DNA from: Microtetraspora sp. NBRC 16547 | Lineage (GTDB): Bacteria; Actinomycetota; Actinomycetes; Streptosporangiales; Streptosporangiaceae | Direction of reading: 5' to 3' | Length of the DNA stretch: 64,000 bases | Assembly: GCF_030268965.1 (NCBI RefSeq) | Contig: NZ_BSSE01000018.1 | Location: 62,001 to 126,000, forward strand | Shown: piece by piece, positions 1 to 64,000 of the stretch | How positions within the stretch are numbered: the stretch's first letter is position 1 | How the letters are laid out: each line of letters begins with the position of its first letter | Notes under the pieces: model-generated | What the model was told of the DNA's origin: nothing | What the model saw: the letters and a program-made list of their open reading frames with translations, nothing else | Databases searched by the model: none | Program-made: the position numbers and the translations under genes

Positions 1-101
1 GACAGGGCGAACAGCGACTCCGACTGGGCGAGGACGTCCACGTCCAGCCCGGTCAGCCGCAGGCTCCACGGCTCGCACGCGAAGGCAGGATGGCGGATCA
101 T
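1..101 (-). CDS. GH65-family glycoside phosphorylase/hydrolase, N-terminus only (runs off window)
   Basis: Only the first 33 codons are in the window. The ATG at 101 overlaps the stop of the upstream HAD gene (ATGA, 98-101), so the two are translationally coupled. The N-terminus ([12 protein letters not shown], then ESLFALS) matches the opening of GH65 maltose/trehalose/kojibiose phosphorylase-type enzymes. Pairing of GH65 with a beta-phosphoglucomutase-like HAD protein is a known arrangement for disaccharide phosphorolysis. The exact substrate cannot be told from this fragment. Confidence 0.7.
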
Positions 102-862
102 GCGCGCTCCAACAGCTCGGAGAGGTCGGACACCACCACGTCGGCGCCGTGCTCGCGCAGCGCGGCCGCCTGCCCGGCCCGGTCCACCCCGACCACGCAG
201 GCGAACCGCCCGGCCCGCCCGGCCTCGACCCCCGCGAGCGCGTCCTCGAACACCGCCGCCTGGTCCGGCGCCACCCCGAGGGCCCGCGCGGCGGCCAGGA
301 AGGTGTCCGGAGCCGGTTTGCCGGCCAGGTGGTCCCGGGCCGCGGTGCGGCCGTCGACGCTCTCCTCGAACAGGTCCTCGATCCCGGCGCCGGCGAGCAT
401 CTCGCGGCAGTTCGCGCTGGACGACACCACCGCACGGCGCAGTCCGGCGTCCCGTACCGCGCGGACGTAGCGGACCGATCCCTCGTACACGCCCACACCG
501 TCCTTCTTGACCCGGTCCAGCACGAGCCGGTTCTTGCGGTTGCCCAGGCCGTGCACGGTTTCGGCGCCCGGCGGGTCGTCGGGGCTCCCCTCCGGCAGGT
601 GGATGCCTCGCGAGGCGAGGAACGACCGGGTGCCGTCGGCCCTGGGCTTGCCATCCACGTAGGTGTCGTAGTCGTCCACCTGGTCGAAGGGGACCATGGG
701 CGTACCGGTGCGCTCGGCCCGCTCGCGGAGGAACCCGTCGAACATTTCCTTCCACGCGGCGGCGTGCAGCCCCGCCGTACGGGTCAGGACCCCGTCGAGG
801 TCGAACAGGCACGCCCGCACCCGGTCCGGCAGGCCCAGCGTCTTGGCGGCAGACGGCTCCAT
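98..862 (-). CDS. HAD-superfamily phosphatase/phosphomutase (beta-phosphoglucomutase-like)
   Basis: 254 aa. The HAD motif I DLDGVLT lies at residues 21-27, with D21 as the presumed nucleophile and D23 as the acid/base. Motif II is VVSSSANC and the motif III/IV region is GKPAPDTF followed by [12 protein letters not shown]. These are the hallmarks of beta-phosphoglucomutase-like HAD enzymes, which convert beta-glucose-1-phosphate to glucose-6-phosphate. A GGAGG Shine-Dalgarno sequence lies about 9 nt before the ATG at 862. The ATGA overlap with the GH65 gene supports a two-gene operon in which the phosphorylase makes sugar-1-phosphate and this enzyme isomerises it. A plain sugar phosphatase role cannot be excluded. 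Confidence 0.85.
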
Positions 863-949
863 CCTGGATGACCTCCTCGACCATGCGGAACCCGGTATTC
901 GCTCCCCATACCCATAAAGGGACAGATCACCAGAATTCGGGCAGACCGC

Positions 950-2167
950 CTACGCCTGCGGCTCCGGTTCCGCCCCTCGGGGCAGCCGAACGCTGACAGC
1001 GAGGCCGCCCTCGGGGCGGGGCCGGGTCGCGACCGTGCCGCCGTGGGCCTCCACGATGGCGCGCACGATCGACAGGCCGAGCCCGGCGCCGCGGTCGGAG
1101 CGGACCCGGTCGCCGTGCAGCCGCCGGAATGGCTGGAACAGGTCGTCCACCTCGTACGGCGGGACCTGGGGCCCGGAGTTCTCCACCGTGACGATCACTC
1201 CGTCGCCGTCCTCACGGAGCACGACCCAGACGTCGCCGTCCCGGACGTTGTACTTGACCGCGTTCTCCACGAGGTTGAACACGCAGCGCTCCAGGAGCAG
1301 CGGGTCCCCCAGGACGACCGCGGGACGTAGGTCCCGATGGACGGTGACCCCCCTCTTCCGCGGCCCGAGAGCGAGCTCGTCCAGCACGACGCGGACCACA
1401 TCGCGGAGATCGACCGGCTTGCGCACGGTGAGCTCCTGCTCCGACTGGGCGAGCAGCAGCAGCCCGTCGATCAGCCGTTCGTACCGGGCGTTCGTGCCGA
1501 GTAGCGCGCGGGCCAGCGCCTTGAGGTCCTCGGAGGCCGCGGGCTCCTCCAGCGACACCTCCAGCACCGTGCGGTTGATGGCCAGCGGGGTGCGCAGTTC
1601 GTGCGAGGCGTTGGCGATGAAGCGGCGCTGGGCGTCGAACACCCGGTGCAGCCGGTCGAGCATCGCGTCGAAGGTGTCGGCCAGCCGCTTGACCTCGTCC
1701 TGCGGGCCGCGCAATGCGATCCGCTCGTGCAGCGTGCTCTCCGAGAGCCGCCGCGCGGTTTCGGTCACGTGGTCGAGCGGCCGCAGCGCGCGGTCGGCCA
1801 CCAGATAGCCGAGCATCAGGGCGATGATCCCGATCAGGACCATGATGATCAGCGAGGAGCGCATCGCCTCGTCCAGCACGCCGGCCGCGCGCTGCTCGAC
1901 CTGCACCTGCTGCGGCAGCGGGCCGTCGATCAGCGCCCTCGGCCCGATCTCGGCGAGCAGGCTGACGGGGGCCTTCGCGAGCTTCATGACCAGCTGCTGG
2001 TCCAGCGCCCGGGCGGTCATCAGGTAGCTGGACCAGAGCACCGCCGAGCTGCCGACGAAGAACAACCCGCCGTACAGCAGGGTGAGCCGCACGCGCAGCC
2101 CCAGCCTGTTCCAGGGGAACACCGCGCCGAGGAGCCGCCGCGCTCGCGAGCCGCCGGGGGCGGTCAA
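950..2167 (-). CDS. Two-component sensor histidine kinase (HisKA/HATPase_c, HAMP)
   Basis: 405 aa from a TTG start at 2167 that overlaps the response-regulator stop (TTGA); an AAAGGGG ribosome-binding sequence lies just upstream. Two membrane segments (about residues 29-47 and 105-124) flank a short extracytoplasmic loop, followed by a HAMP linker. The dimerisation motif ASHELRTP carries the phospho-acceptor His189. HATPase N (NLVENAVKYN) and G (GAGLGLSIV) boxes follow. It would phosphorylate the adjacent OmpR-type regulator and probably controls the divergent ABC exporter operon at 2997-6587. Open frame continues upstream on this strand as far as about 4.4 kb, but that part is antisense to the exporter genes and is not coding. 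Confidence 0.88.
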   Translation of the reverse strand: MTAPGGSRARRLLGAVFPWNRLGLRVRLTLLYGGLFFVGSSAVLWSSYLMTARALDQQLVMKLAKAPVSLLAEIGPRALIDGPLPQQVQVEQRAAGVLDEAMRSSLIIMVLIGIIALMLGYLVADRALRPLDHVTETARRLSESTLHERIALRGPQDEVKRLADTFDAMLDRLHRVFDAQRRFIANASHELRTPLAINRTVLEVSLEEPAASEDLKALARALLGTNARYERLIDGLLLLAQSEQELTVRKPVDLRDVVRVVLDELALGPRKRGVTVHRDLRPAVVLGDPLLLERCVFNLVENAVKYNVRDGDVWVVLREDGDGVIVTVENSGPQVPPYEVDDLFQPFRRLHGDRVRSDRGAGLGLSIVRAIVEAHGGTVATRPRPEGGLAVSVRLPRGAEPEPQA

Positions 2168-2817
2168 AACCGGTACCCCTTTCCGGGCACGTTCTCGATC
2201 AACGGAGGAGCCCCGAGCTTCCTGCGCAGCGAGGTGAGGGTCACGCGCAGCACGCCCGTCCCCGTGTCGGCGTACTCGTCCCAGACGGTCCTGCGCAGCT
2301 CGGCCGAGGAGACCAGCTCCCCGCCCGCGCGCAGCAGTTCGAGCAGGACGTCGAACTCCTTGCGGCTCAGCGTGATCTCCCGCCCATCCCGGGACACCGT
2401 ACGGCGGGCCGGGTCGAGCCGTACGCCGGCCCGTTCGAGCGCGGGCGGCGCCGTCCGGGGCGAGCGGCGGGCCAGCGTCCGCACCCGAGCCACCAGCTCC
2501 GCGAACGCGAACGGCTTGACCAGGTAGTCGTCGGCGCCGAGGGACAGCCCGTCCACCCGGTCGCGTACCTGCCCGGCGGCGGTCAGCATGAGGATCCGGC
2601 TCGCCGCGCTCGTGGCCAGCAGCTCGCGGCAGACGTCGTCGCCGTGCACCTCCGGCAGGTCGCGATCGAGGACGATGACGTCGTAGTCGATGTAGGCCGC
2701 CAGCTCCAGCGCCTCCTGGCCGTCGTAGGCGACGTCCACGGCGAGAGCGTGCAGCCGCAGCCCCCGCGCGACGGCGTCGGCCAGTTGTTCCTCGTCCTCG
2801 ACGACGAGCACGCGCAT
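2164..2817 (-). CDS. OmpR/PhoB-family response regulator
   Basis: 217 aa. I chose the ATG at 2817 (MRVLVVEDEEQ) because GGAGGTGGGG lies directly before it and it begins the receiver domain; an upstream ATG would add only 13 unlikely residues. The acidic pocket is EDEE and the phospho-acceptor is D51 (VLDRDLP). The C-terminal winged helix ends in VPGKGYRF, typical of OmpR-type regulators. It is coupled to the kinase by a 4-nt overlap and divergent from the lipoprotein/exporter operon 180 bp away, which is its most likely target. Confidence 0.88.
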   Translation of the reverse strand: MRVLVVEDEEQLADAVARGLRLHALAVDVAYDGQEALELAAYIDYDVIVLDRDLPEVHGDDVCRELLATSAASRILMLTAAGQVRDRVDGLSLGADDYLVKPFAFAELVARVRTLARRSPRTAPPALERAGVRLDPARRTVSRDGREITLSRKEFDVLLELLRAGGELVSSAELRRTVWDEYADTGTGVLRVTLTSLRRKLGAPPLIENVPGKGYRF

Positions 2818-2996
2818 CCCCACCTCCCGGGTCCCGCCACGAGAGTGGCCGACCACGTGTTAGCCGCGAGTAAGACGATCCGGGTCGAATCCGGGATCGC
2901 ATCCGGGCTCGTCCCGGCTTATCCGCGTTTAGCACCGCGCCCGCTGGAGTTGGGCCGCGCCCCGGGCGAGCGACCCGCGGCGCGAAGGAGCGCACC

Positions 2997-3518
2997 ATGA
3001 AGATCCGACTACTCGCGGCCGCCGCCCCGCTGGCTCTGGCGCTGGCTGCCTGCGGCACCGCTTCCTCCGGGGACGACGGCATCGCTTCGGCGAGTGGGGG
3101 CACATCCCGCCCCGATTCCTCCGCGTCCCCGTCCGCCACGCTCGACCCGCATGAGGCGCCGCTGAAGTTCGCCCAGTGCATGCGGGAGCACGGCGTCGAC
3201 ATGCCCGACCCCGACACGGACGGCAGGATCCGCGTCGCGATGCCCAAGGGCATGGACAAGAGCAAGGCCGACGCGGCGATGAAGGCGTGCCAGCCGATCA
3301 TGGAGCAGGCCGTCGGCGACAAGGCGAAGATGAACGATCCGGAGATCCGCGACCGGATGGTGAAGTTCGCCCAGTGCATGCGCGAGCACGGCGTCGACAT
3401 GCCCGACCCGAGCGACGGCCCCATCAAGCTCCAGGTCCCCGAGGGAGGCGAGCAGAAGCTCAAGGAGGCGCAGGAGGCGTGCAAGGAGTTCGCGCCGAAC
3501 ATGGGAGGCAAGCCGTGA
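2997..3518 (+). CDS. Lipoprotein with duplicated KFAQCMREHGVDMPDP motif
   Basis: 173 aa. The signal peptide ends in the lipobox LAAC (Cys19), so the mature protein is probably a lipid-anchored exported protein. After a Ser/Pro-rich linker the motif KFAQCMREHGVDMPDP occurs twice, near residues 58 and 122. Each copy has a Cys-Met pair, which could bind metal or form a disulfide. An AAGGAG ribosome-binding site precedes the ATG. The stop overlaps the next gene (GTGA). It leads an operon with an HlyD-like adaptor and a MacB-type ABC exporter, so a periplasm-side or substrate-handling role in that exporter is likely. Its exact function is unknown. Confidence 0.8.
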   Translation: MKIRLLAAAAPLALALAACGTASSGDDGIASASGGTSRPDSSASPSATLDPHEAPLKFAQCMREHGVDMPDPDTDGRIRVAMPKGMDKSKADAAMKACQPIMEQAVGDKAKMNDPEIRDRMVKFAQCMREHGVDMPDPSDGPIKLQVPEGGEQKLKEAQEACKEFAPNMGGKP

Positions 3519-4582
3519 GGAAGGCCCTCACCGCCGTCGCCGGCGTCCTCGCGCTCGCCGCCGCCTGGGCCGTGGTGACCCTCCTCGATGACGGCGGCAC
3601 GGAGGCGGCGTCGCCGAGCACACCGGCCGCCGCCACCGCCACAGCGCCGATCACCCGGCAGGACCTGGTGGACACCAAGACGGTGGACGGTTCGCTCACC
3701 TACGCGGGCGAGCGGCAGGTCAGCACGGACGCCTCGGGCACGGTGACGTGGGTGGCCGCCGAGGGTTCCGTGGTACGGCGGGGCCGGCCGCTGCTCAAGG
3801 TCGACCGGAAGCCGGTCGTCGTGATGTACGGCTCGCTCCCGCTCTACCGTCCCCTGCGGCAGGGCGTGTCGGACGGACCGGACGTCAAGCAACTCGAGCG
3901 CAACCTCAAGGCCCTCGGCTACGGCGACGACCTGACGGTGGACGACCACTTCAGCTATGCGACGTACCTGGCCGTCAAGGCGTGGCAGGACGACAACGGC
4001 CTCCCGGAGACCGGTCAGGTGGACGCCACGCAGGTGGTGTTCCTCCCCTCGGCCGTCCGGGTGACCGACGCGAAGACCGAGGTCGGCGGCCGGGCCGCCC
4101 CCGGACAGCCGATCATCACGGTCAGCGGCCTGCGGCGGCTGGTACACGTGGACCTGGACACCGGCGACCAGGCACTGGCCAAGAAGGGCGCCAAGGTCAC
4201 CGTGGAGCTCCCCGGCGGAGAGAAGGTCAACGGCAAGATCAGCTCGGTGGGGACGGTGGCCAAGTCCAGCGGGTCCGACCAGGGGCAGAGCTCCGGGACC
4301 ACCACCGTCGACGTCGACATCACCCTGGACAAGACGCCGAAGACCAAGCTGGACCAGGCACCGGTCGAGGTCGAGCTGGTGAGCGAGCGGCACAAGAACG
4401 TGCTGGCCGTACCGGTCGAGGCGCTGCTCGCCCTCCGCGAGGGCGGGTTCGGCGTCGAGGTCGTCGAGAACGGCGCCACCCGCCTCGTGGCGGTCGAGAC
4501 CGGCGCCTTCGGCGGCGGCATGGTGGAGATCACCGGCACCGGCCTGGCCGAAGGCATGCGCGTGGGGGTGCCCGAGTCTTGA
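3515..4582 (+). CDS. HlyD/RND-type adaptor (membrane fusion protein) with peptidoglycan-binding domain
   Basis: 355 aa from a GTG start overlapping the lipoprotein stop. An N-terminal signal-anchor (residues 3-22) is followed by a biotinyl/lipoyl-like beta segment, then a peptidoglycan-binding repeat ([20 protein letters not shown]) and a C-terminal beta-barrel region characteristic of MFP adaptors ([13 protein letters not shown], then VETG). In Gram-positive bacteria such proteins pair with MacB-like ABC exporters, and the ATPase and permease follow immediately. It probably bridges the permease and the cell wall. Confidence 0.82.
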
Positions 4583-5397
4583 GCGAGCGAACCAACGAAC
4601 GAATCGACGAACGAATCGACAAACACCGCGCGCTTCGCGAATGCGACTCCGACCCGCTAGGCGAGGGGGCCGTCGCGAGCGAGCCGTACGTCGTCGAGCT
4701 GCGCGACGTGACCAAGGTCTACGCCGGTCACGTGCAGGCGCTGCGCGGGGTGGACCTGATGGTCGGTAGCGGCGAACTGCTCGCCATCGTCGGCCCCTCC
4801 GGGTCGGGCAAGTCCACGATGCTCCACATGATCGGCACCCTGGACCGGCCCACCAGCGGAACCGTGCGCATCGCGGATCACGACGTCGCCGAGCTCTCCG
4901 ACCGCGAGCTGTCCGCGCTGCGCGCGCAGCACCTGGGGTTCGTCTTCCAGAAGTTCCACCTGTCCCCCGGGACGAGCGCGCTGGACAACGTTGCCGACGG
5001 CCTCCTCTACGCGGGCGTCCCGCTGCGGGTCCGGCGGGAGCGGGCCGCCGCCGCGCTGGAACGGGTCGGCCTCGGCCACCGCCTGGAGCACAAGCCGGAC
5101 CAGCTCTCCGGCGGCGAGCAGCAACGGGTGGCGGTGGCCCGTGCGGTCGCCGGCGACCCTCCGCTGCTGCTCGCCGACGAGCCGACCGGCAACCTGGACT
5201 CCGCCGCGGGCGCCGAGGTGCTGCGCGTCCTGCGCGACCTGCACGCCGCCGGGACCACGATCGCGGTCATCACGCACGACATGGAGATCGCCGCGTGGTG
5301 CCCGCGTCAGGTCCGGGTCCGGGACGGCCGGATCGTCGCCGACGAGGGTTCCGGCCGCCGCGCGCCCGCGGAGATCACGATCGGAGCACGCGAATGA
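4579..5397 (+). CDS. MacB/LolD-type ABC transporter ATP-binding protein
   Basis: 272 aa if the TTG at 4579 (overlapping the adaptor stop, TTGA) is used. The first 35 or so residues ([16 protein letters not shown]) are encoded by low-complexity direct repeats and look unrelated to the ABC fold, which begins at [13 protein letters not shown]. Walker [10 protein letters not shown], signature LSGGEQQR and Walker [13 protein letters not shown] are all intact. It energises the permease encoded directly downstream (ATGA overlap). The start is uncertain because no strong ATG/GTG lies between 4579 and the ABC domain. Confidence 0.88.
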
Positions 5398-6587
5398 CCC
5401 GGCGCCCCACGCCCGCCCGGCTCGGCCCCGCCGACGTCCTGCGGGTCGGCGCGGCTGGGCTGCGCACCCGCCCGACCCGCGTGTTCCTGTCCGCGCTGGG
5501 GATCGCCATCGGCATCGCGACCATGATCGCGGTGATCGGCATCTCCTCGTCCTCACGCGAGCAGCTGCTGCGCCAGCTCGACCGGCTCGGCACCAACATG
5601 CTCACCGTCTCAGCCGGGCGCACGCTCTTCGGCGGCGAGTCGAAGCTGCCCGTCGACGCGGTCGCCATGGTCAAGCGCGTCGGCCCGGTCCGTACGGCCG
5701 GCGCCACCGGCTCCACCGAGGCGACGGTGCGGCGCACCGACCGGATCTCCAAGGCGGTGACCGGCGGCATCGCCGTACAGGCGGCCACCGTCGATCTGCT
5801 CACGACGCTGGAGGGGCGGGTGGAGAAGGGGACCTGGCTGAACGCCGCGACCGAGCGGCAGCCCGCCGTCGTCCTCGGCTCCGCGGCCGCGAAACGGCTC
5901 GGCGTCGACAGGATCGGCGTGCAGGTGTGGATGGGGAACCGGTGGTTCACCGTCATCGGCGTCCTCGGCCCCATGCCCCTCGCACCCGAGATCGAGCGGT
6001 CGGCCCTGGTCGGGTTCCCCGCCGCCGAGAAGCATCTGAACTTCGACGGACACCCGACGACGATCTACGAGCGGTCGTCGGAGGAGTCGGTCGAGGCCGT
6101 CCGGGCCGTGCTCCCCCGGACGGTGAATCCGGAGAACCCCGAGGAGGTCGAGGTCAGCAGGCCGTCCGACGCGCTGGCCGCGCGCGCCGCCGCCGCGGGC
6201 GCGTTCACCAACCTGCTGCTCGGGCTCGGCGGCGTCGCGCTGCTGGTCGGCGGGGTCGGCGTGGCCAACACGATGGTGATCTCGGTGCTGGAACGCCGCA
6301 AGGAGATCGGCCTGCGCCGCTCGCTCGGCGCCACCCGAGGACAGGTGCGGATCCAGTTCCTGGCGGAGTCCCTGCTGCTGTCCGCGCTGGGCGGCCTCGC
6401 GGGCTCAGTGCTGGGGGCGCTGGCCACGATCGGCTACGCGTTGTCGCGGGACTGGCCGCCCGTGGTGCCGCCATGGGCGATCGGAGGGGCGATCGGCGCC
6501 ACGCTCGTCGTCGGCACGATCGCCGGACTCTATCCCGCCATGCGCGCGGCGCGGCTCTCGCCCACCGTCGCCCTGGCCACCACCTGA
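5394..6587 (+). CDS. MacB-type ABC transporter permease (FtsX/MacB family)
   Basis: 397 aa. The ATG overlaps the ATPase stop. TM1 is near residues 28-50 ([20 protein letters not shown]), followed by a large extracytoplasmic MacB_PCD-like domain and a C-terminal FtsX-like domain with three TM segments. This contains the conserved [19 protein letters not shown] coupling loop. It completes a lipoprotein-adaptor-ATPase-permease operon (2997-6587), probably exporting a peptide, antibiotic or lipid. The divergent two-component system is the likely regulator. Confidence 0.87.
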
Positions 6588-6588
6588 C

Positions 6589-6660
6589 GGCCGTCACCTT
6601 CAGACGGCCGTCACCTCGGACAGCGGGTCACCTTCAGACAGCGGGTCACCTTCTGCCGGC
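6589..6660. repeat. Short direct repeats downstream of exporter operon
   Basis: The units GACGGCCGTCACCT and GACAGCGGGTCACCTTC each occur twice back-to-back. GACGGCCGTC is itself palindromic. They lie between convergent genes and may act as an attenuating structure, but no classical terminator is evident. Confidence 0.4.
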
Positions 6661-6689
6661 CGGACCCGGCCTCGGGCGAATCGATCACT

Positions 6690-7223
6690 TCACCACAGAT
6701 CGTCGAGGCCGGGTTCCGGCCAGAGCAGGAGCATGTCGAGCATTGCCGGGTCCACGTCGCCCGGACCGGCCGTCGTCACCGGGTCCGGTTCGGGCTCATC
6801 AGCCTCCAGCGGAACATCGGTGATGTTCGCCGACCCCGGATCGCTTTTCAGCGCTTTCTCCGGGACGACGATGGTGACCTTCTGCGTCAGGTTGCATACC
6901 TTGACATTGCGGCAGAAGGCGTTCTGAACGCTGGTCTCACCGCCGATGGCGCTGGTGGACGTGTGCTGAGTGCCACGATTGTGCGTCGGGCTCTTCACCG
7001 ACGAGATATTGCTGTTATTGCTGCCGTTTCCGGTGTGGACGGTGTCTCCGCCGCCACCGGAGCCGATGCTCGGCACCCGCCGATGCGTCGGGGCACGCTC
7101 TGCTTCCGCGTCCGCGGGAACCGGAGCCATGCCCGCGATGAATGCCGTCGACGCGGACACACCGACAAAAAAGAGCGCGATGCGATTTCCGCGGAGCGCC
7201 CTGCCGCCATGCTGACAAAACAT
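6690..7223 (-). CDS. Secreted small protein, paralogue of the neighbour at 7386-7805
   Basis: 177 aa. The N-terminal signal sequence is near residues 13-38 (hydrophobic IALFFVGVSAS; likely cleavage after ADA). The mature part has a Gly/Asn/Ser-rich segment (VHTGNGSNNSN), a SPTHNRGTQ motif, a two-Cys block (FCRNVKVCNLTQ) and an acidic C-terminus. The same order of motifs is found in the next gene on the same strand, so the two are probably an old duplication. I do not recognise the family. An extracellular or cell-surface role is inferred only from the signal peptide and composition. Confidence 0.65.
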   Translation of the reverse strand: MFCQHGGRALRGNRIALFFVGVSASTAFIAGMAPVPADAEAERAPTHRRVPSIGSGGGGDTVHTGNGSNNSNISSVKSPTHNRGTQHTSTSAIGGETSVQNAFCRNVKVCNLTQKVTIVVPEKALKSDPGSANITDVPLEADEPEPDPVTTAGPGDVDPAMLDMLLLWPEPGLDDLW

Positions 7224-7385
7224 CTGAGTCGCCCTCTGCTGAATTCGAACGAGTTCGGGCCACCTTCAGAGCCGGAACCGTTTCGCCAGCGTACTGTTCG
7301 ACCGGACCTCGATCCGGGCGCCCATAACGAGAGGGCCGGTTATTACCGGATCATTACCGTGAACTCCGACGGCCGATGAGCGTCT

Positions 7386-7805
7386 TCATCGCCCGCCGTG
7401 GAACGCCTTGAGCCTCTGGCGGATCTTGCAGGCGCGGCCCCGCTTCCTGCAGAGGGCCGTCTGAGCGTTGTTGCCCTCGCCGGTGTTCGACACCTGCTGC
7501 ACTCCGTGCTGGATGGTGGGGCTGTGGACCGAGACCGAAACGTTCTTGTTGCACTTGCCGTTCCCCGTACGCACGACGGGGCCATGGCCCTCGGCGAGCG
7601 TGGTCACCCAGGCGACGGGGCGGATCGCCGTCACATTCGCCATCGCGTTCGCGGTCACGTTCGCTGTCACATTCGCCATCGCGTTCGCCCTCTCGTGTGG
7701 CCATGCGACGGCCCCGGATATCGCGACCGCCGTCACGACCGTCGTCAGCCGCAAGGCGTTGCGGAGCGACATCACGCGCGAGCGTCCCGCAGGGTGACGG
7801 ACCAT
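7386..7805 (-). CDS. Secreted small basic protein with ANVTAN repeats
   Basis: 139 aa from the ATG at 7805 (MVRHPAGRSRV); an in-frame ATG at 7772 is an alternative. A signal peptide (LRLTTVVTAVAISGAVAW) is followed by short repeats (ANAMANVTANVTANAMANVT, encoded by near-identical 12-nt units). The motifs shared with the neighbouring paralogue then follow: VRTGNGKCN, SPTIQHGVQ and a CRKRGRACKI cysteine pair. The C-terminus is strongly basic. Function unknown; the exported nature and motif conservation suggest a surface or antimicrobial-like role, which is speculative. Confidence 0.6.
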   Translation of the reverse strand: MVRHPAGRSRVMSLRNALRLTTVVTAVAISGAVAWPHERANAMANVTANVTANAMANVTAIRPVAWVTTLAEGHGPVVRTGNGKCNKNVSVSVHSPTIQHGVQQVSNTGEGNNAQTALCRKRGRACKIRQRLKAFHGGR

Positions 7806-8019
7806 CTCGTAGTGCACCTGCCCCTTCACGTTATTCGACGGCGGAGACTTCGAAATAGGCGATACCAGCCTGTGTACCCCGCAGCCAGGAGACAGCCACG
7901 CCTTTCCTGATCGACAACTGGGATGATTACCGACTCTTGCCGCAATGAAGAGAACCACCGGCCGCCGAATAACGAAATATCGATAAATATGGCAAACGGC
8001 GGGCGGACACGACAAATGT

Positions 8020-8108
8020 TGAGACCTGACGGTCGCGCTTCAGTGGGTCAGCTTCTCGGCCCTGAAGGGCCAAGCTTGCAGCTCCTCCCCGTACCTGGCG
8101 GGTACAGG
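8020..8108 (-). ncRNA. Candidate omega (guide) RNA 3' of tnpB
   Basis: In IS200/IS605 elements the omega RNA overlaps the 3' end of tnpB and runs to the element end, with the guide taken from flanking DNA. The minus-strand sequence from the tnpB stop to the left-end hairpin is in exactly that position, and it holds the hairpin at 8051-8075. This is a call by position and structure only; extent is approximate. Confidence 0.4.
8051..8075. repeat. Left-end subterminal hairpin of the IS200/IS605-like element
   Basis: GGCCC/GGGCC arms around a TGAA loop, extended by GCTT/AAGC. It lies 34 bp beyond the tnpB stop. In this family the region between the 3' end of tnpB and the element end also encodes the guide (omega) RNA. 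Confidence 0.65.
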
Positions 8109-9260
8109 TCAGGCCGCGTCGTCGGCAGCGTGACTCACTGCCCAGCCCGTGACACCGCGCGAGGCGATGTTGCGGGCCGCGTTGACGTCGGCGTGCTCAG
8201 CGAAGCCGCACGACGTACAGCAGAAGGTTGCCTGGCCCGGCCGGTTGGCCTTGTCCACATGCCCGCAGGCCGAGCAGGTCTGGGACGTGTAGGCCGGATC
8301 AACGTGGATCACGGCGACCCCATGCCGGGCCGCCTTGTAGACGATGAAGCTCCCCAACTGGTGGAAACTCCACGAGTGCAGCGTGACCCGCTGGGGCTTG
8401 CGGAGCCGTACCCGGCCGCGGATCCCGCCCAGGTCTTCCAGAGCGATGCCGCGTCCGGTGCGTTCTGCCTCGGTCACGATGCGTTTGGCGATGCGATGAT
8501 TGGTGTCGGCGGCGAACCGCGCCTCCTTGCGGCGGCGCTTCTTCAGCAGCCGTTTGGCGGACCTGGTGGCCTTAACCTGCAACCGGCGGCGCAACTCCCG
8601 GTTGCGATGGCGGACCGCGTTCAGGCCCTTACCGCAGTGGCGGGCGCCGTCACTGGTGGTGGCGATGTTGGCGATGCCCAGATCCACCCCTACGAAGGCG
8701 CCGGGTTCGGTGACCGGAACATCAGGGATCTCACACGTCGCATACAGAAACCACATGCCATCCCGGCAAACCAGGTCGGATTCGCCCTTCCGATACAAGG
8801 CGAGCATCTTGAGCTGGTCGGCCGAGCCGACGAACGCGACATTCTTCACCCGGCCGGCCGTGGTCCAGATCGACACCGTGTGGGCGGTGTGATCCCAGGA
8901 CAGGCAGCGGTCATCGAACGGCTGCGCCGCATCGGCGCGGAAGACGATCGGTTTACCCTCGGCCCGCATGCGGCGCCGGGAGCCTCCCGGTCCCAGGTTC
9001 CCGGCCCGGATGTTGGCCTTCAGCGTGGTGTAGGCGTCGGCGACCTTCTTGATCACATGCTGGGCGGCCTGCGCCCCCAACCCGCGCGCTCTCACCTCGC
9101 GATAGGCGTGCTTGCGCAACGCGTACTCACGCCGGTCCCCGGTCGTGAACGCCGTCACCGAGGCGAAGTTCGCCGCATCGTTGCAGGCACGCAAGGTCGC
9201 CTCCAACGCCGCCGCCTGCTCAGGCGTCGGCCGGAGCCTCACCTGCACCACCAGCTTCAC
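8109..9260 (-). CDS. tnpB: TnpB RNA-guided endonuclease (IS200/IS605 or IS607 accessory protein)
   Basis: 383 aa from the GTG at 9260 (VKLVVQVRLRPT), chosen because TnpB proteins begin at this segment. An N-terminal OrfB/HTH region is followed by a RuvC-like nuclease: first Asp in VGVDLGIA, Glu in ALEDLGGI, last Asp in HADVNAARNI. A C4 zinc ribbon (CSACGH, then CCTSCG) is inserted before the last Asp. All catalytic residues are present, so the protein should be active. TnpB is established as a guide-RNA-directed DNA nuclease that helps keep the element at its donor site. An upstream in-frame start would add about 21 unlikely residues. Confidence 0.92.
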   Translation of the reverse strand: MKLVVQVRLRPTPEQAAALEATLRACNDAANFASVTAFTTGDRREYALRKHAYREVRARGLGAQAAQHVIKKVADAYTTLKANIRAGNLGPGGSRRRMRAEGKPIVFRADAAQPFDDRCLSWDHTAHTVSIWTTAGRVKNVAFVGSADQLKMLALYRKGESDLVCRDGMWFLYATCEIPDVPVTEPGAFVGVDLGIANIATTSDGARHCGKGLNAVRHRNRELRRRLQVKATRSAKRLLKKRRRKEARFAADTNHRIAKRIVTEAERTGRGIALEDLGGIRGRVRLRKPQRVTLHSWSFHQLGSFIVYKAARHGVAVIHVDPAYTSQTCSACGHVDKANRPGQATFCCTSCGFAEHADVNAARNIASRGVTGWAVSHAADDAA

Positions 9261-9328
9261 ATCGAACACATTATCGGTTGGCTCATGTCGCCGTGATGGA
9301 AACCGAAACCGGATGTCCGCCAAGGTCG

Positions 9329-9616
9329 CAGTGTGATCTACAGGCCTACAGCCTCCACGCGCATCCGGTCTTCCCCACCAAGTACCGGCGTGGTGTGTTC
9401 ACGGGCGACCTGCTGTCACGAGGCGAATACATCATGATCAAGGTCGCCGTCTCCTGTGGCGGCGCCCGCCGAGACGGCAGACTCAGTCGGCTGCCGCTGT
9501 CGATCATCAGGGAGTACATCGAGAACCAGAAACGCCCGGACCAGCGTCCTGGTGGGGAGAGGGAAGCGATTCCTCCCGGGCGTGAACGCCCGGGGTTCCT
9601 CGCTAAATCACGCTGA
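9329..9616 (+). pseudogene. IS200-like transposase TnpA remnant with large internal deletion
   Basis: Two recognisable pieces of TnpA survive in one frame: the N-terminal HAHPVFPTKYRRGVF segment (about 9350-9400) and the C-terminal SCGG and LSIIREYIENQKRP segment (about 9455-9540). The central 80-90 codons, which carry the HUH motif and the catalytic tyrosine region in the family, are missing. It lies divergent to tnpB as in typical IS605 elements, so the element is non-autonomous. The frame runs through the right-end hairpin to a stop at 9614-9616. Confidence 0.75.
9575..9594. repeat. Right-end hairpin of the IS200/IS605-like element
   Basis: Perfect 8-bp stem CCCGGGCG/CGCCCGGG with a TGAA loop, the same tetraloop sequence as at the left end. 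Confidence 0.7.
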
Positions 9617-9826
9617 ACCCGCCTCACGGCCTCCCCGCACCTGGTCTGGCCCGGCCCGGGGGCGATGACGCCCGGCCGTTCGAGAACGTGAGCCCATCGG
9701 TCGAGTCGCTCCGAGGCGTCCCCGCCAGGAAAGCGGTGAACGCGCGCCACCCATGACGGTCGTCACGGGTCAAGTCACGATTCACGCCACTTATCGGCGA
9801 CGATCGGCAAATCTACTGTCGAAGGC

Positions 9827-10723
9827 ATGGAGAACTCGACAGTCCTCTTCCGCGAGGTGAGCAGGCGCTTCGGAACGACGCAGGCCCTTGACCGGGCGAG
9901 CTTCAGTGTCGGCCGAGGCGAGACGGTCGCTCTGCTGGGACACAACGGCGCGGGCAAGTCCACCGCAGTGGATCTCATGCTCGGGCTCCGCCGCCCGGAC
10001 GACGGCGACATCACCATCCTCGGCACGTCCCCGTCACGAGCGGTGGCGGGGGGCCGGGTCGGCGCGCTCCTGCAGACCGGCGGCCTGCCCGACGGGGCGA
10101 CGATCCGCGACATCGTACGGCTGGCCTGCGGCCTGTACGGCGGGAAGCGCCGCGTCGGCGAGGTCCTGGAACTGGCGGGGCTGACAGAGCTGGCCGGCCG
10201 CCAGGCGACCGAGCTGTCCGGTGGTCAGGCGCAGCGGGTGCGGTTCGCCATCGCGGTCTCCGGCCGTCCCGACCTGCTGTTCCTCGACGAGCCGACGGTC
10301 GCTCTCGACGTGGAGGCGCGCCGCGAATTCTGGGCCGTGGTCCGGGGCGCGGCCGAGGACGGCGCCAGCGTGGTCTTCGCCACGCACTATCTGGAGGAGG
10401 CCGACCAGTTCGCCGACCGGGTGGTCGTGCTGAGCCACGGCCGGGTGGTCGCCGACGCCACCCCCTCCGCGATCAAGGCGATGGCGGGGGGCCGCGCGGT
10501 CCGCTGCGTGCTCGCCGCGCCGGACCCGCAGCGCCTGCTCGCCCTGCCGGGCGTGGTCGACGTGACGATCCACGGAAACGACGTACTGCTCCGCACGGAC
10601 GACGCGGACCGGACCGTCGAGATGCTCTACACCTCGATCGGCGGCGTACGCGACCTCGAAGTGACCGGTGCAGGTCTGGAAGAAGCCCTTATCTCTCTCT
10701 CGTCGCGGAAGGACCAGTCATGA
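9827..10723 (+). CDS. ABC transporter ATP-binding protein (DrrA/CcmA-like, ABC-2 exporter)
   Basis: 298 aa. Walker A GHNGAGKST, signature LSGGQAQR, Walker B LLFLDEPT and the switch His (FATHYLEEAD) are all present. The C-terminal extension is typical of the DrrA subfamily of drug and lipid exporters. The stop overlaps the permease start (ATGA), and a sensor kinase and regulator follow in the same way. The four genes (9827-13174) form one operon, the usual layout for a self-regulated antibiotic or envelope-stress exporter. Confidence 0.9.
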   Translation: MENSTVLFREVSRRFGTTQALDRASFSVGRGETVALLGHNGAGKSTAVDLMLGLRRPDDGDITILGTSPSRAVAGGRVGALLQTGGLPDGATIRDIVRLACGLYGGKRRVGEVLELAGLTELAGRQATELSGGQAQRVRFAIAVSGRPDLLFLDEPTVALDVEARREFWAVVRGAAEDGASVVFATHYLEEADQFADRVVVLSHGRVVADATPSAIKAMAGGRAVRCVLAAPDPQRLLALPGVVDVTIHGNDVLLRTDDADRTVEMLYTSIGGVRDLEVTGAGLEEALISLSSRKDQS

Positions 10724-11439
10724 TGTCGTTCATGCGGTTTGAGATCGCCCGTACGGCACGCAACGTGAAGTACCTGATCTTCCTGATCGCCGTCCCTGTC
10801 GGGTTCTACCTGCTCTGGGGACGCCAGAGCGGCGAGCAGGACGGCGTGCAGATCTCGGCGCTGGCGCTGGTCGCGATGGCCGTGTACGCGGCGACGGGCG
10901 GAGCGCTCATGGCGGCCGGGGGCGGAGTCGCCGACGACCGGGCCCAGGGGTGGATCCGGCAGCTGAAGGTCACCCCGCTCAGCGACGCGCGGTGGCTGGC
11001 CGGCCGGATCGTGCTCGGCGTCCTGATGGTCCTGCCCGGCGTGGCCGGCGTGTCCCTGGCGGGGCTGCTCGCCGGCCACGTGCACCTGCCGGCCGGGCGG
11101 TGGGCCGCGCTGATCGGGCTGTTGCTCGTCGGCTCGCTGCCGTTCGGGCTGCTCGGTCTGTTCCTCGGTCTCATCCTGCGGGGCAAGACCGCCCAGCTCG
11201 GCATCGTCGTCGTCTTCTTCGCGCTCGCCGTGCTCGGCGGGGTGATCGGAGCGGGCGCGCTGCCCGGAATCTGGGAGAAGGTCCGGCAGCTCACCCCGTC
11301 CTACGGGCTCGTCCAGGGCGGCAACGCCGTGATCGCGGGGCACGCGCCCACGGTCACGCAGGCCGGCGTGCTGGCCGTCTGGACCGTCGTCGCCGGTGTC
11401 GCCGTGATCCTGCGGTGGCGGCAGAGCTCGGGCGCATGA
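10720..11439 (+). CDS. ABC-2 type transporter permease
   Basis: 239 aa with six predicted membrane segments, including YLIFLIAVPVGFYLL near the start and VVAGVAVILRW at the end. An ABC2_membrane-like signature (GWIRQLKVTPLSDARWLAGR) lies before the third segment. Two consecutive ATG codons (10720 and 10723) are available; the first overlaps the ATPase stop. It is the membrane half of the exporter encoded with the preceding ATPase. Confidence 0.87.
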   Translation: MMSFMRFEIARTARNVKYLIFLIAVPVGFYLLWGRQSGEQDGVQISALALVAMAVYAATGGALMAAGGGVADDRAQGWIRQLKVTPLSDARWLAGRIVLGVLMVLPGVAGVSLAGLLAGHVHLPAGRWAALIGLLLVGSLPFGLLGLFLGLILRGKTAQLGIVVVFFALAVLGGVIGAGALPGIWEKVRQLTPSYGLVQGGNAVIAGHAPTVTQAGVLAVWTVVAGVAVILRWRQSSGA

Positions 11440-12569
11440 GCGCCGTGTCCGACAGGCCAGAGGACGGCTCCGCGCAACGGATCACCTCGGTGTGGTCGGC
11501 ACGGAGCTGGTCCCGTTTCATCCTGATGATCGTGGCGACGGTCTTCGCCTCGATCGTGTACGTGAACGGTGCCCACCCCGCGTGGGCCGTCGCCCTCACC
11601 CTCGGACTCGCCGCGCTGACCGCCGTCCTCGGCGTGGTGACCAGGGTCATCCCGGACGATCGGGAGAGTCACTGGCTCCTCGCGTTCGGGGCGCTGGTGG
11701 TGCTCGCTCTCGGGCTGGTGGCGTGGGGCGGCCCTGAGTGGGCGGTGAACGTCGCCTGGGCGACCTCGGCCGCGGGCTGGAGCCGGAGGAAGCAAAGGAA
11801 ACCGCTGATCCTCGGCATCGGCGCGGTGACCGGGCTGCTCGTCCTCGCGCACGGCGCGGATGCCGGACAGGCCGTGATCCTCACCGCGTCCGTCCTGCTG
11901 ATCGGCATGTTCTCGGCCCAGGCGCGCAGAAGCGCCGAGCTGATCGACGAGCTCCGGGATACGCGGCGGGAGCTGGCCCGGCTCGCCGTACTGGAGGAGC
12001 GCAACCGCATCGCCCGCGACCTGCACGACCTGGTCGGGCACAGCCTCTCGGTCGTCGCGGTGAAGACGGAGCTCGCCCGCCGCCTGCTCCCCATCGACAA
12101 GGAACGGACCGACGCGGAGCTGAAGGACATCGACGCGACCGTGCGCCGGGCCCTCTCCGAGGTGCGGCAGGCCGTCACCAGCTACCGCCAGCCCACACTC
12201 GCCGCGGAGCTGTCGTCCGCCGTCCAGGCGGCGGAGGCGGCGGGCATCGTGTGCACAGTACGCGCACCGGACACCTGGGACCTGCCGGTGCCCGTGGAGG
12301 GGCTGCTCGCGTGGACGGTGCGCGAGGGGATCACCAACGTCCTGCGGCACAGCGGCGCGTCGTCGTGCGTCATCACCGTGTCCGCGGACCCGCCCGTGTC
12401 GGTGGAGGTCGCCGACGACGGCTCGGGCGCCCCGGACGGAGGACACCCGGGCAACGGGCTCATCGGGCTGAGCGAGCGGGCCCGCGCCCTCGGCGGGTCG
12501 CTCACCGTGGGACGCCGCGACGGAGGCGGCTTCCTGCTGAGGGTCGAGGCACCGAAGGAGACACGATGA
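11436..12569 (+). CDS. NarL-type sensor histidine kinase (HisKA_3)
   Basis: 377 aa, starting at an ATG overlapping the permease stop. The N-terminal half has five or six membrane segments (residues 28-155). The HisKA_3 box ARDLHDLVGHSLS carries phospho-acceptor His197. The HATPase region (REGITNVLRHSGAS, VADDGSGAP, GNGLIGLSERA) is complete. It resembles DesK/LiaS-like kinases that sense membrane or antibiotic stress with few extracytoplasmic residues. It is coupled to the response regulator by ATGA and probably activates its own exporter operon. Confidence 0.9.
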   Translation: MSAVSDRPEDGSAQRITSVWSARSWSRFILMIVATVFASIVYVNGAHPAWAVALTLGLAALTAVLGVVTRVIPDDRESHWLLAFGALVVLALGLVAWGGPEWAVNVAWATSAAGWSRRKQRKPLILGIGAVTGLLVLAHGADAGQAVILTASVLLIGMFSAQARRSAELIDELRDTRRELARLAVLEERNRIARDLHDLVGHSLSVVAVKTELARRLLPIDKERTDAELKDIDATVRRALSEVRQAVTSYRQPTLAAELSSAVQAAEAAGIVCTVRAPDTWDLPVPVEGLLAWTVREGITNVLRHSGASSCVITVSADPPVSVEVADDGSGAPDGGHPGNGLIGLSERARALGGSLTVGRRDGGGFLLRVEAPKETR

Positions 12570-13174
12570 CGATCCGCATCCTGCTGGCCGAGGACCAGAC
12601 CATGTTCCGCGGCGCGATGGCGGCGCTGCTGTCGCTTGAACCCGGCTTCGAGGTGGTCGGCGACGTGGCACGCGGCGACCAGGTCGTGGGCGCCTGCGAG
12701 GCGTTCCGTCCCGACGTGGCGCTGCTCGACATCGAGATGCCCGGCATCGACGGGCTGGAGGCGGCCAGGCGGCTGCGTACGGCGGTGCCGGAGACGAAGG
12801 TCGTCATCGTCACCACCTTCGGCCGACCGGGCTACCTGCACGCCGCGCTCGCCGCCGGGGCCAAGGGCTTCCTCATCAAGGACACCCCGATCGAGCAGCT
12901 GTCGGCCGCGATCCGGAAGGTCGCGGACGGCGGGCAGGCGATCGACCCGGCGCTGGCGGTCGCCGCTCTCAGCGAGGGTGCCAGCCCGCTCACGCCGCGC
13001 GAGAGGGACGTGCTCGCCGCCGCCCGCGGCCACGGCACCATCGCTGACATCGCGTCCGACCTCCACCTTTCGGCGGGTACGGTGCGCAACCACCTGTCCG
13101 CGGCCATTCAGAAGCTCGGCGCGCGGACCAGGGCCGAGGCCGTGGAGATCGCGGCGGGCAAGGGCTGGCTCTGA
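12566..13174 (+). CDS. NarL/LuxR-family response regulator
   Basis: 202 aa. The receiver domain has AEDQ, phospho-acceptor D55 (ALLDIEMPG) and K105 (FLIKDTP). The C-terminal LuxR-type helix-turn-helix reads LTPRERDVLAAARG, then LHLSAGTVRNHLSAAIQKLG. It is the last gene of the ABC-2 exporter / two-component operon. Its stop codon lies at the beginning of a 32-bp tandem repeat array. Confidence 0.9.
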   Translation: MTIRILLAEDQTMFRGAMAALLSLEPGFEVVGDVARGDQVVGACEAFRPDVALLDIEMPGIDGLEAARRLRTAVPETKVVIVTTFGRPGYLHAALAAGAKGFLIKDTPIEQLSAAIRKVADGGQAIDPALAVAALSEGASPLTPRERDVLAAARGHGTIADIASDLHLSAGTVRNHLSAAIQKLGARTRAEAVEIAAGKGWL

Positions 13175-13332
13175 GGGTGGCTCTCACCGGCTCTTGGCTG
13201 CTCTGAGGGTGGCTCTCACCGGCTCTTGGCTGCTCTGAGGGTGGCTCTCACCGGCTCTTGGCTGCTCTGAGGGTGGCTCTCACCGGCTCTTGGCTGCTCT
13301 GAGGGTGGCTCTCACCGGCTCTTGGCTGCTCT
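13173..13332. repeat. Five perfect 32-bp tandem repeats
   Basis: Five head-to-tail copies of a 32-bp unit start at GAGGGTGGCTCTCACC; units begin at 13173, 13205, 13237, 13269 and 13301. Each holds a small GGTG-GCTCT-CACC stem. The first unit overlaps the TGA stop of the response regulator, and 11 bp of partly matching sequence precede it. The unit is not a multiple of 3 and no gene runs through it. It may work as a multi-hairpin 3' end or be a variable-number repeat. Confidence 0.95.
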
Positions 13333-13390
13333 GACGTCGGCTGCTCCCGCCGTCCGGCCCGCCGGCCGAGCCTCTCGGCAGGTCGCGGGG

Positions 13391-13414
13391 TATAATTCGG
13401 TTGTTGCCTAACAA
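13391..13414 (+). promoter_or_regulatory. Promoter (-10 TATAAT) and overlapping operator for the SdpR-like gene
   Basis: A perfect TATAAT lies at 13391-13396, rare in this GC-rich DNA. An inverted repeat TTGTT-GCCT-AACAA follows at 13401-13414, where transcription should start, 13 bp before the ATG. A repressor bound there would block initiation, which fits autorepression by the ArsR/SdpR-type protein. Confidence 0.6.
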
Positions 13415-13426
13415 GGAAACGATGCG

Positions 13427-13765
13427 ATGAATCTCGTCTACGAGGCCCTGGCGCACCCCACGCGCCGGCAGATCATCGCGCTGTTGCGGCGGGGAGACCT
13501 CCCCGCGGGAGAGATCGCCGCCCACTTCGACATCGCCAAGCCCACGCTCTCCGGCCACCTGCGAGTGCTGCGCGAGGCCGGCCTGGTGCTCGGAGAGCGG
13601 CACGGCACCTCGATCGTCTACAGCCTCCAGCTCTCCCTGCTGGAGGAGTCGCTGGCCGCGCTTCTCAACCTCTTCCAGATCGACTCGGCCGGGCCCCCTG
13701 AACCGGATTCGTCCTCTCCTGACCCGACCCCGGCCCCCATCACGACGAGGAAAGGATCCCCATGA
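13427..13765 (+). CDS. ArsR/SdpR-family autorepressor
   Basis: 112 aa. The winged helix-turn-helix spans nearly the whole N-terminal 85 residues: EALAHPTRRQIIALLRRG, PTLSGHLRVLREAGLV, then the wing ERHGTSIVYSL. A Pro/Ser-rich tail follows. There are no metal-binding Cys motifs, as in SdpR rather than metal-sensing ArsR. The downstream gene encodes an SdpI-like membrane protein with a 4-bp overlap. In Bacillus, SdpR represses sdpRI and is titrated by SdpI when the toxin SdpC is bound. Confidence 0.85.
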   Translation: MNLVYEALAHPTRRQIIALLRRGDLPAGEIAAHFDIAKPTLSGHLRVLREAGLVLGERHGTSIVYSLQLSLLEESLAALLNLFQIDSAGPPEPDSSSPDPTPAPITTRKGSP

Positions 13766-14463
13766 CCAAGGACGCCGTTCCCGAGGACCCCGTGAACGAG
13801 ACCCGGCTGAACACGCGCCCCGGCCTCATCGCCACCGCCGCCGCCCTGCTCCTGACCGGCGGGATCTCCCTGTGGGGGTGGCAAAACCTCCCCAACGACG
13901 CGCGGATCCCCATGCACTGGGGGATCTCCGGCGAGGCGGACCGCTTCGGCGGCAAGACGGAGGCCCTGCTGACGCTCCCCCTGATCATCCTCGGGATCGG
14001 CGCGCTGCTCGCCTTCTCTCCCCGCCTGGCGCCCAGGCAGCAGAACACGGCGCGGTCGCGGCACGTCTACTTCGCCGCCTGGATCGGCATGCTGGTCCTG
14101 CTCACGGTCCTGCACGCCGTGAGCATCATCAACGCGGCCGGCGGCGATCTCCCCATGACCAGGATCATCGTGGCCCTGCTCGGCGCCCTCTTCCTGGTGC
14201 TGGGGAACTACCTGCCCAAGTCGCGCAGCAACTGGCTCGCGGGCGTACGCACCCCCTGGACCCTCGACAGCGACCTGGCCTGGAGGCGCGCCAACCGCCT
14301 GGCGGGGTTCCTCTTCGCCGGGTTGGGCCTGGTGCTCCTGGTCACGGCCTTCATCCTGCCGATCCCCGCGCTGTTCGCCGTCCTCCTCGCCGGAGTGGTG
14401 ATCTGCTCGATCGGCCCGACCGCCTACTCATGGTGGACGTGGCGCGCCGAAAACGGCCGCTGA
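13762..14463 (+). CDS. SdpI-family membrane protein (DUF1648 + SdpI)
   Basis: 233 aa with six predicted membrane segments. The N-terminal DUF1648 signature is present (LPNDARIPMHWGISGEADRF), and the C-terminal SdpI signature GNYLPKSRSNWLAGVRTPWT lies near residues 152-171. Its start overlaps the SdpR-like stop (ATGA). In Bacillus SdpI is both immunity protein and signal receptor. No SdpC-like toxin gene is visible here, so the pair may sense a foreign toxin or membrane stress. Confidence 0.87.
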   Translation: MTKDAVPEDPVNETRLNTRPGLIATAAALLLTGGISLWGWQNLPNDARIPMHWGISGEADRFGGKTEALLTLPLIILGIGALLAFSPRLAPRQQNTARSRHVYFAAWIGMLVLLTVLHAVSIINAAGGDLPMTRIIVALLGALFLVLGNYLPKSRSNWLAGVRTPWTLDSDLAWRRANRLAGFLFAGLGLVLLVTAFILPIPALFAVLLAGVVICSIGPTAYSWWTWRAENGR

Positions 14464-14551
14464 CCGGAGCCCTGCCACGCACCGGAGCGCGCCTCGGGCC
14501 GGAGCCGGGTCGCCGTACGGTCTCGCCCGGCGCGAGGACTCTCGGCCAAGG

Positions 14552-15757
14552 TCACGTCTTCCTGGCCCGGGGCCGGCGCAGCAACAGGAAGGCGCCAAGC
14601 AGGAAGAGGAGCCCGATCGCCACCCCGGTGCCGCCGATGAGCAGGTAACCGGAGTCGATGGGCGGGTGCGTGAAGGGCTCGTCGGTCGGGCCGTTCCCGA
14701 AGTACTTCTTCCCCTTGTACGGCACCGCCGCGATCTCGGCCTTCGTCGCCGATCCCGCCGCCGTGACCGCCGCCGCCGCGTCCACCTGCCCGTAGCCCAC
14801 CAAGGGATTCCAGCCGCCGGTCGGATGCTTGGCGGTCTTCGTCAGGATGTCCCGCACCTGACCGGGGTTCAGATCCGGGTTGCGCGACAGCATCAACGCC
14901 ACCACCCCGGCGGCGAGCGAGCACGAGTCAGACGTGCCATCACCCTGCCGGTAGCCGCCGGTGTTAGAGGCGCCGACAATCCCCACGCCCGGAGCGGAGA
15001 TCGCGTTGTAGGTGTGCACCTGGGAGAACTCGGCGCGGCGGCCGTCCGGCCCCGATGCCGCCACGCCGATCACTCCCGGATAGGCGGCGGGATAGGACAC
15101 GTTATTGTTCGCGTCCTTGTCGAAGTTCTTGTCAAAGATGCTGCTGGTGCCGCCGCCGTTGCCCGAAGCGGCCACGATGACCACGCCCTTGGCGAGCGCG
15201 TAGCCCACCGCGGCGGCCGTGTCCTCCTCGTAAATGTCGAAGAACGCCCACTCACTGGTGCCGAGGGACATCGAGATGACCTTGGCGCCCTTGTCGACGG
15301 CGTACTTAATACCCTTGGCCAGCGCCTCACGGGCCTTCCAGGCCTGTTTGTCCGACTTGAGCAGCTTTTTGGCCTTCTCGCGGGCAGGGTCCTTATGGTC
15401 GTAGATAACGCGCACCGACAGGACCCGCGCCTGGGGCGCCACGTTCAGCACATTGGACGCCATCGCGGTCCCGTGCTCTCCCCAGTACGACATTCCCGGG
15501 CGGGCACCGCCGCCGACGAAGTCAGGTCCCGTGATCACCCGCCCCTTGAGCGCGGGGTGGTTCGCCACGACGCCCGTATCGAGGACCGCGACCGTGACCC
15601 CCTTCCCCTGCGCCGCCTTGTGCGCCTGGGGCACGTTCATGGCCGCCACTTCCCAGTGTGGTGGCGCGTCCGCCGCCGCTGGCGGCGCTGTACCGGTGGC
15701 GAGCAGGACGCCGAACACAGGGGTGAGCAGAGCCGTACCGGCCCGCTTGCGCATCAT
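14552..15757 (-). CDS. Membrane-anchored subtilisin-like serine protease (S8, mycosin-like)
   Basis: 401 aa from the ATG at 15757; a GTG at 15763 overlapping the upstream stop is an alternative. Signal peptide residues 1-29 are followed by the S8 domain: D60 (AVLDTGV), H95 (EHGTAMAS), oxyanion N200 (ASGNGG) and Ser276. The last lies in GTSDSCSLAAG rather than the usual GTSxAxP, so the proline is missing. A C-terminal TM helix (YLLIGGTGVAIGLLFLLGAF) and basic tail anchor it outside the membrane. That architecture is like type VII-associated mycosins, but no ESX genes are near. It lies 2 bp after the proline-rich membrane-protein gene, so the two are probably co-expressed. Confidence 0.87.
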   Translation of the reverse strand: MMRKRAGTALLTPVFGVLLATGTAPPAAADAPPHWEVAAMNVPQAHKAAQGKGVTVAVLDTGVVANHPALKGRVITGPDFVGGGARPGMSYWGEHGTAMASNVLNVAPQARVLSVRVIYDHKDPAREKAKKLLKSDKQAWKAREALAKGIKYAVDKGAKVISMSLGTSEWAFFDIYEEDTAAAVGYALAKGVVIVAASGNGGGTSSIFDKNFDKDANNNVSYPAAYPGVIGVAASGPDGRRAEFSQVHTYNAISAPGVGIVGASNTGGYRQGDGTSDSCSLAAGVVALMLSRNPDLNPGQVRDILTKTAKHPTGGWNPLVGYGQVDAAAAVTAAGSATKAEIAAVPYKGKKYFGNGPTDEPFTHPPIDSGYLLIGGTGVAIGLLFLLGAFLLLRRPRARKT

Positions 15758-15759
15758 CG

Positions 15760-17055
15760 TCACGCTCCGAACGTGAGATCGGTCAGCCGCCACGCGACGG
15801 ACTTTGCCAGCCCCTTAGCGGTCTCGACCCAGGGGGAGCGGTCCTGCCACTGGTCGATCGGCGCCCGCCCCCAGGGTTGTGGGAGCCTGCCCGGCTTTCT
15901 GCCGTCGGCGGGTCCGGCCGTGGCCACCACGAAACAGGGCGTGTACGTATCCATCACGTAGTTTCCGCCGTCTCCGGTCCGCGCCCGGTCGTCCCACTTC
16001 GTTCCGGGTGCGGCCAGGGCGCGTACCGCGTGGTCCACCCGTTCATCGGACAGCTGGGCCAGCAGTGGTTCGAAAATACGCGGCCAGGCGGTGTCCTCCC
16101 GCTTCAGCGTGACGATGGCGATCGTCGCCGCGCTCCCACCGGTGTCGTCGACGTAGGTGGCGCGCACGGCCGCCACGCAACCGCTCTTGGCCGCCAGCTG
16201 GGCGAACTTTTGCGACAGCGCCTTGTCGCAGGAGGTGTCCTCCGAGATCGCGACTCGCGTCCAGCCGCGCTCGTCGTTCGGATCGCCCTGCTTCTTCTCC
16301 GGGTCCTGCAGGCCGATCACATTGGGGAACAGCTTATCCACGGGCTCGTTGCGCCACAGGTTCCGCGCGTACTCCTGGTTGCGGATCTCCTGCCGGCTGT
16401 TGGAGATCGCTTGGGCGATCACAGCGCCACCTCCGAGCAGGGGCAGGAGGCCGATGGCGGCCGTGAGGATCCCTCCCACGATCCGGCCGGGGCCGCGCCG
16501 GGGCCTCTCCTCACCGGCGAATGGTTCCGCTGCGGGGTACTGCTGAGGCGCCGCCGGAGAGTACTGCTGAAACGGCGCCGCGGGAGGGGACTGCTGATAC
16601 GTCCCCGGTGGCTGCCCCGACGCATATTGCTGATACGGCGCCGCCGGTTGGCCCGGAGCGTACTGCTGCATCGTGGGCGGTTGCTCCGGCGCGTACTGCG
16701 GATACGCGGTCGGCGGTTGCTGCACCGCGGGCGGGTACGTGCCGTACCCCTGGTTCTGCCCTTGGGCTTGACCTGGTCCCGGCCAGGCGCCCTGTCCTGG
16801 AACCTGCCCTGGCCCCTGTTCTGGGCCTTGTCCTAGCCCCGGGCCTTGTCCAGGAACCGGGACCTGGCCGTGGCTTGGGGGCGGGAACTGCCCCGGCGCC
16901 GGTGGCGGATATGGGGCGGGCCACTGGCCATAGGGACCGGCGGGGTTGGGGGGATAGCCCGGGCCCGGCGGGTCCGGGGGATGCCCGGAGCCCGGGTCCG
17001 GGGGATTCGGAGGGTGTGCGGGATGCCCGGGATCTTGGGAGGGGGGATACACCAT
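15760..17055 (-). CDS. Proline/glutamine-rich single-pass membrane protein, partner of S8 protease
   Basis: 431 aa. Residues 1-180 are low-complexity Pro/Gly/Gln/Tyr with repeats such as QQYAPGQPAAPY. A single TM helix (about 192-216) follows, then a folded domain of about 210 residues with Cys residues in DTSCDK, KSGCVA and TPCFVV. A GGAGAG site precedes the ATG. The C-terminal domain should lie outside the membrane beside the co-encoded protease, perhaps as its substrate, chaperone or inhibitor. No named family is recognised. Confidence 0.7.
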   Translation of the reverse strand: MVYPPSQDPGHPAHPPNPPDPGSGHPPDPPGPGYPPNPAGPYGQWPAPYPPPAPGQFPPPSHGQVPVPGQGPGLGQGPEQGPGQVPGQGAWPGPGQAQGQNQGYGTYPPAVQQPPTAYPQYAPEQPPTMQQYAPGQPAAPYQQYASGQPPGTYQQSPPAAPFQQYSPAAPQQYPAAEPFAGEERPRRGPGRIVGGILTAAIGLLPLLGGGAVIAQAISNSRQEIRNQEYARNLWRNEPVDKLFPNVIGLQDPEKKQGDPNDERGWTRVAISEDTSCDKALSQKFAQLAAKSGCVAAVRATYVDDTGGSAATIAIVTLKREDTAWPRIFEPLLAQLSDERVDHAVRALAAPGTKWDDRARTGDGGNYVMDTYTPCFVVATAGPADGRKPGRLPQPWGRAPIDQWQDRSPWVETAKGLAKSVAWRLTDLTFGA

Positions 17056-17190
17056 CTCTCTCCGGTTGTGCGTGCCGTACGGCGAGACCGCTCACTCGAA
17101 GGGGTCGGCCGCCCGACCGGAATGTGGGGCGGTACCGGGCGCACGCCGGATTTAACCTCTCCGCCCCCGATCATCACATTCGGCACTATA

Positions 17191-17490
17191 GTCACCTTCC
17201 TCCCACACGCCGCCGACCGGCTGCAGCGCACCGCGTCCTGGCTGGAGGGCCTCGAAGGCGGCATCGACTACCTGCACAGGGTGATCATCGAGGACCGGCT
17301 CGGATCTGCGCCGAACTCGACGCCGCCATGGCCCGCCACGTGTCGGACCACACCGGCGAGTGGCGCGCCACGCTGGAGGACCCCGAGAAGCTGCGCCGCT
17401 TCGTGTCCTTCGTGAACGCGCCGGACACCCCGGACCCGAGCATCGTCTTCGAGCCCGAACGCGACCAGATCAAGCCCGTCATATTGAAGA
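17191..17490 (+). pseudogene. Remnant of nitrite reductase large subunit (NirB) C-terminus, frameshifted
   Basis: In frame 1 the translation RTASWLEGLEGGIDYL, then EDRLG, matches the C-terminal part of assimilatory NirB. A single missing base near 17306 then shifts the frame. Two frames later ICAELDAAMARHV, TLEDPEKLRRFVSFVNAPD and a terminal VFEPERDQ continue the same family. The rest of nirB (FAD, 2Fe-2S and sirohaem parts) is absent, as is nirD. It is a decayed 3' fragment left after deletion or rearrangement. The match is from my knowledge of the family, not a search. Confidence 0.75.
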
Positions 17491-17524
17491 TCATCCGGCC
17501 ACGGGGGATGCCCGCGACGTTGAC

Positions 17525-17689
17525 TAGTGCCCCAACCGGCAAGGTTTGCCCGGTAGGAGCGGTGTCCAGGGTGGTGCATCGCAAGGCGGAGGAGGAGGTC
17601 GTAGCGGAGCCTACGGGCGACGACGACAACGCGGCGAGGTGCCGCCCTGGGCGACGCGACGGGGCAAAGATTGACGGGCGGGGCACTGG
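17525..17689. mobile_element. MITE-like element, longer copy (165 bp)
   Basis: It begins CTAGTGCCCC and ends GGGGCACTGG, so the ends are inverted repeats with one mismatch. The first 57 bp recur at 36653-36709 with one substitution. No transposase frame fits inside. If CTAG is a target duplication, the termini are TGCCCC/GGGGCA, which would suit an IS5-like mobiliser, but this is inference. It directly follows the nirB remnant. Confidence 0.6.
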
Positions 17690-17720
17690 CATGAGATCTA
17701 ACGCGAAATCGCACCCGTCC

Positions 17721-17742
17721 TGCCGGCCGTCACGGGCCGGCA
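17721..17742. repeat. Hairpin upstream of the oxidoreductase gene
   Basis: TGCCGGCC-GTCACG-GGCCGGCA, an 8-bp perfect stem ending 22 bp before the ATG at 17765. It could be an operator or the remnant of another insertion. Confidence 0.45.
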
Positions 17743-17764
17743 TGTCATCAGATGGGAGCGAAAC

Positions 17765-18877
17765 ATGAAGCAGACTCAGACGATTCCAGAGACGTTTCTC
17801 GGCGTCGGTTACACAAGAGACCGAGCTGGGCTGCCGCTTGAGGCGGTGCGTGTTCCCGTCCCGCAGCCGGCGGCCGACCAGGTTCTGATCCGCGTCGCCA
17901 CCTCGTCGCTCAACCCGCTGGAGTACAAGCTGGCCGACCTCAATTTCATGGGACGGACGCCCCCCGTCGTTCTCGGTCTTGACCTCGCTGGCGTGGTGGT
18001 CGCCGTGGGCCATGGTGTGAGTGGCGTAGCCGTCGGCGACGCGGTGGCCGCCATGGCCGATTTGAACGGTGATGGCGGCTGGGTCGCAACGGGCGGGAGC
18101 GGAGGGGAAGGCGGCTATGCCGTCGCACGCCGATTCCTCACCGTCCGCAAGCCGCCATCCCTGAGCTTCCGCGATGCGGCGGCGCTTCCGATGTGCTTCC
18201 TGTCCGCTTTCGTGAGCCTTTACCGAGCCGTCCAGGCCGGTGACACGGTCTATATCCCGGGCGGTGGGGGCGGCGTCGGGCATCTCGCCGTGCAGATGGC
18301 GGCGCATGCCCTGGGGGCTGGACTGGTCATCAGCAGCGGCAGCACGCCGCAGTCGATGGCGCTGGCCCGGCAGTCTGGCGCCCACCTCACTTTCAATTAC
18401 AAGCGCGACGACATCGCCGCCGAAATCTCGAAGCTGACCAGTGGGCGGGGCGTTGACCTTGTCTTCGACGCCACCTACAGCGAGCAGGGCTTTGTCGAGA
18501 CCGCGAAGACCGTTCGGCGGGGTGGCAGTTGGATCGTGCTCGGTGTCGGCCCCGGCAAGACGACACGCTTGGTCGAGACGCATAACCCGGTGGATGCCAT
18601 CCTGGCCGAGCGGGGCGCCAAGCATGTCAACGTCAATCTGCTGCGTTACTTCTCCGAACCCGCCACGCTGGACAGCGAGGCGCGTGGCTTTCTCCAGCGC
18701 GGGATGGCTCTGGCGATGGAGTGGGCGACGCAGGGACTTGTGGTCCCGCATGTCAGTCAGACCATCGACAGCACCGTTGAGGCGATCAATGCGGGACTGC
18801 AGTCGCTGAAGGCGGGCCGTGGCGTACTGGGCAAGGTGGCGGTGATCGTGGATCGCGACCTGGCCGCGGGGAAGTGA
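17765..18877 (+). CDS. Zinc-independent MDR-family oxidoreductase (quinone oxidoreductase/alcohol dehydrogenase-like)
   Basis: 370 aa. The N-terminal GroES-like fold (VLGLDLAGVVVAVGHGV) is followed by a Rossmann domain with the dinucleotide motif GGGGGVGHLAVQMAAHA. The catalytic and structural zinc ligands of true alcohol dehydrogenases are absent, which points to the quinone-oxidoreductase branch and NAD(P)H use. Codon choice seems less GC-extreme than in neighbouring genes. It lies between a MITE-like element and a LuxR fragment, so recent acquisition is plausible. A GGGAGC site precedes the ATG. Confidence 0.82.
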   Translation: MKQTQTIPETFLGVGYTRDRAGLPLEAVRVPVPQPAADQVLIRVATSSLNPLEYKLADLNFMGRTPPVVLGLDLAGVVVAVGHGVSGVAVGDAVAAMADLNGDGGWVATGGSGGEGGYAVARRFLTVRKPPSLSFRDAAALPMCFLSAFVSLYRAVQAGDTVYIPGGGGGVGHLAVQMAAHALGAGLVISSGSTPQSMALARQSGAHLTFNYKRDDIAAEISKLTSGRGVDLVFDATYSEQGFVETAKTVRRGGSWIVLGVGPGKTTRLVETHNPVDAILAERGAKHVNVNLLRYFSEPATLDSEARGFLQRGMALAMEWATQGLVVPHVSQTIDSTVEAINAGLQSLKAGRGVLGKVAVIVDRDLAAGK

Positions 18878-18897
18878 CGGGCGGTCGCCTGTTTTCC

Positions 18898-18957
18898 CAC
18901 GCCGCCCGGCTGTTCATCACCGAGGCTACGGTCAAGACGCACCTGCTCAACATCTAG
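18898..18957 (+). pseudogene. Fragment of a LuxR-type helix-turn-helix
   Basis: Twenty codons reading AARLFITEATVKTHLLNI and then a stop match the DNA-recognition helix of NarL/LuxR response regulators, which normally continues with YAKLG. There is no start, no receiver domain and no rest of the HTH. It is a leftover of a deleted regulator gene. Confidence 0.6.
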
Positions 18958-18968
18958 CAGCTTCCGCA

Positions 18969-18995
18969 GCTTTTGCCGCCTTCAGCGGCAAAAGC
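18969..18995. terminator. Hairpin between the oxidoreductase region and the nuclease/ATPase operon
   Basis: GCTTTTGCCGC-CTTCA-GCGGCAAAAGC, a perfect 11-bp stem. It probably insulates the operon starting at 19121. There is no long U-tract after the stem on the plus strand. Confidence 0.55.
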
Positions 18996-19120
18996 CCTTG
19001 GATATCCCCATCCCGAAAACTCCGGCAAATTCTGACAACTCCTGCAAAACCACTGCGTAACACAGGAGAGCCGGATAATCTCAGCCACCAAAGCACTACA
19101 TCCGGACTTCAGAGGTACCC

Positions 19121-20251
19121 GTGGCCTGGTCGTGGGGAGAGCTGCCTATAGGCCGCGTCGTGCGCCTCCAAGGGGCCGGCATGGAGGCCCTGACCCTGTC
19201 GATCGAGCCGTTGCCCGATGACGCCCCGGCGATCGTCACGTACTTCCCGAGCGAGGCGCGGTCCACCGCCGACATGGTGGCCTCGATGTTGAGCGCTATG
19301 GAAACGGCGGCCCTCGGCCTGTTCCCGGCGTGGCTGCCTGAGGCGGCGGGCATCGGCGGCCCGGGAGGCGCGGGCGCGCGGGCCGTACGTTCGCTCGCCC
19401 TGCGAGCGGCCCCGGCGACCGGCCACTTCGGCCCCTTCCTCGCCGACCTGGCCGAGCTCTCCGTCAGAAGGGCCGCTTCTGCCGTCGGTGGCGTCCCACC
19501 ACGGCTCGGGGCGAGGTTCACGCCGGAGGTACGGGCAACCGGCCTCGCTCGGGTCCTCGCCGCCGGGTTCCATCGGGCGCACGCGTCGATCCTCGTGGCT
19601 GTTCCGCCTGGCCTCTCGCCGGTCGCGGAGGAGATCCTCGTCGGAGCCTGCGAATGGCTCGCGCAGCGTGGCGGGCTGGGCGTCTGGCTGGCCGGCGCGC
19701 CCCTGGCCGCCGTCGACCGCCTGGAGACACGGACCGTACGGCTGTTCTCTCCGGAGTACGGAGACGTCGCCGCCGGAGACGCGACGAGGCCGCCCGCCAG
19801 ACTGCAGGGCGGCCACGGCCAGGCGAGCGAGCGGACCGACGGAAGCGAGACGACGAGCGGTTCGACGCCCGTCGCGGGCAGGCCGCATCCCGGAAGCGTC
19901 GTCGAACAGATCCTGGAAAGAGCCCTCTCCTCCTGCGCCTGGGCGGCCGGCCGGGCGTGGAACCAGTCGTACCAGTCACATCCCCTGGTGAATCCGATCC
20001 GCGTGGATCTGCTCTGGCGTGAGGAGCGCTGCGCCGTCGAGATCGACGGGTCCGACCACCGCGGTTCGGCGAAGTACGAGCGGGACCGGCAGCGGGACAT
20101 ACGGCTCCAGACTGACGGCTACGCCGTTTTGCGGTTCACCAACGAGCAAATCATGAGCGATCCGAAATCCGTGCTCAGCCAGATAGAGCGGTTCCTGCGG
20201 GCCCGTCGCCATGGAAAACACGGAAGCCCCCACGGAATCCCGAAAGGATAA
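19121..20251 (+). CDS. DUF559/Vsr-like PD-(D/E)xK nuclease with unknown N-terminal domain
   Basis: 376 aa from the GTG at 19121 with AGAGG upstream. Residues about 1-215 form an unrecognised Ala/Gly-rich alpha/beta region. After a linker, residues about 260-365 hold a DUF559-like endonuclease fold: NPIRVDLLW, then CAVEIDGSDH, KYERDRQRD and LRFTNEQI. The Asp and the ExD of the PD-(D/E)xK core are intact, so nuclease activity is likely. It is the first gene of a three-gene unit, 3 bp from the wHTH-like gene, followed by a dual ATPase. This suggests the ATPase delivers or controls DNA cutting. Restriction-like defence is inferred, not shown. Confidence 0.75.
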   Translation: MAWSWGELPIGRVVRLQGAGMEALTLSIEPLPDDAPAIVTYFPSEARSTADMVASMLSAMETAALGLFPAWLPEAAGIGGPGGAGARAVRSLALRAAPATGHFGPFLADLAELSVRRAASAVGGVPPRLGARFTPEVRATGLARVLAAGFHRAHASILVAVPPGLSPVAEEILVGACEWLAQRGGLGVWLAGAPLAAVDRLETRTVRLFSPEYGDVAAGDATRPPARLQGGHGQASERTDGSETTSGSTPVAGRPHPGSVVEQILERALSSCAWAAGRAWNQSYQSHPLVNPIRVDLLWREERCAVEIDGSDHRGSAKYERDRQRDIRLQTDGYAVLRFTNEQIMSDPKSVLSQIERFLRARRHGKHGSPHGIPKG

Positions 20252-20254
20252 GAC

Positions 20255-21109
20255 ATGCCCGAAAAGGCGTTGACGTTCTCCGAGGTCGCAATACTGCTGG
20301 TTCTGATGGCCGAGGCCGACGAGATTTCCAATCCGGAACTCAAGGAACGCTACGGCGTGACGCTGACAGGAGACGCGCGCAAGAAGCTGAACGACCTGAA
20401 GTGGGTTGAGAGCCGGAAGCAGGGCCGCGCCTACGCGCACATGCTCACCGACACCGGTTGGGCCCACATCGCCGGGATGGAGGTGCAGGCGGTCATCGGC
20501 AAGCCGAACGTCGGTGGAACAGCCGTGGCGGCGGTACGTGCCCTGGTCGCCGGTTTGCAGCGGTTCCTGGACCGGACCGACCAGAGGTATTCGGACATCT
20601 TCACCCCCCAGGACGACACGGAACCCTCCAACGCCTCACAAAACGACAGCGGTCTCACCCCGGCAGCGGACGACGACGCCGCGCTCATGGCCCTCAACGG
20701 AACATCCCCCGCTTCGCACAACGATTCCTCCACCACCTCCGCTGACTGCCTGACCCCCTCCAGCGGGCAGGCGGCCCCGGCCCCTTCCACGCCGAAGGAA
20801 GTACCGTCCCCGGTCTCCCCGACCAGGGCCGCCCCGGGCTCGGAGACCGACCTCATGACCCGCATCCGGGCCACATACGCCGAACTGGCCAAGGAGCCCG
20901 GCGCCTGGGTGAGCCTCACCCGACTCCGCCCCCTGCTCAGCGATGTGCCGAGAGAGGATCTCGACGAAGCACTCAGGCGGATGAACCGCATGCCAGGTGT
21001 GAACATCGTTCCCGCGTCGGATCAGAAGGCGCTCACCTGGCAGGACCGGGACGCGGCCGTGATCATCGGCGACCAGGACAAGCACTTCCTCTGGATCGGC
21101 GCGCGATGA
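20255..21109 (+). CDS. Winged-helix-like adaptor protein with disordered middle
   Basis: 284 aa. The N-terminal 85 residues (FSEVAILLVLMAEADEISN, LKERYGVTLT, KLNDLKWVESR) look like a winged helix. A Ser/Thr/Pro-rich linker (about 110-195) follows. The C-terminal segment (DLMTRIRATYAELAKEPG, VSLTRLRPLLSDVPREDLDE) looks like a second winged helix of the kind seen in DNA-binding accessory subunits. The ATPase start overlaps its stop (ATGA). Probably a DNA- or protein-binding bridge between nuclease and ATPase. The family is not recognised. Confidence 0.65.
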   Translation: MPEKALTFSEVAILLVLMAEADEISNPELKERYGVTLTGDARKKLNDLKWVESRKQGRAYAHMLTDTGWAHIAGMEVQAVIGKPNVGGTAVAAVRALVAGLQRFLDRTDQRYSDIFTPQDDTEPSNASQNDSGLTPAADDDAALMALNGTSPASHNDSSTTSADCLTPSSGQAAPAPSTPKEVPSPVSPTRAAPGSETDLMTRIRATYAELAKEPGAWVSLTRLRPLLSDVPREDLDEALRRMNRMPGVNIVPASDQKALTWQDRDAAVIIGDQDKHFLWIGAR

Positions 21110-24100
21110 CGACACGCGAGTTGAGCGCCCTCGGGGCCCTCAGGTTCAACTACACCCACGTTCCCGACGACGTGTGGCGCCCTTCGCCGTTCCACGTGGA
21201 GAGCCTGCACCGGCACACCACGCGCATCCTTCTCACCGGCGTGGCCGAGGCCAAGGACAGCCGCGACTCCAACCCGATCGGCGTGGTCGTCCAGGGCCAA
21301 CGAGGCACCGGCAAGACCCACCTGCTCGGCTGGCTGCGCGAGCAGGTGCAGCACGACGGCGGTTACTTCTTCCTGGTGGGCCTGCTCGACGCGAAGGGCT
21401 TCTGGGAGAGCACCGTGGTTTCGATGTTCGACAGCCTGTCGCGTTCTGGAACGAGCGGCGAGAGTCAGTTGACCACCTTCCTGGAGCGTCTGTCAGCGCT
21501 GGTGGACGTGCCGCGTATGGTGCGACGAGCCGTGTCCGGGAAAACGACACTCTCGAAGGAGGCCCTCGACACGTTCATCGAGGGGCTGCGTCGCTTCGAC
21601 CGGCAGATCGGCCGTGACTCGCAGGACACCGCGAGAGCACTCGCGTTGCTCGCCTCCCACGACCTCAACGCGCAGGACATCGCAGACTCGTTCCTGTCCT
21701 CAGCGCCGGAGGAAGAGCCCGGCGAGCGTGCGCAGTGGGGTATTCGTCAGGTCCAGAAGTCTCCTCAGGAGATCGTCCGGGATCTGTCCCGGCTGCTTTC
21801 CCTCACTGGGCCGTCCGTCATCGCCATTGACCAGATAGACGCCCTTCTCGCGCAGTCATGGGTGACTACTGACGGCAACGCGACCCCGGACGGGCGCGAG
21901 CTGGTCAAGGTCGAGCAGGTTGCGCATGGGCTGATGGCATTGCGCGAGGTCACCCGCCGCACGTTGACCGTCGTCTCGTGCATCCCGGCAACATGGGTGC
22001 TCATCGAGGAGTACGCCACCGACACCGTACGAGATCGCTTTCGGCAGGCACTTCAGCTCATGACGATCCCCGATGCCGAGACCGGGCGGCTCCTCGTGGC
22101 GAAGCGGTTCGAGGCGCAATTCGGCGCGGTCGGCTTCGAGCCGCCGTACCCCACCTGGCCCGTCAGGGCGGAAGCGTTCGAGGACGCGCCCGACTACACC
22201 GCGCGCCAACTGCTGATCAAAATCGACAACCACATCCAGTCCTGCCTGCTCGATGAGGAGATCAGGGAGCTGGAGCACTTCGGGGGCTCGGCCGTGGTGA
22301 TTCCGCGCCCTGGGCCGACTCCGCCGCCCGAGGATCTCGCCGTACTCGACACGAGGTTCGCGGAGCTGAGGAAGGCCGCGGACATCCGGACGGCGCTCTC
22401 GCCCGCGACGGAGGACGTGGCGATGCCCGCGCTCCTCTCGGCCGGGCTCGCCGCGTGGGTCGCGGGGCTCGGCGACGCCGGGCGGGAGTTCACGCAGGAT
22501 CCCCCGCCGAGCTCGAAGCCCCCGCTGCACGCGCGCCTGCGCCGGATCCTGGACGAGCACACCGAGGACGAGGCGCACTGGGCCTTCCGCGCGATCGCCT
22601 CGGAGAACGCCGTTGCCGCGCTGAACCGGCTGCGCAACGCGTCTGTGGCCACGGGGCTGGACGCCGACGTTCCGAAGCGGCGGCTGTTCGTACTGCGCAA
22701 CGCCAAGTGGGCGAACGGCCCGCGCACCCGTGAGGCTCTCGCCGCCTTCGAACGGGCGGGCGGGCGGATCCTCGGCCTCGACACCGAGGACCTCACGATG
22801 ATGGCCGCGCTTCGCACCCTGATCGACGAGGATCCGCCCGGCCTGCGGACCTGGCTCGCCTCCCGGAGGCCCGCCGCGGACATCAAGTTGTTCAACGAGG
22901 CGTTGGAGGACGCCTGGACCGTTCCGGACGGTCCGCCCGCCCTCCCCACCCTCTCCGAGCCGGCTGTGCCGACTGCTCCGACGGTGCCGGTCGTTCCACC
23001 TGTTCCGGCACCCCAGACCGTCGCGGCGGATCCGGTCGCCCCGGCGATCCAGAACGCCCCGGGCGCATCCACGACGCCTCCGCATACGGAACCGGTCCCG
23101 AGCACCGCGCCGTACGTCACGATCGGCAGGGCGATGAGCGATGGTGCCCCGATGCGCGTGGACCTGGAGACGCTCAGGAAGCACACCGCGATCTTCGCGG
23201 GCTCCGGGTCGGGGAAGACGGTGCTCATCCGCCGCCTGGTCGAAGAATGCGCGCTCCAGGGCGTGTCCGCGATCGTGCTCGACCCGAACAACGACCTGTC
23301 CCGCCTGGGCGATCCGTGGCCGGAGGCTCCACCGTACTGGGGCGAGGGAGACGCGACGCGAGCCGAGGACTATCTCGCGAACACCGACGTGGTGATCTGG
23401 ACCCCGCGCTGGCAGCGGGGCCGGCCGCTCAGCTTCCAGCCGCTGCCGGACTTCGCGAGCGTCACCGACGACCCGGACGAGTTCGACGCGGCGCTGGACG
23501 TCGCGGTCGCCTCAATCGTGCCGCGCGCGAGACTGGGCGCGAACACGCACAAGGCGCAGCGCGGCCAGGCCGTGCTACGGGAGACGGTCAGGTACTACGG
23601 GCGACAGCGGGGACGCACCACCCTGAAAGGTCTCATCGAGCTGCTGTCGGATCTGCCCGACGGCGTGAGCGATCTCGACGGCGGAGCGAAGATCGCGGCG
23701 GACCTGGCCCAGACCCTGACCGCAGCCATGGTCAACGACCCGATGTTCGGCGGCCAGGGGACACCGGTGGACCCCGGATTGCTGCTCACACCACCCGACG
23801 GCAAGCGGGCACGGATCTCGGTGATCAGTTTCATCGGTCTGCAGGGCGACGAGCAGCGGCAGAGCTTCGTCAACCAGCTCCAGATGGCGCTGTTCGCCTG
23901 GATCAAACGGAACCCGGCCGGCGACCGGCCGCTGGGCGGGCTGTTCGTGATGGACGAGGCGCAGACGTTCGCGCCGTCCACCACGCTGACCCCGTGCACC
24001 CGGAGCACGCTCGCGCTCGCGTCCCAGGCCCGCAAGTACGGCCTCGGCCTGGTGTTCGCCACCCAGGCCCCGAAGGGGCTGCACAACCAGATCCCCGGAA

Positions 24101-24360
24101 ACGCGGCCACCCAGTTCTTCGGCCTGCTCAACAGCCCGGTGCAGATCGCCTCCGCGAAGGAGATCGCCCAGGCCAAGGGCAGCGGCGTGGACGAGATCTC
24201 GCGGCTCGGCTCCGGACAGTTCTACGTGGCATCCGAGGGAACGCCGTTCGTGAAAGTGCGGGTCCCGATGTGTCTGAGCCATCACCCCAAAGCGGCGCTC
24301 ACCACTGATGAGGTGATCGAAAGGGCGAACAGCTCCATCTCACGCACAAGCGAACAATGA
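21106..24360 (+). CDS. Large dual ATPase: N-terminal AAA domain plus C-terminal HerA/VirD4-like translocase
   Basis: 1,084 aa. The N-terminal P-loop is GQRGTGKT (residues 64-71), with Walker B IAIDQID around D242, typical of AAA/STAND-like NTPases. A Pro/Val/Ala-rich linker near residues 615-660 separates a second NTPase: Walker A GSGSGKT (699-705), LDPNNDLSRLG, Walker B VMDE (948-951), and ATQAPKGLHNQIPGNA. This resembles the HerA/FtsK/VirD4 (DUF87-like) DNA pumps. HerA-type ATPases often work with nucleases in DNA end processing or phage defence. Two full ATPases in one chain beside a DUF559 nuclease is unusual. Confidence 0.8.
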   Translation: MTTRELSALGALRFNYTHVPDDVWRPSPFHVESLHRHTTRILLTGVAEAKDSRDSNPIGVVVQGQRGTGKTHLLGWLREQVQHDGGYFFLVGLLDAKGFWESTVVSMFDSLSRSGTSGESQLTTFLERLSALVDVPRMVRRAVSGKTTLSKEALDTFIEGLRRFDRQIGRDSQDTARALALLASHDLNAQDIADSFLSSAPEEEPGERAQWGIRQVQKSPQEIVRDLSRLLSLTGPSVIAIDQIDALLAQSWVTTDGNATPDGRELVKVEQVAHGLMALREVTRRTLTVVSCIPATWVLIEEYATDTVRDRFRQALQLMTIPDAETGRLLVAKRFEAQFGAVGFEPPYPTWPVRAEAFEDAPDYTARQLLIKIDNHIQSCLLDEEIRELEHFGGSAVVIPRPGPTPPPEDLAVLDTRFAELRKAADIRTALSPATEDVAMPALLSAGLAAWVAGLGDAGREFTQDPPPSSKPPLHARLRRILDEHTEDEAHWAFRAIASENAVAALNRLRNASVATGLDADVPKRRLFVLRNAKWANGPRTREALAAFERAGGRILGLDTEDLTMMAALRTLIDEDPPGLRTWLASRRPAADIKLFNEALEDAWTVPDGPPALPTLSEPAVPTAPTVPVVPPVPAPQTVAADPVAPAIQNAPGASTTPPHTEPVPSTAPYVTIGRAMSDGAPMRVDLETLRKHTAIFAGSGSGKTVLIRRLVEECALQGVSAIVLDPNNDLSRLGDPWPEAPPYWGEGDATRAEDYLANTDVVIWTPRWQRGRPLSFQPLPDFASVTDDPDEFDAALDVAVASIVPRARLGANTHKAQRGQAVLRETVRYYGRQRGRTTLKGLIELLSDLPDGVSDLDGGAKIAADLAQTLTAAMVNDPMFGGQGTPVDPGLLLTPPDGKRARISVISFIGLQGDEQRQSFVNQLQMALFAWIKRNPAGDRPLGGLFVMDEAQTFAPSTTLTPCTRSTLALASQARKYGLGLVFATQAPKGLHNQIPGNAATQFFGLLNSPVQIASAKEIAQAKGSGVDEISRLGSGQFYVASEGTPFVKVRVPMCLSHHPKAALTTDEVIERANSSISRTSEQ

Positions 24361-24430
24361 GTGACGATCTACCTCTATCTCGATTTACCTGGATATTGTG
24401 ATCTCCACCTGTTCGAGGGGAAGGCGGGCG

Positions 24431-26257
24431 ATGGCTACGGGTGGGTCCGAGGTGTCTCTGGGCAGCCGGTACGTGCTTCTCGACGAGATCGGCGCCGGTG
24501 GGATGGGCACCGTCTGGCGGGCGCGGCACCGGGAGACCGGGGAGACCGTGGCGGTGAAGCTGCTGCGCGAGAGCCTCACCGGCGACCAGGACCTGGTGCT
24601 GCGGTTCGTGCAGGAACGCAACGTGATGCGGACCCTGCGCCACCCCAACATCGTCACGGTGCGCGACTTCGTCATCGAGGGAGAGCGTCTCGCCCTCGTG
24701 ATGGACCTCGTCGACGGCGGAGACCTCCGTACCCTGCTCCGGCAGCACGGCACGCTGCCCCCGGCCGAAGCGGCGCGGCTGATGGCCCAGGTCGCCGACG
24801 CGCTCGCGGCCGCGCACGCCGCGGGCGTCGTGCACCGCGACATCAAGCCGGGAAACGTCCTGATCGACGGCGCCACCGGGCAGGTACGGCTGACCGACTT
24901 CGGCGTGGCCCGCATCGTCCACGGCCCGGGCATCACCCAGACCACCTCGATCATCGGCACGCCCGCGTACCTGCCTCCCGAGGTGGCCGACGGCAGCGCC
25001 CCCACGCCGGCGGTGGATGTCTACGCCATCGGCCTGATCCTTTACGAACTGCTCGCCGGACGCCCGCCGTTCGTCGGCGACCACCCCATGGCCCTGCTCC
25101 GGCAACATGCGACGGCCATGCCCCGCCGGCTGCCCGGGATGCCCGACGCCCTGTGGGCGGTCATCGCCGCCTGCTCCGCGAAGGATCCGGCCGAGCGCCC
25201 CGCCGCCGGGCAGGTGGCGGCGGCACTGCGCGCGGCCGCGCCCTCGCTGGCCGGACTCCCCGCCCTGCCGCCGGTCACCAGGAGCGACGCGCCGTCCGTC
25301 ACCTCCGAGCCACTCCAATCGGCGGGCTCCCCCGCGGCGGCCGTATGGGCCTCTTCCCCACCCTCCCGTGCGACCGACACACCCGGCGCGGCCGGCATCC
25401 CCGATCAGGCCAGCTCGTCCGGTACGGGTTCCAGCACCGGGGAGGTTCTCCGCGCCGGCGAGGAGACCGTGGCCTCCAAGCGGGGCAAGCGCACCCGGCA
25501 ACGGGTGATCATCACCGCGACGACCGCCACGGCCCTGGCGCTCAGCACGGCGGCCGTGGCCGTCGTAGCCCCGTGGCAGGCGTCGGACACGGGAGACGAG
25601 CGGAACTCTGCCGCGTCAATCAAACTCACCGGCGGTGAACCCGGCTCCGGAACCGCGACCCCCGCTCCGTCCGACGCCACGGGGGGCTCGCCCACGCCGT
25701 CGCACAAGGTACGGCCGACGCGGACCCGCACCCCGGACACGAGGGTCTCCACGCCGCCCGCGCAGCCGCCCCCGACGAAACAGACAGCACCCGCGACGCA
25801 GGGCACCCGTACGCCCCAGCCGCGGCGATCGGCGACCGTGGCGGCCGACCCGAAGCCGGAGGAGAAGATCACGGTCGGCTCCACGCCCCAGGACACGCAA
25901 CCGAAGTGGCAGTGCCGCTCGTGGATCTCCACAGGCGCCGGCACGGGCACGGAGATGTCGCCCTGCATGGCCATAGTGGGCGACGTCTTCTACCTGATGG
26001 GCCGGATCAGAGGATCCAGTTCGGTCCGGTCGGACGTACACGTCCAGCTGTACAACACCGACGCCGACGTCAACGTCTCGCAGCCCTTCATCTGCTCGGG
26101 CGTCTCCCCCTCCCGTGACGGCGCGATCGCCACCTGTGGACCGTTCACCACCACGGCCCCGCATGCGGGGGCCAAGCACGACGTCCGCCAGCGGTGGAGG
26201 AAGACGGGAACGGCCAATTTCGGCGGCGGCGCGGAAAGCCCCTGGGTCCTCTGGTGA
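24431..26257 (+). CDS. Transmembrane Ser/Thr protein kinase (PknB-like)
   Basis: 608 aa from the ATG at 24431 with GAGGGGAAGG upstream. Kinase domain residues 10-270: GAGGMGTV, AVKLL (Lys43), HRDIKPGN (Asp137), DFGVAR and GTPAYLPPE, all intact. A juxtamembrane Ser/Pro linker leads to one TM helix (about residues 360-380, ATTATALALSTAAVAVVAP). An extracytoplasmic Thr/Pro stalk ends in a small four-Cys domain (WQCRSW, SPCMAI, FICSGV, ATCGPF). No PASTA repeats are present, so the ligand is not peptidoglycan of the PknB type. It lies 70 bp after the dual ATPase, on the same strand; functional linkage is open. Confidence 0.9.
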   Translation: MATGGSEVSLGSRYVLLDEIGAGGMGTVWRARHRETGETVAVKLLRESLTGDQDLVLRFVQERNVMRTLRHPNIVTVRDFVIEGERLALVMDLVDGGDLRTLLRQHGTLPPAEAARLMAQVADALAAAHAAGVVHRDIKPGNVLIDGATGQVRLTDFGVARIVHGPGITQTTSIIGTPAYLPPEVADGSAPTPAVDVYAIGLILYELLAGRPPFVGDHPMALLRQHATAMPRRLPGMPDALWAVIAACSAKDPAERPAAGQVAAALRAAAPSLAGLPALPPVTRSDAPSVTSEPLQSAGSPAAAVWASSPPSRATDTPGAAGIPDQASSSGTGSSTGEVLRAGEETVASKRGKRTRQRVIITATTATALALSTAAVAVVAPWQASDTGDERNSAASIKLTGGEPGSGTATPAPSDATGGSPTPSHKVRPTRTRTPDTRVSTPPAQPPPTKQTAPATQGTRTPQPRRSATVAADPKPEEKITVGSTPQDTQPKWQCRSWISTGAGTGTEMSPCMAIVGDVFYLMGRIRGSSSVRSDVHVQLYNTDADVNVSQPFICSGVSPSRDGAIATCGPFTTTAPHAGAKHDVRQRWRKTGTANFGGGAESPWVLW

Positions 26258-26295
26258 TCCCCGCCCGGGCCGTACGGCCCGGGTGGGGAGGAGGG

Positions 26296-26709
26296 TCAGC
26301 CGAGGGGGACGCAGATCGCGTAGACCTCGACGCTGATCTTCTGCTTCATCGGGTTCACCACGACGAAGTCCCACGCGTCCTGGACGCTGCCGGGAGCGTC
26401 GCTCGTGCTGCCGGGCGCGCTGACCGGGAAGGCCACCGGCTTGCGCGGGTCGTGCGCGCCGTTGAAGGCCTGACCGCCGCCCACGGCGCGCCTGCCTTCT
26501 CCGCACACCACGTTGGTACTGAGGATTCCGCGGCCAGGGACCTTCCGTGTCTCCTTCACCACGGTCACCTCCGATCCGCGGAGCCCGGTCGACCCGCTGC
26601 TCCGGTCAGCCGAGGCGATCCCGCCCAGCGCGACCGCGGCTGTCGCCAGCACCCCCGCCCCGGCGCCGACCAGTGCGATCTTCCTGCCCAGAGGCCCGAG
26701 AAGCTCCAC
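26296..26709 (-). CDS. Small secreted protein, unknown family
   Basis: 137 aa. The signal sequence spans residues 8-34 (KIALVGAGAGVLATAAVALGG, cut after ASA). The mature domain has two Cys (VVCGEGRRAVGGGQ and YAICVPLG), which may form a disulfide. Repeated short beta-rich motifs resemble small actinobacterial exported proteins of unknown function. It is convergent with the kinase gene, 38 bp apart. Confidence 0.65.
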   Translation of the reverse strand: MELLGPLGRKIALVGAGAGVLATAAVALGGIASADRSSGSTGLRGSEVTVVKETRKVPGRGILSTNVVCGEGRRAVGGGQAFNGAHDPRKPVAFPVSAPGSTSDAPGSVQDAWDFVVVNPMKQKISVEVYAICVPLG

Positions 26710-26961
26710 GTGATTCCCCTTGTCGATCTGATACGAGCTGACATACGAGCTGACACTGACAAGAGCGCGGCCGCCGACGCCGTGGCACCGGGCAGACGTT
26801 CCCTAACGAACCGTTAGATGCGGCGTTGGCCCGGATTGTTCTCCCCGACTGTTCTCCCGGATTGCTCTCGCGCCCCGGCTCCGCGTTCGTTCGTGCCGTG
26901 CGGCGCCGTCGGCATCGCCGCGCCAGTACGGTGATCTTCGCGCTTGATGATCTTTGAATGA

Positions 26962-26974
26962 CAACCTAAGGTTG
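26962..26974. promoter_or_regulatory. Palindrome CAACCT-A-AGGTTG before the zinc-finger gene
   Basis: Perfect 6-1-6 inverted repeat ending 6 bp before the ATG at 26981. Position over the ribosome-binding region suggests an operator or translational hairpin. AAGG within it could be the Shine-Dalgarno sequence. Confidence 0.45.
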
Positions 26975-26980
26975 CCAAGC

Positions 26981-27385
26981 ATGGAGCCATCAGAATTACT
27001 CACACAGGCGCGGTCGCGGTCGATCGATCCGGCGGACCCCCTGGAGACCCTGTCAGCCGCGATCACGCTGAGCGTCGAGCTGAGCCGTGACGCGGACGCC
27101 CTGCTCGATCTCGCCGTACGCGATGCCCGTGAGGCCGGCGCCTCCTGGACGGTCATCGGAGAGCGGTTCGGTTTCTCGAAGCAGGCCGCCAGGAAACGCT
27201 TCACCCAGCCCTTCGCCGGCCGCCATCTGGCGAACCGCCGCAAGAAGCGCGACGCGGCCTGCTCCTTCTGCCGTCAGACCCCTGGGCCGCGCATCCAGAT
27301 GGTGCACGGCGAGGCCGGCCGGATCTGCGGCACCTGCGTGTCACTGGCCGGCGACATCGTGGCCGACCTCAACAAGCGCCGCTGA
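26981..27385 (+). CDS. Orphan ClpX-type C4 zinc-finger protein with helix-turn-helix-like N-terminus
   Basis: 134 aa. Residues about 30-75 (VRDAREAGASWTVIGERFG, FSKQAARKRF) look like a small HTH found in actinobacterial proteins. The C-terminus has a zf-C4_ClpX finger: CSFC, about 20 residues, then CGTC (GRICGTCVSLAGDIV). In ClpX this finger mediates dimerisation and adaptor binding, but no AAA domain follows here. A DNA-binding regulator linked to proteolysis is a reasonable guess. An in-frame TTG upstream (26954) lies over the palindrome and is less likely. Confidence 0.7.
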   Translation: MEPSELLTQARSRSIDPADPLETLSAAITLSVELSRDADALLDLAVRDAREAGASWTVIGERFGFSKQAARKRFTQPFAGRHLANRRKKRDAACSFCRQTPGPRIQMVHGEAGRICGTCVSLAGDIVADLNKRR

Positions 27386-27440
27386 TCCGAGAGCCGACGA
27401 CGACGAAACCGACAATGGAACCGACGACGAAGACAGCCGA

Positions 27441-28700
27441 TCAGGTCACGGTCAGGCGCTGCTGGTAACGCTCGTCCCGCCACGACTCCTTGTCGAGCAC
27501 CTCGGCCAGCGCCGTGGCGGAGTCGTACACGTCGACGTAACGCAGGTACAGCGGCGCGAAGCCGAACCGCATGATGCCCGGCTCGCGGTAGTCACCCACG
27601 ACGCCCCGGTCCGCGAGCGCGCGCACCACCGGGTAGCCGTCGGCGTGCCGGTAGCTCACCTGGCTGCCGCGCCGGTCCGGATCACGCGGTGTGACGAGGG
27701 CCAGGTCGGGCCGGAGCTCGTCGATCAGGTCGATGAACAACGTGGTCAGGGCCAGGCTCTTGGCCCTGACCACGGACATGTCGACCGTCTCCCAGATGTC
27801 CAGCGACGCGTTGAGCGCGCTGTAGGCGAGGACCGGCGGGCTGCCCGTGGCGAACCGCCGTACGCCGTCGGCGGGCCGGTAGTACGGCTCGAAGGCGAAC
27901 GGCGCGGCGTGCCCGTGCCATCCGGAGATGACGTTGTGCGCCGCGTCCTGGTGCCGCTCGGCGACGTAGAGGTACGCGGGGGCGCCGGGCCCTCCGTTCA
28001 GGTACTTGTACGTGCAGCCGATGGCGAAATCCGCGTCGGCGGCGCGCAGGTCCACCGGCACGGCGCCCGCGCTGTGGCAGAGGTCCCAGATCATGAGCGC
28101 TCCGGCGGCCCGCACCCGCGCGGTGATCGCGTCCATGTCGCGCAGCGCGCCCGTCCGGTAGTCCACGTGGCTGAGCAGGACCGCCGCCACGTCACCGTCC
28201 AGCGCCTCGTCCAGCGCCTCGTCCAGCGCCATGTCCAGCGCCTCGTCGAGCGACCCGACGTCCCTGATCTCGTACGCGCCGAGCGCCTTGGCGACCCCTT
28301 CGACGACGTACCGGTCTGTGGGGAAGTTCTCCAGCTCCGAGACGATCACGCGGCGGCCGGGCCGGAGCGGCAGCGCGGCGGCCATCACCTTGAAGATGTT
28401 CGTCGACGTGGAGTCGCCGGCGAGGACCTCGCCGGGGCCGGCACCGATCAGCGGCGCCAGCCGGTCACCGGTGGACTGCGGCAGATCCCACCAGCCGGCC
28501 GTGTTCCAGCTCGCGCTGAGATCGCGACCCCATTCGGTCTCGACGGTGTGCGCGACCTTCGCCGCCGTACGCCGCGGCAGCGCGCCCAGAGAGTTGCCGA
28601 GCAGGTACGTGATGCCGTCGGGCAGGGAGAACTCCTCCCGAAGATCCCGCAGCGGATCCTCGGCGTCGAGGGCGTGACAGTCGGCACGGCTGATGGCCAC
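27441..28700 (-). CDS. kynU: Kynureninase
   Basis: 419 aa. PLP-dependent aminotransferase fold: NSLGALP near the start, SHVDYRTG, and the Schiff-base Lys232 in GCTYKYLNGGPG, a kynureninase signature. The enzyme cleaves kynurenine to anthranilate and alanine in tryptophan degradation. No tryptophan 2,3-dioxygenase or kynurenine formamidase is adjacent, so it is separated from the usual partners. Residues 151-168 contain four LDEA/LDMA-type units encoded by 12-nt repeats, an expansion likely to lie in a surface loop. Confidence 0.9.
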   Translation of the reverse strand: MAISRADCHALDAEDPLRDLREEFSLPDGITYLLGNSLGALPRRTAAKVAHTVETEWGRDLSASWNTAGWWDLPQSTGDRLAPLIGAGPGEVLAGDSTSTNIFKVMAAALPLRPGRRVIVSELENFPTDRYVVEGVAKALGAYEIRDVGSLDEALDMALDEALDEALDGDVAAVLLSHVDYRTGALRDMDAITARVRAAGALMIWDLCHSAGAVPVDLRAADADFAIGCTYKYLNGGPGAPAYLYVAERHQDAAHNVISGWHGHAAPFAFEPYYRPADGVRRFATGSPPVLAYSALNASLDIWETVDMSVVRAKSLALTTLFIDLIDELRPDLALVTPRDPDRRGSQVSYRHADGYPVVRALADRGVVGDYREPGIMRFGFAPLYLRYVDVYDSATALAEVLDKESWRDERYQQRLTVT

Positions 28701-28825
28701 GATCAGAACTCCTTCATTTGGTCGTTGATTCCTGAAATACCGTCAAATGTGCCGTTGCACACAGTCGGGAGGCAATACCTGTCTTCGGCTTACCGGGTGG
28801 CCACCTTCCCGGCACCACCTCCAGA

Positions 28826-29389
28826 ATGTCCGCCATGTGGCTCGTATGGCGTATGTGGGGTCATGTCATCCTGGGCGCCGTCCTGGCGATCCCGGTCGCG
28901 CTGATCGCGGCCCACCTGCTCGCCCGCGCGAGAGAGTCCCGCGGCCACCCCCACCCGGCTCGTACGGCCTACGCGGACGTCCTCATGGTCGCCGGAACGG
29001 CCCCCTGACTGTGGATGATCCTCACCCCGGGAAGCACCACCGAGGGGATCAACCTCGTTCCCCTCCGCGACCTGATCGAGGTCTTCCAGGCGCCGGTTCA
29101 GACCGTGATCGTGCAGGTCGGGGGCAATCTCCTGGTGTTCGCGGCGCTGGGCGCGCTGCTGCCGATCAGATCCGCGCGGTTCGCCCGGCTCCGGATGGTC
29201 GCGCTGGTCGCCGCCACCGCCTCGGTCACCGTCGAGGCCCTCCAGTACGGCCTGGACCTCCACCGCGTGTCATCGATCGACGACGTGCTGCTCAACACGG
29301 CGGGAGCCGTCCTGGCCGCGATCATGACGCAGCGTTGGCATGCGGCCCCGACAGCGACCCCGACAGCGGCCGGGACCGTTCCACGGTAA
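28826..29389 (+). pseudogene. VanZ-like membrane protein interrupted by an in-frame TGA
   Basis: Two open segments, 28826-29008 and 29015-29389, lie in the same frame, separated only by a stop (TGA 29006-29008) and two codons. Joined they make a 187-residue VanZ-like protein: a signal-anchor near the start, MVAGTAP-(stop)-LWMILTPGS, INLVPLRDL and a C-terminal VSSIDDVLLNTAGAVLA. The family usually has Trp at the stop position, so TGG to TGA is the simplest explanation. It could also be a sequencing error, or translation could restart at the ATG at 29015, giving a truncated protein. Confidence 0.75.
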
Positions 29390-29539
29390 CGGGTCGCAAT
29401 AATCCCTCGAGATCGCCACAGGGGCACGATCCACTCAAAATAAGCACGGGACCACCGTCATTTCTTGTGCGATCGTGGACAAGACGGGGCAAGTTCTCTG
29501 GAGACGCTTACCCCCGTTGGTGACAGAGGGTGATCAAAC

Positions 29540-30295
29540 GTGACGGACTCCTCCCCGGTGCATCACGAACTCCCGATCTATCGGCGCATCGCCGACCAGC
29601 TGCGCGGCAAGATCCTGTCCGGCGACCTGCGCGATGGAGATCGGCTACCGGGCGAGAACGTGCTCATGGCCGAGTACGGCATCGCACGCGCCACGGCCCG
29701 GCAGGCCCTCGCCGTACTCATCAACGAGGGCCTGGCGGTGCCCAGACGCGGGTCGGGCGTGTACGTACGGCTGTTTCGCCCGATCCGGAGGCACGGCTCC
29801 CGGCGGCTCTCCCGGGAGCAGTGGGGAGAGGGCCGGGCCATCTGGGACAACGACACCCATGGCCGCGCCTACACGGTCGACCAGGTCCAGATCCAGCGGG
29901 AACGGGCCAGCGCGGAGATCGGCCGCGTACTGGACACCGATGAGGTGTGGGTGCGCCGCCGCAGGTATCTCGTGGACGGCCGGCCGGTGCAGCTCGCCAG
30001 CTCGCATTTCCCGGCCGACCTGGTCGAGGGAACGGCGGTCGTGCTCCCCGACACCGGGCCGGGAGGCGTCTACGCCCGCCTGGGCGATCTCGGCCACACT
30101 CCGGCGCACTTCACCGAGGAACTGCGGGCCCGGATGCCCCATCCACGGGAGGCGGAGCTGCTCGGCCTGCCCGCGGGCACCCCCGTCATCGCCATCGGCC
30201 GTACGGCCTACACCGCGGCGGGCCGCCCGATCGAGCACAACGAGATGATCCTCGACGCCGCCTCGTACATACTTCAGTACGACTTTGACGCATAG
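29540..30295 (+). CDS. GntR-family transcriptional regulator (HutC subfamily, UTRA domain)
   Basis: 251 aa from a GTG with GAGGGTGA upstream. N-terminal winged HTH: IYRRIADQLRGKILSG, RLPGENVLMAEYG, ARATARQALAVLINEGL. C-terminal UTRA ligand-binding domain from about residue 85 (VWVRRRRYLVDGRPVQLASSHFP, ending SYILQYDFDA). No metabolic operon is adjacent, so its effector and targets cannot be guessed. Confidence 0.88.
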   Translation: MTDSSPVHHELPIYRRIADQLRGKILSGDLRDGDRLPGENVLMAEYGIARATARQALAVLINEGLAVPRRGSGVYVRLFRPIRRHGSRRLSREQWGEGRAIWDNDTHGRAYTVDQVQIQRERASAEIGRVLDTDEVWVRRRRYLVDGRPVQLASSHFPADLVEGTAVVLPDTGPGGVYARLGDLGHTPAHFTEELRARMPHPREAELLGLPAGTPVIAIGRTAYTAAGRPIEHNEMILDAASYILQYDFDA

Positions 30296-30621
30296 GTCAC
30301 GGAAATAGGCGGCGAGTCGGCGATAGGTTGACCTGACCCTGCCGCCATTGATTTCTCTAGAGATGTCCCGCACCGTGAGTGGGAGAGGTCAAGGCGCCCC
30401 CGGCGGTCCGCGGCGAACACTGCACGGCGAATGCTGCACGGCGAACACTGGGGAACGTCGGGAGTGGCCGACCCGGCCACGAGCGCGGAAGCCTCCGACC
30501 CGATCGGGGGCGGAGGCTTCCGCTTCCATGAACCCCCGTGGGGGCGTCGCCACTGGTGCCATCCCAACGGCGCCTCCACGGGCACCAACCGCGCCACGAT
30601 GCTGCCGGTGGGCGGCGGCTG
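30296..30621. other. Intergenic region between GntR and DivIVA-like genes
   Basis: 326 bp without a convincing gene. It holds the strong terminator at 30485-30523 and short direct repeats (CTGCACGGCGAA-like, 30420-30450). No promoter for a missing gene was seen. Confidence 0.5.
30485..30523. terminator. Bidirectional terminator between GntR and DivIVA-like genes
   Basis: Perfect 13-bp stem GCGGAAGCCTCCG / CGGAGGCTTCCGC around a 13-nt loop. It can serve the plus-strand GntR gene and the minus-strand gene ending at 30622. Confidence 0.75.
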
Positions 30622-31635
30622 CTACCGGTGCGTGGGCTGGCCGTTCTGCTCGTTCTGCTCGTTCTGCGCCCGGACCACGGAGACGTCCGTGGTGACGTCC
30701 GTGTCCGCGGGCTGCTGCGGGATGCCCTCCACCTGGACCACCACGTCCTCCACGATGACCCGGATGTCCTCGTCGTCCTCGACGGCGGGCTCGGCCGGGG
30801 CGATCTCCTGCGGCTGGGGCAGCTGCGGAGCCGACGGCAGCACAGCGGCCTCGTCGATCAGCGGGCCCGCCGCGCCCTCCCGGTGGAGCAGGTCGCCCAG
30901 GACCGAACCGATCTCGCCGAGCCTGCGCATGACCTCGCTGTGCGTGTCCGTGAGGTAGGCCACCCGGCGGCCGGTGTGCTCGTCCAGCGCGGCGACCCGC
31001 TGCTGGGCCGCGGTGAGCGTCGAGTGCGCCTCGGCCCGAGCGTCGCCGACCAGCGTCTCCACCTCCAGGCGGGCGACGGTGAGCTGCCGGTCGGCCTCGG
31101 CACGGGCGGCGCGCAGGGTGTCCTCGGCCTCGGCGCGGGCCGTGCCCAGCGTCTCCTCGGCGTCCGAACCGGCCTGGGCGAGCAGGCGCTCGGCGGCGCT
31201 GGTGGCGTCGGCGACGCGGCGCTCGGCCTCCTCCTGGGCGGCGGACCTGATCGAGTCGGCCTGCTCCCGCGCGGTCGTGATCACCCGTTCGGCCTCGGTG
31301 GTGGCCTGGTCGCGCAACCTGCTGGCCTCCGACTGCGACGCCTCCTTGTTGGCGGCCGCCTCCTCGTGCGCCAGCTTGAGGATCTGGCTCAGCCGCTCGC
31401 CCAGCTCGTCGGGGTTCTGCGGGGCCTCCGCCAGCCTGCGGCGCGCCTCGGCCAGCTCCACCCGACCCTGCTCGGCCTGGTCGATGGTCCGCGCCAGCCG
31501 CTCTTCCAGGTCCCTGATCTGGTTCCGGGTCCTGATCATGTAGTCATGGACCTGCCGGCGGCTGTATCCACGCATCACGACTTCGAAGGAGTCGTCACTC
31601 AAGAGGTCGGGGAAGTTCTCGGTCTGATTCGTCAT
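30622..31635 (-). CDS. DivIVA-domain coiled-coil protein (FilP/Scy-like cytoskeletal family)
   Basis: 337 aa. The N-terminal DivIVA-like segment (FEVVMRGYSRRQVHDYM, residues about 18-35) is followed by about 190 residues of continuous Ala/Glu/Arg-rich coiled coil (AEAEDTLRAARAEADRQL). An acidic, Gln/Pro-rich C-terminal tail follows. Proteins of this plan organise polar growth or membrane-associated structures in filamentous actinobacteria. The gene stands alone, with a strong terminator 3' of it. Confidence 0.8.
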   Translation of the reverse strand: MTNQTENFPDLLSDDSFEVVMRGYSRRQVHDYMIRTRNQIRDLEERLARTIDQAEQGRVELAEARRRLAEAPQNPDELGERLSQILKLAHEEAAANKEASQSEASRLRDQATTEAERVITTAREQADSIRSAAQEEAERRVADATSAAERLLAQAGSDAEETLGTARAEAEDTLRAARAEADRQLTVARLEVETLVGDARAEAHSTLTAAQQRVAALDEHTGRRVAYLTDTHSEVMRRLGEIGSVLGDLLHREGAAGPLIDEAAVLPSAPQLPQPQEIAPAEPAVEDDEDIRVIVEDVVVQVEGIPQQPADTDVTTDVSVVRAQNEQNEQNGQPTHR

Positions 31636-31812
31636 GACAAGCCCTGGGGTTGGGAATTGAGGCGGTAACGCACGTCAGAACATGACTCTCCTGCTATCCG
31701 CCCTACCTCGCAACCCGAACGCCGGACCTCGCGCCCTCTGGCGCCGGACCTCCCGCCGAAAACCAGCCCTCCGCGCCGAGCTCCACGCGCGCGCTCATGG
31801 AATCATGACGCC

Positions 31813-32346
31813 ATGCCGTACATCGCTGCTCTGGACGACGACGCGACCCCCGACCTGCACCCCGAGTCCTGGGTCGCCCCCGGCGCGGTGATCGTCGGCC
31901 GGGTACGGCTCGGCCGCGCGTCGAGCGTCTGGTACGGCTCGGTCCTACGGGGTGACGACGAGCGCATCGAGATCGGCGCCGAGTGCAACATCCAGGACCT
32001 GTGCTGCCTGCACGCCGACCCCGGTCAGCCCGCGCTGCTGGAGGACCGGGTGAGCCTCGGGCACAAGGCGATGGTGCACGGCGCCCACGTCGAGACCGGC
32101 GCGCTCGTCGGCATCGGGGCCGTCGTCCTCGGCGGCGCGCGGATCGGCGCCGGCACGCTGGTCGCCGCGGGCGCGGTGGTCACGCCCGGCGCGCGGATCC
32201 CGGCGGGGGTGCTGGTCGCGGGCGTGCCCGGCCGGGTCGTCCGCGAGCTGACCGACGCCGACCGCGCCTCGTTCGCCCGCACGCCGGACAACTACATGGC
32301 CAAGGCCCACCGCCACGCCGCGGCCGCCCGGCTCACTTCGGGGTAA
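31813..32346 (+). CDS. Gamma-carbonic anhydrase-like protein (left-handed beta-helix)
   Basis: 177 aa. Hexapeptide repeats (residues about 20-140) form a left-handed beta-helix. The His residues of LHADP and GHKAMVHGAHV correspond to zinc ligands in gamma-carbonic anhydrase/YrdA proteins. Many members have low or no carbonic anhydrase activity. The 3' end overlaps the convergent EEP-family gene by 14 bp. Confidence 0.85.
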   Translation: MPYIAALDDDATPDLHPESWVAPGAVIVGRVRLGRASSVWYGSVLRGDDERIEIGAECNIQDLCCLHADPGQPALLEDRVSLGHKAMVHGAHVETGALVGIGAVVLGGARIGAGTLVAAGAVVTPGARIPAGVLVAGVPGRVVRELTDADRASFARTPDNYMAKAHRHAAAARLTSG

Positions 32347-33325
32347 CGCTGAACGCCTCGCTGACCACCTGGGTGAACGTGTGCGCGGACGCCTGGGTGT
32401 ACATCCCCTCGAGAGTGCCGATGAACGAGCCGACCAGCGGGCGGTGGTCCGAGAGCTCCGGCGTGGGGTTGATCACTTCGGCGCCGGCGTTCCGGTAGTC
32501 CGACTGCGTCGCGAAGATGTAGTCGATCTTCCGGCCGCCTCTCGTGGTGACGGCTCCGCCGCGCTGCTCGTGCCCCGCGGGGCCGGCGTCGACCTCCGTG
32601 TACTTCCCCGTGCCGAGGCTCGGCCCGTACACCGGGGTCAGCTCGGGGTGCTCCGGCTTGCGGTTGAAGTCGCCGCCGAGGATGACCGGAGCGTCGCCCG
32701 CCCACTCACCGATGTCCCTGGTGACCTGCTGGGGGGTCTCCAGAGCCGAGATGTGCGTCACGCAGCCGACGCCGTACTCCATGCCGATGACGGAACGCGC
32801 GCACAGCACGCCGCGCCGGTGCACGGACGCGGCGGGGTCGGCGTCGGGGTTGTCGATGACGAGCCGCCGCCGGAGCGGGGCGCCCACGACAGGGTTCTTG
32901 AAGGCCAGCGCGATGCCGGCGGTCCTGCCGTTCGGAGCCACCGTCTGATCCGTCATGTCACCCCAGATCTGGGGGCAGGAGGCCGACCTGCCGAGGCCGT
33001 ACCACACGAAGTCGTAGTCCGGGAGCTGCTGCCGCAGGAGGTCGACCTGGGCGTAGCACATCTCGGTGAAGGCCGCCACGTCCACATCCCTGTTCCTGAT
33101 CAGGGACGAGACCTGTGGAGCCCACGTCCTCCGCCGCTCCGGGGTGAGATCCTCCCCGCAGGTGTTCGCCTTGTTGTTGCCCCCACACAGGTTGAAGGTG
33201 AGCACGTTCACCCGGTACGTCAGCGCGCCGTCGGCGACCGCTCCGGTCGTCCCGACGAGCGGCGAGGCGAGCAGCACGCCGGAGATCAGGACCCTCGCCA
33301 TGCCGCGCTGGCTCGTACCGATCAT
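32333..33325 (-). CDS. Secreted endonuclease/exonuclease/phosphatase (EEP) family protein
   Basis: 330 aa. An N-terminal signal peptide (VLISGVLLASPLVG, cut near AVADG) means it is exported. EEP motifs: VNVLTFNLCGG, AFTEMCY, LGGDFNRKPEH and the catalytic His in SDHRPLVGSF. Could act on nucleic acids or phospho-compounds outside the cell; substrate unknown. Its 3' end overlaps the carbonic-anhydrase-like gene by 14 bp. Confidence 0.85.
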   Translation of the reverse strand: MIGTSQRGMARVLISGVLLASPLVGTTGAVADGALTYRVNVLTFNLCGGNNKANTCGEDLTPERRRTWAPQVSSLIRNRDVDVAAFTEMCYAQVDLLRQQLPDYDFVWYGLGRSASCPQIWGDMTDQTVAPNGRTAGIALAFKNPVVGAPLRRRLVIDNPDADPAASVHRRGVLCARSVIGMEYGVGCVTHISALETPQQVTRDIGEWAGDAPVILGGDFNRKPEHPELTPVYGPSLGTGKYTEVDAGPAGHEQRGGAVTTRGGRKIDYIFATQSDYRNAGAEVINPTPELSDHRPLVGSFIGTLEGMYTQASAHTFTQVVSEAFSVTPK

Positions 33326-33414
33326 CTCTCACTCTCCACAATCATTCGATTACTCAGAGTAACAAACGTGATCATACTAGCGAGACAGTGACAGACAGCG
33401 GCAAAAGGGACGTC

Positions 33415-34701
33415 TTATCCCACCCAGGCACCGGTGGTGAAATTTCCCACATTGATGGCCATGATCGGCGCGGCCACCGACAGATACGCCATGAACACCC
33501 ACGGACGGCGCGATCCCACGATGCCGACCGAGAGATAGAGCGGCCACCACAGCAGCGAGGCCCGTCCGATGGACATGTAGAACGACGACATCGCCAGCAG
33601 CGCCACCGCCTGCGGCGCGAGATAGGCGACGTCGGCCCACCGGCGGCGGACCAGCCGCCAGACGATGAGCGCCACGAGCACGCCCGCCGCCAGAATCTCC
33701 TCCTGGTACGACGTGCGCAGCGCGACCTCGTCGATCGACCTGTTCCAGGTGTTGATCAGCACCTTCCAGGGCAGCTCGGGAAACCGTCCCCAGTACTGCG
33801 CCTCGGCCGCCTTCCACGCCATCAGGTCGCCCGTACGGTTCCAGAGGTAGAGCATGTAGGCGAGCACCGGCACGCCGGGCAGCACCAGCCAGGGCAGCTT
33901 GCGCCACTGGCGGCCGTTCTCCGCCACCAGGAACATCACGGCGAGGCCGAGCGCGAGAAACAGCCCCGACACCCGGATCGAGGACGCCAGCGCCGCGCAG
34001 ACGGAGGCGGCGGCCCAGCGGCCGCGCCGCGCGAGCAGCCAGGCGGGGATCGCGAGCGCGAGGAACGGCGCCTCGGAGTAGCCCGCCAGCATGAACACCG
34101 CCCACGGGCTGAGGAAGAACGCCAGCACCGTCCAGGTGCCGGTGCCCTCCCGGTACGAGTCGCTCAGCCGGGACAGCGCCACGGCGACGACGGCGCTCGC
34201 CACCAGGGTGACCAGGACGATCGACAGGCTCCAGTCGGGGATCAGCCAGTGCAGGTTGCGCAACAGCAGCGGCAGCCCAGGGAAGAACGCGACCAGCTTC
34301 GGCGCGTCCGTCATGTCCGGCGCGCCGTCGTAGCCGTACCGCGCGATGGCGATGAAGTTGTCCGCGTCCCACGGCGTGAGCCGGTCGAGCAGCGGCGCCT
34401 CCGTGCGACCCGGCGCCGCCAGCACCATGTAGATGTACGTCGCGACGTGCCAGAAGAACCAGATCAGCAGGGCCGTGCGGTCGGCGGGCCGGCCGAGGAA
34501 CCGCCGGAAACCGTCGAGCCGGATCTTGCCTGGCGTCGCGCCGGACTCCGACGCGGGTTCCATCGCGGGTTCCATCGCGGGTTCCAATGCGGCCTCCGCC
34601 TGCCGAATCTCCCTCACATCGACCAATGGAAGTACGTACGGACCGCCCGTGCAAAGAAAATGGCGGACAGAGGCCGCGCCACCCCGCGAAACCATGGACA
34701 T
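33415..34701 (-). CDS. Polytopic GT-C mannosyltransferase-like protein (PIG-V type)
   Basis: 428 aa with about ten membrane segments. The GT-C signature Asp lies in the first outer loop (LTPWDADNFIAIARYGYDG), followed by FFPGLPLLLR. Such enzymes transfer mannose from a polyprenyl-phosphate donor to lipids or proteins outside the membrane. The N-terminal EPAMEPAMEPAS repeat comes from a 12-nt tandem duplication. The start is uncertain; the ATG at 34701 has only a weak GGGTGA site. Confidence 0.78.
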   Translation of the reverse strand: MSMVSRGGAASVRHFLCTGGPYVLPLVDVREIRQAEAALEPAMEPAMEPASESGATPGKIRLDGFRRFLGRPADRTALLIWFFWHVATYIYMVLAAPGRTEAPLLDRLTPWDADNFIAIARYGYDGAPDMTDAPKLVAFFPGLPLLLRNLHWLIPDWSLSIVLVTLVASAVVAVALSRLSDSYREGTGTWTVLAFFLSPWAVFMLAGYSEAPFLALAIPAWLLARRGRWAAASVCAALASSIRVSGLFLALGLAVMFLVAENGRQWRKLPWLVLPGVPVLAYMLYLWNRTGDLMAWKAAEAQYWGRFPELPWKVLINTWNRSIDEVALRTSYQEEILAAGVLVALIVWRLVRRRWADVAYLAPQAVALLAMSSFYMSIGRASLLWWPLYLSVGIVGSRRPWVFMAYLSVAAPIMAINVGNFTTGAWVG

Positions 34702-34776
34702 TCACCCAGTTCGTGACCATTTTCCGAGGTGAAACTTTGCCGCCGTCTCGTCGGAGGCGGGATCTACCATTATCGC

Positions 34777-36204
34777 GTGCACTGGGACGGCTTCACGGCG
34801 ATCGAGCGGGATGTCCGCGCCATGGTCGCCGATCCACGCTGGGCGGCGCTGCCCGCCACCGCGCGCGCCCAGGCGATGGCCCAGCGGTCCCTGGTGACCC
34901 CTGACGGCTCGTTCTGGCTGTTCGGGACGCACGCCCGGTGGTACCGGCAGGACCGCGTGGACGGCCGGTGGCACCTCTCGGCGCCCCCGGCGCTGCTGGC
35001 GGTCCGCTCGGCCGCCCGCCCGCTGCCCCCGGCCACGGGGATCCCGCCCCTGCTCATCCCCGCCGGGCCCGACTTCGCGGTCGAGCGCGGCACCACACAG
35101 GCGTTCGTCGGGCCGGACGTGCCCGAGGACATCACCGAGCGGATCAGGGACCTGGTCGTGGCGCACCGCCGGCTGCGCCGTGGGGACTTCCCGCTGCATG
35201 GGAGCGTCTTCCGCGACGTCTTCGCGGCCGACGTGACCGGCACCGTGGCGGCCGTGTGGGGCACGATCATGTGGTGCGCCTACGCCCCCGCCTTCGACGG
35301 CAACGAGGTGCTGCTGTCGCTGTTCGGCGAGTTCCTGGCCCGGCCGCTGCCCGGTGACGACTGGGTGCGCTGGCTGCCGCCGGTGCCCCTCGACGCGCTC
35401 GTGACGCTGTACGCCGAGCGGATGCTGGCGCAGCCGGGCGAGGGCGGAGCGCGGCTGGCCGGACTCCTGGCCGGACTCATCGCCGAGACCGCCTCGGTGC
35501 TGCGGACCGACCCGCGCTTCCGGCTCCGGGCCGACACCCTCCTGGCCATGGTGGGTCCGGCCGCCGCGCAACCGTGGCTGGACCGTCCCGCCGCGCTGGC
35601 CGGCGCCGTACGGCAGGCCTGGCTGGCGCGCCGCCCTCCGCACCTGGCCGTGGCGACCCTGTCCGAGACATCCCCGGGCGAGGATTTTCGGCATCGGCTG
35701 TACGACCTGGTGGAGGCGCTCGGGCACGTGGCCGCGACGGGGGCCGATCCGCGGGCGGTGGCCGCCTCGCTCCTCGCCGCCGACGTCGCGGCCGTGTCGT
35801 CCGGTGCGGCGACCGGCGCCGTGACCGGAACGGCGACCAGCGGAGTGACCAGCGTGGTGACCATGCTCTATCCGTGGATGGACGACGAGATGCGCCGGTC
35901 GTTCTATGTGGCGCTCACGGATCCGGCGCATCCGTTGCGCGGCTGCTGGCCTGTCTCGGGCGAGCTGCCCGCCGCCCTGACTCCCCCGGGCCGGGACGCG
36001 ACCGCCGCCCTGCTGGGCGCGGCGTACGCCACCGGGCTGGCGTGGTGCCGCCTGGCGGGCACGGCGCCGCCGCCGCGCGGATTCCCGGTGTCGTCGGCGG
36101 CCGTCGCGTGGCTCATGCACCAGCGGGACGACACGGTCCCCGAGCTCCCGGTGACCGGTGAATTTCACGATCAGTCAGAGTCGGGGTGGCTCTTTCACAG
36201 GTGA
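34777..36204 (+). CDS. Large protein of unknown function
   Basis: 475 aa from the GTG at 34777; a GTG at 34729 adds 16 residues. I prefer 34777 because TACCAT sits at -12 to -7, so a leaderless transcript is possible. The protein is Ala/Leu/Pro-rich, soluble-looking and mostly helical. Recognisable stretches include GSFWLFGTHARWYRQD near the N-terminus and MLYPWMDDEMRRSFYVAL near residue 370. No domain is recognised. A small internal repeat (AVTGTATSGVTSVVT) is present. A weak hairpin at its stop may end transcription. Confidence 0.6.
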   Translation: MHWDGFTAIERDVRAMVADPRWAALPATARAQAMAQRSLVTPDGSFWLFGTHARWYRQDRVDGRWHLSAPPALLAVRSAARPLPPATGIPPLLIPAGPDFAVERGTTQAFVGPDVPEDITERIRDLVVAHRRLRRGDFPLHGSVFRDVFAADVTGTVAAVWGTIMWCAYAPAFDGNEVLLSLFGEFLARPLPGDDWVRWLPPVPLDALVTLYAERMLAQPGEGGARLAGLLAGLIAETASVLRTDPRFRLRADTLLAMVGPAAAQPWLDRPAALAGAVRQAWLARRPPHLAVATLSETSPGEDFRHRLYDLVEALGHVAATGADPRAVAASLLAADVAAVSSGAATGAVTGTATSGVTSVVTMLYPWMDDEMRRSFYVALTDPAHPLRGCWPVSGELPAALTPPGRDATAALLGAAYATGLAWCRLAGTAPPPRGFPVSSAAVAWLMHQRDDTVPELPVTGEFHDQSESGWLFHR

Positions 36205-36219
36205 CACTTTCTTCACCTG
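36198..36219. terminator. Small hairpin at the end of the unknown protein gene
   Basis: CAGGTGA-CACTTTCT-TCACCTG, a 7-bp stem overlapping the stop codon at 36202-36204. Weak terminator candidate. Confidence 0.4.
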
Positions 36220-36428
36220 AATCCCGAAAGATCGCTATTTCCTCGGCTTTTACCAAAGCCCCCCTACACCCTCCCGAAATTAACCGAATTGTGATCTCGG
36301 AATCCGGGAAATGGTCACTGATAGGGGGCGGGCCAGTCCTCAGGAATGGTCCCGATGGGCCATGTCGGGGAAAGACAGCCGGACGTAACCTCGTGGTGGG
36401 TGTGGGCTGCAGAAGGAAGGACGACGCG

Positions 36429-36590
36429 GTGGGGCACGACGACCTGGACTCTCGGGTTCACGACCGTGTCGCGTTGGACGAGATCGCGCTCTATGCGGAG
36501 GTGCTGGAGGCCGTCAACTTCAGCGATGACCGACTGACCTTGGACGAACTCGACAACGCACTCGGATTGGGGACTTCGGCGAGCCGCTGA
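36429..36590 (+). CDS. Small acidic protein (53 aa), conserved-type
   Basis: A GTG at 36429 follows AGAAGGAAGG at good distance. The product (VGHDDLDSRV, then DEIALYAEVLEAV, RLTLDELDNALGL) is mostly helical and acidic. Short proteins with an E(I/L)ELYxE(L/V)xxA...L(S/T)xxELDxxLG pattern are, from memory, widespread in filamentous actinobacteria, with unknown function. A strong terminator follows directly, consistent with a real single-gene unit. Confidence 0.6.
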   Translation: MGHDDLDSRVHDRVALDEIALYAEVLEAVNFSDDRLTLDELDNALGLGTSASR

Positions 36591-36608
36591 AGGCAATTCA
36601 CGAGAACC

Positions 36609-36638
36609 ATCCCGGGCTCCGGCGACGGAGTCCGGGAT
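36609..36638. terminator. Strong terminator after the 53-aa gene
   Basis: ATCCCGGGCTCCG-GCGA-CGGAGTCCGGGAT, a 13-bp stem with one G-T wobble and a 4-nt loop, followed by TGCTTT. Confidence 0.75.
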
Positions 36639-36652
36639 TGCTTTATCCGGGG

Positions 36653-36720
36653 CTAGTGCCCCAACCGGCAAGGTTTGCCCGGAAGGAGCGGTGTCCAGGG
36701 TGGTGCGGGCGGGGCACTAG
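36653..36720. mobile_element. MITE-like element, short internally deleted copy (68 bp)
   Basis: Perfect 10-bp inverted repeats CTAGTGCCCC...GGGGCACTAG. The left 57 bp match the element at 17525 with one base change. The right end is joined directly after GGTGGTGC, so about 97 bp of the long copy are missing. It sits between the terminator and the convergent CsoR gene. Confidence 0.65.
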
Positions 36721-36738
36721 TCAACCAGCCCCCGCCGG

Positions 36739-37020
36739 TCAGGAGCGTACGAGCCGGGCGATGGCCGCCGACGCCTCCTTGACCTTCTCGTCGGCCGCCG
36801 GACCGCCCTCGCTCACCGCGTGGGCGACGCAGTGGGCGATGTGGTCCTCCAGCAGCCCGAGAGCAACCGCCTGCAACGCACGGGTGGCCGCCGACACCTG
36901 GGTGAGGATGTCGATGCAGTACGCGTCCTCGTCGACCATCCGATGCAGCCCGCGGATCTGCCCCTCGATCCGGCGCAGCCGCTTGAGATACGCCTGCTTG
37001 TCACCGCTGTACCCATGCAT
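36739..37020 (-). CDS. csoR: CsoR-family copper-sensing repressor
   Basis: 93 aa, the normal family length. The Cu(I) ligand set Cys-His-Cys is present as C35 (AYCIDIL), H60 and C64 (EDHIAHCV), which sets it apart from FrmR or RcnR. The N-terminal YLKRLRRIEGQIRGLHRMV is the DNA-binding/tetramer helix. An inverted repeat just upstream is a probable operator. No copper ATPase or chaperone gene is next to it, so it is an orphan in this window. Confidence 0.88.
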   Translation of the reverse strand: MHGYSGDKQAYLKRLRRIEGQIRGLHRMVDEDAYCIDILTQVSAATRALQAVALGLLEDHIAHCVAHAVSEGGPAADEKVKEASAAIARLVRS

Positions 37021-37030
37021 GACCTCACGC

Positions 37031-37045
37031 TACCCGTTTTGGGTA
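37031..37045. promoter_or_regulatory. Probable CsoR operator
   Basis: TACCC-GTTTT-GGGTA, a 5-5-5 inverted repeat ending 11 bp upstream of the csoR start. CsoR operators are GC-tract pseudo-palindromes flanked by TA, so autoregulation is expected. Confidence 0.6.
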
Positions 37046-37055
37046 TGAACGCCAC

Positions 37056-38132
37056 TCACTCGCGGGATCGCAAACCGTACATCAGCTCCTGCCAGCGGGC
37101 GGCGACCACGTCCGCGGCGTGCGCCGCGGCGGACTGGATCGCCCCCGCCGCCAGCGCCGAGCGGCGGCGGTCGTCGTCCACCAGGCCGAGCAGTGCGGCG
37201 GCGTACGCCTCGACCTCGTCCTCGCCCTCGGGCACCAAGACGCTGTCGTGGCCGGGCCGGACGAACTCCACGGGACCGCGCGCCCCGTCGAACCCCACCA
37301 CGGGGACGCCGCAACTCAGCGCCTCGACCACGCTCATGCCGGGCGCCTCCTGCCGGGACGGCACCGCGACGATGGACGCCTTGGCGAACTCGCCGGGCAG
37401 GTCGGACGTCGTGCCCATGAAATAGACGTGGTTGTGCAGGTCCAGCTCGCCGACCAGGGCGCGCAGCCGCTTCTCCTCCGGGCCGGCGCCGTACAGCCGC
37501 AGCCGCCAGTCCGGCCGCTTGTCCGCGACGACGGCGAACGCGCGGATCAGCCGGTCGTACCCCTTGACCGGCACCAGCCTGCCCCCGGCGCCGACGATGC
37601 GGTTGTCCATACGGGACCGGGGCCACGGGCCGGCGGGCAGCGCGTCCGGGACGGCGTGTACGGAGAGGTCGTCGTCGAGGAGGCGCGCCCAGTCCTCCCG
37701 CGCGCCCGCCGTGCTGGTCACCACCGCGTCGAGGCGGGGATAGAACCGGCGGACGGGGCCGGGCACCGCGGGACGCGACCACTCCCTGGCGATCCGCACG
37801 ACCTCCCGCGGCGCGTACCGGGCGGACTGGACGCTGAGGCTCGGCCTGGCCGTGACCAGCACGTCGGTGCGCAGCCCGCGCAGCATGCGCCAGAGGGCGA
37901 CCTCGGCCCGCACCTGGCCGGACGGCAGCAGGTGGCGGACACCCGGCCGGGAGTCCACCAGCCAGCGCATGGAGATCCGCGGATCCACCGGGAAGAACGG
38001 CGTCTCCCTGGCCCGCTTCACACTGATGATCTCGACCTCGTTGCGGGCGGCGAGCCCCGCCGCGAGGTTCAGGACCGCCCGCACGTCCCCTCGCATCGCG
38101 TACGCCGAGGGGAGGAGGAAGGAGATCTTCAC
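37056..38132 (-). CDS. Glycosyltransferase, GT4 family
   Basis: 358 aa from the GTG at 38132, which overlaps the upstream stop (GTGA) and has GGAGG upstream. The N-terminal Rossmann part begins MKISFLLPSAYAMRGDVR. The C-terminal donor-binding half has GGRLVPVKGYDRLIRAF, LYGAGPEEKRL, PSRQEAPGMSVVEALSCGVPVV (the GT4 E-x7-E region) and GFDGARGPVEFV. Retaining transfer from a nucleotide sugar to an envelope glycan or secondary metabolite is likely. Coupled to the gene at 38129-38941. Confidence 0.87.
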   Translation of the reverse strand: MKISFLLPSAYAMRGDVRAVLNLAAGLAARNEVEIISVKRARETPFFPVDPRISMRWLVDSRPGVRHLLPSGQVRAEVALWRMLRGLRTDVLVTARPSLSVQSARYAPREVVRIAREWSRPAVPGPVRRFYPRLDAVVTSTAGAREDWARLLDDDLSVHAVPDALPAGPWPRSRMDNRIVGAGGRLVPVKGYDRLIRAFAVVADKRPDWRLRLYGAGPEEKRLRALVGELDLHNHVYFMGTTSDLPGEFAKASIVAVPSRQEAPGMSVVEALSCGVPVVGFDGARGPVEFVRPGHDSVLVPEGEDEVEAYAAALLGLVDDDRRRSALAAGAIQSAAAHAADVVAARWQELMYGLRSRE

Positions 38133-38941
38133 GTGCCCACCTCCAGGCGCAGCTCGTCGTCCGAGGTGAAGGTGGGCGTGACCGGGACGCCGTCGACCAC
38201 CACGCGGGGATAGTGCACCCGGCGGCGCTTGCCCTCGACGTCGTCGATCCTCGCGCCGAGCGGGAGCCGGCCGTCGATGCCGTCCACCTCCAGGGACGGC
38301 TGCCAGACGCCTTCCTGGTCGGGCGCCGCCGCGAGCACGTCGCACAGCGAGAGGGCCGCGTGGAACCGTACGCCCTGGACCGTGGCGGCGACCGTCACGG
38401 TCGCGTCCGGGTCGCCGCATCGCAGCGCGAGCTTCGCGTCGTGGTGGCGGTCGTCGTCGTCCAGCCCCGTGTAGGCGAGCAGGCCGGTGACCTCGAATCG
38501 TCCCTCGCGGAACCACAGCGCCCGGACGTCCGCGACCGGCACGGCCGGGGCGATCTTGATGGCGAGGAAGCCGTTGCGGGTTCGGTACGCGCGGTAGGCC
38601 AGGGTGCGCCGGCCCAGGGCGTACGCGTCGAGGTGGTCGAGGGAGAACCCGGGGTCGATGCTGCGCATCCGCACCCGGGGACCGTCCTGCTGGAGGTAGG
38701 CGTCCCAGCGCCCCGGCGTGAGCGAGAGCGGGGCCAGCGGGACCGCGAGCGCGGCCTCCTCGGCGGCCCCGTCGGGGACGTCCGGGGTGTCGAGCTTGTC
38801 AAGGGGGATGTGGCGCTCGGTTCCGGTGCCGCGGTGGCGCAGGACCAGCCGGGCTTCGCTTGACAGCGGCTCCTCGATCGTCATCCGCACGGAGAGGACA
38901 TCGGCAAGGGTGACCTCGGCATCCGTAACGATCACGCCCAC
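38129..38941 (-). CDS. Unknown protein coupled to a GT4 glycosyltransferase
   Basis: 270 aa, mostly beta-strand character, no signal peptide and no membrane segments. Beta-sandwich-like stretches such as ARLVLRHRGTGTERHIPL and DDELRLEVGT recur. Comparable proteins are found next to glycosyltransferases and glycan-assembly genes in actinobacteria, where they may form or bind polymer. Upstream start region is TA-rich. Family not recognised with confidence. Confidence 0.65.
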   Translation of the reverse strand: MGVIVTDAEVTLADVLSVRMTIEEPLSSEARLVLRHRGTGTERHIPLDKLDTPDVPDGAAEEAALAVPLAPLSLTPGRWDAYLQQDGPRVRMRSIDPGFSLDHLDAYALGRRTLAYRAYRTRNGFLAIKIAPAVPVADVRALWFREGRFEVTGLLAYTGLDDDDRHHDAKLALRCGDPDATVTVAATVQGVRFHAALSLCDVLAAAPDQEGVWQPSLEVDGIDGRLPLGARIDDVEGKRRRVHYPRVVVDGVPVTPTFTSDDELRLEVGT

Positions 38942-39105
38942 CGCTCAGCCCCCTCCCCGTTGATTGAGCCACGATGAGGTTACCGTGATTTTCCCGTTAT
39001 GTGGATATGCAGAGAAAGACATTTGGGACTATGGGCCGGCTTGCCGATAGTCCTGCAGATCTGACGGATCAATTCCACAAATTGTGGATATCATTAACAA
39101 GAACG

Positions 39106-39145
39106 CGGACCGCCCTTCCCGTTCCTCCCTGGGAAGGGCGGTCCG
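39106..39145. terminator. Strong terminator for the Fe-S oxidoreductase gene
   Basis: Perfect 15-bp stem CGGACCGCCCTTCCC / GGGAAGGGCGGTCCG with a 10-nt loop, located 18 bp past the stop of the minus-strand gene at 39164. Confidence 0.8.
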
Positions 39146-39163
39146 TTGTGGACGCGCGGGCCG

Positions 39164-41278
39164 TCAGCCGGCGACGGGCTCGCCCTTGACGGACTTGATC
39201 AGAAGCTGGGCCACGTCGACGACTTCCAGCGTCTCCTTGGCCTCGCCGCTGTTCTTCTTCTCGTTGATGGCGTCACCCAGCATGACGAGACAGAACGGGC
39301 ACGCGGTGGACACGGTGTCGGGATCGGTGGTCAGCGCCTCGTCGACGCGCTCGGTGTTGATCCGCTTGCCGATCCGCTCCTCCATCCACATGCGCGCGCC
39401 TCCGGCGCCGCAGCAGAAGCCGCGGTCCTTGCAGCGGTGCATCTCCTGCGCCTGGACACCGGGCACCTTCGCCATGATGTCGCGGGGCTGGGCGTACACC
39501 TTGTTGTGGCGGCCGAGGAAGCACGGGTCGTGGTAGGTGATCTTCTCCTCGATCGGCGTGATCGGGGTGAGCCTGCCCTCCTCCACCAGGTGCGCCAGCA
39601 ACTGCGTGTGGTGGACGACCTCGTAGGTGCCGCCGAGCTGCGGGTACTCGTTGGCGAGCGTGTTGAAGCAGTGCGGGCAGGTGGCGACGATCTTCTTGAC
39701 CCCGGCCTCGTTCAGCGTCTCGATGTTCTGCTGGGCGAGCATGTTGAACAGGAACTCCATGCCCAGGCGGCGGGCCGGGTCACCCGTGCACGCCTCCATC
39801 GGGCCGAGCACGCCGAACTTCACGCCCGCGATGTGCAGCAGCTCGGCGACCGCCTTGGTGGTCTTCTTGGCCCGGTCCTCCAGGGCGCCGGCGCAGCCGA
39901 CCCAGAAGAGGTACTCGACGTCCTCGGGCATCGTCTCGTCGATGATCGGGACCTCGAAGTCGAGCTCCTCGATCCACTCGGCCCGCTTCATCTCCGGCAT
40001 GCCCCACGGGTTGCCCTTGTTCTCGAGGTTCTTGAGCATGACGCCCGCCTCGGACGGGAACGAGGACTCGATCATGACCTGGTAACGGCGCATGTCGAGG
40101 ATGTGGTCGATGTGCTCGATGTCGACCGGGCACTGCTCGACGCAGGCGCCGCAGTTGGTGCAGGACCACAGCACGTCGGGGTGGATCACGCCGTCCTCGC
40201 CGACCAGGGGCTTCTCCAGCAGGGCGAGCACGTCCTGCGGATGCGAGTCCTTCTGCTCCTCGCCCGCCAGCAGGTACGGAGCGACCTGGAAGGCGTAGTC
40301 GCGCTGGTCGATGATCAGCATCTTGGGTGACAGCGGCTTGCCGGTGTTCCACGCCGGGCACTGCGACTGGCAGCGACCGCACTCGGTGCAGGTGTAGAAG
40401 TCGAGGAAGCCCTTCCAGCTGGTGTCGGTGATCTTGCCCCGGCCGAAGACGTCGACGTCGGGGTCGGCCTCCTCGAAGTCCAGCACCTTGCCGCCGCTGC
40501 GCATCTCCTGCGCCGCGCCCAGGCCGTCCGGACGGCGGGAGAACAGCACGTTCAGCGGGGCGGTGAAGATGTGCAGGTGCTTGGAGTTCACCACGATGAT
40601 GAGGAACACCAGCATGACGCCGATGTGCAGCAGGAGGCCGATCTCCTCCAGCAGCTCGCTGGTCGGCAGGATCTTCGCGGTCAGCTCAGAGGCGAACGCA
40701 CCCGAGGCGTACGGGAAGTTCCCCGTGTTGATCGCGGCGCCGCGGAAGAGGAACATCGTCCAGATCACGTTGAAGATCATGAAGAGGACGAGCCACGCGC
40801 CGCCCAGGTGCGAACCGGAGAACCGGGAGTCGCGGCCGAGCTTCTTCGGCGAGTTCTTGAACCGGATCGCGGCGAAGGCGATCAGGCCCACGAGCGCGGC
40901 GACGGCGATGAAGTCCTGAAGGAAGCCGAGGACCGGCCACGTCCCGATGAGCGGGATGTGGAAGTCGGGCGTGTCGGTGATGGCCCCCTGGATGAGCGCG
41001 CCGTACGCCTCGACGTAGACCGTCGCCAGGATGAAGAACGCCCACATCACGAAGAAGTGCGCGGTGCCCGACGGCGTCCATTTCAGCAGCTTCTTCTGCC
41101 CGAAGACCTCGACCAGCTGGGTCTTGATCTCCGTGCCGACGTTCTCCTTGGCGTACTCGATCCGTTCGGGCGCGGGCTGGCCGCTTGTGGCGAGCTTGTA
41201 GAGGAACGCCACGCGGCGGCCCGCGAGGGCGAGCGCCACGCCCGTCATGACGAGCCCGATGATCGCAACCCAGAGCAC
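39164..41278 (-). CDS. Membrane-bound Fe-S oxidoreductase (CCG/heterodisulfide reductase-like)
   Basis: 704 aa. I chose the GTG at 41278 (VLWVAIIGLVMTG) because GGGAGG lies 4 bp before it. The N-terminal third has several TM helices with cytochrome-b/NarI-like character. Two 4Fe-4S ferredoxin motifs follow (CTECGRCQSQCP and CTNCGACVEQCP), then two CCG domains with CPHCFNT, DPCFLGRHN and CCGAGGARMW. These enzymes pass electrons from the quinone pool to an unknown acceptor. Actinobacterial versions are common, and the physiological substrate is unsettled. A strong terminator follows. Confidence 0.87.
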   Translation of the reverse strand: MLWVAIIGLVMTGVALALAGRRVAFLYKLATSGQPAPERIEYAKENVGTEIKTQLVEVFGQKKLLKWTPSGTAHFFVMWAFFILATVYVEAYGALIQGAITDTPDFHIPLIGTWPVLGFLQDFIAVAALVGLIAFAAIRFKNSPKKLGRDSRFSGSHLGGAWLVLFMIFNVIWTMFLFRGAAINTGNFPYASGAFASELTAKILPTSELLEEIGLLLHIGVMLVFLIIVVNSKHLHIFTAPLNVLFSRRPDGLGAAQEMRSGGKVLDFEEADPDVDVFGRGKITDTSWKGFLDFYTCTECGRCQSQCPAWNTGKPLSPKMLIIDQRDYAFQVAPYLLAGEEQKDSHPQDVLALLEKPLVGEDGVIHPDVLWSCTNCGACVEQCPVDIEHIDHILDMRRYQVMIESSFPSEAGVMLKNLENKGNPWGMPEMKRAEWIEELDFEVPIIDETMPEDVEYLFWVGCAGALEDRAKKTTKAVAELLHIAGVKFGVLGPMEACTGDPARRLGMEFLFNMLAQQNIETLNEAGVKKIVATCPHCFNTLANEYPQLGGTYEVVHHTQLLAHLVEEGRLTPITPIEEKITYHDPCFLGRHNKVYAQPRDIMAKVPGVQAQEMHRCKDRGFCCGAGGARMWMEERIGKRINTERVDEALTTDPDTVSTACPFCLVMLGDAINEKKNSGEAKETLEVVDVAQLLIKSVKGEPVAG

Positions 41279-41439
41279 GGGTCCTCCCTTACCAAAGTTG
41301 GCTGCCAGCGTACGACCGCAGGTCATCCACAATTACGCCGAGGCCGCACCAAATCCTACCCGCGGGTAACTTCCCGGGCAAAAGTCCAATACGTCCAGCG
41401 TCGATATTAGAAGAAAGCTCTAGATCAGGGCGAGCCGGG

Positions 41440-42033
41440 CTACGCGGTGAGATAACGCTGCAGCGTGGGGGCGAGGATCTCGACCAGTTCCTCCGTGTCC
41501 GCCGAGGCGAGGGGTTCCAGTTCGACGATGTACCGCATCATCATCACCCCGAACATCTGGGCGAAGGCCACCTCCATCCTGATGGGTGGGATGGACAGCG
41601 TCTGCGCGACCCGGGTCAGGATCGCGTCCGTGATGAACTCACGCAGCATACCCACTGCCTGCTCGTTCACCATCGCGGTGCGCATCAGCGCGACGACCGG
41701 CTCGCGGGCCTCCGGCGTGGAGGTCATCGTCAGCAAGAAGCGGACCAGCCGCTCGCCGATCTGCTCACGCGGACCCGCGAGGATCGCCGGGAGCACGTTC
41801 GCCGGAATCGCCGGGAACTGCATGGCCGCGACGAAGACGCCCTCCTTCGAGGCGAAGTAATGGTGCACGAGGGCCGGATCGACCCCCGCCTCCGCCGCGA
41901 TCCCCCGGACCGTCGCCTTGTCGTACCCCTTCTCGGCGAAGACCTTCCGCGCGGCGGCGAGCACCTCACCACGCGTGTCGGCGGTCCCGGGCCGGCGCCC
42001 CGGGCGCCTCTTCGGCGCCGCCCGCTCCGTCAC
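41440..42033 (-). CDS. TetR-family transcriptional regulator
   Basis: 197 aa from the GTG at 42033, overlapping the stop of the TIM-barrel gene (GTGA). The N-terminal HTH reads [21 protein letters not shown] then [15 protein letters not shown]. The C-terminal effector domain is helical. An Arg-rich N-terminal tail ([11 protein letters not shown]) precedes the HTH. Co-transcribed with the sugar-phosphate isomerase-like gene, which may be under its control. Confidence 0.87.
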
Positions 42034-42842
42034 CGCTGGCCCGTGGCCGCCAGATGCAGCCGTGCGAATGCCAGCGCCTCCGCGAGATCGTCGATCCGCT
42101 CGCTCCGGCTGGACGCCCTGCGCGTGTTGATCTCCAGCACCACGAGGCCGGTGTACCCGTTGCCGGAGAGCCGCTCCAGCATCTGGGCGCACGGCTGGTT
42201 GCCCCGTCCGGGCACCAGGTGCTCGTCCTTGTTGGTGGTCCCGACGCCGTCGGCCAGGTGCAGGTGGGCCAGCCGGTCGCCCAGCTTGGCCGCCATCTCC
42301 ATCGCGTCCGACCCCGAGACGGCGGTGTGCGACAGGTCCAGCGTGACGTTGGGGAAGTCGTAGTCGACCGGGTCCCAGCCCGGCGCGTACGGCACGACCT
42401 CGCTGCCACGCGCGCGGAGGGGGAACATGTTCTCCACCGCGAAGACCACGTCCGTCTCCTCGCGCATGCGGGCCAGACCGACCTCGAAGTCCCGCGCGTA
42501 GTCCCGCTGCCAGCGGAAGGGCGGGTGGACCACCACTGTCTGCGCGCCCAGGCGCTCGGCCGCGCGTCGCGCGCGCTGCAGCTTCAGCCACGGGTCGCGC
42601 CCCCACACCCGCTGGGTGACGAGCAGGCACGGCGCGTGCACGGCCAGGATGGGCATCTGGTAGTGGTCCACCAGCCGCTCCAGGACCTCGACATCCTGGC
42701 TGACCGGGTCCTGCCCTACCATGATCTCTACGCCGTCGTATCCCAGGCGCTGCGCCAGCTCGAAGGCGTCCGGCGTCCGCTCGGGGTACACCGACGCCGT
42801 AGACAACGCGATCTTCGCATTGGGGACACGGATGGCACTCAC
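42030..42842 (-). CDS. Sugar phosphate isomerase/epimerase (xylose-isomerase-like TIM barrel)
   Basis: 270 aa from a GTG. AP endonuclease 2-like TIM barrel: [59 protein letters not shown]. Metal-binding Glu/His/Asp positions seem conserved. Substrate unknown; the operon with a TetR regulator gives no further clue. Confidence 0.8.
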
Positions 42843-42922
42843 TGCTCCAGCCTAAGCCGGGTGGAGACCACGTGCCGCGACGCCACAATGATGCAGCGAA
42901 GATCACAACCTATCGTTGACGC

Positions 42923-43621
42923 ATGGCGCACATCCTGACCGGGGCCGTTCCCAGCCCGAACATCTGGAACTCCCCGCAGATCTACGAGCTGGAGAACCGC
43001 GCGGTGGACCCCGACGGCGTCGCCGACGCGGCCATGCGCGCGATCCGCCCGTGGGACGGCGCCAACGTGCTCGACATCGGCTGCGGCACCGGGTTCCACC
43101 TGCCCGCGCTCGCCGCGACCGCGGCCCGCGTGGTCGGAGTGGAGCCGCACGCCGGCCTCGCGTCCCAGGCCGCCGCCCGCTGCGCCGCCCTGCCCAACGT
43201 CAGGGTCCGTACGGCCACCGCGCAGGCGCTCCCGGTGCCCGACTCCTCCGTGGACGTGGCCATCGCCCGCTGGGCCTACTTCTTCGGTCCGGGATGCGAA
43301 CCGGGGCTGCGGGAGCTGTCGCGGGTCATGCGCCGCGGCGGCACGGCCTTCGTGGTGGACCTGGACGCCACGAGGGGCGCGTTCGGGCGTTGGTTCCGCC
43401 AGTCGCTGCCGTCGTACTCCGCCAAGGACGTCGAGGCGTTCTGGTCCCGGCAGGGGTGGCAGCGCCGCGAGCTCGACCTGCGGATGGTCTTCGCGTCCAG
43501 GGCCGACCTGGAGAGCGTGCTCCGCATCGAGTTCACGCCCGCAGTCGCCCGCGCCGCGGCCGAGGAGACCGAGGGCCTGGAGCTCCCCTACCCCAACCTC
43601 CTGCGCTGGCGGCATTTCTAA
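42923..43621 (+). CDS. SAM-dependent class I methyltransferase
   Basis: 232 aa. The SAM-binding motif I VLDIGCGTGFHLPAL lies near residues 49-63, followed by VVGVEPHAGL and VPDSSVDVAIARW. A substrate-specific C-terminal part follows. Divergent from the TIM-barrel gene 80 bp away. Substrate cannot be deduced. Confidence 0.85.
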   Translation: MAHILTGAVPSPNIWNSPQIYELENRAVDPDGVADAAMRAIRPWDGANVLDIGCGTGFHLPALAATAARVVGVEPHAGLASQAAARCAALPNVRVRTATAQALPVPDSSVDVAIARWAYFFGPGCEPGLRELSRVMRRGGTAFVVDLDATRGAFGRWFRQSLPSYSAKDVEAFWSRQGWQRRELDLRMVFASRADLESVLRIEFTPAVARAAAEETEGLELPYPNLLRWRHF

Positions 43622-43635
43622 CCCCCGCGAACTCC

Positions 43636-43667
43636 TTGACATTGACGCTGGCGTCAAGGCTTACCGT
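43636..43667 (+). promoter_or_regulatory. MerR-type promoter with palindrome in a 19-20 bp spacer
   Basis: -35 TTGACA at 43636-43641 and -10 TTACCG (43661) or TACCGT (43662) are separated by 19 or 20 bp, longer than the normal 17. The perfect palindrome TTGACGC-TG-GCGTCAA (43642-43657) fills the spacer. This is the hallmark of a MerR-controlled promoter, in which the regulator twists DNA to activate. Confidence 0.75.
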
Positions 43668-43685
43668 CGGGTTCCGGGAGGGCCG

Positions 43686-44066
43686 ATGCGGATCGGAGAG
43701 CTGGCTCGGCGCGCGGGCGTGAGCACCCGGGCGCTGCGCTACTACGAACAACAGGGGCTGATCCAGGCGCGCCGCTCGGCGAACGGATATCGGGACTATG
43801 ACGAGACCGATCTCCGGCTGGTCGTGGAGATCCGTTCGCTCATGGCGGTGGGATTCACTCTGGAGGACGCCCGGCCGTTCGTGGAGTGCCTGCGCTCCGG
43901 GCAGCCTTCGGGGCATGCCTGCGCAGATTCCGTCGCGGTCTACCGGCGCAAGCTGGCCGAGATCGACGCGGAGATCCGCTCGCTGATCGCTCGCAGGTCC
44001 GAAGTGGCCGCCCAGCTCGCACTGGCCTGTCCGGGCTGTGTGCTTCCCAAGGGAGGAGAGCCATGA
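43686..44066 (+). CDS. MerR-family regulator controlling a thioredoxin
   Basis: 126 aa. The N-terminal winged helix (MRIGELARRAGVSTRALRYYEQQGL) is followed by a dimerisation coiled coil. Four Cys residues are seen: C68, C79 and the C-terminal pair C115-PG-C118. The pair resembles a redox or metal site. It is coupled to the thioredoxin gene by ATGA and preceded by its own operator-promoter. A redox- or electrophile-responsive autoregulated unit is likely. Confidence 0.87.
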   Translation: MRIGELARRAGVSTRALRYYEQQGLIQARRSANGYRDYDETDLRLVVEIRSLMAVGFTLEDARPFVECLRSGQPSGHACADSVAVYRRKLAEIDAEIRSLIARRSEVAAQLALACPGCVLPKGGEP

Positions 44067-44377
44067 TCACCCTGACGGCCGAGACGTTCGACGAGCAGGT
44101 GCTGCGGAGCGACAAGCCCGTCCTGGTGGACTTCTGGGCGGAGTGGTGCCCTCCGTGCCGGATGATCGCCCCGATTCTGGAGGAGATCGCCTCCGAGTAC
44201 GGCGACCGCCTCACCGTGGCCAAGATCAACGCCGACGACCATCCCGAGATCGCACGGCGGTACGGCATCCTCGGCTTCCCGACGCTGAACCTCTACCGCA
44301 ACGGCGAGGTGGTCCAGCAGATCCGCGGCGCGAAGCCCAAGCGCATGCTGCTGGCCGACCTGTCCGAGCACATCTGA
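44063..44377 (+). CDS. trxA: Thioredoxin
   Basis: 104 aa, full family length. Active site WCPPC (C29, C32) instead of the classic WCGPC; the extra proline should make it less reducing, somewhat towards DsbA-like potentials. The cis-Pro loop GFPTLNLY is conserved. Follows the MerR regulator with a GGGAGG site inside the upstream gene. Two 13-bp direct repeats (CACATCTGACGCG) span its stop. Confidence 0.9.
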   Translation: MITLTAETFDEQVLRSDKPVLVDFWAEWCPPCRMIAPILEEIASEYGDRLTVAKINADDHPEIARRYGILGFPTLNLYRNGEVVQQIRGAKPKRMLLADLSEHI

Positions 44378-44463
44378 CGCGCACATCTGACGCGCACATC
44401 TGACACGGCCCCGGGCCTCGGCGTCCGTACGCGATTGTCGGCGCGGGCCGATAGCGTGCCCCC

Positions 44464-45891
44464 GTGGCGACGAAGCAGAGAGTGTCCTACCGGTGCGGCG
44501 AGTGCGGGTGGACCACCGCCAAGTGGGTGGGGCGCTGTGGCGAGTGCCAGGCGTGGGGCACGGTCGAGGAGGCCGGCGCCCGGCAGGGCGCCAGCGTGGT
44601 CAAGCCCGGAGCCGTGTCCGCGCCGGCCGTCCCGATCGGCGAGGTCAAGGCCGAGGTGGCGCACGCCCGCCCGACCGGCGTCGGTGAGCTCGACCGGGTC
44701 CTGGGCGGCGGCCTGGTGCCGGGAGCGGTCGTCCTGCTCGCCGGTGAGCCCGGCATCGGCAAGTCCACGCTGCTGCTGGAGGCCGCCGCCCGCACCGCGG
44801 GCCACGAGACCGTCCTCTACGTCACCGGAGAGGAGTCGGCCGCCCAGGTTCGCATGCGCGCGGACCGCATCGGCGCGATCGAGCCCCGGCTCTACCTCGC
44901 CGCGGAGACCGACCTGTCAGCCCTGGTGACGCACGTCGAGAAGGTCCAGCCGCGGCTCCTCATCGTGGACTCGGTGCAGACCATCGGCTCCGCCGACACC
45001 ACCGGGGTGCCCGGCGGCGTCACCCAGGTGAGAGAGGTCGCGGGCAACCTCGTCCGGCTGGCCAAGGAGCGCGGCATGTCCACGGTGCTCGTCGGCCACG
45101 TGACCAAGGACGGCACGATCGCCGGTCCCCGCGTGCTGGAGCACCTCGTCGACGTCGTGCTCCACTTCGAGGGTGACCGCAACTCCCGGCTCCGCATGGT
45201 CCGCGCGGTGAAGAACAGGTTCGGCCCCATCGAGGAGGTCGGCTGCTTCGACCTGCACGAGCGCGGCATCACCGGGATCACCGACCCCAGCGGGCTGTTC
45301 CTCTCGCGGCACGCCGAGCCGGTGCCGGGCACCTGCGTCACGGTCACCATCGAGGGCACCCGCCCGATCCCCGCCGAGGTGCAGGCCCTCGTGGGGCCCA
45401 CCGAGGCGCCGCAGCCCCGGCGGACCTCGTCCGGCCTCGACTCCTACCGCGTGGCGATGGTGCTCGCGGTGATGGAGCGGCGCCTGCAGGCCAAGATCGG
45501 CAAATGCGACGTGTTCACCGCGACCGTGGGCGGCATCCGGCTCACGGACCCCGCCGTCGATCTGGCCCTGATGCTCTCCGTGGTCAGCGCGGCCGCCGAC
45601 CAGGCGCTGCCCGCCGGCCTGGTGGTGTTGGGCGAGGTCGGTCTCGCCGGAGAGCTGCGCCCCGTCCGTGACGTACGCCGCCGGCTCGCGGAGGCCGCCC
45701 GGCTCGGCTTCACCCGGGCTCTGGTGCCCAAGGGCTCCCTTGAGGACGAGGCGCCCAAGCTGGAGCGTTCGCCGTCGCGGGGTCATCTCGTCGCCGTCCG
45801 CGAGCCCACGCTCCGCACCACGAGCTTCGCTCCGGGCTTCGAGGTCACCGAGGCGGAATTCGTCTGGGACGCTCTCTCACATGTCCGGTGA
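44464..45891 (+). CDS. radA: DNA repair protein RadA
   Basis: 475 aa. C4 zinc finger at C11, C14, C25 and C28. Walker A GEPGIGKS at 94-101, the RadA-specific KNRFG motif near residue 250, and a C-terminal Lon-like domain (GLAGELRPVRDVRRRLAEAARLGF). Processes recombination intermediates as a branch-migration motor. It precedes disA by 56 bp on the same strand, the conserved actinobacterial and Bacillus order. RadA and DisA are functionally linked. Confidence 0.95.
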   Translation: MATKQRVSYRCGECGWTTAKWVGRCGECQAWGTVEEAGARQGASVVKPGAVSAPAVPIGEVKAEVAHARPTGVGELDRVLGGGLVPGAVVLLAGEPGIGKSTLLLEAAARTAGHETVLYVTGEESAAQVRMRADRIGAIEPRLYLAAETDLSALVTHVEKVQPRLLIVDSVQTIGSADTTGVPGGVTQVREVAGNLVRLAKERGMSTVLVGHVTKDGTIAGPRVLEHLVDVVLHFEGDRNSRLRMVRAVKNRFGPIEEVGCFDLHERGITGITDPSGLFLSRHAEPVPGTCVTVTIEGTRPIPAEVQALVGPTEAPQPRRTSSGLDSYRVAMVLAVMERRLQAKIGKCDVFTATVGGIRLTDPAVDLALMLSVVSAAADQALPAGLVVLGEVGLAGELRPVRDVRRRLAEAARLGFTRALVPKGSLEDEAPKLERSPSRGHLVAVREPTLRTTSFAPGFEVTEAEFVWDALSHVR

Positions 45892-45947
45892 CGGCGGGCC
45901 CCCGCCGGTAAACTGGGCGAGGTAATGCGTCCGACCGCGGGGGTCAC

Positions 45948-47036
45948 GTGCCACACGACGACAAGGGATCTGACGAGCGGCGCAGGGCGATTCTCGCCGC
46001 CGTAGCCCCTGGCACCGCGCTGCGTGAGGGCCTGGAGCGGGTGCTCCGCGGCCACACCGGGGGTCTCATCGTTCTCGGTTACGACCGCACCGTCGAGGAG
46101 ATCTGCACCGGCGGTTTCGAGCTCGACGTCGAGTTCGCCGCGACGCGGCTGCGCGAACTCGCCAAGATGGACGGCGCGATCGTGCTCAACAGCGGCGACC
46201 TACGGATCGTCCGCGCCGCCGTTCATCTCGTGCCCGACCCCAGCATCCCGACCGACGAGTCCGGCACCCGCCACCGCACCGCCCAGCGAGTGGCCCGGCA
46301 GACGTCCTTCCCCGTCATCGCGATCAGCAAGTCGATGCGGATGATCGCGCTCTACCTCGACGGCATCCGCTACGTGCTGGAGGAGTCCGCGGCGATCCTC
46401 TCCAAGGCCAACCAGGCGCTGGCGACGCTGGAGCGCTACAAGATGCGGCTGGACGAGGTGTCCGGCACGCTGTCCGCCCTGGAGATCGAGGACCTGGTCA
46501 CCGTCCGCGAGGTGGTGACGGTGGTCCAGCGCCTGGAGATGGTCCGCCGCATCGCGGGCGAGATCGAGGGGTACGTCGTGGAGCTCGGCACCGACGGCCG
46601 GCTCCTCTCGCTCCAGCTCGACGAGCTGGTCGCCGGAGTGGACGCCGACCGCGAGCTGATCGTCCGCGACTACCTGCCCGACTCGGCCCTTGAACGGTCC
46701 GGCGGCTTCACCAAGCACCTGCGCGCGCTAGACGGGCTCTCCTCCACCGACCTGCTCGACCCGTCGAAGGTCGCCCATGTGCTCGGCTACGCCGGCGCGG
46801 GCGCGCTGGACGGGCCGGTCAGCCCGCGCGGCTTCCGGCTGCTGGCCAAGGTGCCGCGGCTGCCCGGCACGATCGTGGACCGGCTCGTCGAGCACTTCGG
46901 CGGCCTGCAGAAACTCCTGGCCGCCAGCATCGACGATCTCCAGTCCGTGGGCGGCGTCGGCGAGACCCGGGCCCGCAGCGTCCGCGAGGGGCTGTCCCGC
47001 CTCGCCGAGTCCTCGCTGCTGGAGCGCTACATCTGA
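45948..47036 (+). CDS. disA: DNA integrity scanning protein DisA, diadenylate cyclase
   Basis: 362 aa from a GTG. DAC domain with DGA (75-77) and RHRTA (108-112), the catalytic pair of c-di-AMP synthases. Linker helices and a C-terminal HhH DNA-binding domain ([19 protein letters not shown]) follow. It makes c-di-AMP from two ATP and is inhibited on branched DNA. The c-di-AMP riboswitch at 57 kb in this window is a plausible target of its product. Confidence 0.95.
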
Positions 47037-47055
47037 GCCCCGCAGGCGGGCGAGG

Positions 47056-47835
47056 TCAGCGCAGGTAGAAGACCGTCTTCGAGCTCTGCAGCCCGTCCGC
47101 GTGCGTCCAGGCGACGTACGTGCCCGGCAGTGCGGCGGCCCGCTTCACCGCGCAGTCGGCCCCCGAACGGTGCCGATCCCATCGGATCGTCCGCACGTAC
47201 GGCACGCCGCGCTTGAGCATCTGGATGTCCGTGCCTTCGCCGCTGACGCAGTCGGCCGTGGACCACACCCGGTCGTTGCCGGAGACGATGCGCGTCTCCA
47301 GCATCCGCGGCCCCACGTCCACTGTGCAGTCCACGCGGCCGGTGCTCACGATGGTCATCAGGAACGTCGGCTCGGCGCTCCCGGCGTAGGTCTGCTGGCC
47401 CCCGCGCAGGCTGAGCACGAGGTCCTTGGGATCGCAGGCGTCTCCGGGACGGCGCGGCGCCGCGGCCTTCGCCTCCTTGGCGTCCTTCGCGTCCTTCGCG
47501 GCCTTCGCGTCGCCGCCGTTCTTGCCGTCCTTGGCATCCTTGCCGTCCTTCGCCTCCTTGGCCGTGGACGGCGACGCGGCGGGCGAGGCGGAGTCTCCGC
47601 TCCCTGAGGCCGACGGCGAGGCGAGGGGCGACGGGAGCGAGACGACCAGCGCGTCCGGCCCGGGCGTGGCGCCCTTGGCGGCTCCGGTGTCCGTCTGCCT
47701 CCCCGAAGCGCTCGTGCATGCCCAGGCCACGACCGCCACCACGACGAGAACGCCGGTGAGCACCGCCATTCGACGGCGCCAGTAGACGTCCGTCCCCTCG
47801 ATGCCAATGTCGCTACGGAACGTGTCCGGATCCAT
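47056..47835 (-). CDS. Single-pass membrane protein with KDAK-rich stalk (position of Rv3587c)
   Basis: 259 aa from the ATG at 47835. A possible leaderless start fits because CATACT lies 6 bp upstream. A short cytoplasmic part, one TM helix (MAVLTGVLVVVAVVAWAC), then an Ala/Lys/Asp-rich stalk with repeats (KDGKDAKDGKNGGDAK), and a folded outer C-terminal domain with conserved Cys. It lies convergent to disA and divergent from mutY, as does the conserved membrane protein Rv3587c in Mycobacterium tuberculosis. Function unknown. Confidence 0.72.
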   Translation of the reverse strand: MDPDTFRSDIGIEGTDVYWRRRMAVLTGVLVVVAVVAWACTSASGRQTDTGAAKGATPGPDALVVSLPSPLASPSASGSGDSASPAASPSTAKEAKDGKDAKDGKNGGDAKAAKDAKDAKEAKAAAPRRPGDACDPKDLVLSLRGGQQTYAGSAEPTFLMTIVSTGRVDCTVDVGPRMLETRIVSGNDRVWSTADCVSGEGTDIQMLKRGVPYVRTIRWDRHRSGADCAVKRAAALPGTYVAWTHADGLQSSKTVFYLR

Positions 47836-47918
47836 ACGTTCAGTATGGTGAGTCATTGGGCGCGAAGGGGAACGGCTCGCCGAGGGTGACGCCACCGGAC
47901 CACCGATAGGGTCGGCAG

Positions 47919-48785
47919 GTGTCCATCTCACTGCGCGAGCCCATCCTCGACTGGTACGCCGAGCACAACCGGGACCTGCCGTGGCGGCGCCCGGAGGCGA
48001 CCCCCTGGGGCATCCTCGTCAGCGAGATCATGCTCCAGCAGACCCCCGTCGTCAGGGTGCTGCCGGTGTGGAACGAGTGGATGGAGCGCTGGCCCACCCC
48101 TGAGGCACTCGCCGCGGAGCCCGCCGGCGAGGCCGTACGCCACTGGGGCCGCCTCGGATACCCGCGCCGGGCGCTGAATCTGCACGCGTGCGCCCGGGCC
48201 ATCACGGCGGACCACGGCGGCCGGGTGCCCGACGCCTATGACGAGCTGAGGACGCTGCCCGGCATCGGGGACTACACCGCCGCCGCGGTGGCGAGCTTCG
48301 CCTACGGACACAGCCACGCCGTCCTGGACACCAACGTCCGGCGGGTGCTGGCCCGGGCCGTAGGCGGCGAGGAGTATCCGCCGAAGGCCACCACGTCGGC
48401 CGAGCGCAAGCTGGCCGAGTCGCTTCTCCCCGCCGTCGGCGCGCCGCGCTGGGCGGTCGCGGTGATGGAGCTGGGGGCGCTGGTCTGCACCGCGCGTTCC
48501 CCGCGCTGTGAAGGCTGCCCCGTCGCGTCACAGTGCGCCTGGCGCCTCGCCGGGCGCCCCGCCCACGATGGCCCCGTACGGCGCGGCCAGACCTACGCGG
48601 GCACCGACCGGCAGTGCAGGGGACGACTGCTCGCCGTTCTGCGGGACGCGCACGGACCGGTGCCCAAAGAGGCGCTGGACGTGGTCTGGGCAGACCACGT
48701 CCAGCGTGAGAGGGCTCTGGACGGCCTTCTGGACGACGGGCTGGCCGAAGTCCTCGCCGACGGGACCTACCGGCTGCCCGGTTGA
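47919..48785 (+). CDS. mutY: A/G-specific adenine glycosylase
   Basis: 288 aa from a GTG. HhH-GPD fold with Glu36 (SEIMLQQT), the LPGIGDYTA hairpin, catalytic Asp137 (VLDTNVRRV) and the 4Fe-4S ligands C190, C197, C200 and C206. Removes adenine opposite 8-oxoguanine. The C-terminal NUDIX-like domain of E. coli MutY is absent, as usual in actinobacteria. A perfect 15-bp inverted repeat is embedded near its 3' end. Confidence 0.93.
   Translation: MSISLREPILDWYAEHNRDLPWRRPEATPWGILVSEIMLQQTPVVRVLPVWNEWMERWPTPEALAAEPAGEAVRHWGRLGYPRRALNLHACARAITADHGGRVPDAYDELRTLPGIGDYTAAAVASFAYGHSHAVLDTNVRRVLARAVGGEEYPPKATTSAERKLAESLLPAVGAPRWAVAVMELGALVCTARSPRCEGCPVASQCAWRLAGRPAHDGPVRRGQTYAGTDRQCRGRLLAVLRDAHGPVPKEALDVVWADHVQRERALDGLLDDGLAEVLADGTYRLPG
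48673..48706. repeat. Perfect 15-bp inverted repeat inside mutY
   Basis: CGCTGGACGTGGTCT-GGGC-AGACCACGTCCAGCG. Both arms are part of the reading frame (about residues 252-263). Such a stable hairpin in mRNA is unusual inside a coding region. Confidence 0.9.
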
Positions 48786-49721
48786 TCAGGCCGCGAGCTT
48801 GAGTCCGAGGGCGGTCAGGTTCCTGCGGGTCCAGTCGAGCTCGTCGGCCAGCCGCGCCACCAGCGCCGCCGGGCCCTTCGACTTCGGCGCGCTCCAGTCG
48901 TGCACCTCGACCTCGACGTGGGCGCTGCCGCTCACGGCGCCGGACAGGATCGCGTTGAGCGTGCCCTCGATCACAGGCTGGGTGCTCGGGATCTCCTGGC
49001 CGTGATTGTGCACATGGCCGAGCTTCACCACGGGCGCGCCCGTCTGCGCGAGACCACGCAGCGCGGCGCCGGTCTCCTCGTCGCCGGAGGACAGGTGGCA
49101 GGCGTCAAGGCACACGCCGAGGTGCTCGGAGTCGATGCCGCCGACGCGCCGCAGGGCCTGCTCGGTGGTCTCCAGCACGCAGCCCGGCCACGGCTCGAAG
49201 CCGACCCGGATCGTCTTGCCCGTGACGCTGTAGAGGCCGCGCAGCTCGCGCGAGAGCCGCTCCAGCCGCCGCGAGGCGATCGAGTGCAGGTCGGCGGGCC
49301 AGTCACGGCGCCAGCCGATCGGGATCGTGGAGATGCTGCCGAACCTGACGTCATCCGGAAGGAGGAACGAGAGGATCTTGGCCAGCGCCATGGTGTACCG
49401 GTACCGCTCGGGCTTCGCCCAGTCCGGTCCGGGAACCTCCTGGTTGCGCCCGCCGGTGCCGTTGAGGCTGACGACCTCCAGGCCGCGCTCCTCGAGCGAG
49501 CGGCGCAGCCGTACCAACTCTATGCGGTCGGCGACCAGGTGGTCGGCGACCGCGGGGGCGAGCCAGAGGCACACTCCGAGCCGGTCGACGCCCAGCTTCC
49601 TGCGCACCGGCACCGCGTAGCGGGTGAGGTGCGCGATCAGGTTCTCCAGGTCCTCGGCGGGATGTACTCCCGTGTTGTAGGCCAGATGAACGAGCGTCCC
49701 GTCGTCGTGCAACAGGCGCAT
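48786..49721 (-). CDS. EboE-like metabolite-traffic protein (TIM barrel)
   Basis: 311 aa from the ATG at 49721, chosen for the GGAGGG site 5 bp upstream; an ATG at 49787 has none. The start LVHLAYNTGVHPAEDLENL, then RKLGVDRLGVCLWL, matches the EboE family from my knowledge. In ebo clusters this protein helps move small molecules such as scytonemin precursors. No other ebo genes are near, so it is an orphan. Assignment is from recognisable sequence, not a search. Confidence 0.65.
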   Translation of the reverse strand: MRLLHDDGTLVHLAYNTGVHPAEDLENLIAHLTRYAVPVRRKLGVDRLGVCLWLAPAVADHLVADRIELVRLRRSLEERGLEVVSLNGTGGRNQEVPGPDWAKPERYRYTMALAKILSFLLPDDVRFGSISTIPIGWRRDWPADLHSIASRRLERLSRELRGLYSVTGKTIRVGFEPWPGCVLETTEQALRRVGGIDSEHLGVCLDACHLSSGDEETGAALRGLAQTGAPVVKLGHVHNHGQEIPSTQPVIEGTLNAILSGAVSGSAHVEVEVHDWSAPKSKGPAALVARLADELDWTRRNLTALGLKLAA

Positions 49722-49940
49722 CAGGTCCCTCCAAGGCTTGTCCGCTTTCCCGACCCCATTGGCCCACGCGGTCTGTCCTGACCACATGGGACGGGAGTCC
49801 CCTCCCTGCCGGGAATCCGGCCCGGGCCACCGAGCTTGCCCCGGTGCTTCCGGTTACCGCGTCCGCCCCGCGGCTGATCTCTCGGTACGCCGCAGGGCTG
49901 ATTTCGGGCCCGCCGTGTCTCCGGCGGGCGCTCTACGCAG

Positions 49941-49952
49941 TGTAGTACTACA
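49941..49952. promoter_or_regulatory. 12-bp palindrome TGTAGTACTACA
   Basis: A perfect 12-bp inverted repeat about 220 bp upstream of the eboE-like start. Could be an operator for an unseen regulator; no matching known consensus is certain. Confidence 0.4.
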
Positions 49953-49990
49953 TCGAGTGGCGGCATAGCCGGGTATCACAGAAAGCAGGA

Positions 49991-50020
49991 ACCCCGCGTG
50001 AGTGCTGTCTCACGCGGGGT
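49991..50020. terminator. Terminator of clpC
   Basis: 12-bp stem ACCCCGCGTGAG / CTCACGCGGGGT with a 6-nt loop. On the minus strand it is followed by a T-rich tract (TTCCTGCTTTC), 54 bp beyond the clpC stop. Confidence 0.8.
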
Positions 50021-50073
50021 CCCCATCAGCGGAACGCCGGATCGGCCCAGTGCCGGACCGGCTCAGTATCGGT

Positions 50074-52578
50074 TCAGTGCTGGATCGGCTCCACGATCGA
50101 CGCGGCAGAGTCCGGCACCTCGGGGCTCTTGGTCGCACCGGTGAAGGTGAACTTCGCCGTGTCGCCCTCGCCCTCGATGTCGATCTTGACGATCTGGCCC
50201 GGGCGCAGGTCGCCATACAGGATCTTCTCGGAGAGAATGTCCTCCAGCTCGCGCTGGATCGTACGGCGCAGCGGACGGGCGCCCATCACCGGGTCGTAGC
50301 CGCGGTCGGCGAGCAGCTTCTTGGCGGCGTCGCTGAGCTCCAGGCCCATGTCGCGGTCCTTGAGCCGCTCGTCCACCTGGGCGAGCATCAGGTCGACGAT
50401 CTGGATGATCTCCTTCGGCGTGAGCTGGTGGAAGACCACGATGTCGTCGACGCGGTTCAGGAACTCGGGCCGGAAGTGCTGCTTGAGCTCCTCCTGGACC
50501 TTGGACTTCATCCGCTCGTAGTTGCTCTCGACGTCGTTGGACTTCGCGAAGCCCACCCCGATGCCCTTGGAGATGTCCCGGGTGCCGAGGTTGGTCGTCA
50601 TGATGATGACGGTGTTCTTGAAGTCCACCACGCGGCCCTGGGCGTCGGTCAGACGACCGTCCTCCAGGATCTGCAGCAGCGAGTTGAAGATGTCCGGGTG
50701 GGCCTTCTCGATCTCGTCGAACAGGACCACCGAGAACGGCTTGCGCCGCACCTTCTCGGTGAGCTGGCCGCCCTCCTCGTACCCGACGTAGCCGGGCGGG
50801 GAGCCGAACAGCCGCGAGACGGTGTGCTTCTCCATGAACTCGGACATGTCGAGCATGATCAGCGCGTCCTCGTCCCCGAACAGGAACTCGGCCAGCGCCT
50901 TGGACAGCTCCGTCTTACCGACACCGGACGGGCCGGCGAAGATGAACGAGCCACCCGGACGGCGCGGGTCCTTCAGACCGGCGCGGGTGCGGCGGATGGA
51001 CCGGGACAGACCCTTGATCGCGTCGTCCTGGCCGATGATCCGCTTGTGGAGCTCGTCCTCCATGCGGAGCAGCCGCTGGGACTCCTCCTCGGTCAGCTTG
51101 AAGACCGGGATGCCGGTGGCGGTCGCGAGAACCTCGGCGATGAGCTCCTCGGTGACCTCGGCCACGACGTCCATGTCGCCGGCCTTCCACTCCTTCTCCC
51201 GGCGCTCGCGCTTGAGCTGGAGCTGCTTCTCCTGGTCGCGCAGCGCGGCGGCCTTCTCGAAGTCCTGCGCGTCGATCGCGGACTCCTTCTCGCGCCGCAC
51301 GTTGGCGATCTTCTCGTCGTACTCACGCAGGTCCGGCGGAGCGGTCATCCGGCGGATGCGCATCCGCGAGCCGGCCTCGTCGATCAGGTCGATCGCCTTG
51401 TCCGGCAGGAACCGGTCGCTGATGTACCGGTCGGCCAGCGTGGCGGCGGCGACGAGCGCGCCGTCGGTGATGGACACCCGGTGGTGCGCCTCGTAGCGGT
51501 CCCGCAGACCCTTGAGGATCTCGATGGTGTGGCTGAGGCTGGGCTCGGCGACCTGGATCGGCTGGAAGCGCCGCTCCAGGGCGGCGTCCTTCTCCAGGTG
51601 CTTGCGGTACTCGTCCAGCGTGGTGGCGCCGATGGTCTGCAGCTCACCACGGGCCAGCATCGGCTTGAGGATGCTGGCGGCGTCGATGGCGCCCTCGGCC
51701 GCGCCCGCACCGACCAGCGTGTGCAGCTCGTCGATGAACAGGATGATGTCGCCGCGGGTGCGGATCTCCTTCAGCACCTTCTTCAGGCGCTCCTCGAAGT
51801 CACCCCGGTAACGCGAACCCGCGACCAGCGCACCCAGGTCCAGGGTGTAGAGCTGCTTGTCCTTGAGCGTCTCGGGAACCTCGCCCTTGACGATCTTCTG
51901 GGACAGGCCCTCGACGACGGCGGTCTTGCCGACGCCGGGCTCACCCACGAGAACCGGGTTGTTCTTGGTCCTCCGGGAGAGGACCTGCATGACCCGCTCG
52001 ATCTCCTTCTCCCGGCCGATGACCGGGTCGAGCTTGCCCTCACGGGCGGCCTGGGTCAGGTTGCGGCCAAACTGGTCCAGCACAAGGGACGTGGACGGCG
52101 CGGCCTCCTGCGGCCCCCCGGCTGCCGCGGGCTCCTTGCCCTGGTAACCGTGGAGCAACTGGATGACCTGCTGCCGCACTCGGTTGAGGTCGGCCCCCAG
52201 CTTCACCAGCACCTGGGCCGCCACGCCCTCACCCTCGCGGATGAGGCCGAGCAGGATGTGCTCGGTGCCGATGTAGTTGTGGCCGAGTTGCAGGGCCTCG
52301 CGGAGCGACAGCTCAAGGACCTTCTTGGCGCGCGGGGTGAAAGGAATGTGCCCCGAAGGCGCAGACTGGCCCTGGCCGATGATCTCCTCGACCTGCTGGC
52401 GCACACCTTCAAGACTGATGCCCAGGCTCTCCAGGGCCTTGGCGGCAACGCCTTCTCCCTCATGGATCAAGCCAAGAAGAATGTGCTCAGTACCGATGTA
52501 GTTGTGGTTGAGCATCCGGGCCTCTTCCTGGGCCAGGACGACAACCCGCCGCGCACGGTCGGTGAACCTCTCGAACAT
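50074..52578 (-). CDS. clpC: ATP-dependent Clp protease ATPase subunit ClpC (Hsp100)
   Basis: 834 aa from the ATG at 52578 ([13 protein letters not shown]), with GAGGAG 8 bp upstream; the open frame upstream is not typical. Two N-terminal Clp repeats ([12 protein letters not shown] twice), AAA-1 with Walker A GEPGVGKT, a UVR-like middle segment ([17 protein letters not shown]), AAA-2 with GPSGVGKT, and a ClpP-contact region (the exact loop is not verified). Unfolds substrates for ClpP; a main housekeeping protease in actinobacteria. A ClgR-like box lies upstream. Confidence 0.95.
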
Positions 52579-52742
52579 CTCGTCGCTCCTCACAGAGCGG
52601 TCAGGCGGACCCGGGATATCCGGCCCGTCCTTCCGCATGGTAGCCCCGACCCGGCAACCGCTCCTATCAGAGGGGACGTTCCCCGGGAACAGGGCGTTCA
52701 CCCTTCATCCAACTACCTGCCGGGGGTGAGGTGTTCCCGATA

Positions 52743-52753
52743 CGCCGCAAGCG
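52743..52753. promoter_or_regulatory. Candidate ClgR box upstream of clpC
   Basis: CGCCGCAAGCG on the plus strand (CGCTTGCGGCG on the minus) agrees with the Corynebacterium-type ClgR motif CGCYNANRGCG in all but one fixed position. It is 165 bp before the clpC start, where ClgR would activate. Match is by eye. Confidence 0.5.
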
Positions 52754-52846
52754 AACGAGGTTTAGGGAAGTGCAAACAGAATCGTGCGGCCCCACCGAAG
52801 GTCGTAACATCCGACGACCGGTTTGACCGCACGATCAAAAGGGCCC

Positions 52847-53191
52847 TTAGTGGGCGGCCTCGTACGCGTCAACGATCGAGGCGGCAATGCGGCCACGCTC
52901 GCTGACCGGGTGCCCGTGCGCCTTGGCCCAGGCACGGATCTCCGCGCTCTTCTCGCGGGTCATCGCCCGCTGCGCACCAGCGGCGGCACCACGACGACGA
53001 CCACGCGTCGGAGCGGGCTCCGCGTGCCGCGCGCCGCCGACGAAAGGCGAGAGCGCCTCACGCAGCTTCTTCGCGTTCCCATCGCTGAGATCAATCTCAT
53101 AAGACTTGCCATCAAGCGCGAAGATGACCGTCTCATTGGCCTCGCCGCCATCGAGATCGTCGATGAGAATCACCTGCGTGTGCTTGGCCAT
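52847..53191 (-). CDS. lsr2: Lsr2-type nucleoid protein
   Basis: 114 aa from the ATG at 53191 (MAKHTQVILIDDLDGGEANETV) with AAGGA upstream. The N-terminal dimerisation domain carries FALDGKSYEIDLSDGNAKKLREAL. After a basic linker the C-terminal DNA-binding domain has the RGR AT-hook-like motif (SERGRIAASIVDAYEAAH). Silences AT-rich, often foreign, DNA. Located 0.3 kb upstream of clpC as in mycobacteria. Confidence 0.95.
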   Translation of the reverse strand: MAKHTQVILIDDLDGGEANETVIFALDGKSYEIDLSDGNAKKLREALSPFVGGARHAEPAPTRGRRRGAAAGAQRAMTREKSAEIRAWAKAHGHPVSERGRIAASIVDAYEAAH

Positions 53192-53280
53192 ACGGCAATC
53201 CTTTCGCAGAGCATTGTTTGATTCGTCAGCCAAACATATACCCGGTTCGGACGGCTGACAATTCAACTTTCAGCTCGTCC

Positions 53281-53424
53281 TCAGGAACTCGTGTTGTCCT
53301 TGTCACGCCGTTCGGGTGCGGTCCGAAGGCCGGCCGCCTCGGAACGCACCAACTTAACCACGGCGTAGACGACCGCACCGCCGACAACTACGACGGGTAT
53401 CAAGGCGGACAATACCTCTGTCAT
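53281..53424 (-). CDS. Small single-pass membrane protein (47 aa)
   Basis: ATG at 53424 with GAGGACGA upstream. MTEVLSALIPVVVVGGAVVY is a TM helix, followed by a charged tail ending RDKDNTSS. Small proteins of this kind are common beside lsr2. Low certainty because of the short length. Confidence 0.5.
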   Translation of the reverse strand: MTEVLSALIPVVVVGGAVVYAVVKLVRSEAAGLRTAPERRDKDNTSS

Positions 53425-53639
53425 TCGTCCTCGCTCGTGCCGGGGGTGTCTTTCTCGGCACCCAGGATTTTCGGGCCCCTGGCGCGGCGCACCGCCTGCT
53501 ACCCTCACGGAGTCCCTGACCTGACGATAGCCCCACGTGGCGCCCGGTGCGCTCCCGGGGGCGGCCGGTGGCGACGGAGCGAATCCATGTCTCTCCAGCC
53601 GCCTTACCGGATGCATAGAAATCGTACCCATGAATGACA

Positions 53640-53671
53640 AGTGGGGCGGTCCGCGACGGGGCCGCCCCACT
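53640..53671. terminator. Terminator downstream of RDD-domain gene
   Basis: AGTGGGGCGG / CCGCCCCACT, 10-bp stem around a 12-nt loop, followed by GTTTTG on the plus strand. Confidence 0.6.
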
Positions 53672-53706
53672 GTTTTGACCGGACGCCGGTCAAGTTGTTC
53701 CAGAGA

Positions 53707-54303
53707 TCAACGAGGCGCCTTCACCACCACAGTTCCGGCGACCTTGTCGTGCAGGCCCTGCTGCAGGGGCTTGTCGACGAGGATGAACACGCCCGTCACG
53801 AAGGCGAAAAGGCCGGCCAGGAGTCCGACCAGCGGAATGCCGTAGAGCACCAGGACGCCTGGATACAGCGCCGAGCGCCGCATCACGACCGAGGAATCCA
53901 GCGGTGCGCCGCCCAGCGCGACCACCTGGATCTTCATGATCTTCTTTCCGATGGTCTGGCCATCCTTGGAGTGCAGCACGTAATCGTAGGCCGTGAACGC
54001 ACCATAGGCGATCAGGGCCGAGAGGAAGCCGCCGAGAAAGGTGCCGCCGCCCCCCACGACGATGACCATGGTGAGAATCAGGTACACGACGCCGAAGATG
54101 ACGCCGTCGATGATTCGCGCGACCAGCCGCTCCCACCATTCGGCGAGCGGGGCCGGAACACCGGGCGGAAGGGGAGCACCCTGCGGCGCCCCATATGCGC
54201 CCTGTGTCGCTCCATAAGCTCCGGGCGGTGGGTAGGCGCCGGGCGGCGGGGGCGGCGGAGCCGAGCCATACGGATTCTGGCCGGGGGGCGGTTCCGCGGT
54301 CAT
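53707..54303 (-). CDS. RDD-family membrane protein with Pro-rich N-terminus
   Basis: 198 aa from the ATG at 54303. A Pro/Gly/Tyr-rich first 50 residues, then RDD domain: VARIIDGVIFGVVYLIL, QTIGKKIMKIQVV, YPGVLVLYGIPLVGLLA. Three TM helices. Paralogue of the next upstream gene. Functions of RDD proteins are mostly unknown; Na+/H+ antiport is known for some. Confidence 0.82.
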   Translation of the reverse strand: MTAEPPPGQNPYGSAPPPPPPGAYPPPGAYGATQGAYGAPQGAPLPPGVPAPLAEWWERLVARIIDGVIFGVVYLILTMVIVVGGGGTFLGGFLSALIAYGAFTAYDYVLHSKDGQTIGKKIMKIQVVALGGAPLDSSVVMRRSALYPGVLVLYGIPLVGLLAGLFAFVTGVFILVDKPLQQGLHDKVAGTVVVKAPR

Positions 54304-54421
54304 TGAGTCACCTCTCACGTGTGAGGACATGCGTGCCCAACCATCGCAGGCACGATCCCGACTGTTACCGCTTTTTCTCCCCCATTTGGACACAGTTCCA
54401 ATCCCGGTCACGCGCCCACGA

Positions 54422-54457
54422 AAACGGGACCGATGGATCGTTGCATCGGTCCCGTTT
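54422..54457. terminator. Strong bidirectional terminator between the two RDD genes
   Basis: AAACGGGACCGATG / CATCGGTCCCGTTT, a perfect 14-bp stem with an 8-nt loop. Confidence 0.85.
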
Positions 54458-54478
54458 CCCGGCATTACCCGGTCTCGA

Positions 54479-55852
54479 TTATTTGATCTTGACGACGACG
54501 GTGCCGGCCGCCTTGTCGTGCAGGGCCTGCCACAACGGCCGGTCCCACAGCAGCCAGAGCGTGTTCAGCAGCGAGAAGATGTTGAGCAGCCATCCGACGA
54601 TCGGAATCCAGCGGAGGAACTGCGGCCCGAACAGGACTCCGGCCCGCTTACCCGCCACGTCCGTGGCGAGGCCGCCGGAGGGGAGGACGTCGCCGACGGG
54701 GACGACCTTGATGCCCATGACGATCTTGCCGACCGTCTGGCCGCGCTGCTTGAGCATCATGAACTCGTACGCGGTCATGATCGCGGCACCGACGAGCACG
54801 ATGAGCACGCCCGCGAGGAAGAGGCCGCTCGCAGTCGTGGAGGCGCCCGTCCTCGGGTCGAAGCTGGCGTTGGTGACGATGAGCGCCGTGAGAACACTCG
54901 AGACGATGGCGTAGGGGATACCGATGATCACGAGGTCGACCAGGCGGGCCACCAGGCGCTGCCACCACTCCGCGAGCGGGGCGGGAGCACCCGGCGGGAT
55001 CGCCCCGGCGCCCTGTCCGCCGTACGGCTGACCGTATCCCTGCTGACCGTATCCCTGCTGGCCGTATCCCTGCTGGCCGTATCCGGGCTGGCCGTAGCCC
55101 TGCTGGGGCTGCTGCGGGTAACCGGGCTGCTGCTGGCCATAGCCCTGCTGCCCGTAGCCCGGCTGCTGCCCGTAGCCCGGCTGCTGCCCGTAGCCCGGCT
55201 GCTGCGCGTAGCCCTGCTGGCCGTAACCCTGCTGGGGCTGCTGACCATAGCCCTGCTGGCCGTATCCGGGCTGCTGGCCGTATTGCTGCTCCTGGCCGTA
55301 TCCGGGCTGCTGGCCGTACCCCTGAGGCTGGCCGAAGGCGCCCGTGCCGGGCTGCTGGCCATAGCCCTGCTGGGGCTGCTGCTCCTGGCCGTAACCGGGC
55401 TGTGCCTGCTGGCCGTAACCGGGCTGCTGGCCGTACCCCTGAGGCTGGCCGAAGGCGCCCGTGCCGGGCTGCTGGCCATAGCCCTGCTGGGGCTGCTGCT
55501 CCTGGCCGTAACCGGGCTGCGCCTGCTGGCCGTAACCGGGCTGCTGGCCGTACCCCTGAGGCTGGCCGAAGGCACCCGTGCCGGGCTGCTGGCCATAGCC
55601 CTGCTGGGGCTGCTGCGGATAACCGGGCTGCTGCTGGCCGTAGACCTGCTGATCGTGCTGCTGACCGTATCCGTAGGCCTGCTGGGGCCCTGTCGGCTGG
55701 GACGGGTTCAGGGACGGGTTGCGGTAGGTGACGACCGTGACATCAGGGTCGTACTGCTGGGCTGGATTGTCCGCACCCTGTTCACGGTCCGAAGGCGGCG
55801 GTGGGGTGCCGTCCGGAGCGTCCTGGGGGTACGGCGGCTGTCCGGAGCTCAC
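54479..55852 (-). CDS. RDD-family membrane protein with long Gly/Tyr/Gln/Pro repeat domain
   Basis: 457 aa from the GTG at 55852 with GAGGTGAAAC upstream. Residues about 65-280 are low complexity: repeats of [10 protein letters not shown] and three copies of a unit containing [15 protein letters not shown]. The C-terminal RDD domain ([30 protein letters not shown]) has three or four TM helices. The repeat part resembles prion-like, phase-separating sequences. Confidence 0.8.
55060..55640. repeat. Coding tandem repeats in the RDD gene
   Basis: Near-identical direct repeats of about 100-120 bp and short 15-bp TAGCCCTGCTGGCCG-like units within the reading frame; likely to vary in copy number. 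Not a CRISPR, since no unique spacers alternate with constant repeats. Confidence 0.85.
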
Positions 55853-55963
55853 CGTTTCACCTCGTTTCGGGTTCGCATGCGGCAATCGTCATGCGCATGC
55901 CGATATGGCCAAAGTAGCGACAGGCGTATCAACAGTCACCTTTCCGGACAGTAGCCGCCACGG

Positions 55964-56548
55964 TCAGGATCGGGGTTGGAGATGCAACAGCATGCGGGTG
56001 TTGCCGAGCGTATTCGGCTTGACGTGCTCGAGTTCGAGGAACTCGGCGACCCCTTCGTCATAGGAGGCGAGCAGCTCGGCGTACACCTCCGGAGAGACCG
56101 GAGTCCCGTGGATGGGAACGAAGCCGTGCCTCCCGAAGAACGTGACCTCGAATGTCAGGCAGAAGACCCGGCGCACGCCCAGCTCGCGGGCCGCGTCGAT
56201 GAGAGCACCGACGATGCGATGTCCGACGCCCATCCCCCGTGCGGCGGGATCGACCGCCACCGTGCGGATCTCCGCCAGGTCCTCCCACAGCACGTGCAGC
56301 GCCCCGCAGCCGACGACCGTCCCGTCGACCTCGGCGACCCAGAACTCCTGGACGTCCTCGTAGAGGGTGACGGTGGTCTTCTTCAGCAGCCGCGGCCCGA
56401 CGCCGCAGTACGCGTCGACAAAGCGGCGGATGGCACGGACGTCGGGGGTCCTGGCCCTGCGCACGTCCACGGCTGGGCACACGTCCACGGTCCGGGGCGC
56501 GCGCTCGCCGCTCTCGGCTTCCGAGGGCCGGCCCGCAACCTGCTCCAT
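55964..56548 (-). CDS. GNAT N-acetyltransferase, probable amino-acid N-acetyltransferase (ArgA-like)
   Basis: 194 aa from the ATG at 56548. GNAT motif: TVAVDPAARGMGVGHRIVGALIDAAREL. C-terminal VFCLTFEVTFFGRHGFVPIHG is typical of short actinobacterial N-acetylglutamate synthases (Rv2747 type). It may make N-acetylglutamate for arginine biosynthesis. Start is not certain; TAGGCT lies 8 bp upstream of the ATG. Confidence 0.8.
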   Translation of the reverse strand: MEQVAGRPSEAESGERAPRTVDVCPAVDVRRARTPDVRAIRRFVDAYCGVGPRLLKKTTVTLYEDVQEFWVAEVDGTVVGCGALHVLWEDLAEIRTVAVDPAARGMGVGHRIVGALIDAARELGVRRVFCLTFEVTFFGRHGFVPIHGTPVSPEVYAELLASYDEGVAEFLELEHVKPNTLGNTRMLLHLQPRS

Positions 56549-56924
56549 GGATCGCCAGCCTAGTCGGCACGTGGCGCGTACGAGCGCGCGACAAGGCCCC
56601 CTCACCACACCGTTCACCACCGCGCGGAGAGAACGCCGAGTAACGGTCATGCCAAAACCCGGGAGCCGTCGGTGCGTGTCACCGTGGGTATCCGTTCGCG
56701 CACATTCCGCTCTCACCCTACGCACGTTCCGGGAATTTCCGCTTTTGCGAACTCCAGAGACTGCGATGACCTGCTACGGGACCGGTCAGCGCCAGGTAAA
56801 CGCGGGGTAATGGGCGTTCCGGCCCTCTATCATACGTGACCGGGCCGTGATCATTCGGTTGTGCAACCTAGACGGAATCCGGAGTTCTGGTTGAGCAGGA
56901 ACCCCGGGTGCACTAGTGTCCAGC
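56549..56924. other. Intergenic region upstream of the c-di-AMP riboswitch
   Basis: About 376 bp with AT-richer patches (TATCATACG at 56829-56837). It must hold the promoter for the riboswitch-nlpC unit. No gene seen. Confidence 0.45.
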
Positions 56925-57110
56925 GACGATGCCGGTCATCGCGGTAAGGCGCGGCGACCGGACCGCCGAGTCCCCAAAGCGCCCGTGCCGAGGGGAGCCG
57001 GGGAACCAACTGCGGAGATCCGGGGTCAAACCCAGGTCATCAAGGGGTGAATCCGAAAGGTAGGGCTACTCCGGCCCGAACCCGTCAGCTAACCCGGTAG
57101 GCGGCCAGAG
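56925..57110 (+). ncRNA. ydaO/yuaA c-di-AMP riboswitch
   Basis: The conserved core is recognisable: GGGGAACCAACTGCGG, then GGGGTGAATCC, GGTAGGGCTACTC, then CCCGTCAGCTAACCCGGTAG. These match the ydaO motif, which binds c-di-AMP and usually turns off cell-wall hydrolase genes. It lies in the leader of the NlpC/P60 gene; the start at 57194 is about 85 bp beyond the aptamer. Ends are approximate. Confidence 0.92.
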
Positions 57111-57193
57111 TGCCGGACAGATGCCGCCGTCGCCCTCGGGAGCGGCGCGGCGCGGGAATCCGCCTGCCGGGCACGCGTAGGAGAGGAGCTTTG

Positions 57194-58243
57194 GTGCGCA
57201 TCTCTGGAGGACGCTCCGCGGGCAGGCACGCTCGCGGACGGCGGCGCCGCGCCCGGTCTTCCACCGGCGGCCCGATCCGCAGGTTCGCGTTGTTCGGCGT
57301 CGCCCTCGTCTCGATCGGCTTCGGCGCCCCCGTCACGTCCGCGACCGCCGACCCGGGGCCCAGCCTCAAGCAGCTGACCGCCGAGGTCGAGCGTCTCTAC
57401 ACCGAGATCGAGACCCTCACCGAGGAATACAACGGCGCCCGGGTCAAGCTCAAGGAGGCCCAGCGGTCGGCCGATCTCGCGAAGAAGACCCTCGCCAAGA
57501 GCGAGACCGAGCTGGAGACCCGGCGCAGGACGGCGAGCTTCCTCGCGCAGAACTCCTACATGACCGGCGGCTTCGGCTCCGCGTTCGCGCTGATGGGCAC
57601 GGACGACCCCGATTCCTACCTCGACCGGGCGTCCACGACCTACGCGCTCCAGATGCAGCAGGGCGAGGAGGTCGCCCAGGTGGCCAAGGCCATGGAGGCG
57701 GCCGAGCGGGCCAGGACCAGCGCGAATGCCCGCCAGAAGGAAGTGAAGGACCTGCTCGCCGGACTCGACGTGCAGCGCGACAAGATCCGCAAGCTGGTCA
57801 AGAAGTCCGAGAGCGACCTCTACAGCAGGGTCGCCGGAAGCGTCACCACGGGCCGCGCGGCCACGCGGCTGGCCTTCCCCATCATCGGTGACGGCAAGGC
57901 CGCCGAGGCGGCGCGCTGGGCCCTTTCGCAGCAGCTCAAGCCGTACGTCTGGGGCGCCGACGGCCCGAGCTCCTACGACTGCTCAGGCCTCGTCATGGCG
58001 GCCTACCAGCGGGTCGGGATCAGTCTGCCCCACTACACAGGCTCCCAGTGGTCGGCCGGCACGCACATCGACCCCAAGGACATGCGCCCCGGTGACCTGG
58101 TCTTCTTCTACAACGACCTGCACCACGTGGGGCTCTACATCGGCGGCGGCTACATGGTCCACGCGCCCCGCACGGGCGACGTCGTCCGGGTCGCCTCGCT
58201 GGCCAACCGGCCGATCGTCGGAGCCGTACGGATCGCGGACTGA
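57194..58243 (+). CDS. Secreted NlpC/P60 peptidoglycan hydrolase with coiled-coil N-terminus
   Basis: 349 aa from the GTG at 57194 (GGAGAGGAG upstream). A twin-Arg-like basic start and signal peptide (residues 28-52) precede a coiled coil (58-210) like that of RipA/RipC. The C-terminal NlpC/P60 domain has Cys263 (YDCSGLV), His311 (HHVGLYIGGGYM) and a third polar residue (His323). Cuts D-Glu-meso-DAP bonds in cell wall peptides. Under the c-di-AMP riboswitch. Confidence 0.92.
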   Translation: MRISGGRSAGRHARGRRRRARSSTGGPIRRFALFGVALVSIGFGAPVTSATADPGPSLKQLTAEVERLYTEIETLTEEYNGARVKLKEAQRSADLAKKTLAKSETELETRRRTASFLAQNSYMTGGFGSAFALMGTDDPDSYLDRASTTYALQMQQGEEVAQVAKAMEAAERARTSANARQKEVKDLLAGLDVQRDKIRKLVKKSESDLYSRVAGSVTTGRAATRLAFPIIGDGKAAEAARWALSQQLKPYVWGADGPSSYDCSGLVMAAYQRVGISLPHYTGSQWSAGTHIDPKDMRPGDLVFFYNDLHHVGLYIGGGYMVHAPRTGDVVRVASLANRPIVGAVRIAD

Positions 58244-58267
58244 CGGTCCCGCTCGTCGGCCGTGGAT

Positions 58268-58363
58268 CAGCCGTGGATCAGGGCTCAGGTCAGGCGTGGA
58301 CTGTCCCCGGATCAGCCGTGGACAGTCCTCGGGTCAGCCGTGGATCAGGGCTCAGATCAGGCG
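58268..58363. repeat. Short direct repeats downstream of the NlpC gene
   Basis: A 29-bp unit, CAGCCGTGGATCAGGGCTCA then G/ATCAGGCG, occurs at 58268 and 58335 with one difference, with partial copies between. No gene runs through all of it; it is the 3' region between convergent genes. Confidence 0.6.
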
Positions 58364-58600
58364 GCGCCTTGCCGCCCACGCGACCGCCTCGATGGCGGTC
58401 GCGACGCCGATCCGGTCACAGATGCCCCGCAGCCGGCGCCGGACGGTGCGACCGCTCACGTCGAGACGGCGCCCCACCTTGTCGACGGTGCCCCCCTTGG
58501 CCAGCTCGGCCAGCAATCTCAGATCGTCATCGCTGAGACCGGCGCGGTCGCATTCCGACGCGGGGCTCTCGCCTCGGGAAACCACATCGGAAAGCGTCAT
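58352..58600 (-). CDS. Small LuxR-type HTH protein
   Basis: 82 aa. LSDDDLRLLAELAKGGTVDK, then SGRTVRRRLRGICDRIGVAT is a LuxR/GerE-like helix-turn-helix with no receiver domain. Probably a stand-alone DNA-binding regulator. The 3' end overlaps the direct repeats. Confidence 0.65.
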   Translation of the reverse strand: MTLSDVVSRGESPASECDRAGLSDDDLRLLAELAKGGTVDKVGRRLDVSGRTVRRRLRGICDRIGVATAIEAVAWAARRRLI

Positions 58601-58832
58601 CGTCAGCCCTCCCCCACCAGGATGAATTTTCGGCTCGCCCTGGGAAGGTAAACACTTTGTTCAAAAATCGTCAAGTTCGGACCCTCGTTGGCCATTGACA
58701 TCTGGTACGGCAAACCGGGCAAGTATCGCGATTGAGGCATCACCTTTAACTCGCATTTCTAGGAGAACGCGGGAAATCGGTTGCCCGCCAGTCCCGGAAA
58801 GCCAGAACTTCTCCGGCGCACGAAGCGCGCGT

Positions 58833-59231
58833 TCAAAGCGCGGCGTCATAGGCGATGCGGGCGGCCTCGACCTCTTCCACGTGGATCTCGGCCCACTCTT
58901 TGACGGCGTACATCAACGGCATGAGGGTCCAGCCGAGGGGGGTCAGCTCATAGTCCACCCGGACGGGCACGGTCGGGGTGACCCTCCGGGACACCAAGCC
59001 GTCACGCTCCATCATGCGCAGCGTCTGCGTGAGCATCTTCTGGCTCACCCCGGCGACGGCCCGCGCGATGTCGCTGTACCGCAGGGGGCCGTCGGCGAGG
59101 GCGCTGAGCGCGAGGCTGACCCACTTGTCGCTGAGTCGGTCGAGAAGCTTGCGCGAGGGGCAGGACGCGACGTACGCGTCGTACTCCTGCTTGGCCTCCT
59201 GACGCCGCTGATCCGTCGAGAGTGTCGCCAT
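58833..59231 (-). CDS. HxlR-family transcriptional regulator
   Basis: 132 aa. Winged HTH: CPSRKLLDRLSDKWVSLAL, YSDIARAVAGVSQKMLTQTLR, TPTVPVRVDYELTPLG. Cys24 before the DNA-binding helix is the position of the redox-sensing Cys in QorR/HypR-like members, so thiol sensing is possible. An inverted repeat lies upstream. Confidence 0.85.
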   Translation of the reverse strand: MATLSTDQRRQEAKQEYDAYVASCPSRKLLDRLSDKWVSLALSALADGPLRYSDIARAVAGVSQKMLTQTLRMMERDGLVSRRVTPTVPVRVDYELTPLGWTLMPLMYAVKEWAEIHVEEVEAARIAYDAAL

Positions 59232-59257
59232 TTACAGTCCTTGAGGGGGCTTACATA

Positions 59258-59282
59258 CTTTTGGGGATCTTCTTACCAAAAG
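59258..59282. promoter_or_regulatory. Probable HxlR operator
   Basis: CTTTTGG, 11-bp spacer, CCAAAAG. It lies 27 bp upstream of the HxlR start. AT-richness suits a promoter/operator; autoregulation expected. Confidence 0.55.
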
Positions 59283-59344
59283 AGAGTAACTCTTCGTCGG
59301 TTGGGCAACACACTCTCCGGCCGGCCCCCGGCCACCGGCCTCAC

Positions 59345-60835
59345 TCACCCGCGCGGCCTGACCAGCGGGAACAGGATCGTCTCGCGGATGCTCCTGCCGG
59401 TGAACGCCATGATCATGCGGTCGATCCCGGCGCCCACCCCGCCTGTCGGCGGCATGCCGTACTCCAGGGCGCGCAGGAAGTCCTCGTCGAGCTGCATGGC
59501 CTCGGGATCGCCGCCGGCGGCGAGGACGGACTGCTCGGTGAGGCGGCGGCGCTGCTCGACCGGGTCGACGAGCTCCGAGTAGGCGGTGCCCAACTCGGTG
59601 CCGAACCCGATGAGGTCCCACTTCTCCGTCAGCAGCGGATCGTTTCGGTGCCGGCGAGCGAGCGGCGACGTCTCCAGCGGGTAGTCCATGACGAAGGTCG
59701 GCTGGATCAGCGTGTGCTCGACCAGCGCCTCGAAGATCTCCTGGACGAGCTTTCCCTGTCCCCATCCGGAGTCCCAGTCGACCCGCCGCCGATCCGCATA
59801 TTTCCGGACCTGTTCCAGCGGGGTCTTCGTGGTGACCTCCTCGCCCAGGGCGGCCGACACCGAGCCGTAGAGCGTGATCCGCGGCCACTCGGGCCGGCCC
59901 AGGTCGATCTCCTCGCCCCTGTGGACGACCACCGTCGTCCCCAGTGCGGCCACGACCGCCTTCTGGTACATCCGCCGGGTCAGGTCCGCCATGTCGTTGT
60001 AGTCGAGGTACGTGCCGTACGCCTCCAGCATGGTGAACTCGGGGTTGTGCGTGGCGTCCACGCCCTCGTTCCGGAAGTTCCGGTTGATCTCGAAGACCTT
60101 TTCCAGGCCGCCGACCACCAGCCGCTTGAGGTAGAGCTCGATCGCGATGCGCAGGTAGAGGTCCATGTCGTACGCGTTGATGTGCGTGCGGAACGGCCGC
60201 GCCGCCGCGCCGCCGTGGATCGGCTGCAGCATCGGCGTCTCGACCTCGAGGTAGCCCTCGTCGTGCCAGAAGTCCCGGACGGCCCGCACCGTGGCGCTGC
60301 GGATCCGCGCCATCCGCCTGGCCTCGTCGTTGACGATCAGATCGACGTAGCGGAACCGCACCCGCGACTCGGGGTCGGTGAGCCCGGCGTGCTTCTCGGG
60401 CAGCGGGCGAAGGCACTTGGACGTGATCTGCCAGCGTTCCGCCATGACGGACAGCTCGCCCCTGCGCGAGGTGACGACCTCGCCCTCGACGCCGACGTGG
60501 TCGCCGAGATCGACGTCGCGCTTCCACGCGGCCAGGGACTCCTCACCGAGCCGGTCGAGCGACAGCATGATCTGGAGGTCGCCGGTGCCGTCCCTGATCG
60601 TGGCGAAGCACAGCTTGCCGCCGATCCGCGACAGCATCACCCGGCCGGCGACGCCCACCCGGTCACCGGTCGCGGCTCCGGGACCGAGATCGGCGTACTT
60701 CTCCCGAACCTCCGCGACGGTGGCGGTGCGCGGGAAGTTCACCGGGTAGGGATCGATGCCCTCGGCCCGGAGCCGGGCCAGCTTCTCTCGCCGGACCCGC
60801 GTCTGCTCGGACACCCCGTTGAGGTCGTCGCTCAC
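59345..60835 (-). CDS. lysS: Lysyl-tRNA synthetase, class II
   Basis: 496 aa from the GTG at 60835. OB-fold anticodon-binding domain (VGVAGRVMLSRIGGKLCFATI) and class II catalytic core: motif 2 FEINRNFRNEGVDATHNPEFT and motif 3 GVGAGIDRMIM. The open frame upstream is not part of the fold. Conserved in order with coaX and lsr2/clpC. Confidence 0.94.
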   Translation of the reverse strand: MSDDLNGVSEQTRVRREKLARLRAEGIDPYPVNFPRTATVAEVREKYADLGPGAATGDRVGVAGRVMLSRIGGKLCFATIRDGTGDLQIMLSLDRLGEESLAAWKRDVDLGDHVGVEGEVVTSRRGELSVMAERWQITSKCLRPLPEKHAGLTDPESRVRFRYVDLIVNDEARRMARIRSATVRAVRDFWHDEGYLEVETPMLQPIHGGAAARPFRTHINAYDMDLYLRIAIELYLKRLVVGGLEKVFEINRNFRNEGVDATHNPEFTMLEAYGTYLDYNDMADLTRRMYQKAVVAALGTTVVVHRGEEIDLGRPEWPRITLYGSVSAALGEEVTTKTPLEQVRKYADRRRVDWDSGWGQGKLVQEIFEALVEHTLIQPTFVMDYPLETSPLARRHRNDPLLTEKWDLIGFGTELGTAYSELVDPVEQRRRLTEQSVLAAGGDPEAMQLDEDFLRALEYGMPPTGGVGAGIDRMIMAFTGRSIRETILFPLVRPRG

Positions 60836-60977
60836 AGTCAAAAGGCTATCGACCGTGCTCCAGACCGCACTCCAGACCGTGCTCCGGATCGTGTCCCGCC
60901 GATCCGGTACGGCTACGCGCCGCGAAAACACGTGCGCGTTTAGTGACGAATGCTCTAATGTGGGGCAGGTGATACGA

Positions 60978-61118
60978 ATGTCGATCGACGTGGACGATGA
61001 GCTGCTCGCCGACGTCATGCGTCAACTGCCCGAGATGTCCACCGAAGAGGTCGTCGACCACGCCCTGCGGCGCCTGATCTATCCCAGCCTCGTCCGTCAG
61101 CCGGTGTTCCGCGCGTAG
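60978..61118 (+). CDS. Small ribbon-helix-helix/VapB-like protein
   Basis: 46 aa from the ATG at 60978 (MSIDVDDELLADVMRQL, STEEVVDHALRRLIY). The helix pattern is that of VapB-type antitoxins or a solitary RHH DNA-binding protein. No PIN toxin is next to it. Its 3' end overlaps the convergent coaX gene by 22 bp. A GTG at 60969 is an alternative start. Confidence 0.6.
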   Translation: MSIDVDDELLADVMRQLPEMSTEEVVDHALRRLIYPSLVRQPVFRA

Positions 61119-61879
61119 ATCAGCCGCAGGCCGATCAGCGTGAGCCACGGCTCGTGCACGTCGATCGTGCGCGCCTCGCTGACCACGAGAGGGGCGCCGG
61201 TGCCGGTGGCGACCACCGTGACCTCCTCCCGGTCGGCGGCCAGCTCCGCCGCCATGCGCTCGACGATGCCGTCGACCAGCCCGGCGAAGCCGTACACGAT
61301 GCCCGACTGGAGCGCCTCCACGGCGTTCTTGGCGATGACGGACCGGGGACGGATCAGCTCGACCTTGTGCAGCTGGGCCCCGGCCGAGGCGAGGGCGTCC
61401 ACGGAGATCTCCACACCGGGCGCGGTCACCGCCCCGATGTACTCCCCGCGGGCGGACACCGCGTCGAACGACGTCGCGGTGCCGAAGTCGACGATCACGC
61501 ACGGCCCGCCGTACAGCGTGGTGGCGGCGAGCGCGTTGACGATGCGGTCGCTGCCGACCTCCTTGGGGTTGTCCATCCGGACCGGCACGCCGGTCCGCAC
61601 GCCGGGCTCGACGACCACGGCGGTGACGTCCCCGAAGTAGCGGCGGGACATGTCGCGCATCTCGTTCAGCACCGACGGCACCGTCGAGCAGATGGCGATG
61701 CCGCTGATGTCGGCGTCCTTGAGCAGCGGCGACTGGCTGAGCAGTCCCTGGAGGATCACGGCTATCTCGTCCGCGGTGCGCCGGGGGTCGGTGGCGATCC
61801 GCCAGTGCTCGATGACCTCTTCACCTTCGAACAGGCCAAGCACCGTGTGGGTGTTGCTGACATCGATGGTGAGCAGCAT
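61097..61879 (-). CDS. coaX: Type III pantothenate kinase
   Basis: 260 aa from the ATG at 61879 (MLLTIDVSNTHTVLGLF). ASKHA phosphate-binding motifs: DVSNTH, IVDFGTATSFDAV and GAVTAPGVEIS. First step of CoA synthesis. 47 bp after the NadBC gene. Confidence 0.94.
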   Translation of the reverse strand: MLLTIDVSNTHTVLGLFEGEEVIEHWRIATDPRRTADEIAVILQGLLSQSPLLKDADISGIAICSTVPSVLNEMRDMSRRYFGDVTAVVVEPGVRTGVPVRMDNPKEVGSDRIVNALAATTLYGGPCVIVDFGTATSFDAVSARGEYIGAVTAPGVEISVDALASAGAQLHKVELIRPRSVIAKNAVEALQSGIVYGFAGLVDGIVERMAAELAADREEVTVVATGTGAPLVVSEARTIDVHEPWLTLIGLRLIYARNTG

Positions 61880-61925
61880 GCCCTGATTATGCACTCTGTC
61901 GATCAATCCCTCACCATGGCCTCGT

Positions 61926-64000
61926 TCAGCGCCCGCCGGGCCGGTCCGCGTCGCGCAGGTCCAGGGCGATGTCCAGCGCGGGCGCGGAATGCGTCAGGCC
62001 GCCCACGGCGAGGTAGTCCACGCCGGTCCGCGCCACGGCGGCCGCGGTGTCCAGGGTCAGCCCGCCGCTGGACTCCAGCCGCGCCCGGCCGTCGACCAGA
62101 CGTACGGCCTCGGCCAGCCGCTCCACCGTGAAGTTGTCGAGGAGGATCTCCTCGGCTCCCTCCGCCAGCACGGGCTCGATCTGGTCGATCCGGTCCACCT
62201 CGACCTCGATCGGCAGGTCGGGGCAGGCCTGCCGTACGGCGCGGTAGGCCTCGGCGACCCCGCCCGCGGCGACGACGTGGTTGTCCTTGATCAGCGCGGC
62301 GTCGTACAGGCCCATGCGGTGGTTGACCCCGCCGCCGCAGCGTACGGCGTACTTCTCCAGGACGCGCAGGCCGGGCAGGGTCTTGCGGCTGTCGCGGATC
62401 CGCGCCTTCGTCCCGGCGACGGCGTCCACCCACCGCCGCGTCAGCGTGGCGATGCCGGACAGGTGGGTGAGGAAGTTCAGCGCGGTGCGTTCGAGCGTGA
62501 GCAGGTCCGTCGTCAGGCCGCGCACGGTCATGAGGACGTCGCCGCGGCTCACCCGGTCGCCGTCCTTGGCGTGCCGTTCGACGACGACCAGGCCCGGGGC
62601 CTGGCGGAACACGGCCTCCGCGACGGCCAGACCCGCCACCACGCCGTCCGCGCGCGCGACGACGTCGGCGACGGCGGTCTGGTCGGCGGGGATGGTGTGG
62701 ACCGAGGTGACGTCCCGCAGGCCGGCGAGGTCCTCGGCGAGGGCCTCGGTCACCAGCGCGAGAAGGCGCGCCGGGTCGATGCCGACCTCCGCGAGCTCGG
62801 CGGACAGCTCCTCCGGGAGCTCCGTAGGCCGGTACCCGGGCCGCTCCTCGTGGGGCGCGTGCCGCATGAACAGTCCTTCCTCTTCCAGGGTGATGTCGAT
62901 GTGGAGCCGCCAGTTCAGGTCGTCGCGGGCGGGGTGGTCCTCGCGCCAGTGCGACCCCCGGGTCTCCCGCCGCTCGGCGGCCGCGCCCGACAGCGCGCAC
63001 GCGACGGTCAGGAGGTTGGTCGCCTCCCAGGACTCCGTGCACGGCTCGACCGCGATCGGGGTCCACATGGCGCCCGACAGCGCCCGGGACACGTCGATCA
63101 GGCTCTGCTCACTGCGCAGCACGCCGGCGCCGCGGCTCATGTGGTTCTGGATCCTGGGCCGGGTACGCGGATCGACCAGTCCCTCCGGCCGGCCGTCGTC
63201 GACCGGCTCGCCCGGCTCCGCCGGGTACGCCACCAGGTCGGAGGCGATCCGCTCGGCGAAGACCAGCCCTTCGAGGAGGGAGTTGGACGCGAGGCGGTTC
63301 GCCCCGTGGACGCCGGTGCACGCGACCTCTCCGCAGGCGTACAGGCCGGGGACGCTGGTCCGGCCGCGCAGGTCGGTGCGGATGCCGCCGCTCGCGTAGT
63401 GGGCCGCGGGGGCGACCGGGATCGGCTCGGTCACCGGGTCGATGCCGTGCTCGCGGCAGACGGCCAGGATCGTGGGGAACCGAGCCCGCCACTTCTCCTC
63501 GCCGAAGTGCCGCGCGTCCAGGTGGACGTGGTCCGCGCCGGTCTCGTGCATCTTCCGGGTGATGGCCTTGGCCACGACGTCCCTCGGCGCGAGGTCCGCG
63601 AGCTCGTGCACGCCGCGCATGAAGCGCTCGCCCTCGGCGTCGATCAGCACCGCCCCCTCACCGCGTACGGCCTCGGAGACGAGGGGCTGCTGGCCGGTCG
63701 AGTCCTCGCCCAGCCACAGGACCGTGGGGTGGAACTGGACGAACTCGATGTCCCTGACGACGGCCCCGGCGCGCAGCGCGAGGGCGACGCCGTCACCGGT
63801 GGACACGACGGGGTTGGTGGTGGAGGCGTAGACCTGGCCCATGCCGCCGCTCGCCAGGACGACGGCGTTCGCCCGCGCGGCGCCGACGCCGTCACGCGCG
63901 CCCTCGCCCATGACGTGCAGCGTCACGCCGCAGGCGCGGCCGTCGCCGTCCTTGAGCAGGTCGAGCGCGAGGGCGTGCTCGATGACCTCGATGCGCGGTT
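61926..64000 (-). CDS. L-aspartate oxidase / nicotinate-nucleotide pyrophosphorylase fusion (NadB-NadC), 5' partial
   Basis: The frame is open to the window edge: 691 codons plus two leading bases. Residues 1-390 or so of what is visible are the C-terminal NadB: VVLASGGMGQVY, the FAD/substrate region VQFHPTVLWLG, PAAHYASGGIRTDL, and helical domain. After a linker (about 390-420, RHAPHEERPGY) the rest is quinolinate phosphoribosyltransferase, NadC: EALAEDLAGLRDVTSVHTIP, RDSRKTLPGLRVLEKYAV, GGGVNHRMGLYDAALIKDNH. No stop separates the parts. The fused enzyme would take aspartate to iminoaspartate and quinolinate to nicotinate mononucleotide, with NadA between. Confidence 0.85.
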   Translation of the reverse strand, partial: PRIEVIEHALALDLLKDGDGRACGVTLHVMGEGARDGVGAARANAVVLASGGMGQVYASTTNPVVSTGDGVALALRAGAVVRDIEFVQFHPTVLWLGEDSTGQQPLVSEAVRGEGAVLIDAEGERFMRGVHELADLAPRDVVAKAITRKMHETGADHVHLDARHFGEEKWRARFPTILAVCREHGIDPVTEPIPVAPAAHYASGGIRTDLRGRTSVPGLYACGEVACTGVHGANRLASNSLLEGLVFAERIASDLVAYPAEPGEPVDDGRPEGLVDPRTRPRIQNHMSRGAGVLRSEQSLIDVSRALSGAMWTPIAVEPCTESWEATNLLTVACALSGAAAERRETRGSHWREDHPARDDLNWRLHIDITLEEEGLFMRHAPHEERPGYRPTELPEELSAELAEVGIDPARLLALVTEALAEDLAGLRDVTSVHTIPADQTAVADVVARADGVVAGLAVAEAVFRQAPGLVVVERHAKDGDRVSRGDVLMTVRGLTTDLLTLERTALNFLTHLSGIATLTRRWVDAVAGTKARIRDSRKTLPGLRVLEKYAVRCGGGVNHRMGLYDAALIKDNHVVAAGGVAEAYRAVRQACPDLPIEVEVDRIDQIEPVLAEGAEEILLDNFTVERLAEAVRLVDGRARLESSGGLTLDTAAAVARTGVDYLAVGGLTHSAPALDIALDLRDADRPGGR

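Follow-up and report, generated by a model that had tools for sequence, protein, structure and literature searches.

The question raised by this locus is whether three tightly packed genes, encoding a nuclease, a protein of no familiar family and a large double ATPase, form one functional system, and what such a system would act upon. The genes, here designated P1, P2 and P3, lie in a 64,000-nucleotide stretch of DNA (the window) from the soil actinobacterium Microtetraspora sp. NBRC 16547, and were proposed in an earlier note to act as a unit and to represent a candidate uncharacterised defence system. The features used in this analysis, in window positions, are as follows.

19121 to 20251, + strand: P1, open reading frame with a GTG start, 376 aa, putative effector of the window locus
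19988 to 20194, + strand: DUF559/Vsr-like nuclease domain of P1, aa 290-358, assigned by Pfam and matching PDB 3hrl at 5.2e-12
20255 to 21109, + strand: P2, open reading frame, 284 aa, core component
20849 to 21106, + strand: C-terminal domain of P2, aa 199-284, also carried by plasmid and other mobile-element proteins
21106 to 24360, + strand: P3, open reading frame, 1084 aa, core component
21295 to 21318, + strand: first Walker A motif of P3, aa 64-71, GQRGTGKT, with K70 in 121 of 121 readable sequences
21814 to 21840, + strand: first Walker B motif of P3, aa 237-245, ending in AIDQID, our own motif assignment
22288 to 22920, + strand: middle region of P3, aa ~395-605, probable position taken from the available part of PMC10853773
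23113 to 24330, + strand: HerA/FtsK ATPase of P3, aa ~670-1075, with a DUF87 match of 3.3e-11 and with PDB HerA chains matching the P3 profile

All three reading frames were found open where the earlier note had placed them, with a 3-bp gap between P1 and P2 and an ATGA overlap at the P2-P3 junction. The module is real, intact and beyond chance: in all 80 of the 80 relatives' loci surveyed, P2 immediately precedes P3, although in some it aligns only partly, and P1 is present in 61 of them. P1 consists of an N-terminal part of ~250 aa and a C-terminal DUF559 nuclease, the latter confirming the nuclease call of the note (PF04480, 49.4 bits against a Pfam cut-off of 20.6, E 4.8e-13). D296, E307 and D309 (the E-I-D-G motif) are invariant in 25 of 25 alignment rows, including those from Tsukamurella and Methylobacterium, and P1 is predicted to be an active REase with conserved catalytic residues. 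The N-terminal part was matched in 16 of 100 genomes (its own included), each of which also carries P3, while the remaining P1 matches in the same 100 genomes comprise the DUF559 end only.

P3 is composed, in order, of an ORC/Cdc6-like AAA+ domain, the middle region, a Pro-rich linker and the HerA/FtsK ATPase. The Pfam matches of the first domain fell below their cut-offs, both for AAA_16 (4.8e-7, 30.9 bits against 32.6) and for ORC-CDC6-like (0.0059). The two P-loops claimed previously, at aa 64-71 and 699-705, hold their positions, K704 of the second Walker A being present in 123 of 123 readable sequences, and the DUF87/HerA match likewise bears out the assignment of a HerA-type ATPase. Conservation in the HerA half extends to D950 and E951 of the second Walker B (122/122 each), the Arg finger R976 (123/123) and the sensor-1 Q987 (122/122), again among readable sequences. 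In the AAA+ half, the alignment revealed conserved R311 and R367, and a first Walker B that reads D242-Q243-x-D245 in 123 of 123 readable sequences, D-Q instead of D-E, so that a Gln sits at the usual place of the catalytic Glu. P3 matches with an internal stop were flagged in four genomes (G007, G025, G029 and G030).

P2 is probably a DNA-binding protein of winged-helix-like type, as judged from its sequence. Its N- and C-terminal parts are conserved around a variable linker, and searches against Pfam, PADLOC and NCBIfam gave no significant family, in line with the statement of the earlier note that the protein matches no familiar family. The C-terminal domain recurs in a serine recombinase fusion, in plasmid proteins and in giant mobile-element proteins. 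A comparison of the P2 profile with PDB returned calmodulin or calmodulin fusions as the best 60 of 200 matches (best 1.3e-5), which were treated as chance similarity.

The genes do travel together, as the earlier note had supposed, but the unit that is conserved is the pair of P2 and P3, and the nuclease is one among several exchangeable partners. Besides the 61 loci with P1, the partners at the 80 loci were a trypsin-like/P-loop/WD40 gene (11), PDC-M02A/B (2), AbiU (1) and an HTH-TPR gene (1); of the other four, three had no evident partner and one was cut off. A sample of 150 genomes of one family, presumably Micromonosporaceae, gave 138 listed P2 places, of which 21 covering a partial P2 profile were left out, resulting in 117 places in 91 genomes, two of them short or weak (G492:C784 and G500); at E 1e-10, P2 was detected in 93 of the 150 genomes. 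P3 was found in 38 of the 40 P2 places inspected for it in this sample. Among the 117 places, 56 adjoin P1, 21 adjoin the trypsin-like gene and none adjoins both, making these two genes mutually exclusive beside P2, and the remaining 40 include AbiU (16), PDC-M55 (7), HTH-TPR (5), PDC-M02 (3) and CARF-HEPN (2). Conversely, four P1 places had no adjoining listed P2 (G490:C67 and three in G514). The surveys are not independent, since they contain overlapping loci (for example, L007 is L139 of G047 and L054 is L177 of G529).

Several of these partners bear names from PADLOC or Pfam (AbiU/AIPR, PDC-M02, PDC-M55, Abi_2 and CARF-HEPN), and representatives matched the library models strongly: AbiU at 3.5e-115, CARF-HEPN at 3.4e-128, PDC-M02A and PDC-M02B at 2.9e-66 and 1e-123, and PDC-M55A and PDC-M55B at 7.2e-148 and 1.5e-72. 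The AbiU gene starts between -4 and +31 bp past the end of P3 in 16 of 16 loci. The trypsin-like/P-loop/WD40 gene, often accompanied by Trypco1, is divergently oriented beside P2; this holds for 21 of 21 matches that reach the C-terminus, against none of nine matches to the N-terminal part only. Its trypsin-like region gave no Pfam match at E 0.01 and weak PDB matches (best E 0.02), and the His and Ser are lost in two of 11 loci. Pairwise profile comparison of 12 families with hhalign detected no shared adaptor domain among the effectors, the sole pair at or above 10% probability being P3 and the trypsin-like protein (11.3%, in the P-loop region).

The exchange of partners can be followed on a P3 tree. 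L047, with a P3 shorter than 900 aa, and L037, in which P3 had not been called as a gene, were omitted from an initial tree. The later one of 124 rows holds every labelled locus of at least 600 aa plus L161 and L195, and requires at least 10 partner changes when the 113 rows that carry a partner are considered, 8 when CARF is left out (111 rows), and 19 when rows with no, cut-off or unclear partners are taken as labels. Loci without an evident partner (L007, L071, L078, L140 and L164, and also L099 and L100, where ~1.5 kb of flank was seen) suggest that the core may work by itself or with a partner encoded elsewhere, and an HTH-TPR homologue upstream of P1 in L030 suggests that partners are sometimes non-exclusive.

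Given the observed linkage, partner exchange, motif conservation and patchy distribution, we consider, with a probability of about 0.74, that a modular anti-invader system, present in the window in its nuclease-armed form, joins a HerA-based P2-P3 core to exchangeable effectors. The defence role itself is well supported by context, namely the defence-named partners and the patchy distribution. P3 probably assembles into a HerA-type, ring-shaped DNA translocase. Its AAA+ half would bind ATP and hydrolyse it poorly, given the natural Glu-to-Gln change in Walker B, and may act as a switch or clamp, not as a second motor. P2 is likely to provide DNA or protein recognition and, since its C-terminal domain is common to plasmid and mobile-element proteins, may attach the complex to foreign DNA as this enters, is transferred or replicates. 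Upon meeting DNA of the invader, probably a phage or plasmid, the core would activate or feed its effector. In the window the effector would be P1, which would cut DNA through its DUF559 domain; relatives combine the core with AbiU/AIPR, PDC-M02A/B, PDC-M55A/B, the trypsin-like/P-loop/WD40 protein (often with Trypco1), the HTH-TPR protein or perhaps CARF-HEPN.

HerA with a nuclease, as in HerA-NurA, is a classical arrangement, and the module could accordingly serve end processing in host repair, with P3 pumping any DNA end into P1 and P2 acting as loader. The PDB HerA chains that match the P3 profile and the tight coupling of the three genes agree with such a role. However, P3 is patchy, being detected in 21 of 99 other relatives and in 6 of 395 other genomes phylum-wide (its own genome not counted), with no match in the same-genus genome searched, and a core that elsewhere adjoins other partners, such as a trypsin-like gene, AbiU or PDC-M55, does not fit a housekeeping function; distribution and partner exchange thus make this explanation improbable. 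Alternatively, the core might belong to a mobile element, functioning in DNA transfer or maintenance with the effector genes as stabilising toxins. The company kept by the P2 C-terminal domain speaks for this, as do the occurrence of the module on a replicon of Tsukamurella that is designated a plasmid, where it lies between ribosomal-protein genes, and that of the whole trio on a 1.57-Mb plasmid of the alphaproteobacterium Methylobacterium (profile matches for P1, P2 and P3 of 4.6e-34, 1.6e-27 and 6.5e-255, respectively). Against it, no relaxase, integrase or transfer gene was recognised among the 45 largest recurrent neighbour families listed, P3 turned up in neither phage records nor viral contigs, the viral scan being limited to two short peptide patterns, and most genera cluster on the P3 tree, consistent with long chromosomal residence, though Dactylosporangium and others are scattered. 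We regard a mobile-element function as very improbable. As for the immediate surroundings, where the earlier note saw an abundance of decayed genes and mobile elements, a TnpB-type gene ~10 kb to the left and a LuxR-type remnant at 18901-18957 (on our reading) were indeed present, but on the downstream side the genes from the kinase onward are common to the same-genus genome that gave no P3 match. No convincing pair of terminal repeats was detected in 16500-27000. In contrast to the suggested defence-island setting, the neighbourhood is no clear defence island and its genes are common to relatives.

A weightier alternative, doubtful but possible, is an abortive-infection switch without DNA pumping, in which the core would sense a stalled process or some protein of the phage, the effector would kill or stall the cell and HerA hydrolysis would be a timer only. 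Several partners are Abi-type, WD40/P-loop or CARF-HEPN proteins, and DNA feeding poorly explains effectors without an obvious DNA substrate. On the other hand, AIPR proteins are nucleases, and the commonest partners apart from the trypsin-like gene are DUF559 and AbiU/AIPR proteins (56 and 16 of the 117 places, as above); the full conservation of the HerA translocase motifs also speaks against such a switch. The abortive-infection switch and the modular anti-invader system overlap in part.

A broader form of the modular anti-invader reading, to which we give even chances, is that P2-P3 serves actinobacteria generally as an immune hub. A single sensor-motor would then control six or more effector modules that are unrelated to one another. 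Its AAA+ half would be kept from hydrolysing ATP by the Gln naturally present in Walker B, its recognition domain would be one that mobile-element proteins also carry, and PDC-M02, PDC-M55 and some AbiU would be its effector halves when adjacent. If true, a single HerA-based core accounts for several scattered defence candidates and offers a clear-cut way to examine how the same sensor drives effectors as different as a nuclease, an AIPR protein, a pair of AAA ATPases or a protease-like protein, while the invariant Gln makes a sharp biochemical prediction. The P2-bearing family, moreover, matters for antibiotics, and barriers to phages and plasmids matter for its genetics.

Among known systems, MADS is composed of mad1-mad8. 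The best PADLOC match of P3 is mad8 (6.8e-21), confined to the HerA part (aa 680-1055), and the downstream kinase matches mad6 at 7.3e-79 and PD-T4-6 better, at 3.4e-83 (among the best 25 of 35 PADLOC families). Across the ten window neighbours scanned, the kinase among them, no further mad model matched; for the kinase this refers to the matches listed. Because the likeness of P3 to MADS stops at the HerA part and the mad6-like kinase also stands without the module, membership of MADS was rejected. HerA also pairs with SIR2 in two-gene systems. These and the HerA-DUF4297 two-gene system, as far as the available part of PMC11291478 describes it, likewise join a HerA ATPase to varied effectors, whereas the present core has an additional AAA+ domain and P2; P3 scored 13.9 and 12.2 bits with the NCBIfam anti-phage HerA models NF042943 and NF042944, far below the cut-offs of 800 and 850. 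Genes of PDC-M02, PDC-M55 and AbiU, as defined in PADLOC, adjoin P2-P3 in several loci, PDC-M02A/B also occurring without an adjoining P2 in L111 and L113 (~1.5 kb of flank seen), and the PDC models gave no match to P2 or P3. The Trypco1-trypsin conflict modules of multicellular bacteria share the juxtaposition of Trypco1 and a trypsin-like gene, but their partners are vWA/MoxR/VMAP in the available part of PMC7159879, and the fixed neighbour here is the P2-P3 core. BREX-related capture (BRC) shares HerA/FtsK and, probably, an ORC/Cdc6 AAA+ and a wHTH component with the present module, and also carries PglZ, DUF4007 and others according to the available part of PMC12839542; none of these extra components had a PADLOC match in the ten window neighbours, though for GNAT and TGT this comparison has little power.

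A literature search, outside which lay most subscription papers, all preprints and supplements, found no description of this gene combination, and the terms "DUF559", "DUF4365", "trypsin" and "actinobacter" are absent from the main text of PMC10853773, whose supplement may list some of the loci. The proposed defence role is well backed by context, but the module does not fall outside known kinds: judged by sequence, the best reading is that the closest published kind is the HerA/FtsK capture systems with Orc/CDC6, which are proposed, in the available part of PMC10853773, to intercept invader DNA and which occur in patchy or mobile neighbourhoods. Both have a HerA/FtsK ATPase that carries the sensor-1 Gln and the Arg finger (Q987 and R976 in P3, DUF87 at 3.3e-11). 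The active REase of those systems has a predicted counterpart in P1, by its DUF559 domain and invariant residues, and their Orc/CDC6-type AAA+ and wHTH protein have probable counterparts in the first half of P3 and in P2. In the canonical capture protein, an inactive REase is inserted between the AAA+ domain and its C-terminal wHTH (PMC10853773), and aa ~395-605 would be the place for such a domain if P3 is a protein of this type. What sets the present module apart from the systems in that description is the fusion of AAA+ and HerA within a stable two-gene core, a nuclease of DUF559 type, and the swapping of this effector, in some loci for proteins with no obvious nuclease character.

Three co-directional genes, comprising a DUF559 nuclease gene and an AAA and HerA ATPase gene as described in the earlier note, were confirmed by gene positions and Pfam searches:

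19121-20251, co-directional with P2 and P3: P1 (376 aa), ending in a DUF559 nuclease domain
20255-21109, co-directional with P1 and P3: P2 (284 aa), probably winged-helix-like; Pfam, PADLOC and NCBIfam searches gave nothing significant (best E 0.033 to 3.7)
21106-24360, co-directional with P1 and P2: P3 (1084 aa), with AAA and HerA domains

The terminal DUF559 domain of P1 was recognised in Pfam (E 4.8e-13), and the P1 family profile matched PDB 3hrl (5.2e-12). The P2 profile weakly matched calmodulin in PDB (best 1.3e-5), probably by chance. In P3, Pfam assigned AAA_16 to the AAA part (4.8e-7, under the family cut-off) and DUF87 to the HerA part (3.3e-11), to which the top PADLOC defence model, mad8 (6.8e-21), was also restricted. 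P3 is a single gene in its own genome, where two further matches (~3e-4) were limited to the HerA P-loop region.

The three genes had been proposed to act as a unit in a candidate uncharacterised defence system, an interpretation that proved partly right. A contig pattern scan gave 281 matches, of which 265 were relatives; in the best 80 of these 265, P2 was located immediately 5' of P3 in 80/80 loci (tblastn, E up to 1e-3), supporting the P2-P3 linkage. P1 was present in 61/80, and the nuclease is one of several exchangeable partners. Of the 61 P1 matches, two are partial and close to contig ends (L004, L081), and one, in L058, is in two pieces. All 25 P1 proteins that were aligned share the nuclease residues D296, E307 and D309. 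Alignment of 124 P3 proteins, with 0-3 gaps per column, revealed full conservation of K70 (121/121), a first Walker B of D-Q-x-D (123/123), K704 (123/123), D950 and E951 (122/122), the Arg finger R976 (123/123) and sensor-1 Q987 (122/122); by our motif reading, Q243 appears to occupy the catalytic Glu position of the first Walker B.

P3 was detected in 22/100 genomes including its own (E up to 1e-20), equivalent to 21/99 others, one of which (G027) has a fragment only, and in 7/396 genomes of a phylum sample, own included. Full-length P2 was found in 21 of the 100 genomes including its own, every one a P3 genome, with two additional partial matches (G019 and contig G008:C17). The N-terminal part of P1 was matched in 16/100, own included, lying beside P3 on one contig in 15 and split over two contigs in G003, while the remaining P1 matches cover the DUF559 end. 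In Microtetraspora glauca (L004 1-596; G003:C58, C62), P1 lies on two contigs and a transposase-like frame adjoins the short piece; this P1 may be interrupted. In the same-genus genome G001, the module sits between a homologue of window gene 13762-14463 and a kinase gene. P3 was searched for and not found in same-genus G002, where a homologue of window gene 7386-7817 is directly followed by the kinase gene; this is not a clean empty site, because other genes of the 9.8-18.9 kb stretch are also absent there. The Ser/Thr kinase gene adjoining the module in the window (24431-26257, +) matches the PD-T4-6 and mad6 models, and its homologue is the kinase gene seen in G002. A TnpB/IS605 OrfB-type gene (8109-9269, -; Cas12f1-like_TNB 4.5e-24) lies roughly 10 kb to the left of the three-gene module.

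No P3 match was found in phage records, nor in viral contigs by pattern-based scan. The plasmid collection gave three matching records (Nonomuraea, Tsukamurella and Methylobacterium), of which the Nonomuraea record is 11.85 Mb; all three genes were profile-confirmed on the Tsukamurella replicon and the Methylobacterium plasmid. On the Tsukamurella replicon, labelled as a plasmid (L093, NZ_LR134464.1), the trio interrupts a ribosomal-protein cluster, with rplN on one side and rpsQ on the other, and is adjoined by a PIN/VapB pair.

Among the 19/80 first-survey loci without P1, 11 carry a divergent gene of ~1,340 aa with WD40 repeats and, as we read the alignment, a P-loop and a trypsin-like region at the N-terminus. 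Trypco1 accompanies it in 9/11 (PF19493 2.4e-18 in L038); the two loci without Trypco1, L041 and L051, are also those whose trypsin-like region lost the His and Ser kept in the other nine. PDC-M02A/B lies directly upstream of the core (P2 and P3) in L066 (DUF4365 1.5e-13) and L083, AbiU/AIPR lies 12 bp downstream in L063, and L054 has a partner of a recurring protein family with weak HTH and TPR matches under cut-off and, by our reading, a P-loop. No evident partner was seen among the inspected flanks of L007, L071 and L078, and L060 ends at a contig end. HTH-TPR and P1 can coexist, since L030 has an HTH-TPR homologue upstream of P1. Six phylum-sample loci besides the window gave P1 (L101, L102), Trypco1 with the trypsin-like gene (L098), PDC-M02B (L103) and no evident partner within ~1.5 kb (L099, L100). 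G006 and G029 also have PDC-M02A/B beside the core; in L111 and L113 these genes occur with no P2 beside them in about 1.5 kb of flank. By our reading of translations, the Amycolatopsis module L083 is flanked by seemingly two Wadjet-type sets (1-4111 and 13088-18354). Genes that we read as macro-domain-like lie near the core at a few loci: L071 (13125-13472), L162 (13706-14230) and the L033 cluster.

Positions of P2, P1 and the trypsin-like protein were compared across 150 genomes from the family to which G286 belongs, inferred to be Micromonosporaceae because a G529 locus is identical to Rhizocola L054. Of 138 P2 places, the 117 covering most of the profile were kept: 56 are next to P1, 21 next to the trypsin-like gene, none next to both and 40 next to neither. 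Among 30 trypsin-like places, the 21 matching to the C-terminus are all divergent beside P2, and the nine matching the N-terminus only are never beside it. All 40 places with neither neighbour were retrieved and inspected, with Pfam and PADLOC run on representatives (L168, L171, L178, L182, L183, L192) and other members assigned by BLAST. AbiU follows P3 directly in 16 (gaps -4 to +31 bp); PDC-M55A/B-type genes stand at seven, divergently and together with an Abi_2-type gene at five of them and co-directionally at two (P3 calls incomplete in L170 and L172); five have the HTH-TPR protein; three have PDC-M02 (L180 shows M02A only by our gene caller); two, in one genus, have a CARF-HEPN-type gene nearby, a link that may be incidental; two (L158, L159) retain a P1 remnant only, with no P3; and the remaining five (L161, L164, L195 and, at contig ends, L156 and L160) are empty or unclear. 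Downstream of the core in L184, a gene (11690-12919) by our reading resembles a nucleoside-phosphorylase-type domain, which often serves as an effector domain elsewhere.

Clustering of partner labels on the P3 tree is expected because of relatedness. In an 87-row tree (quick method, SH-aLRT only), a branch with support 100 separates off the trypsin-like group, which lies amid P1-bearing rows. A 124-row tree (quick, LG+G4; long branches flagged, among them L195 and L096) requires at least 19 changes for ten labels, three of them being none, cut off or unclear, and its well-supported branches force at least seven changes for P1 and at least five for AbiU. The 113 partner-bearing rows (seven labels) gave at least 10 partner changes, or 8 with CARF left out (111 rows, six labels).

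The P2 C-terminal domain also occurs outside the module. A search matched 12 plasmid records, two being the module; seven of the other ten were inspected, plus L143 and L144 from another search:

L143:6585-7808, serine-recombinase fusion (Resolvase 8.6e-26)
L144:6665-6925, ORF of 86 aa
L094:5839-6273, plasmid protein of 144 aa
L145, giant protein behind a phage portal gene, three copies
L095, SNF2-related giant protein

These occurrences in a recombinase fusion, plasmid and giant proteins suggest that P2 may recognise some feature of mobile elements. That the core stays constant while partners change argues that it senses and switches, and the intact state of the HerA motifs points to DNA translocation; together they lead us to favour a recognise-translocate-activate model. 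P2 would be the recognition component, and P3 would engage the invader's DNA and translocate it, its AAA+ half serving as a switch held by nucleotide. The effector would then be activated, leading to DNA cleavage in the P1 version. An adaptor domain common to the effectors was looked for and none was found. HerA/FtsK capture (PMC10853773), whose systems typically have an inactive-REase insert, is the closest published idea to the proposed P1-P2-P3 mechanism, and BRC systems are a later offshoot of it (PMC12839542). The system is of a known kind, and the core with exchangeable effectors is its new, testable part.
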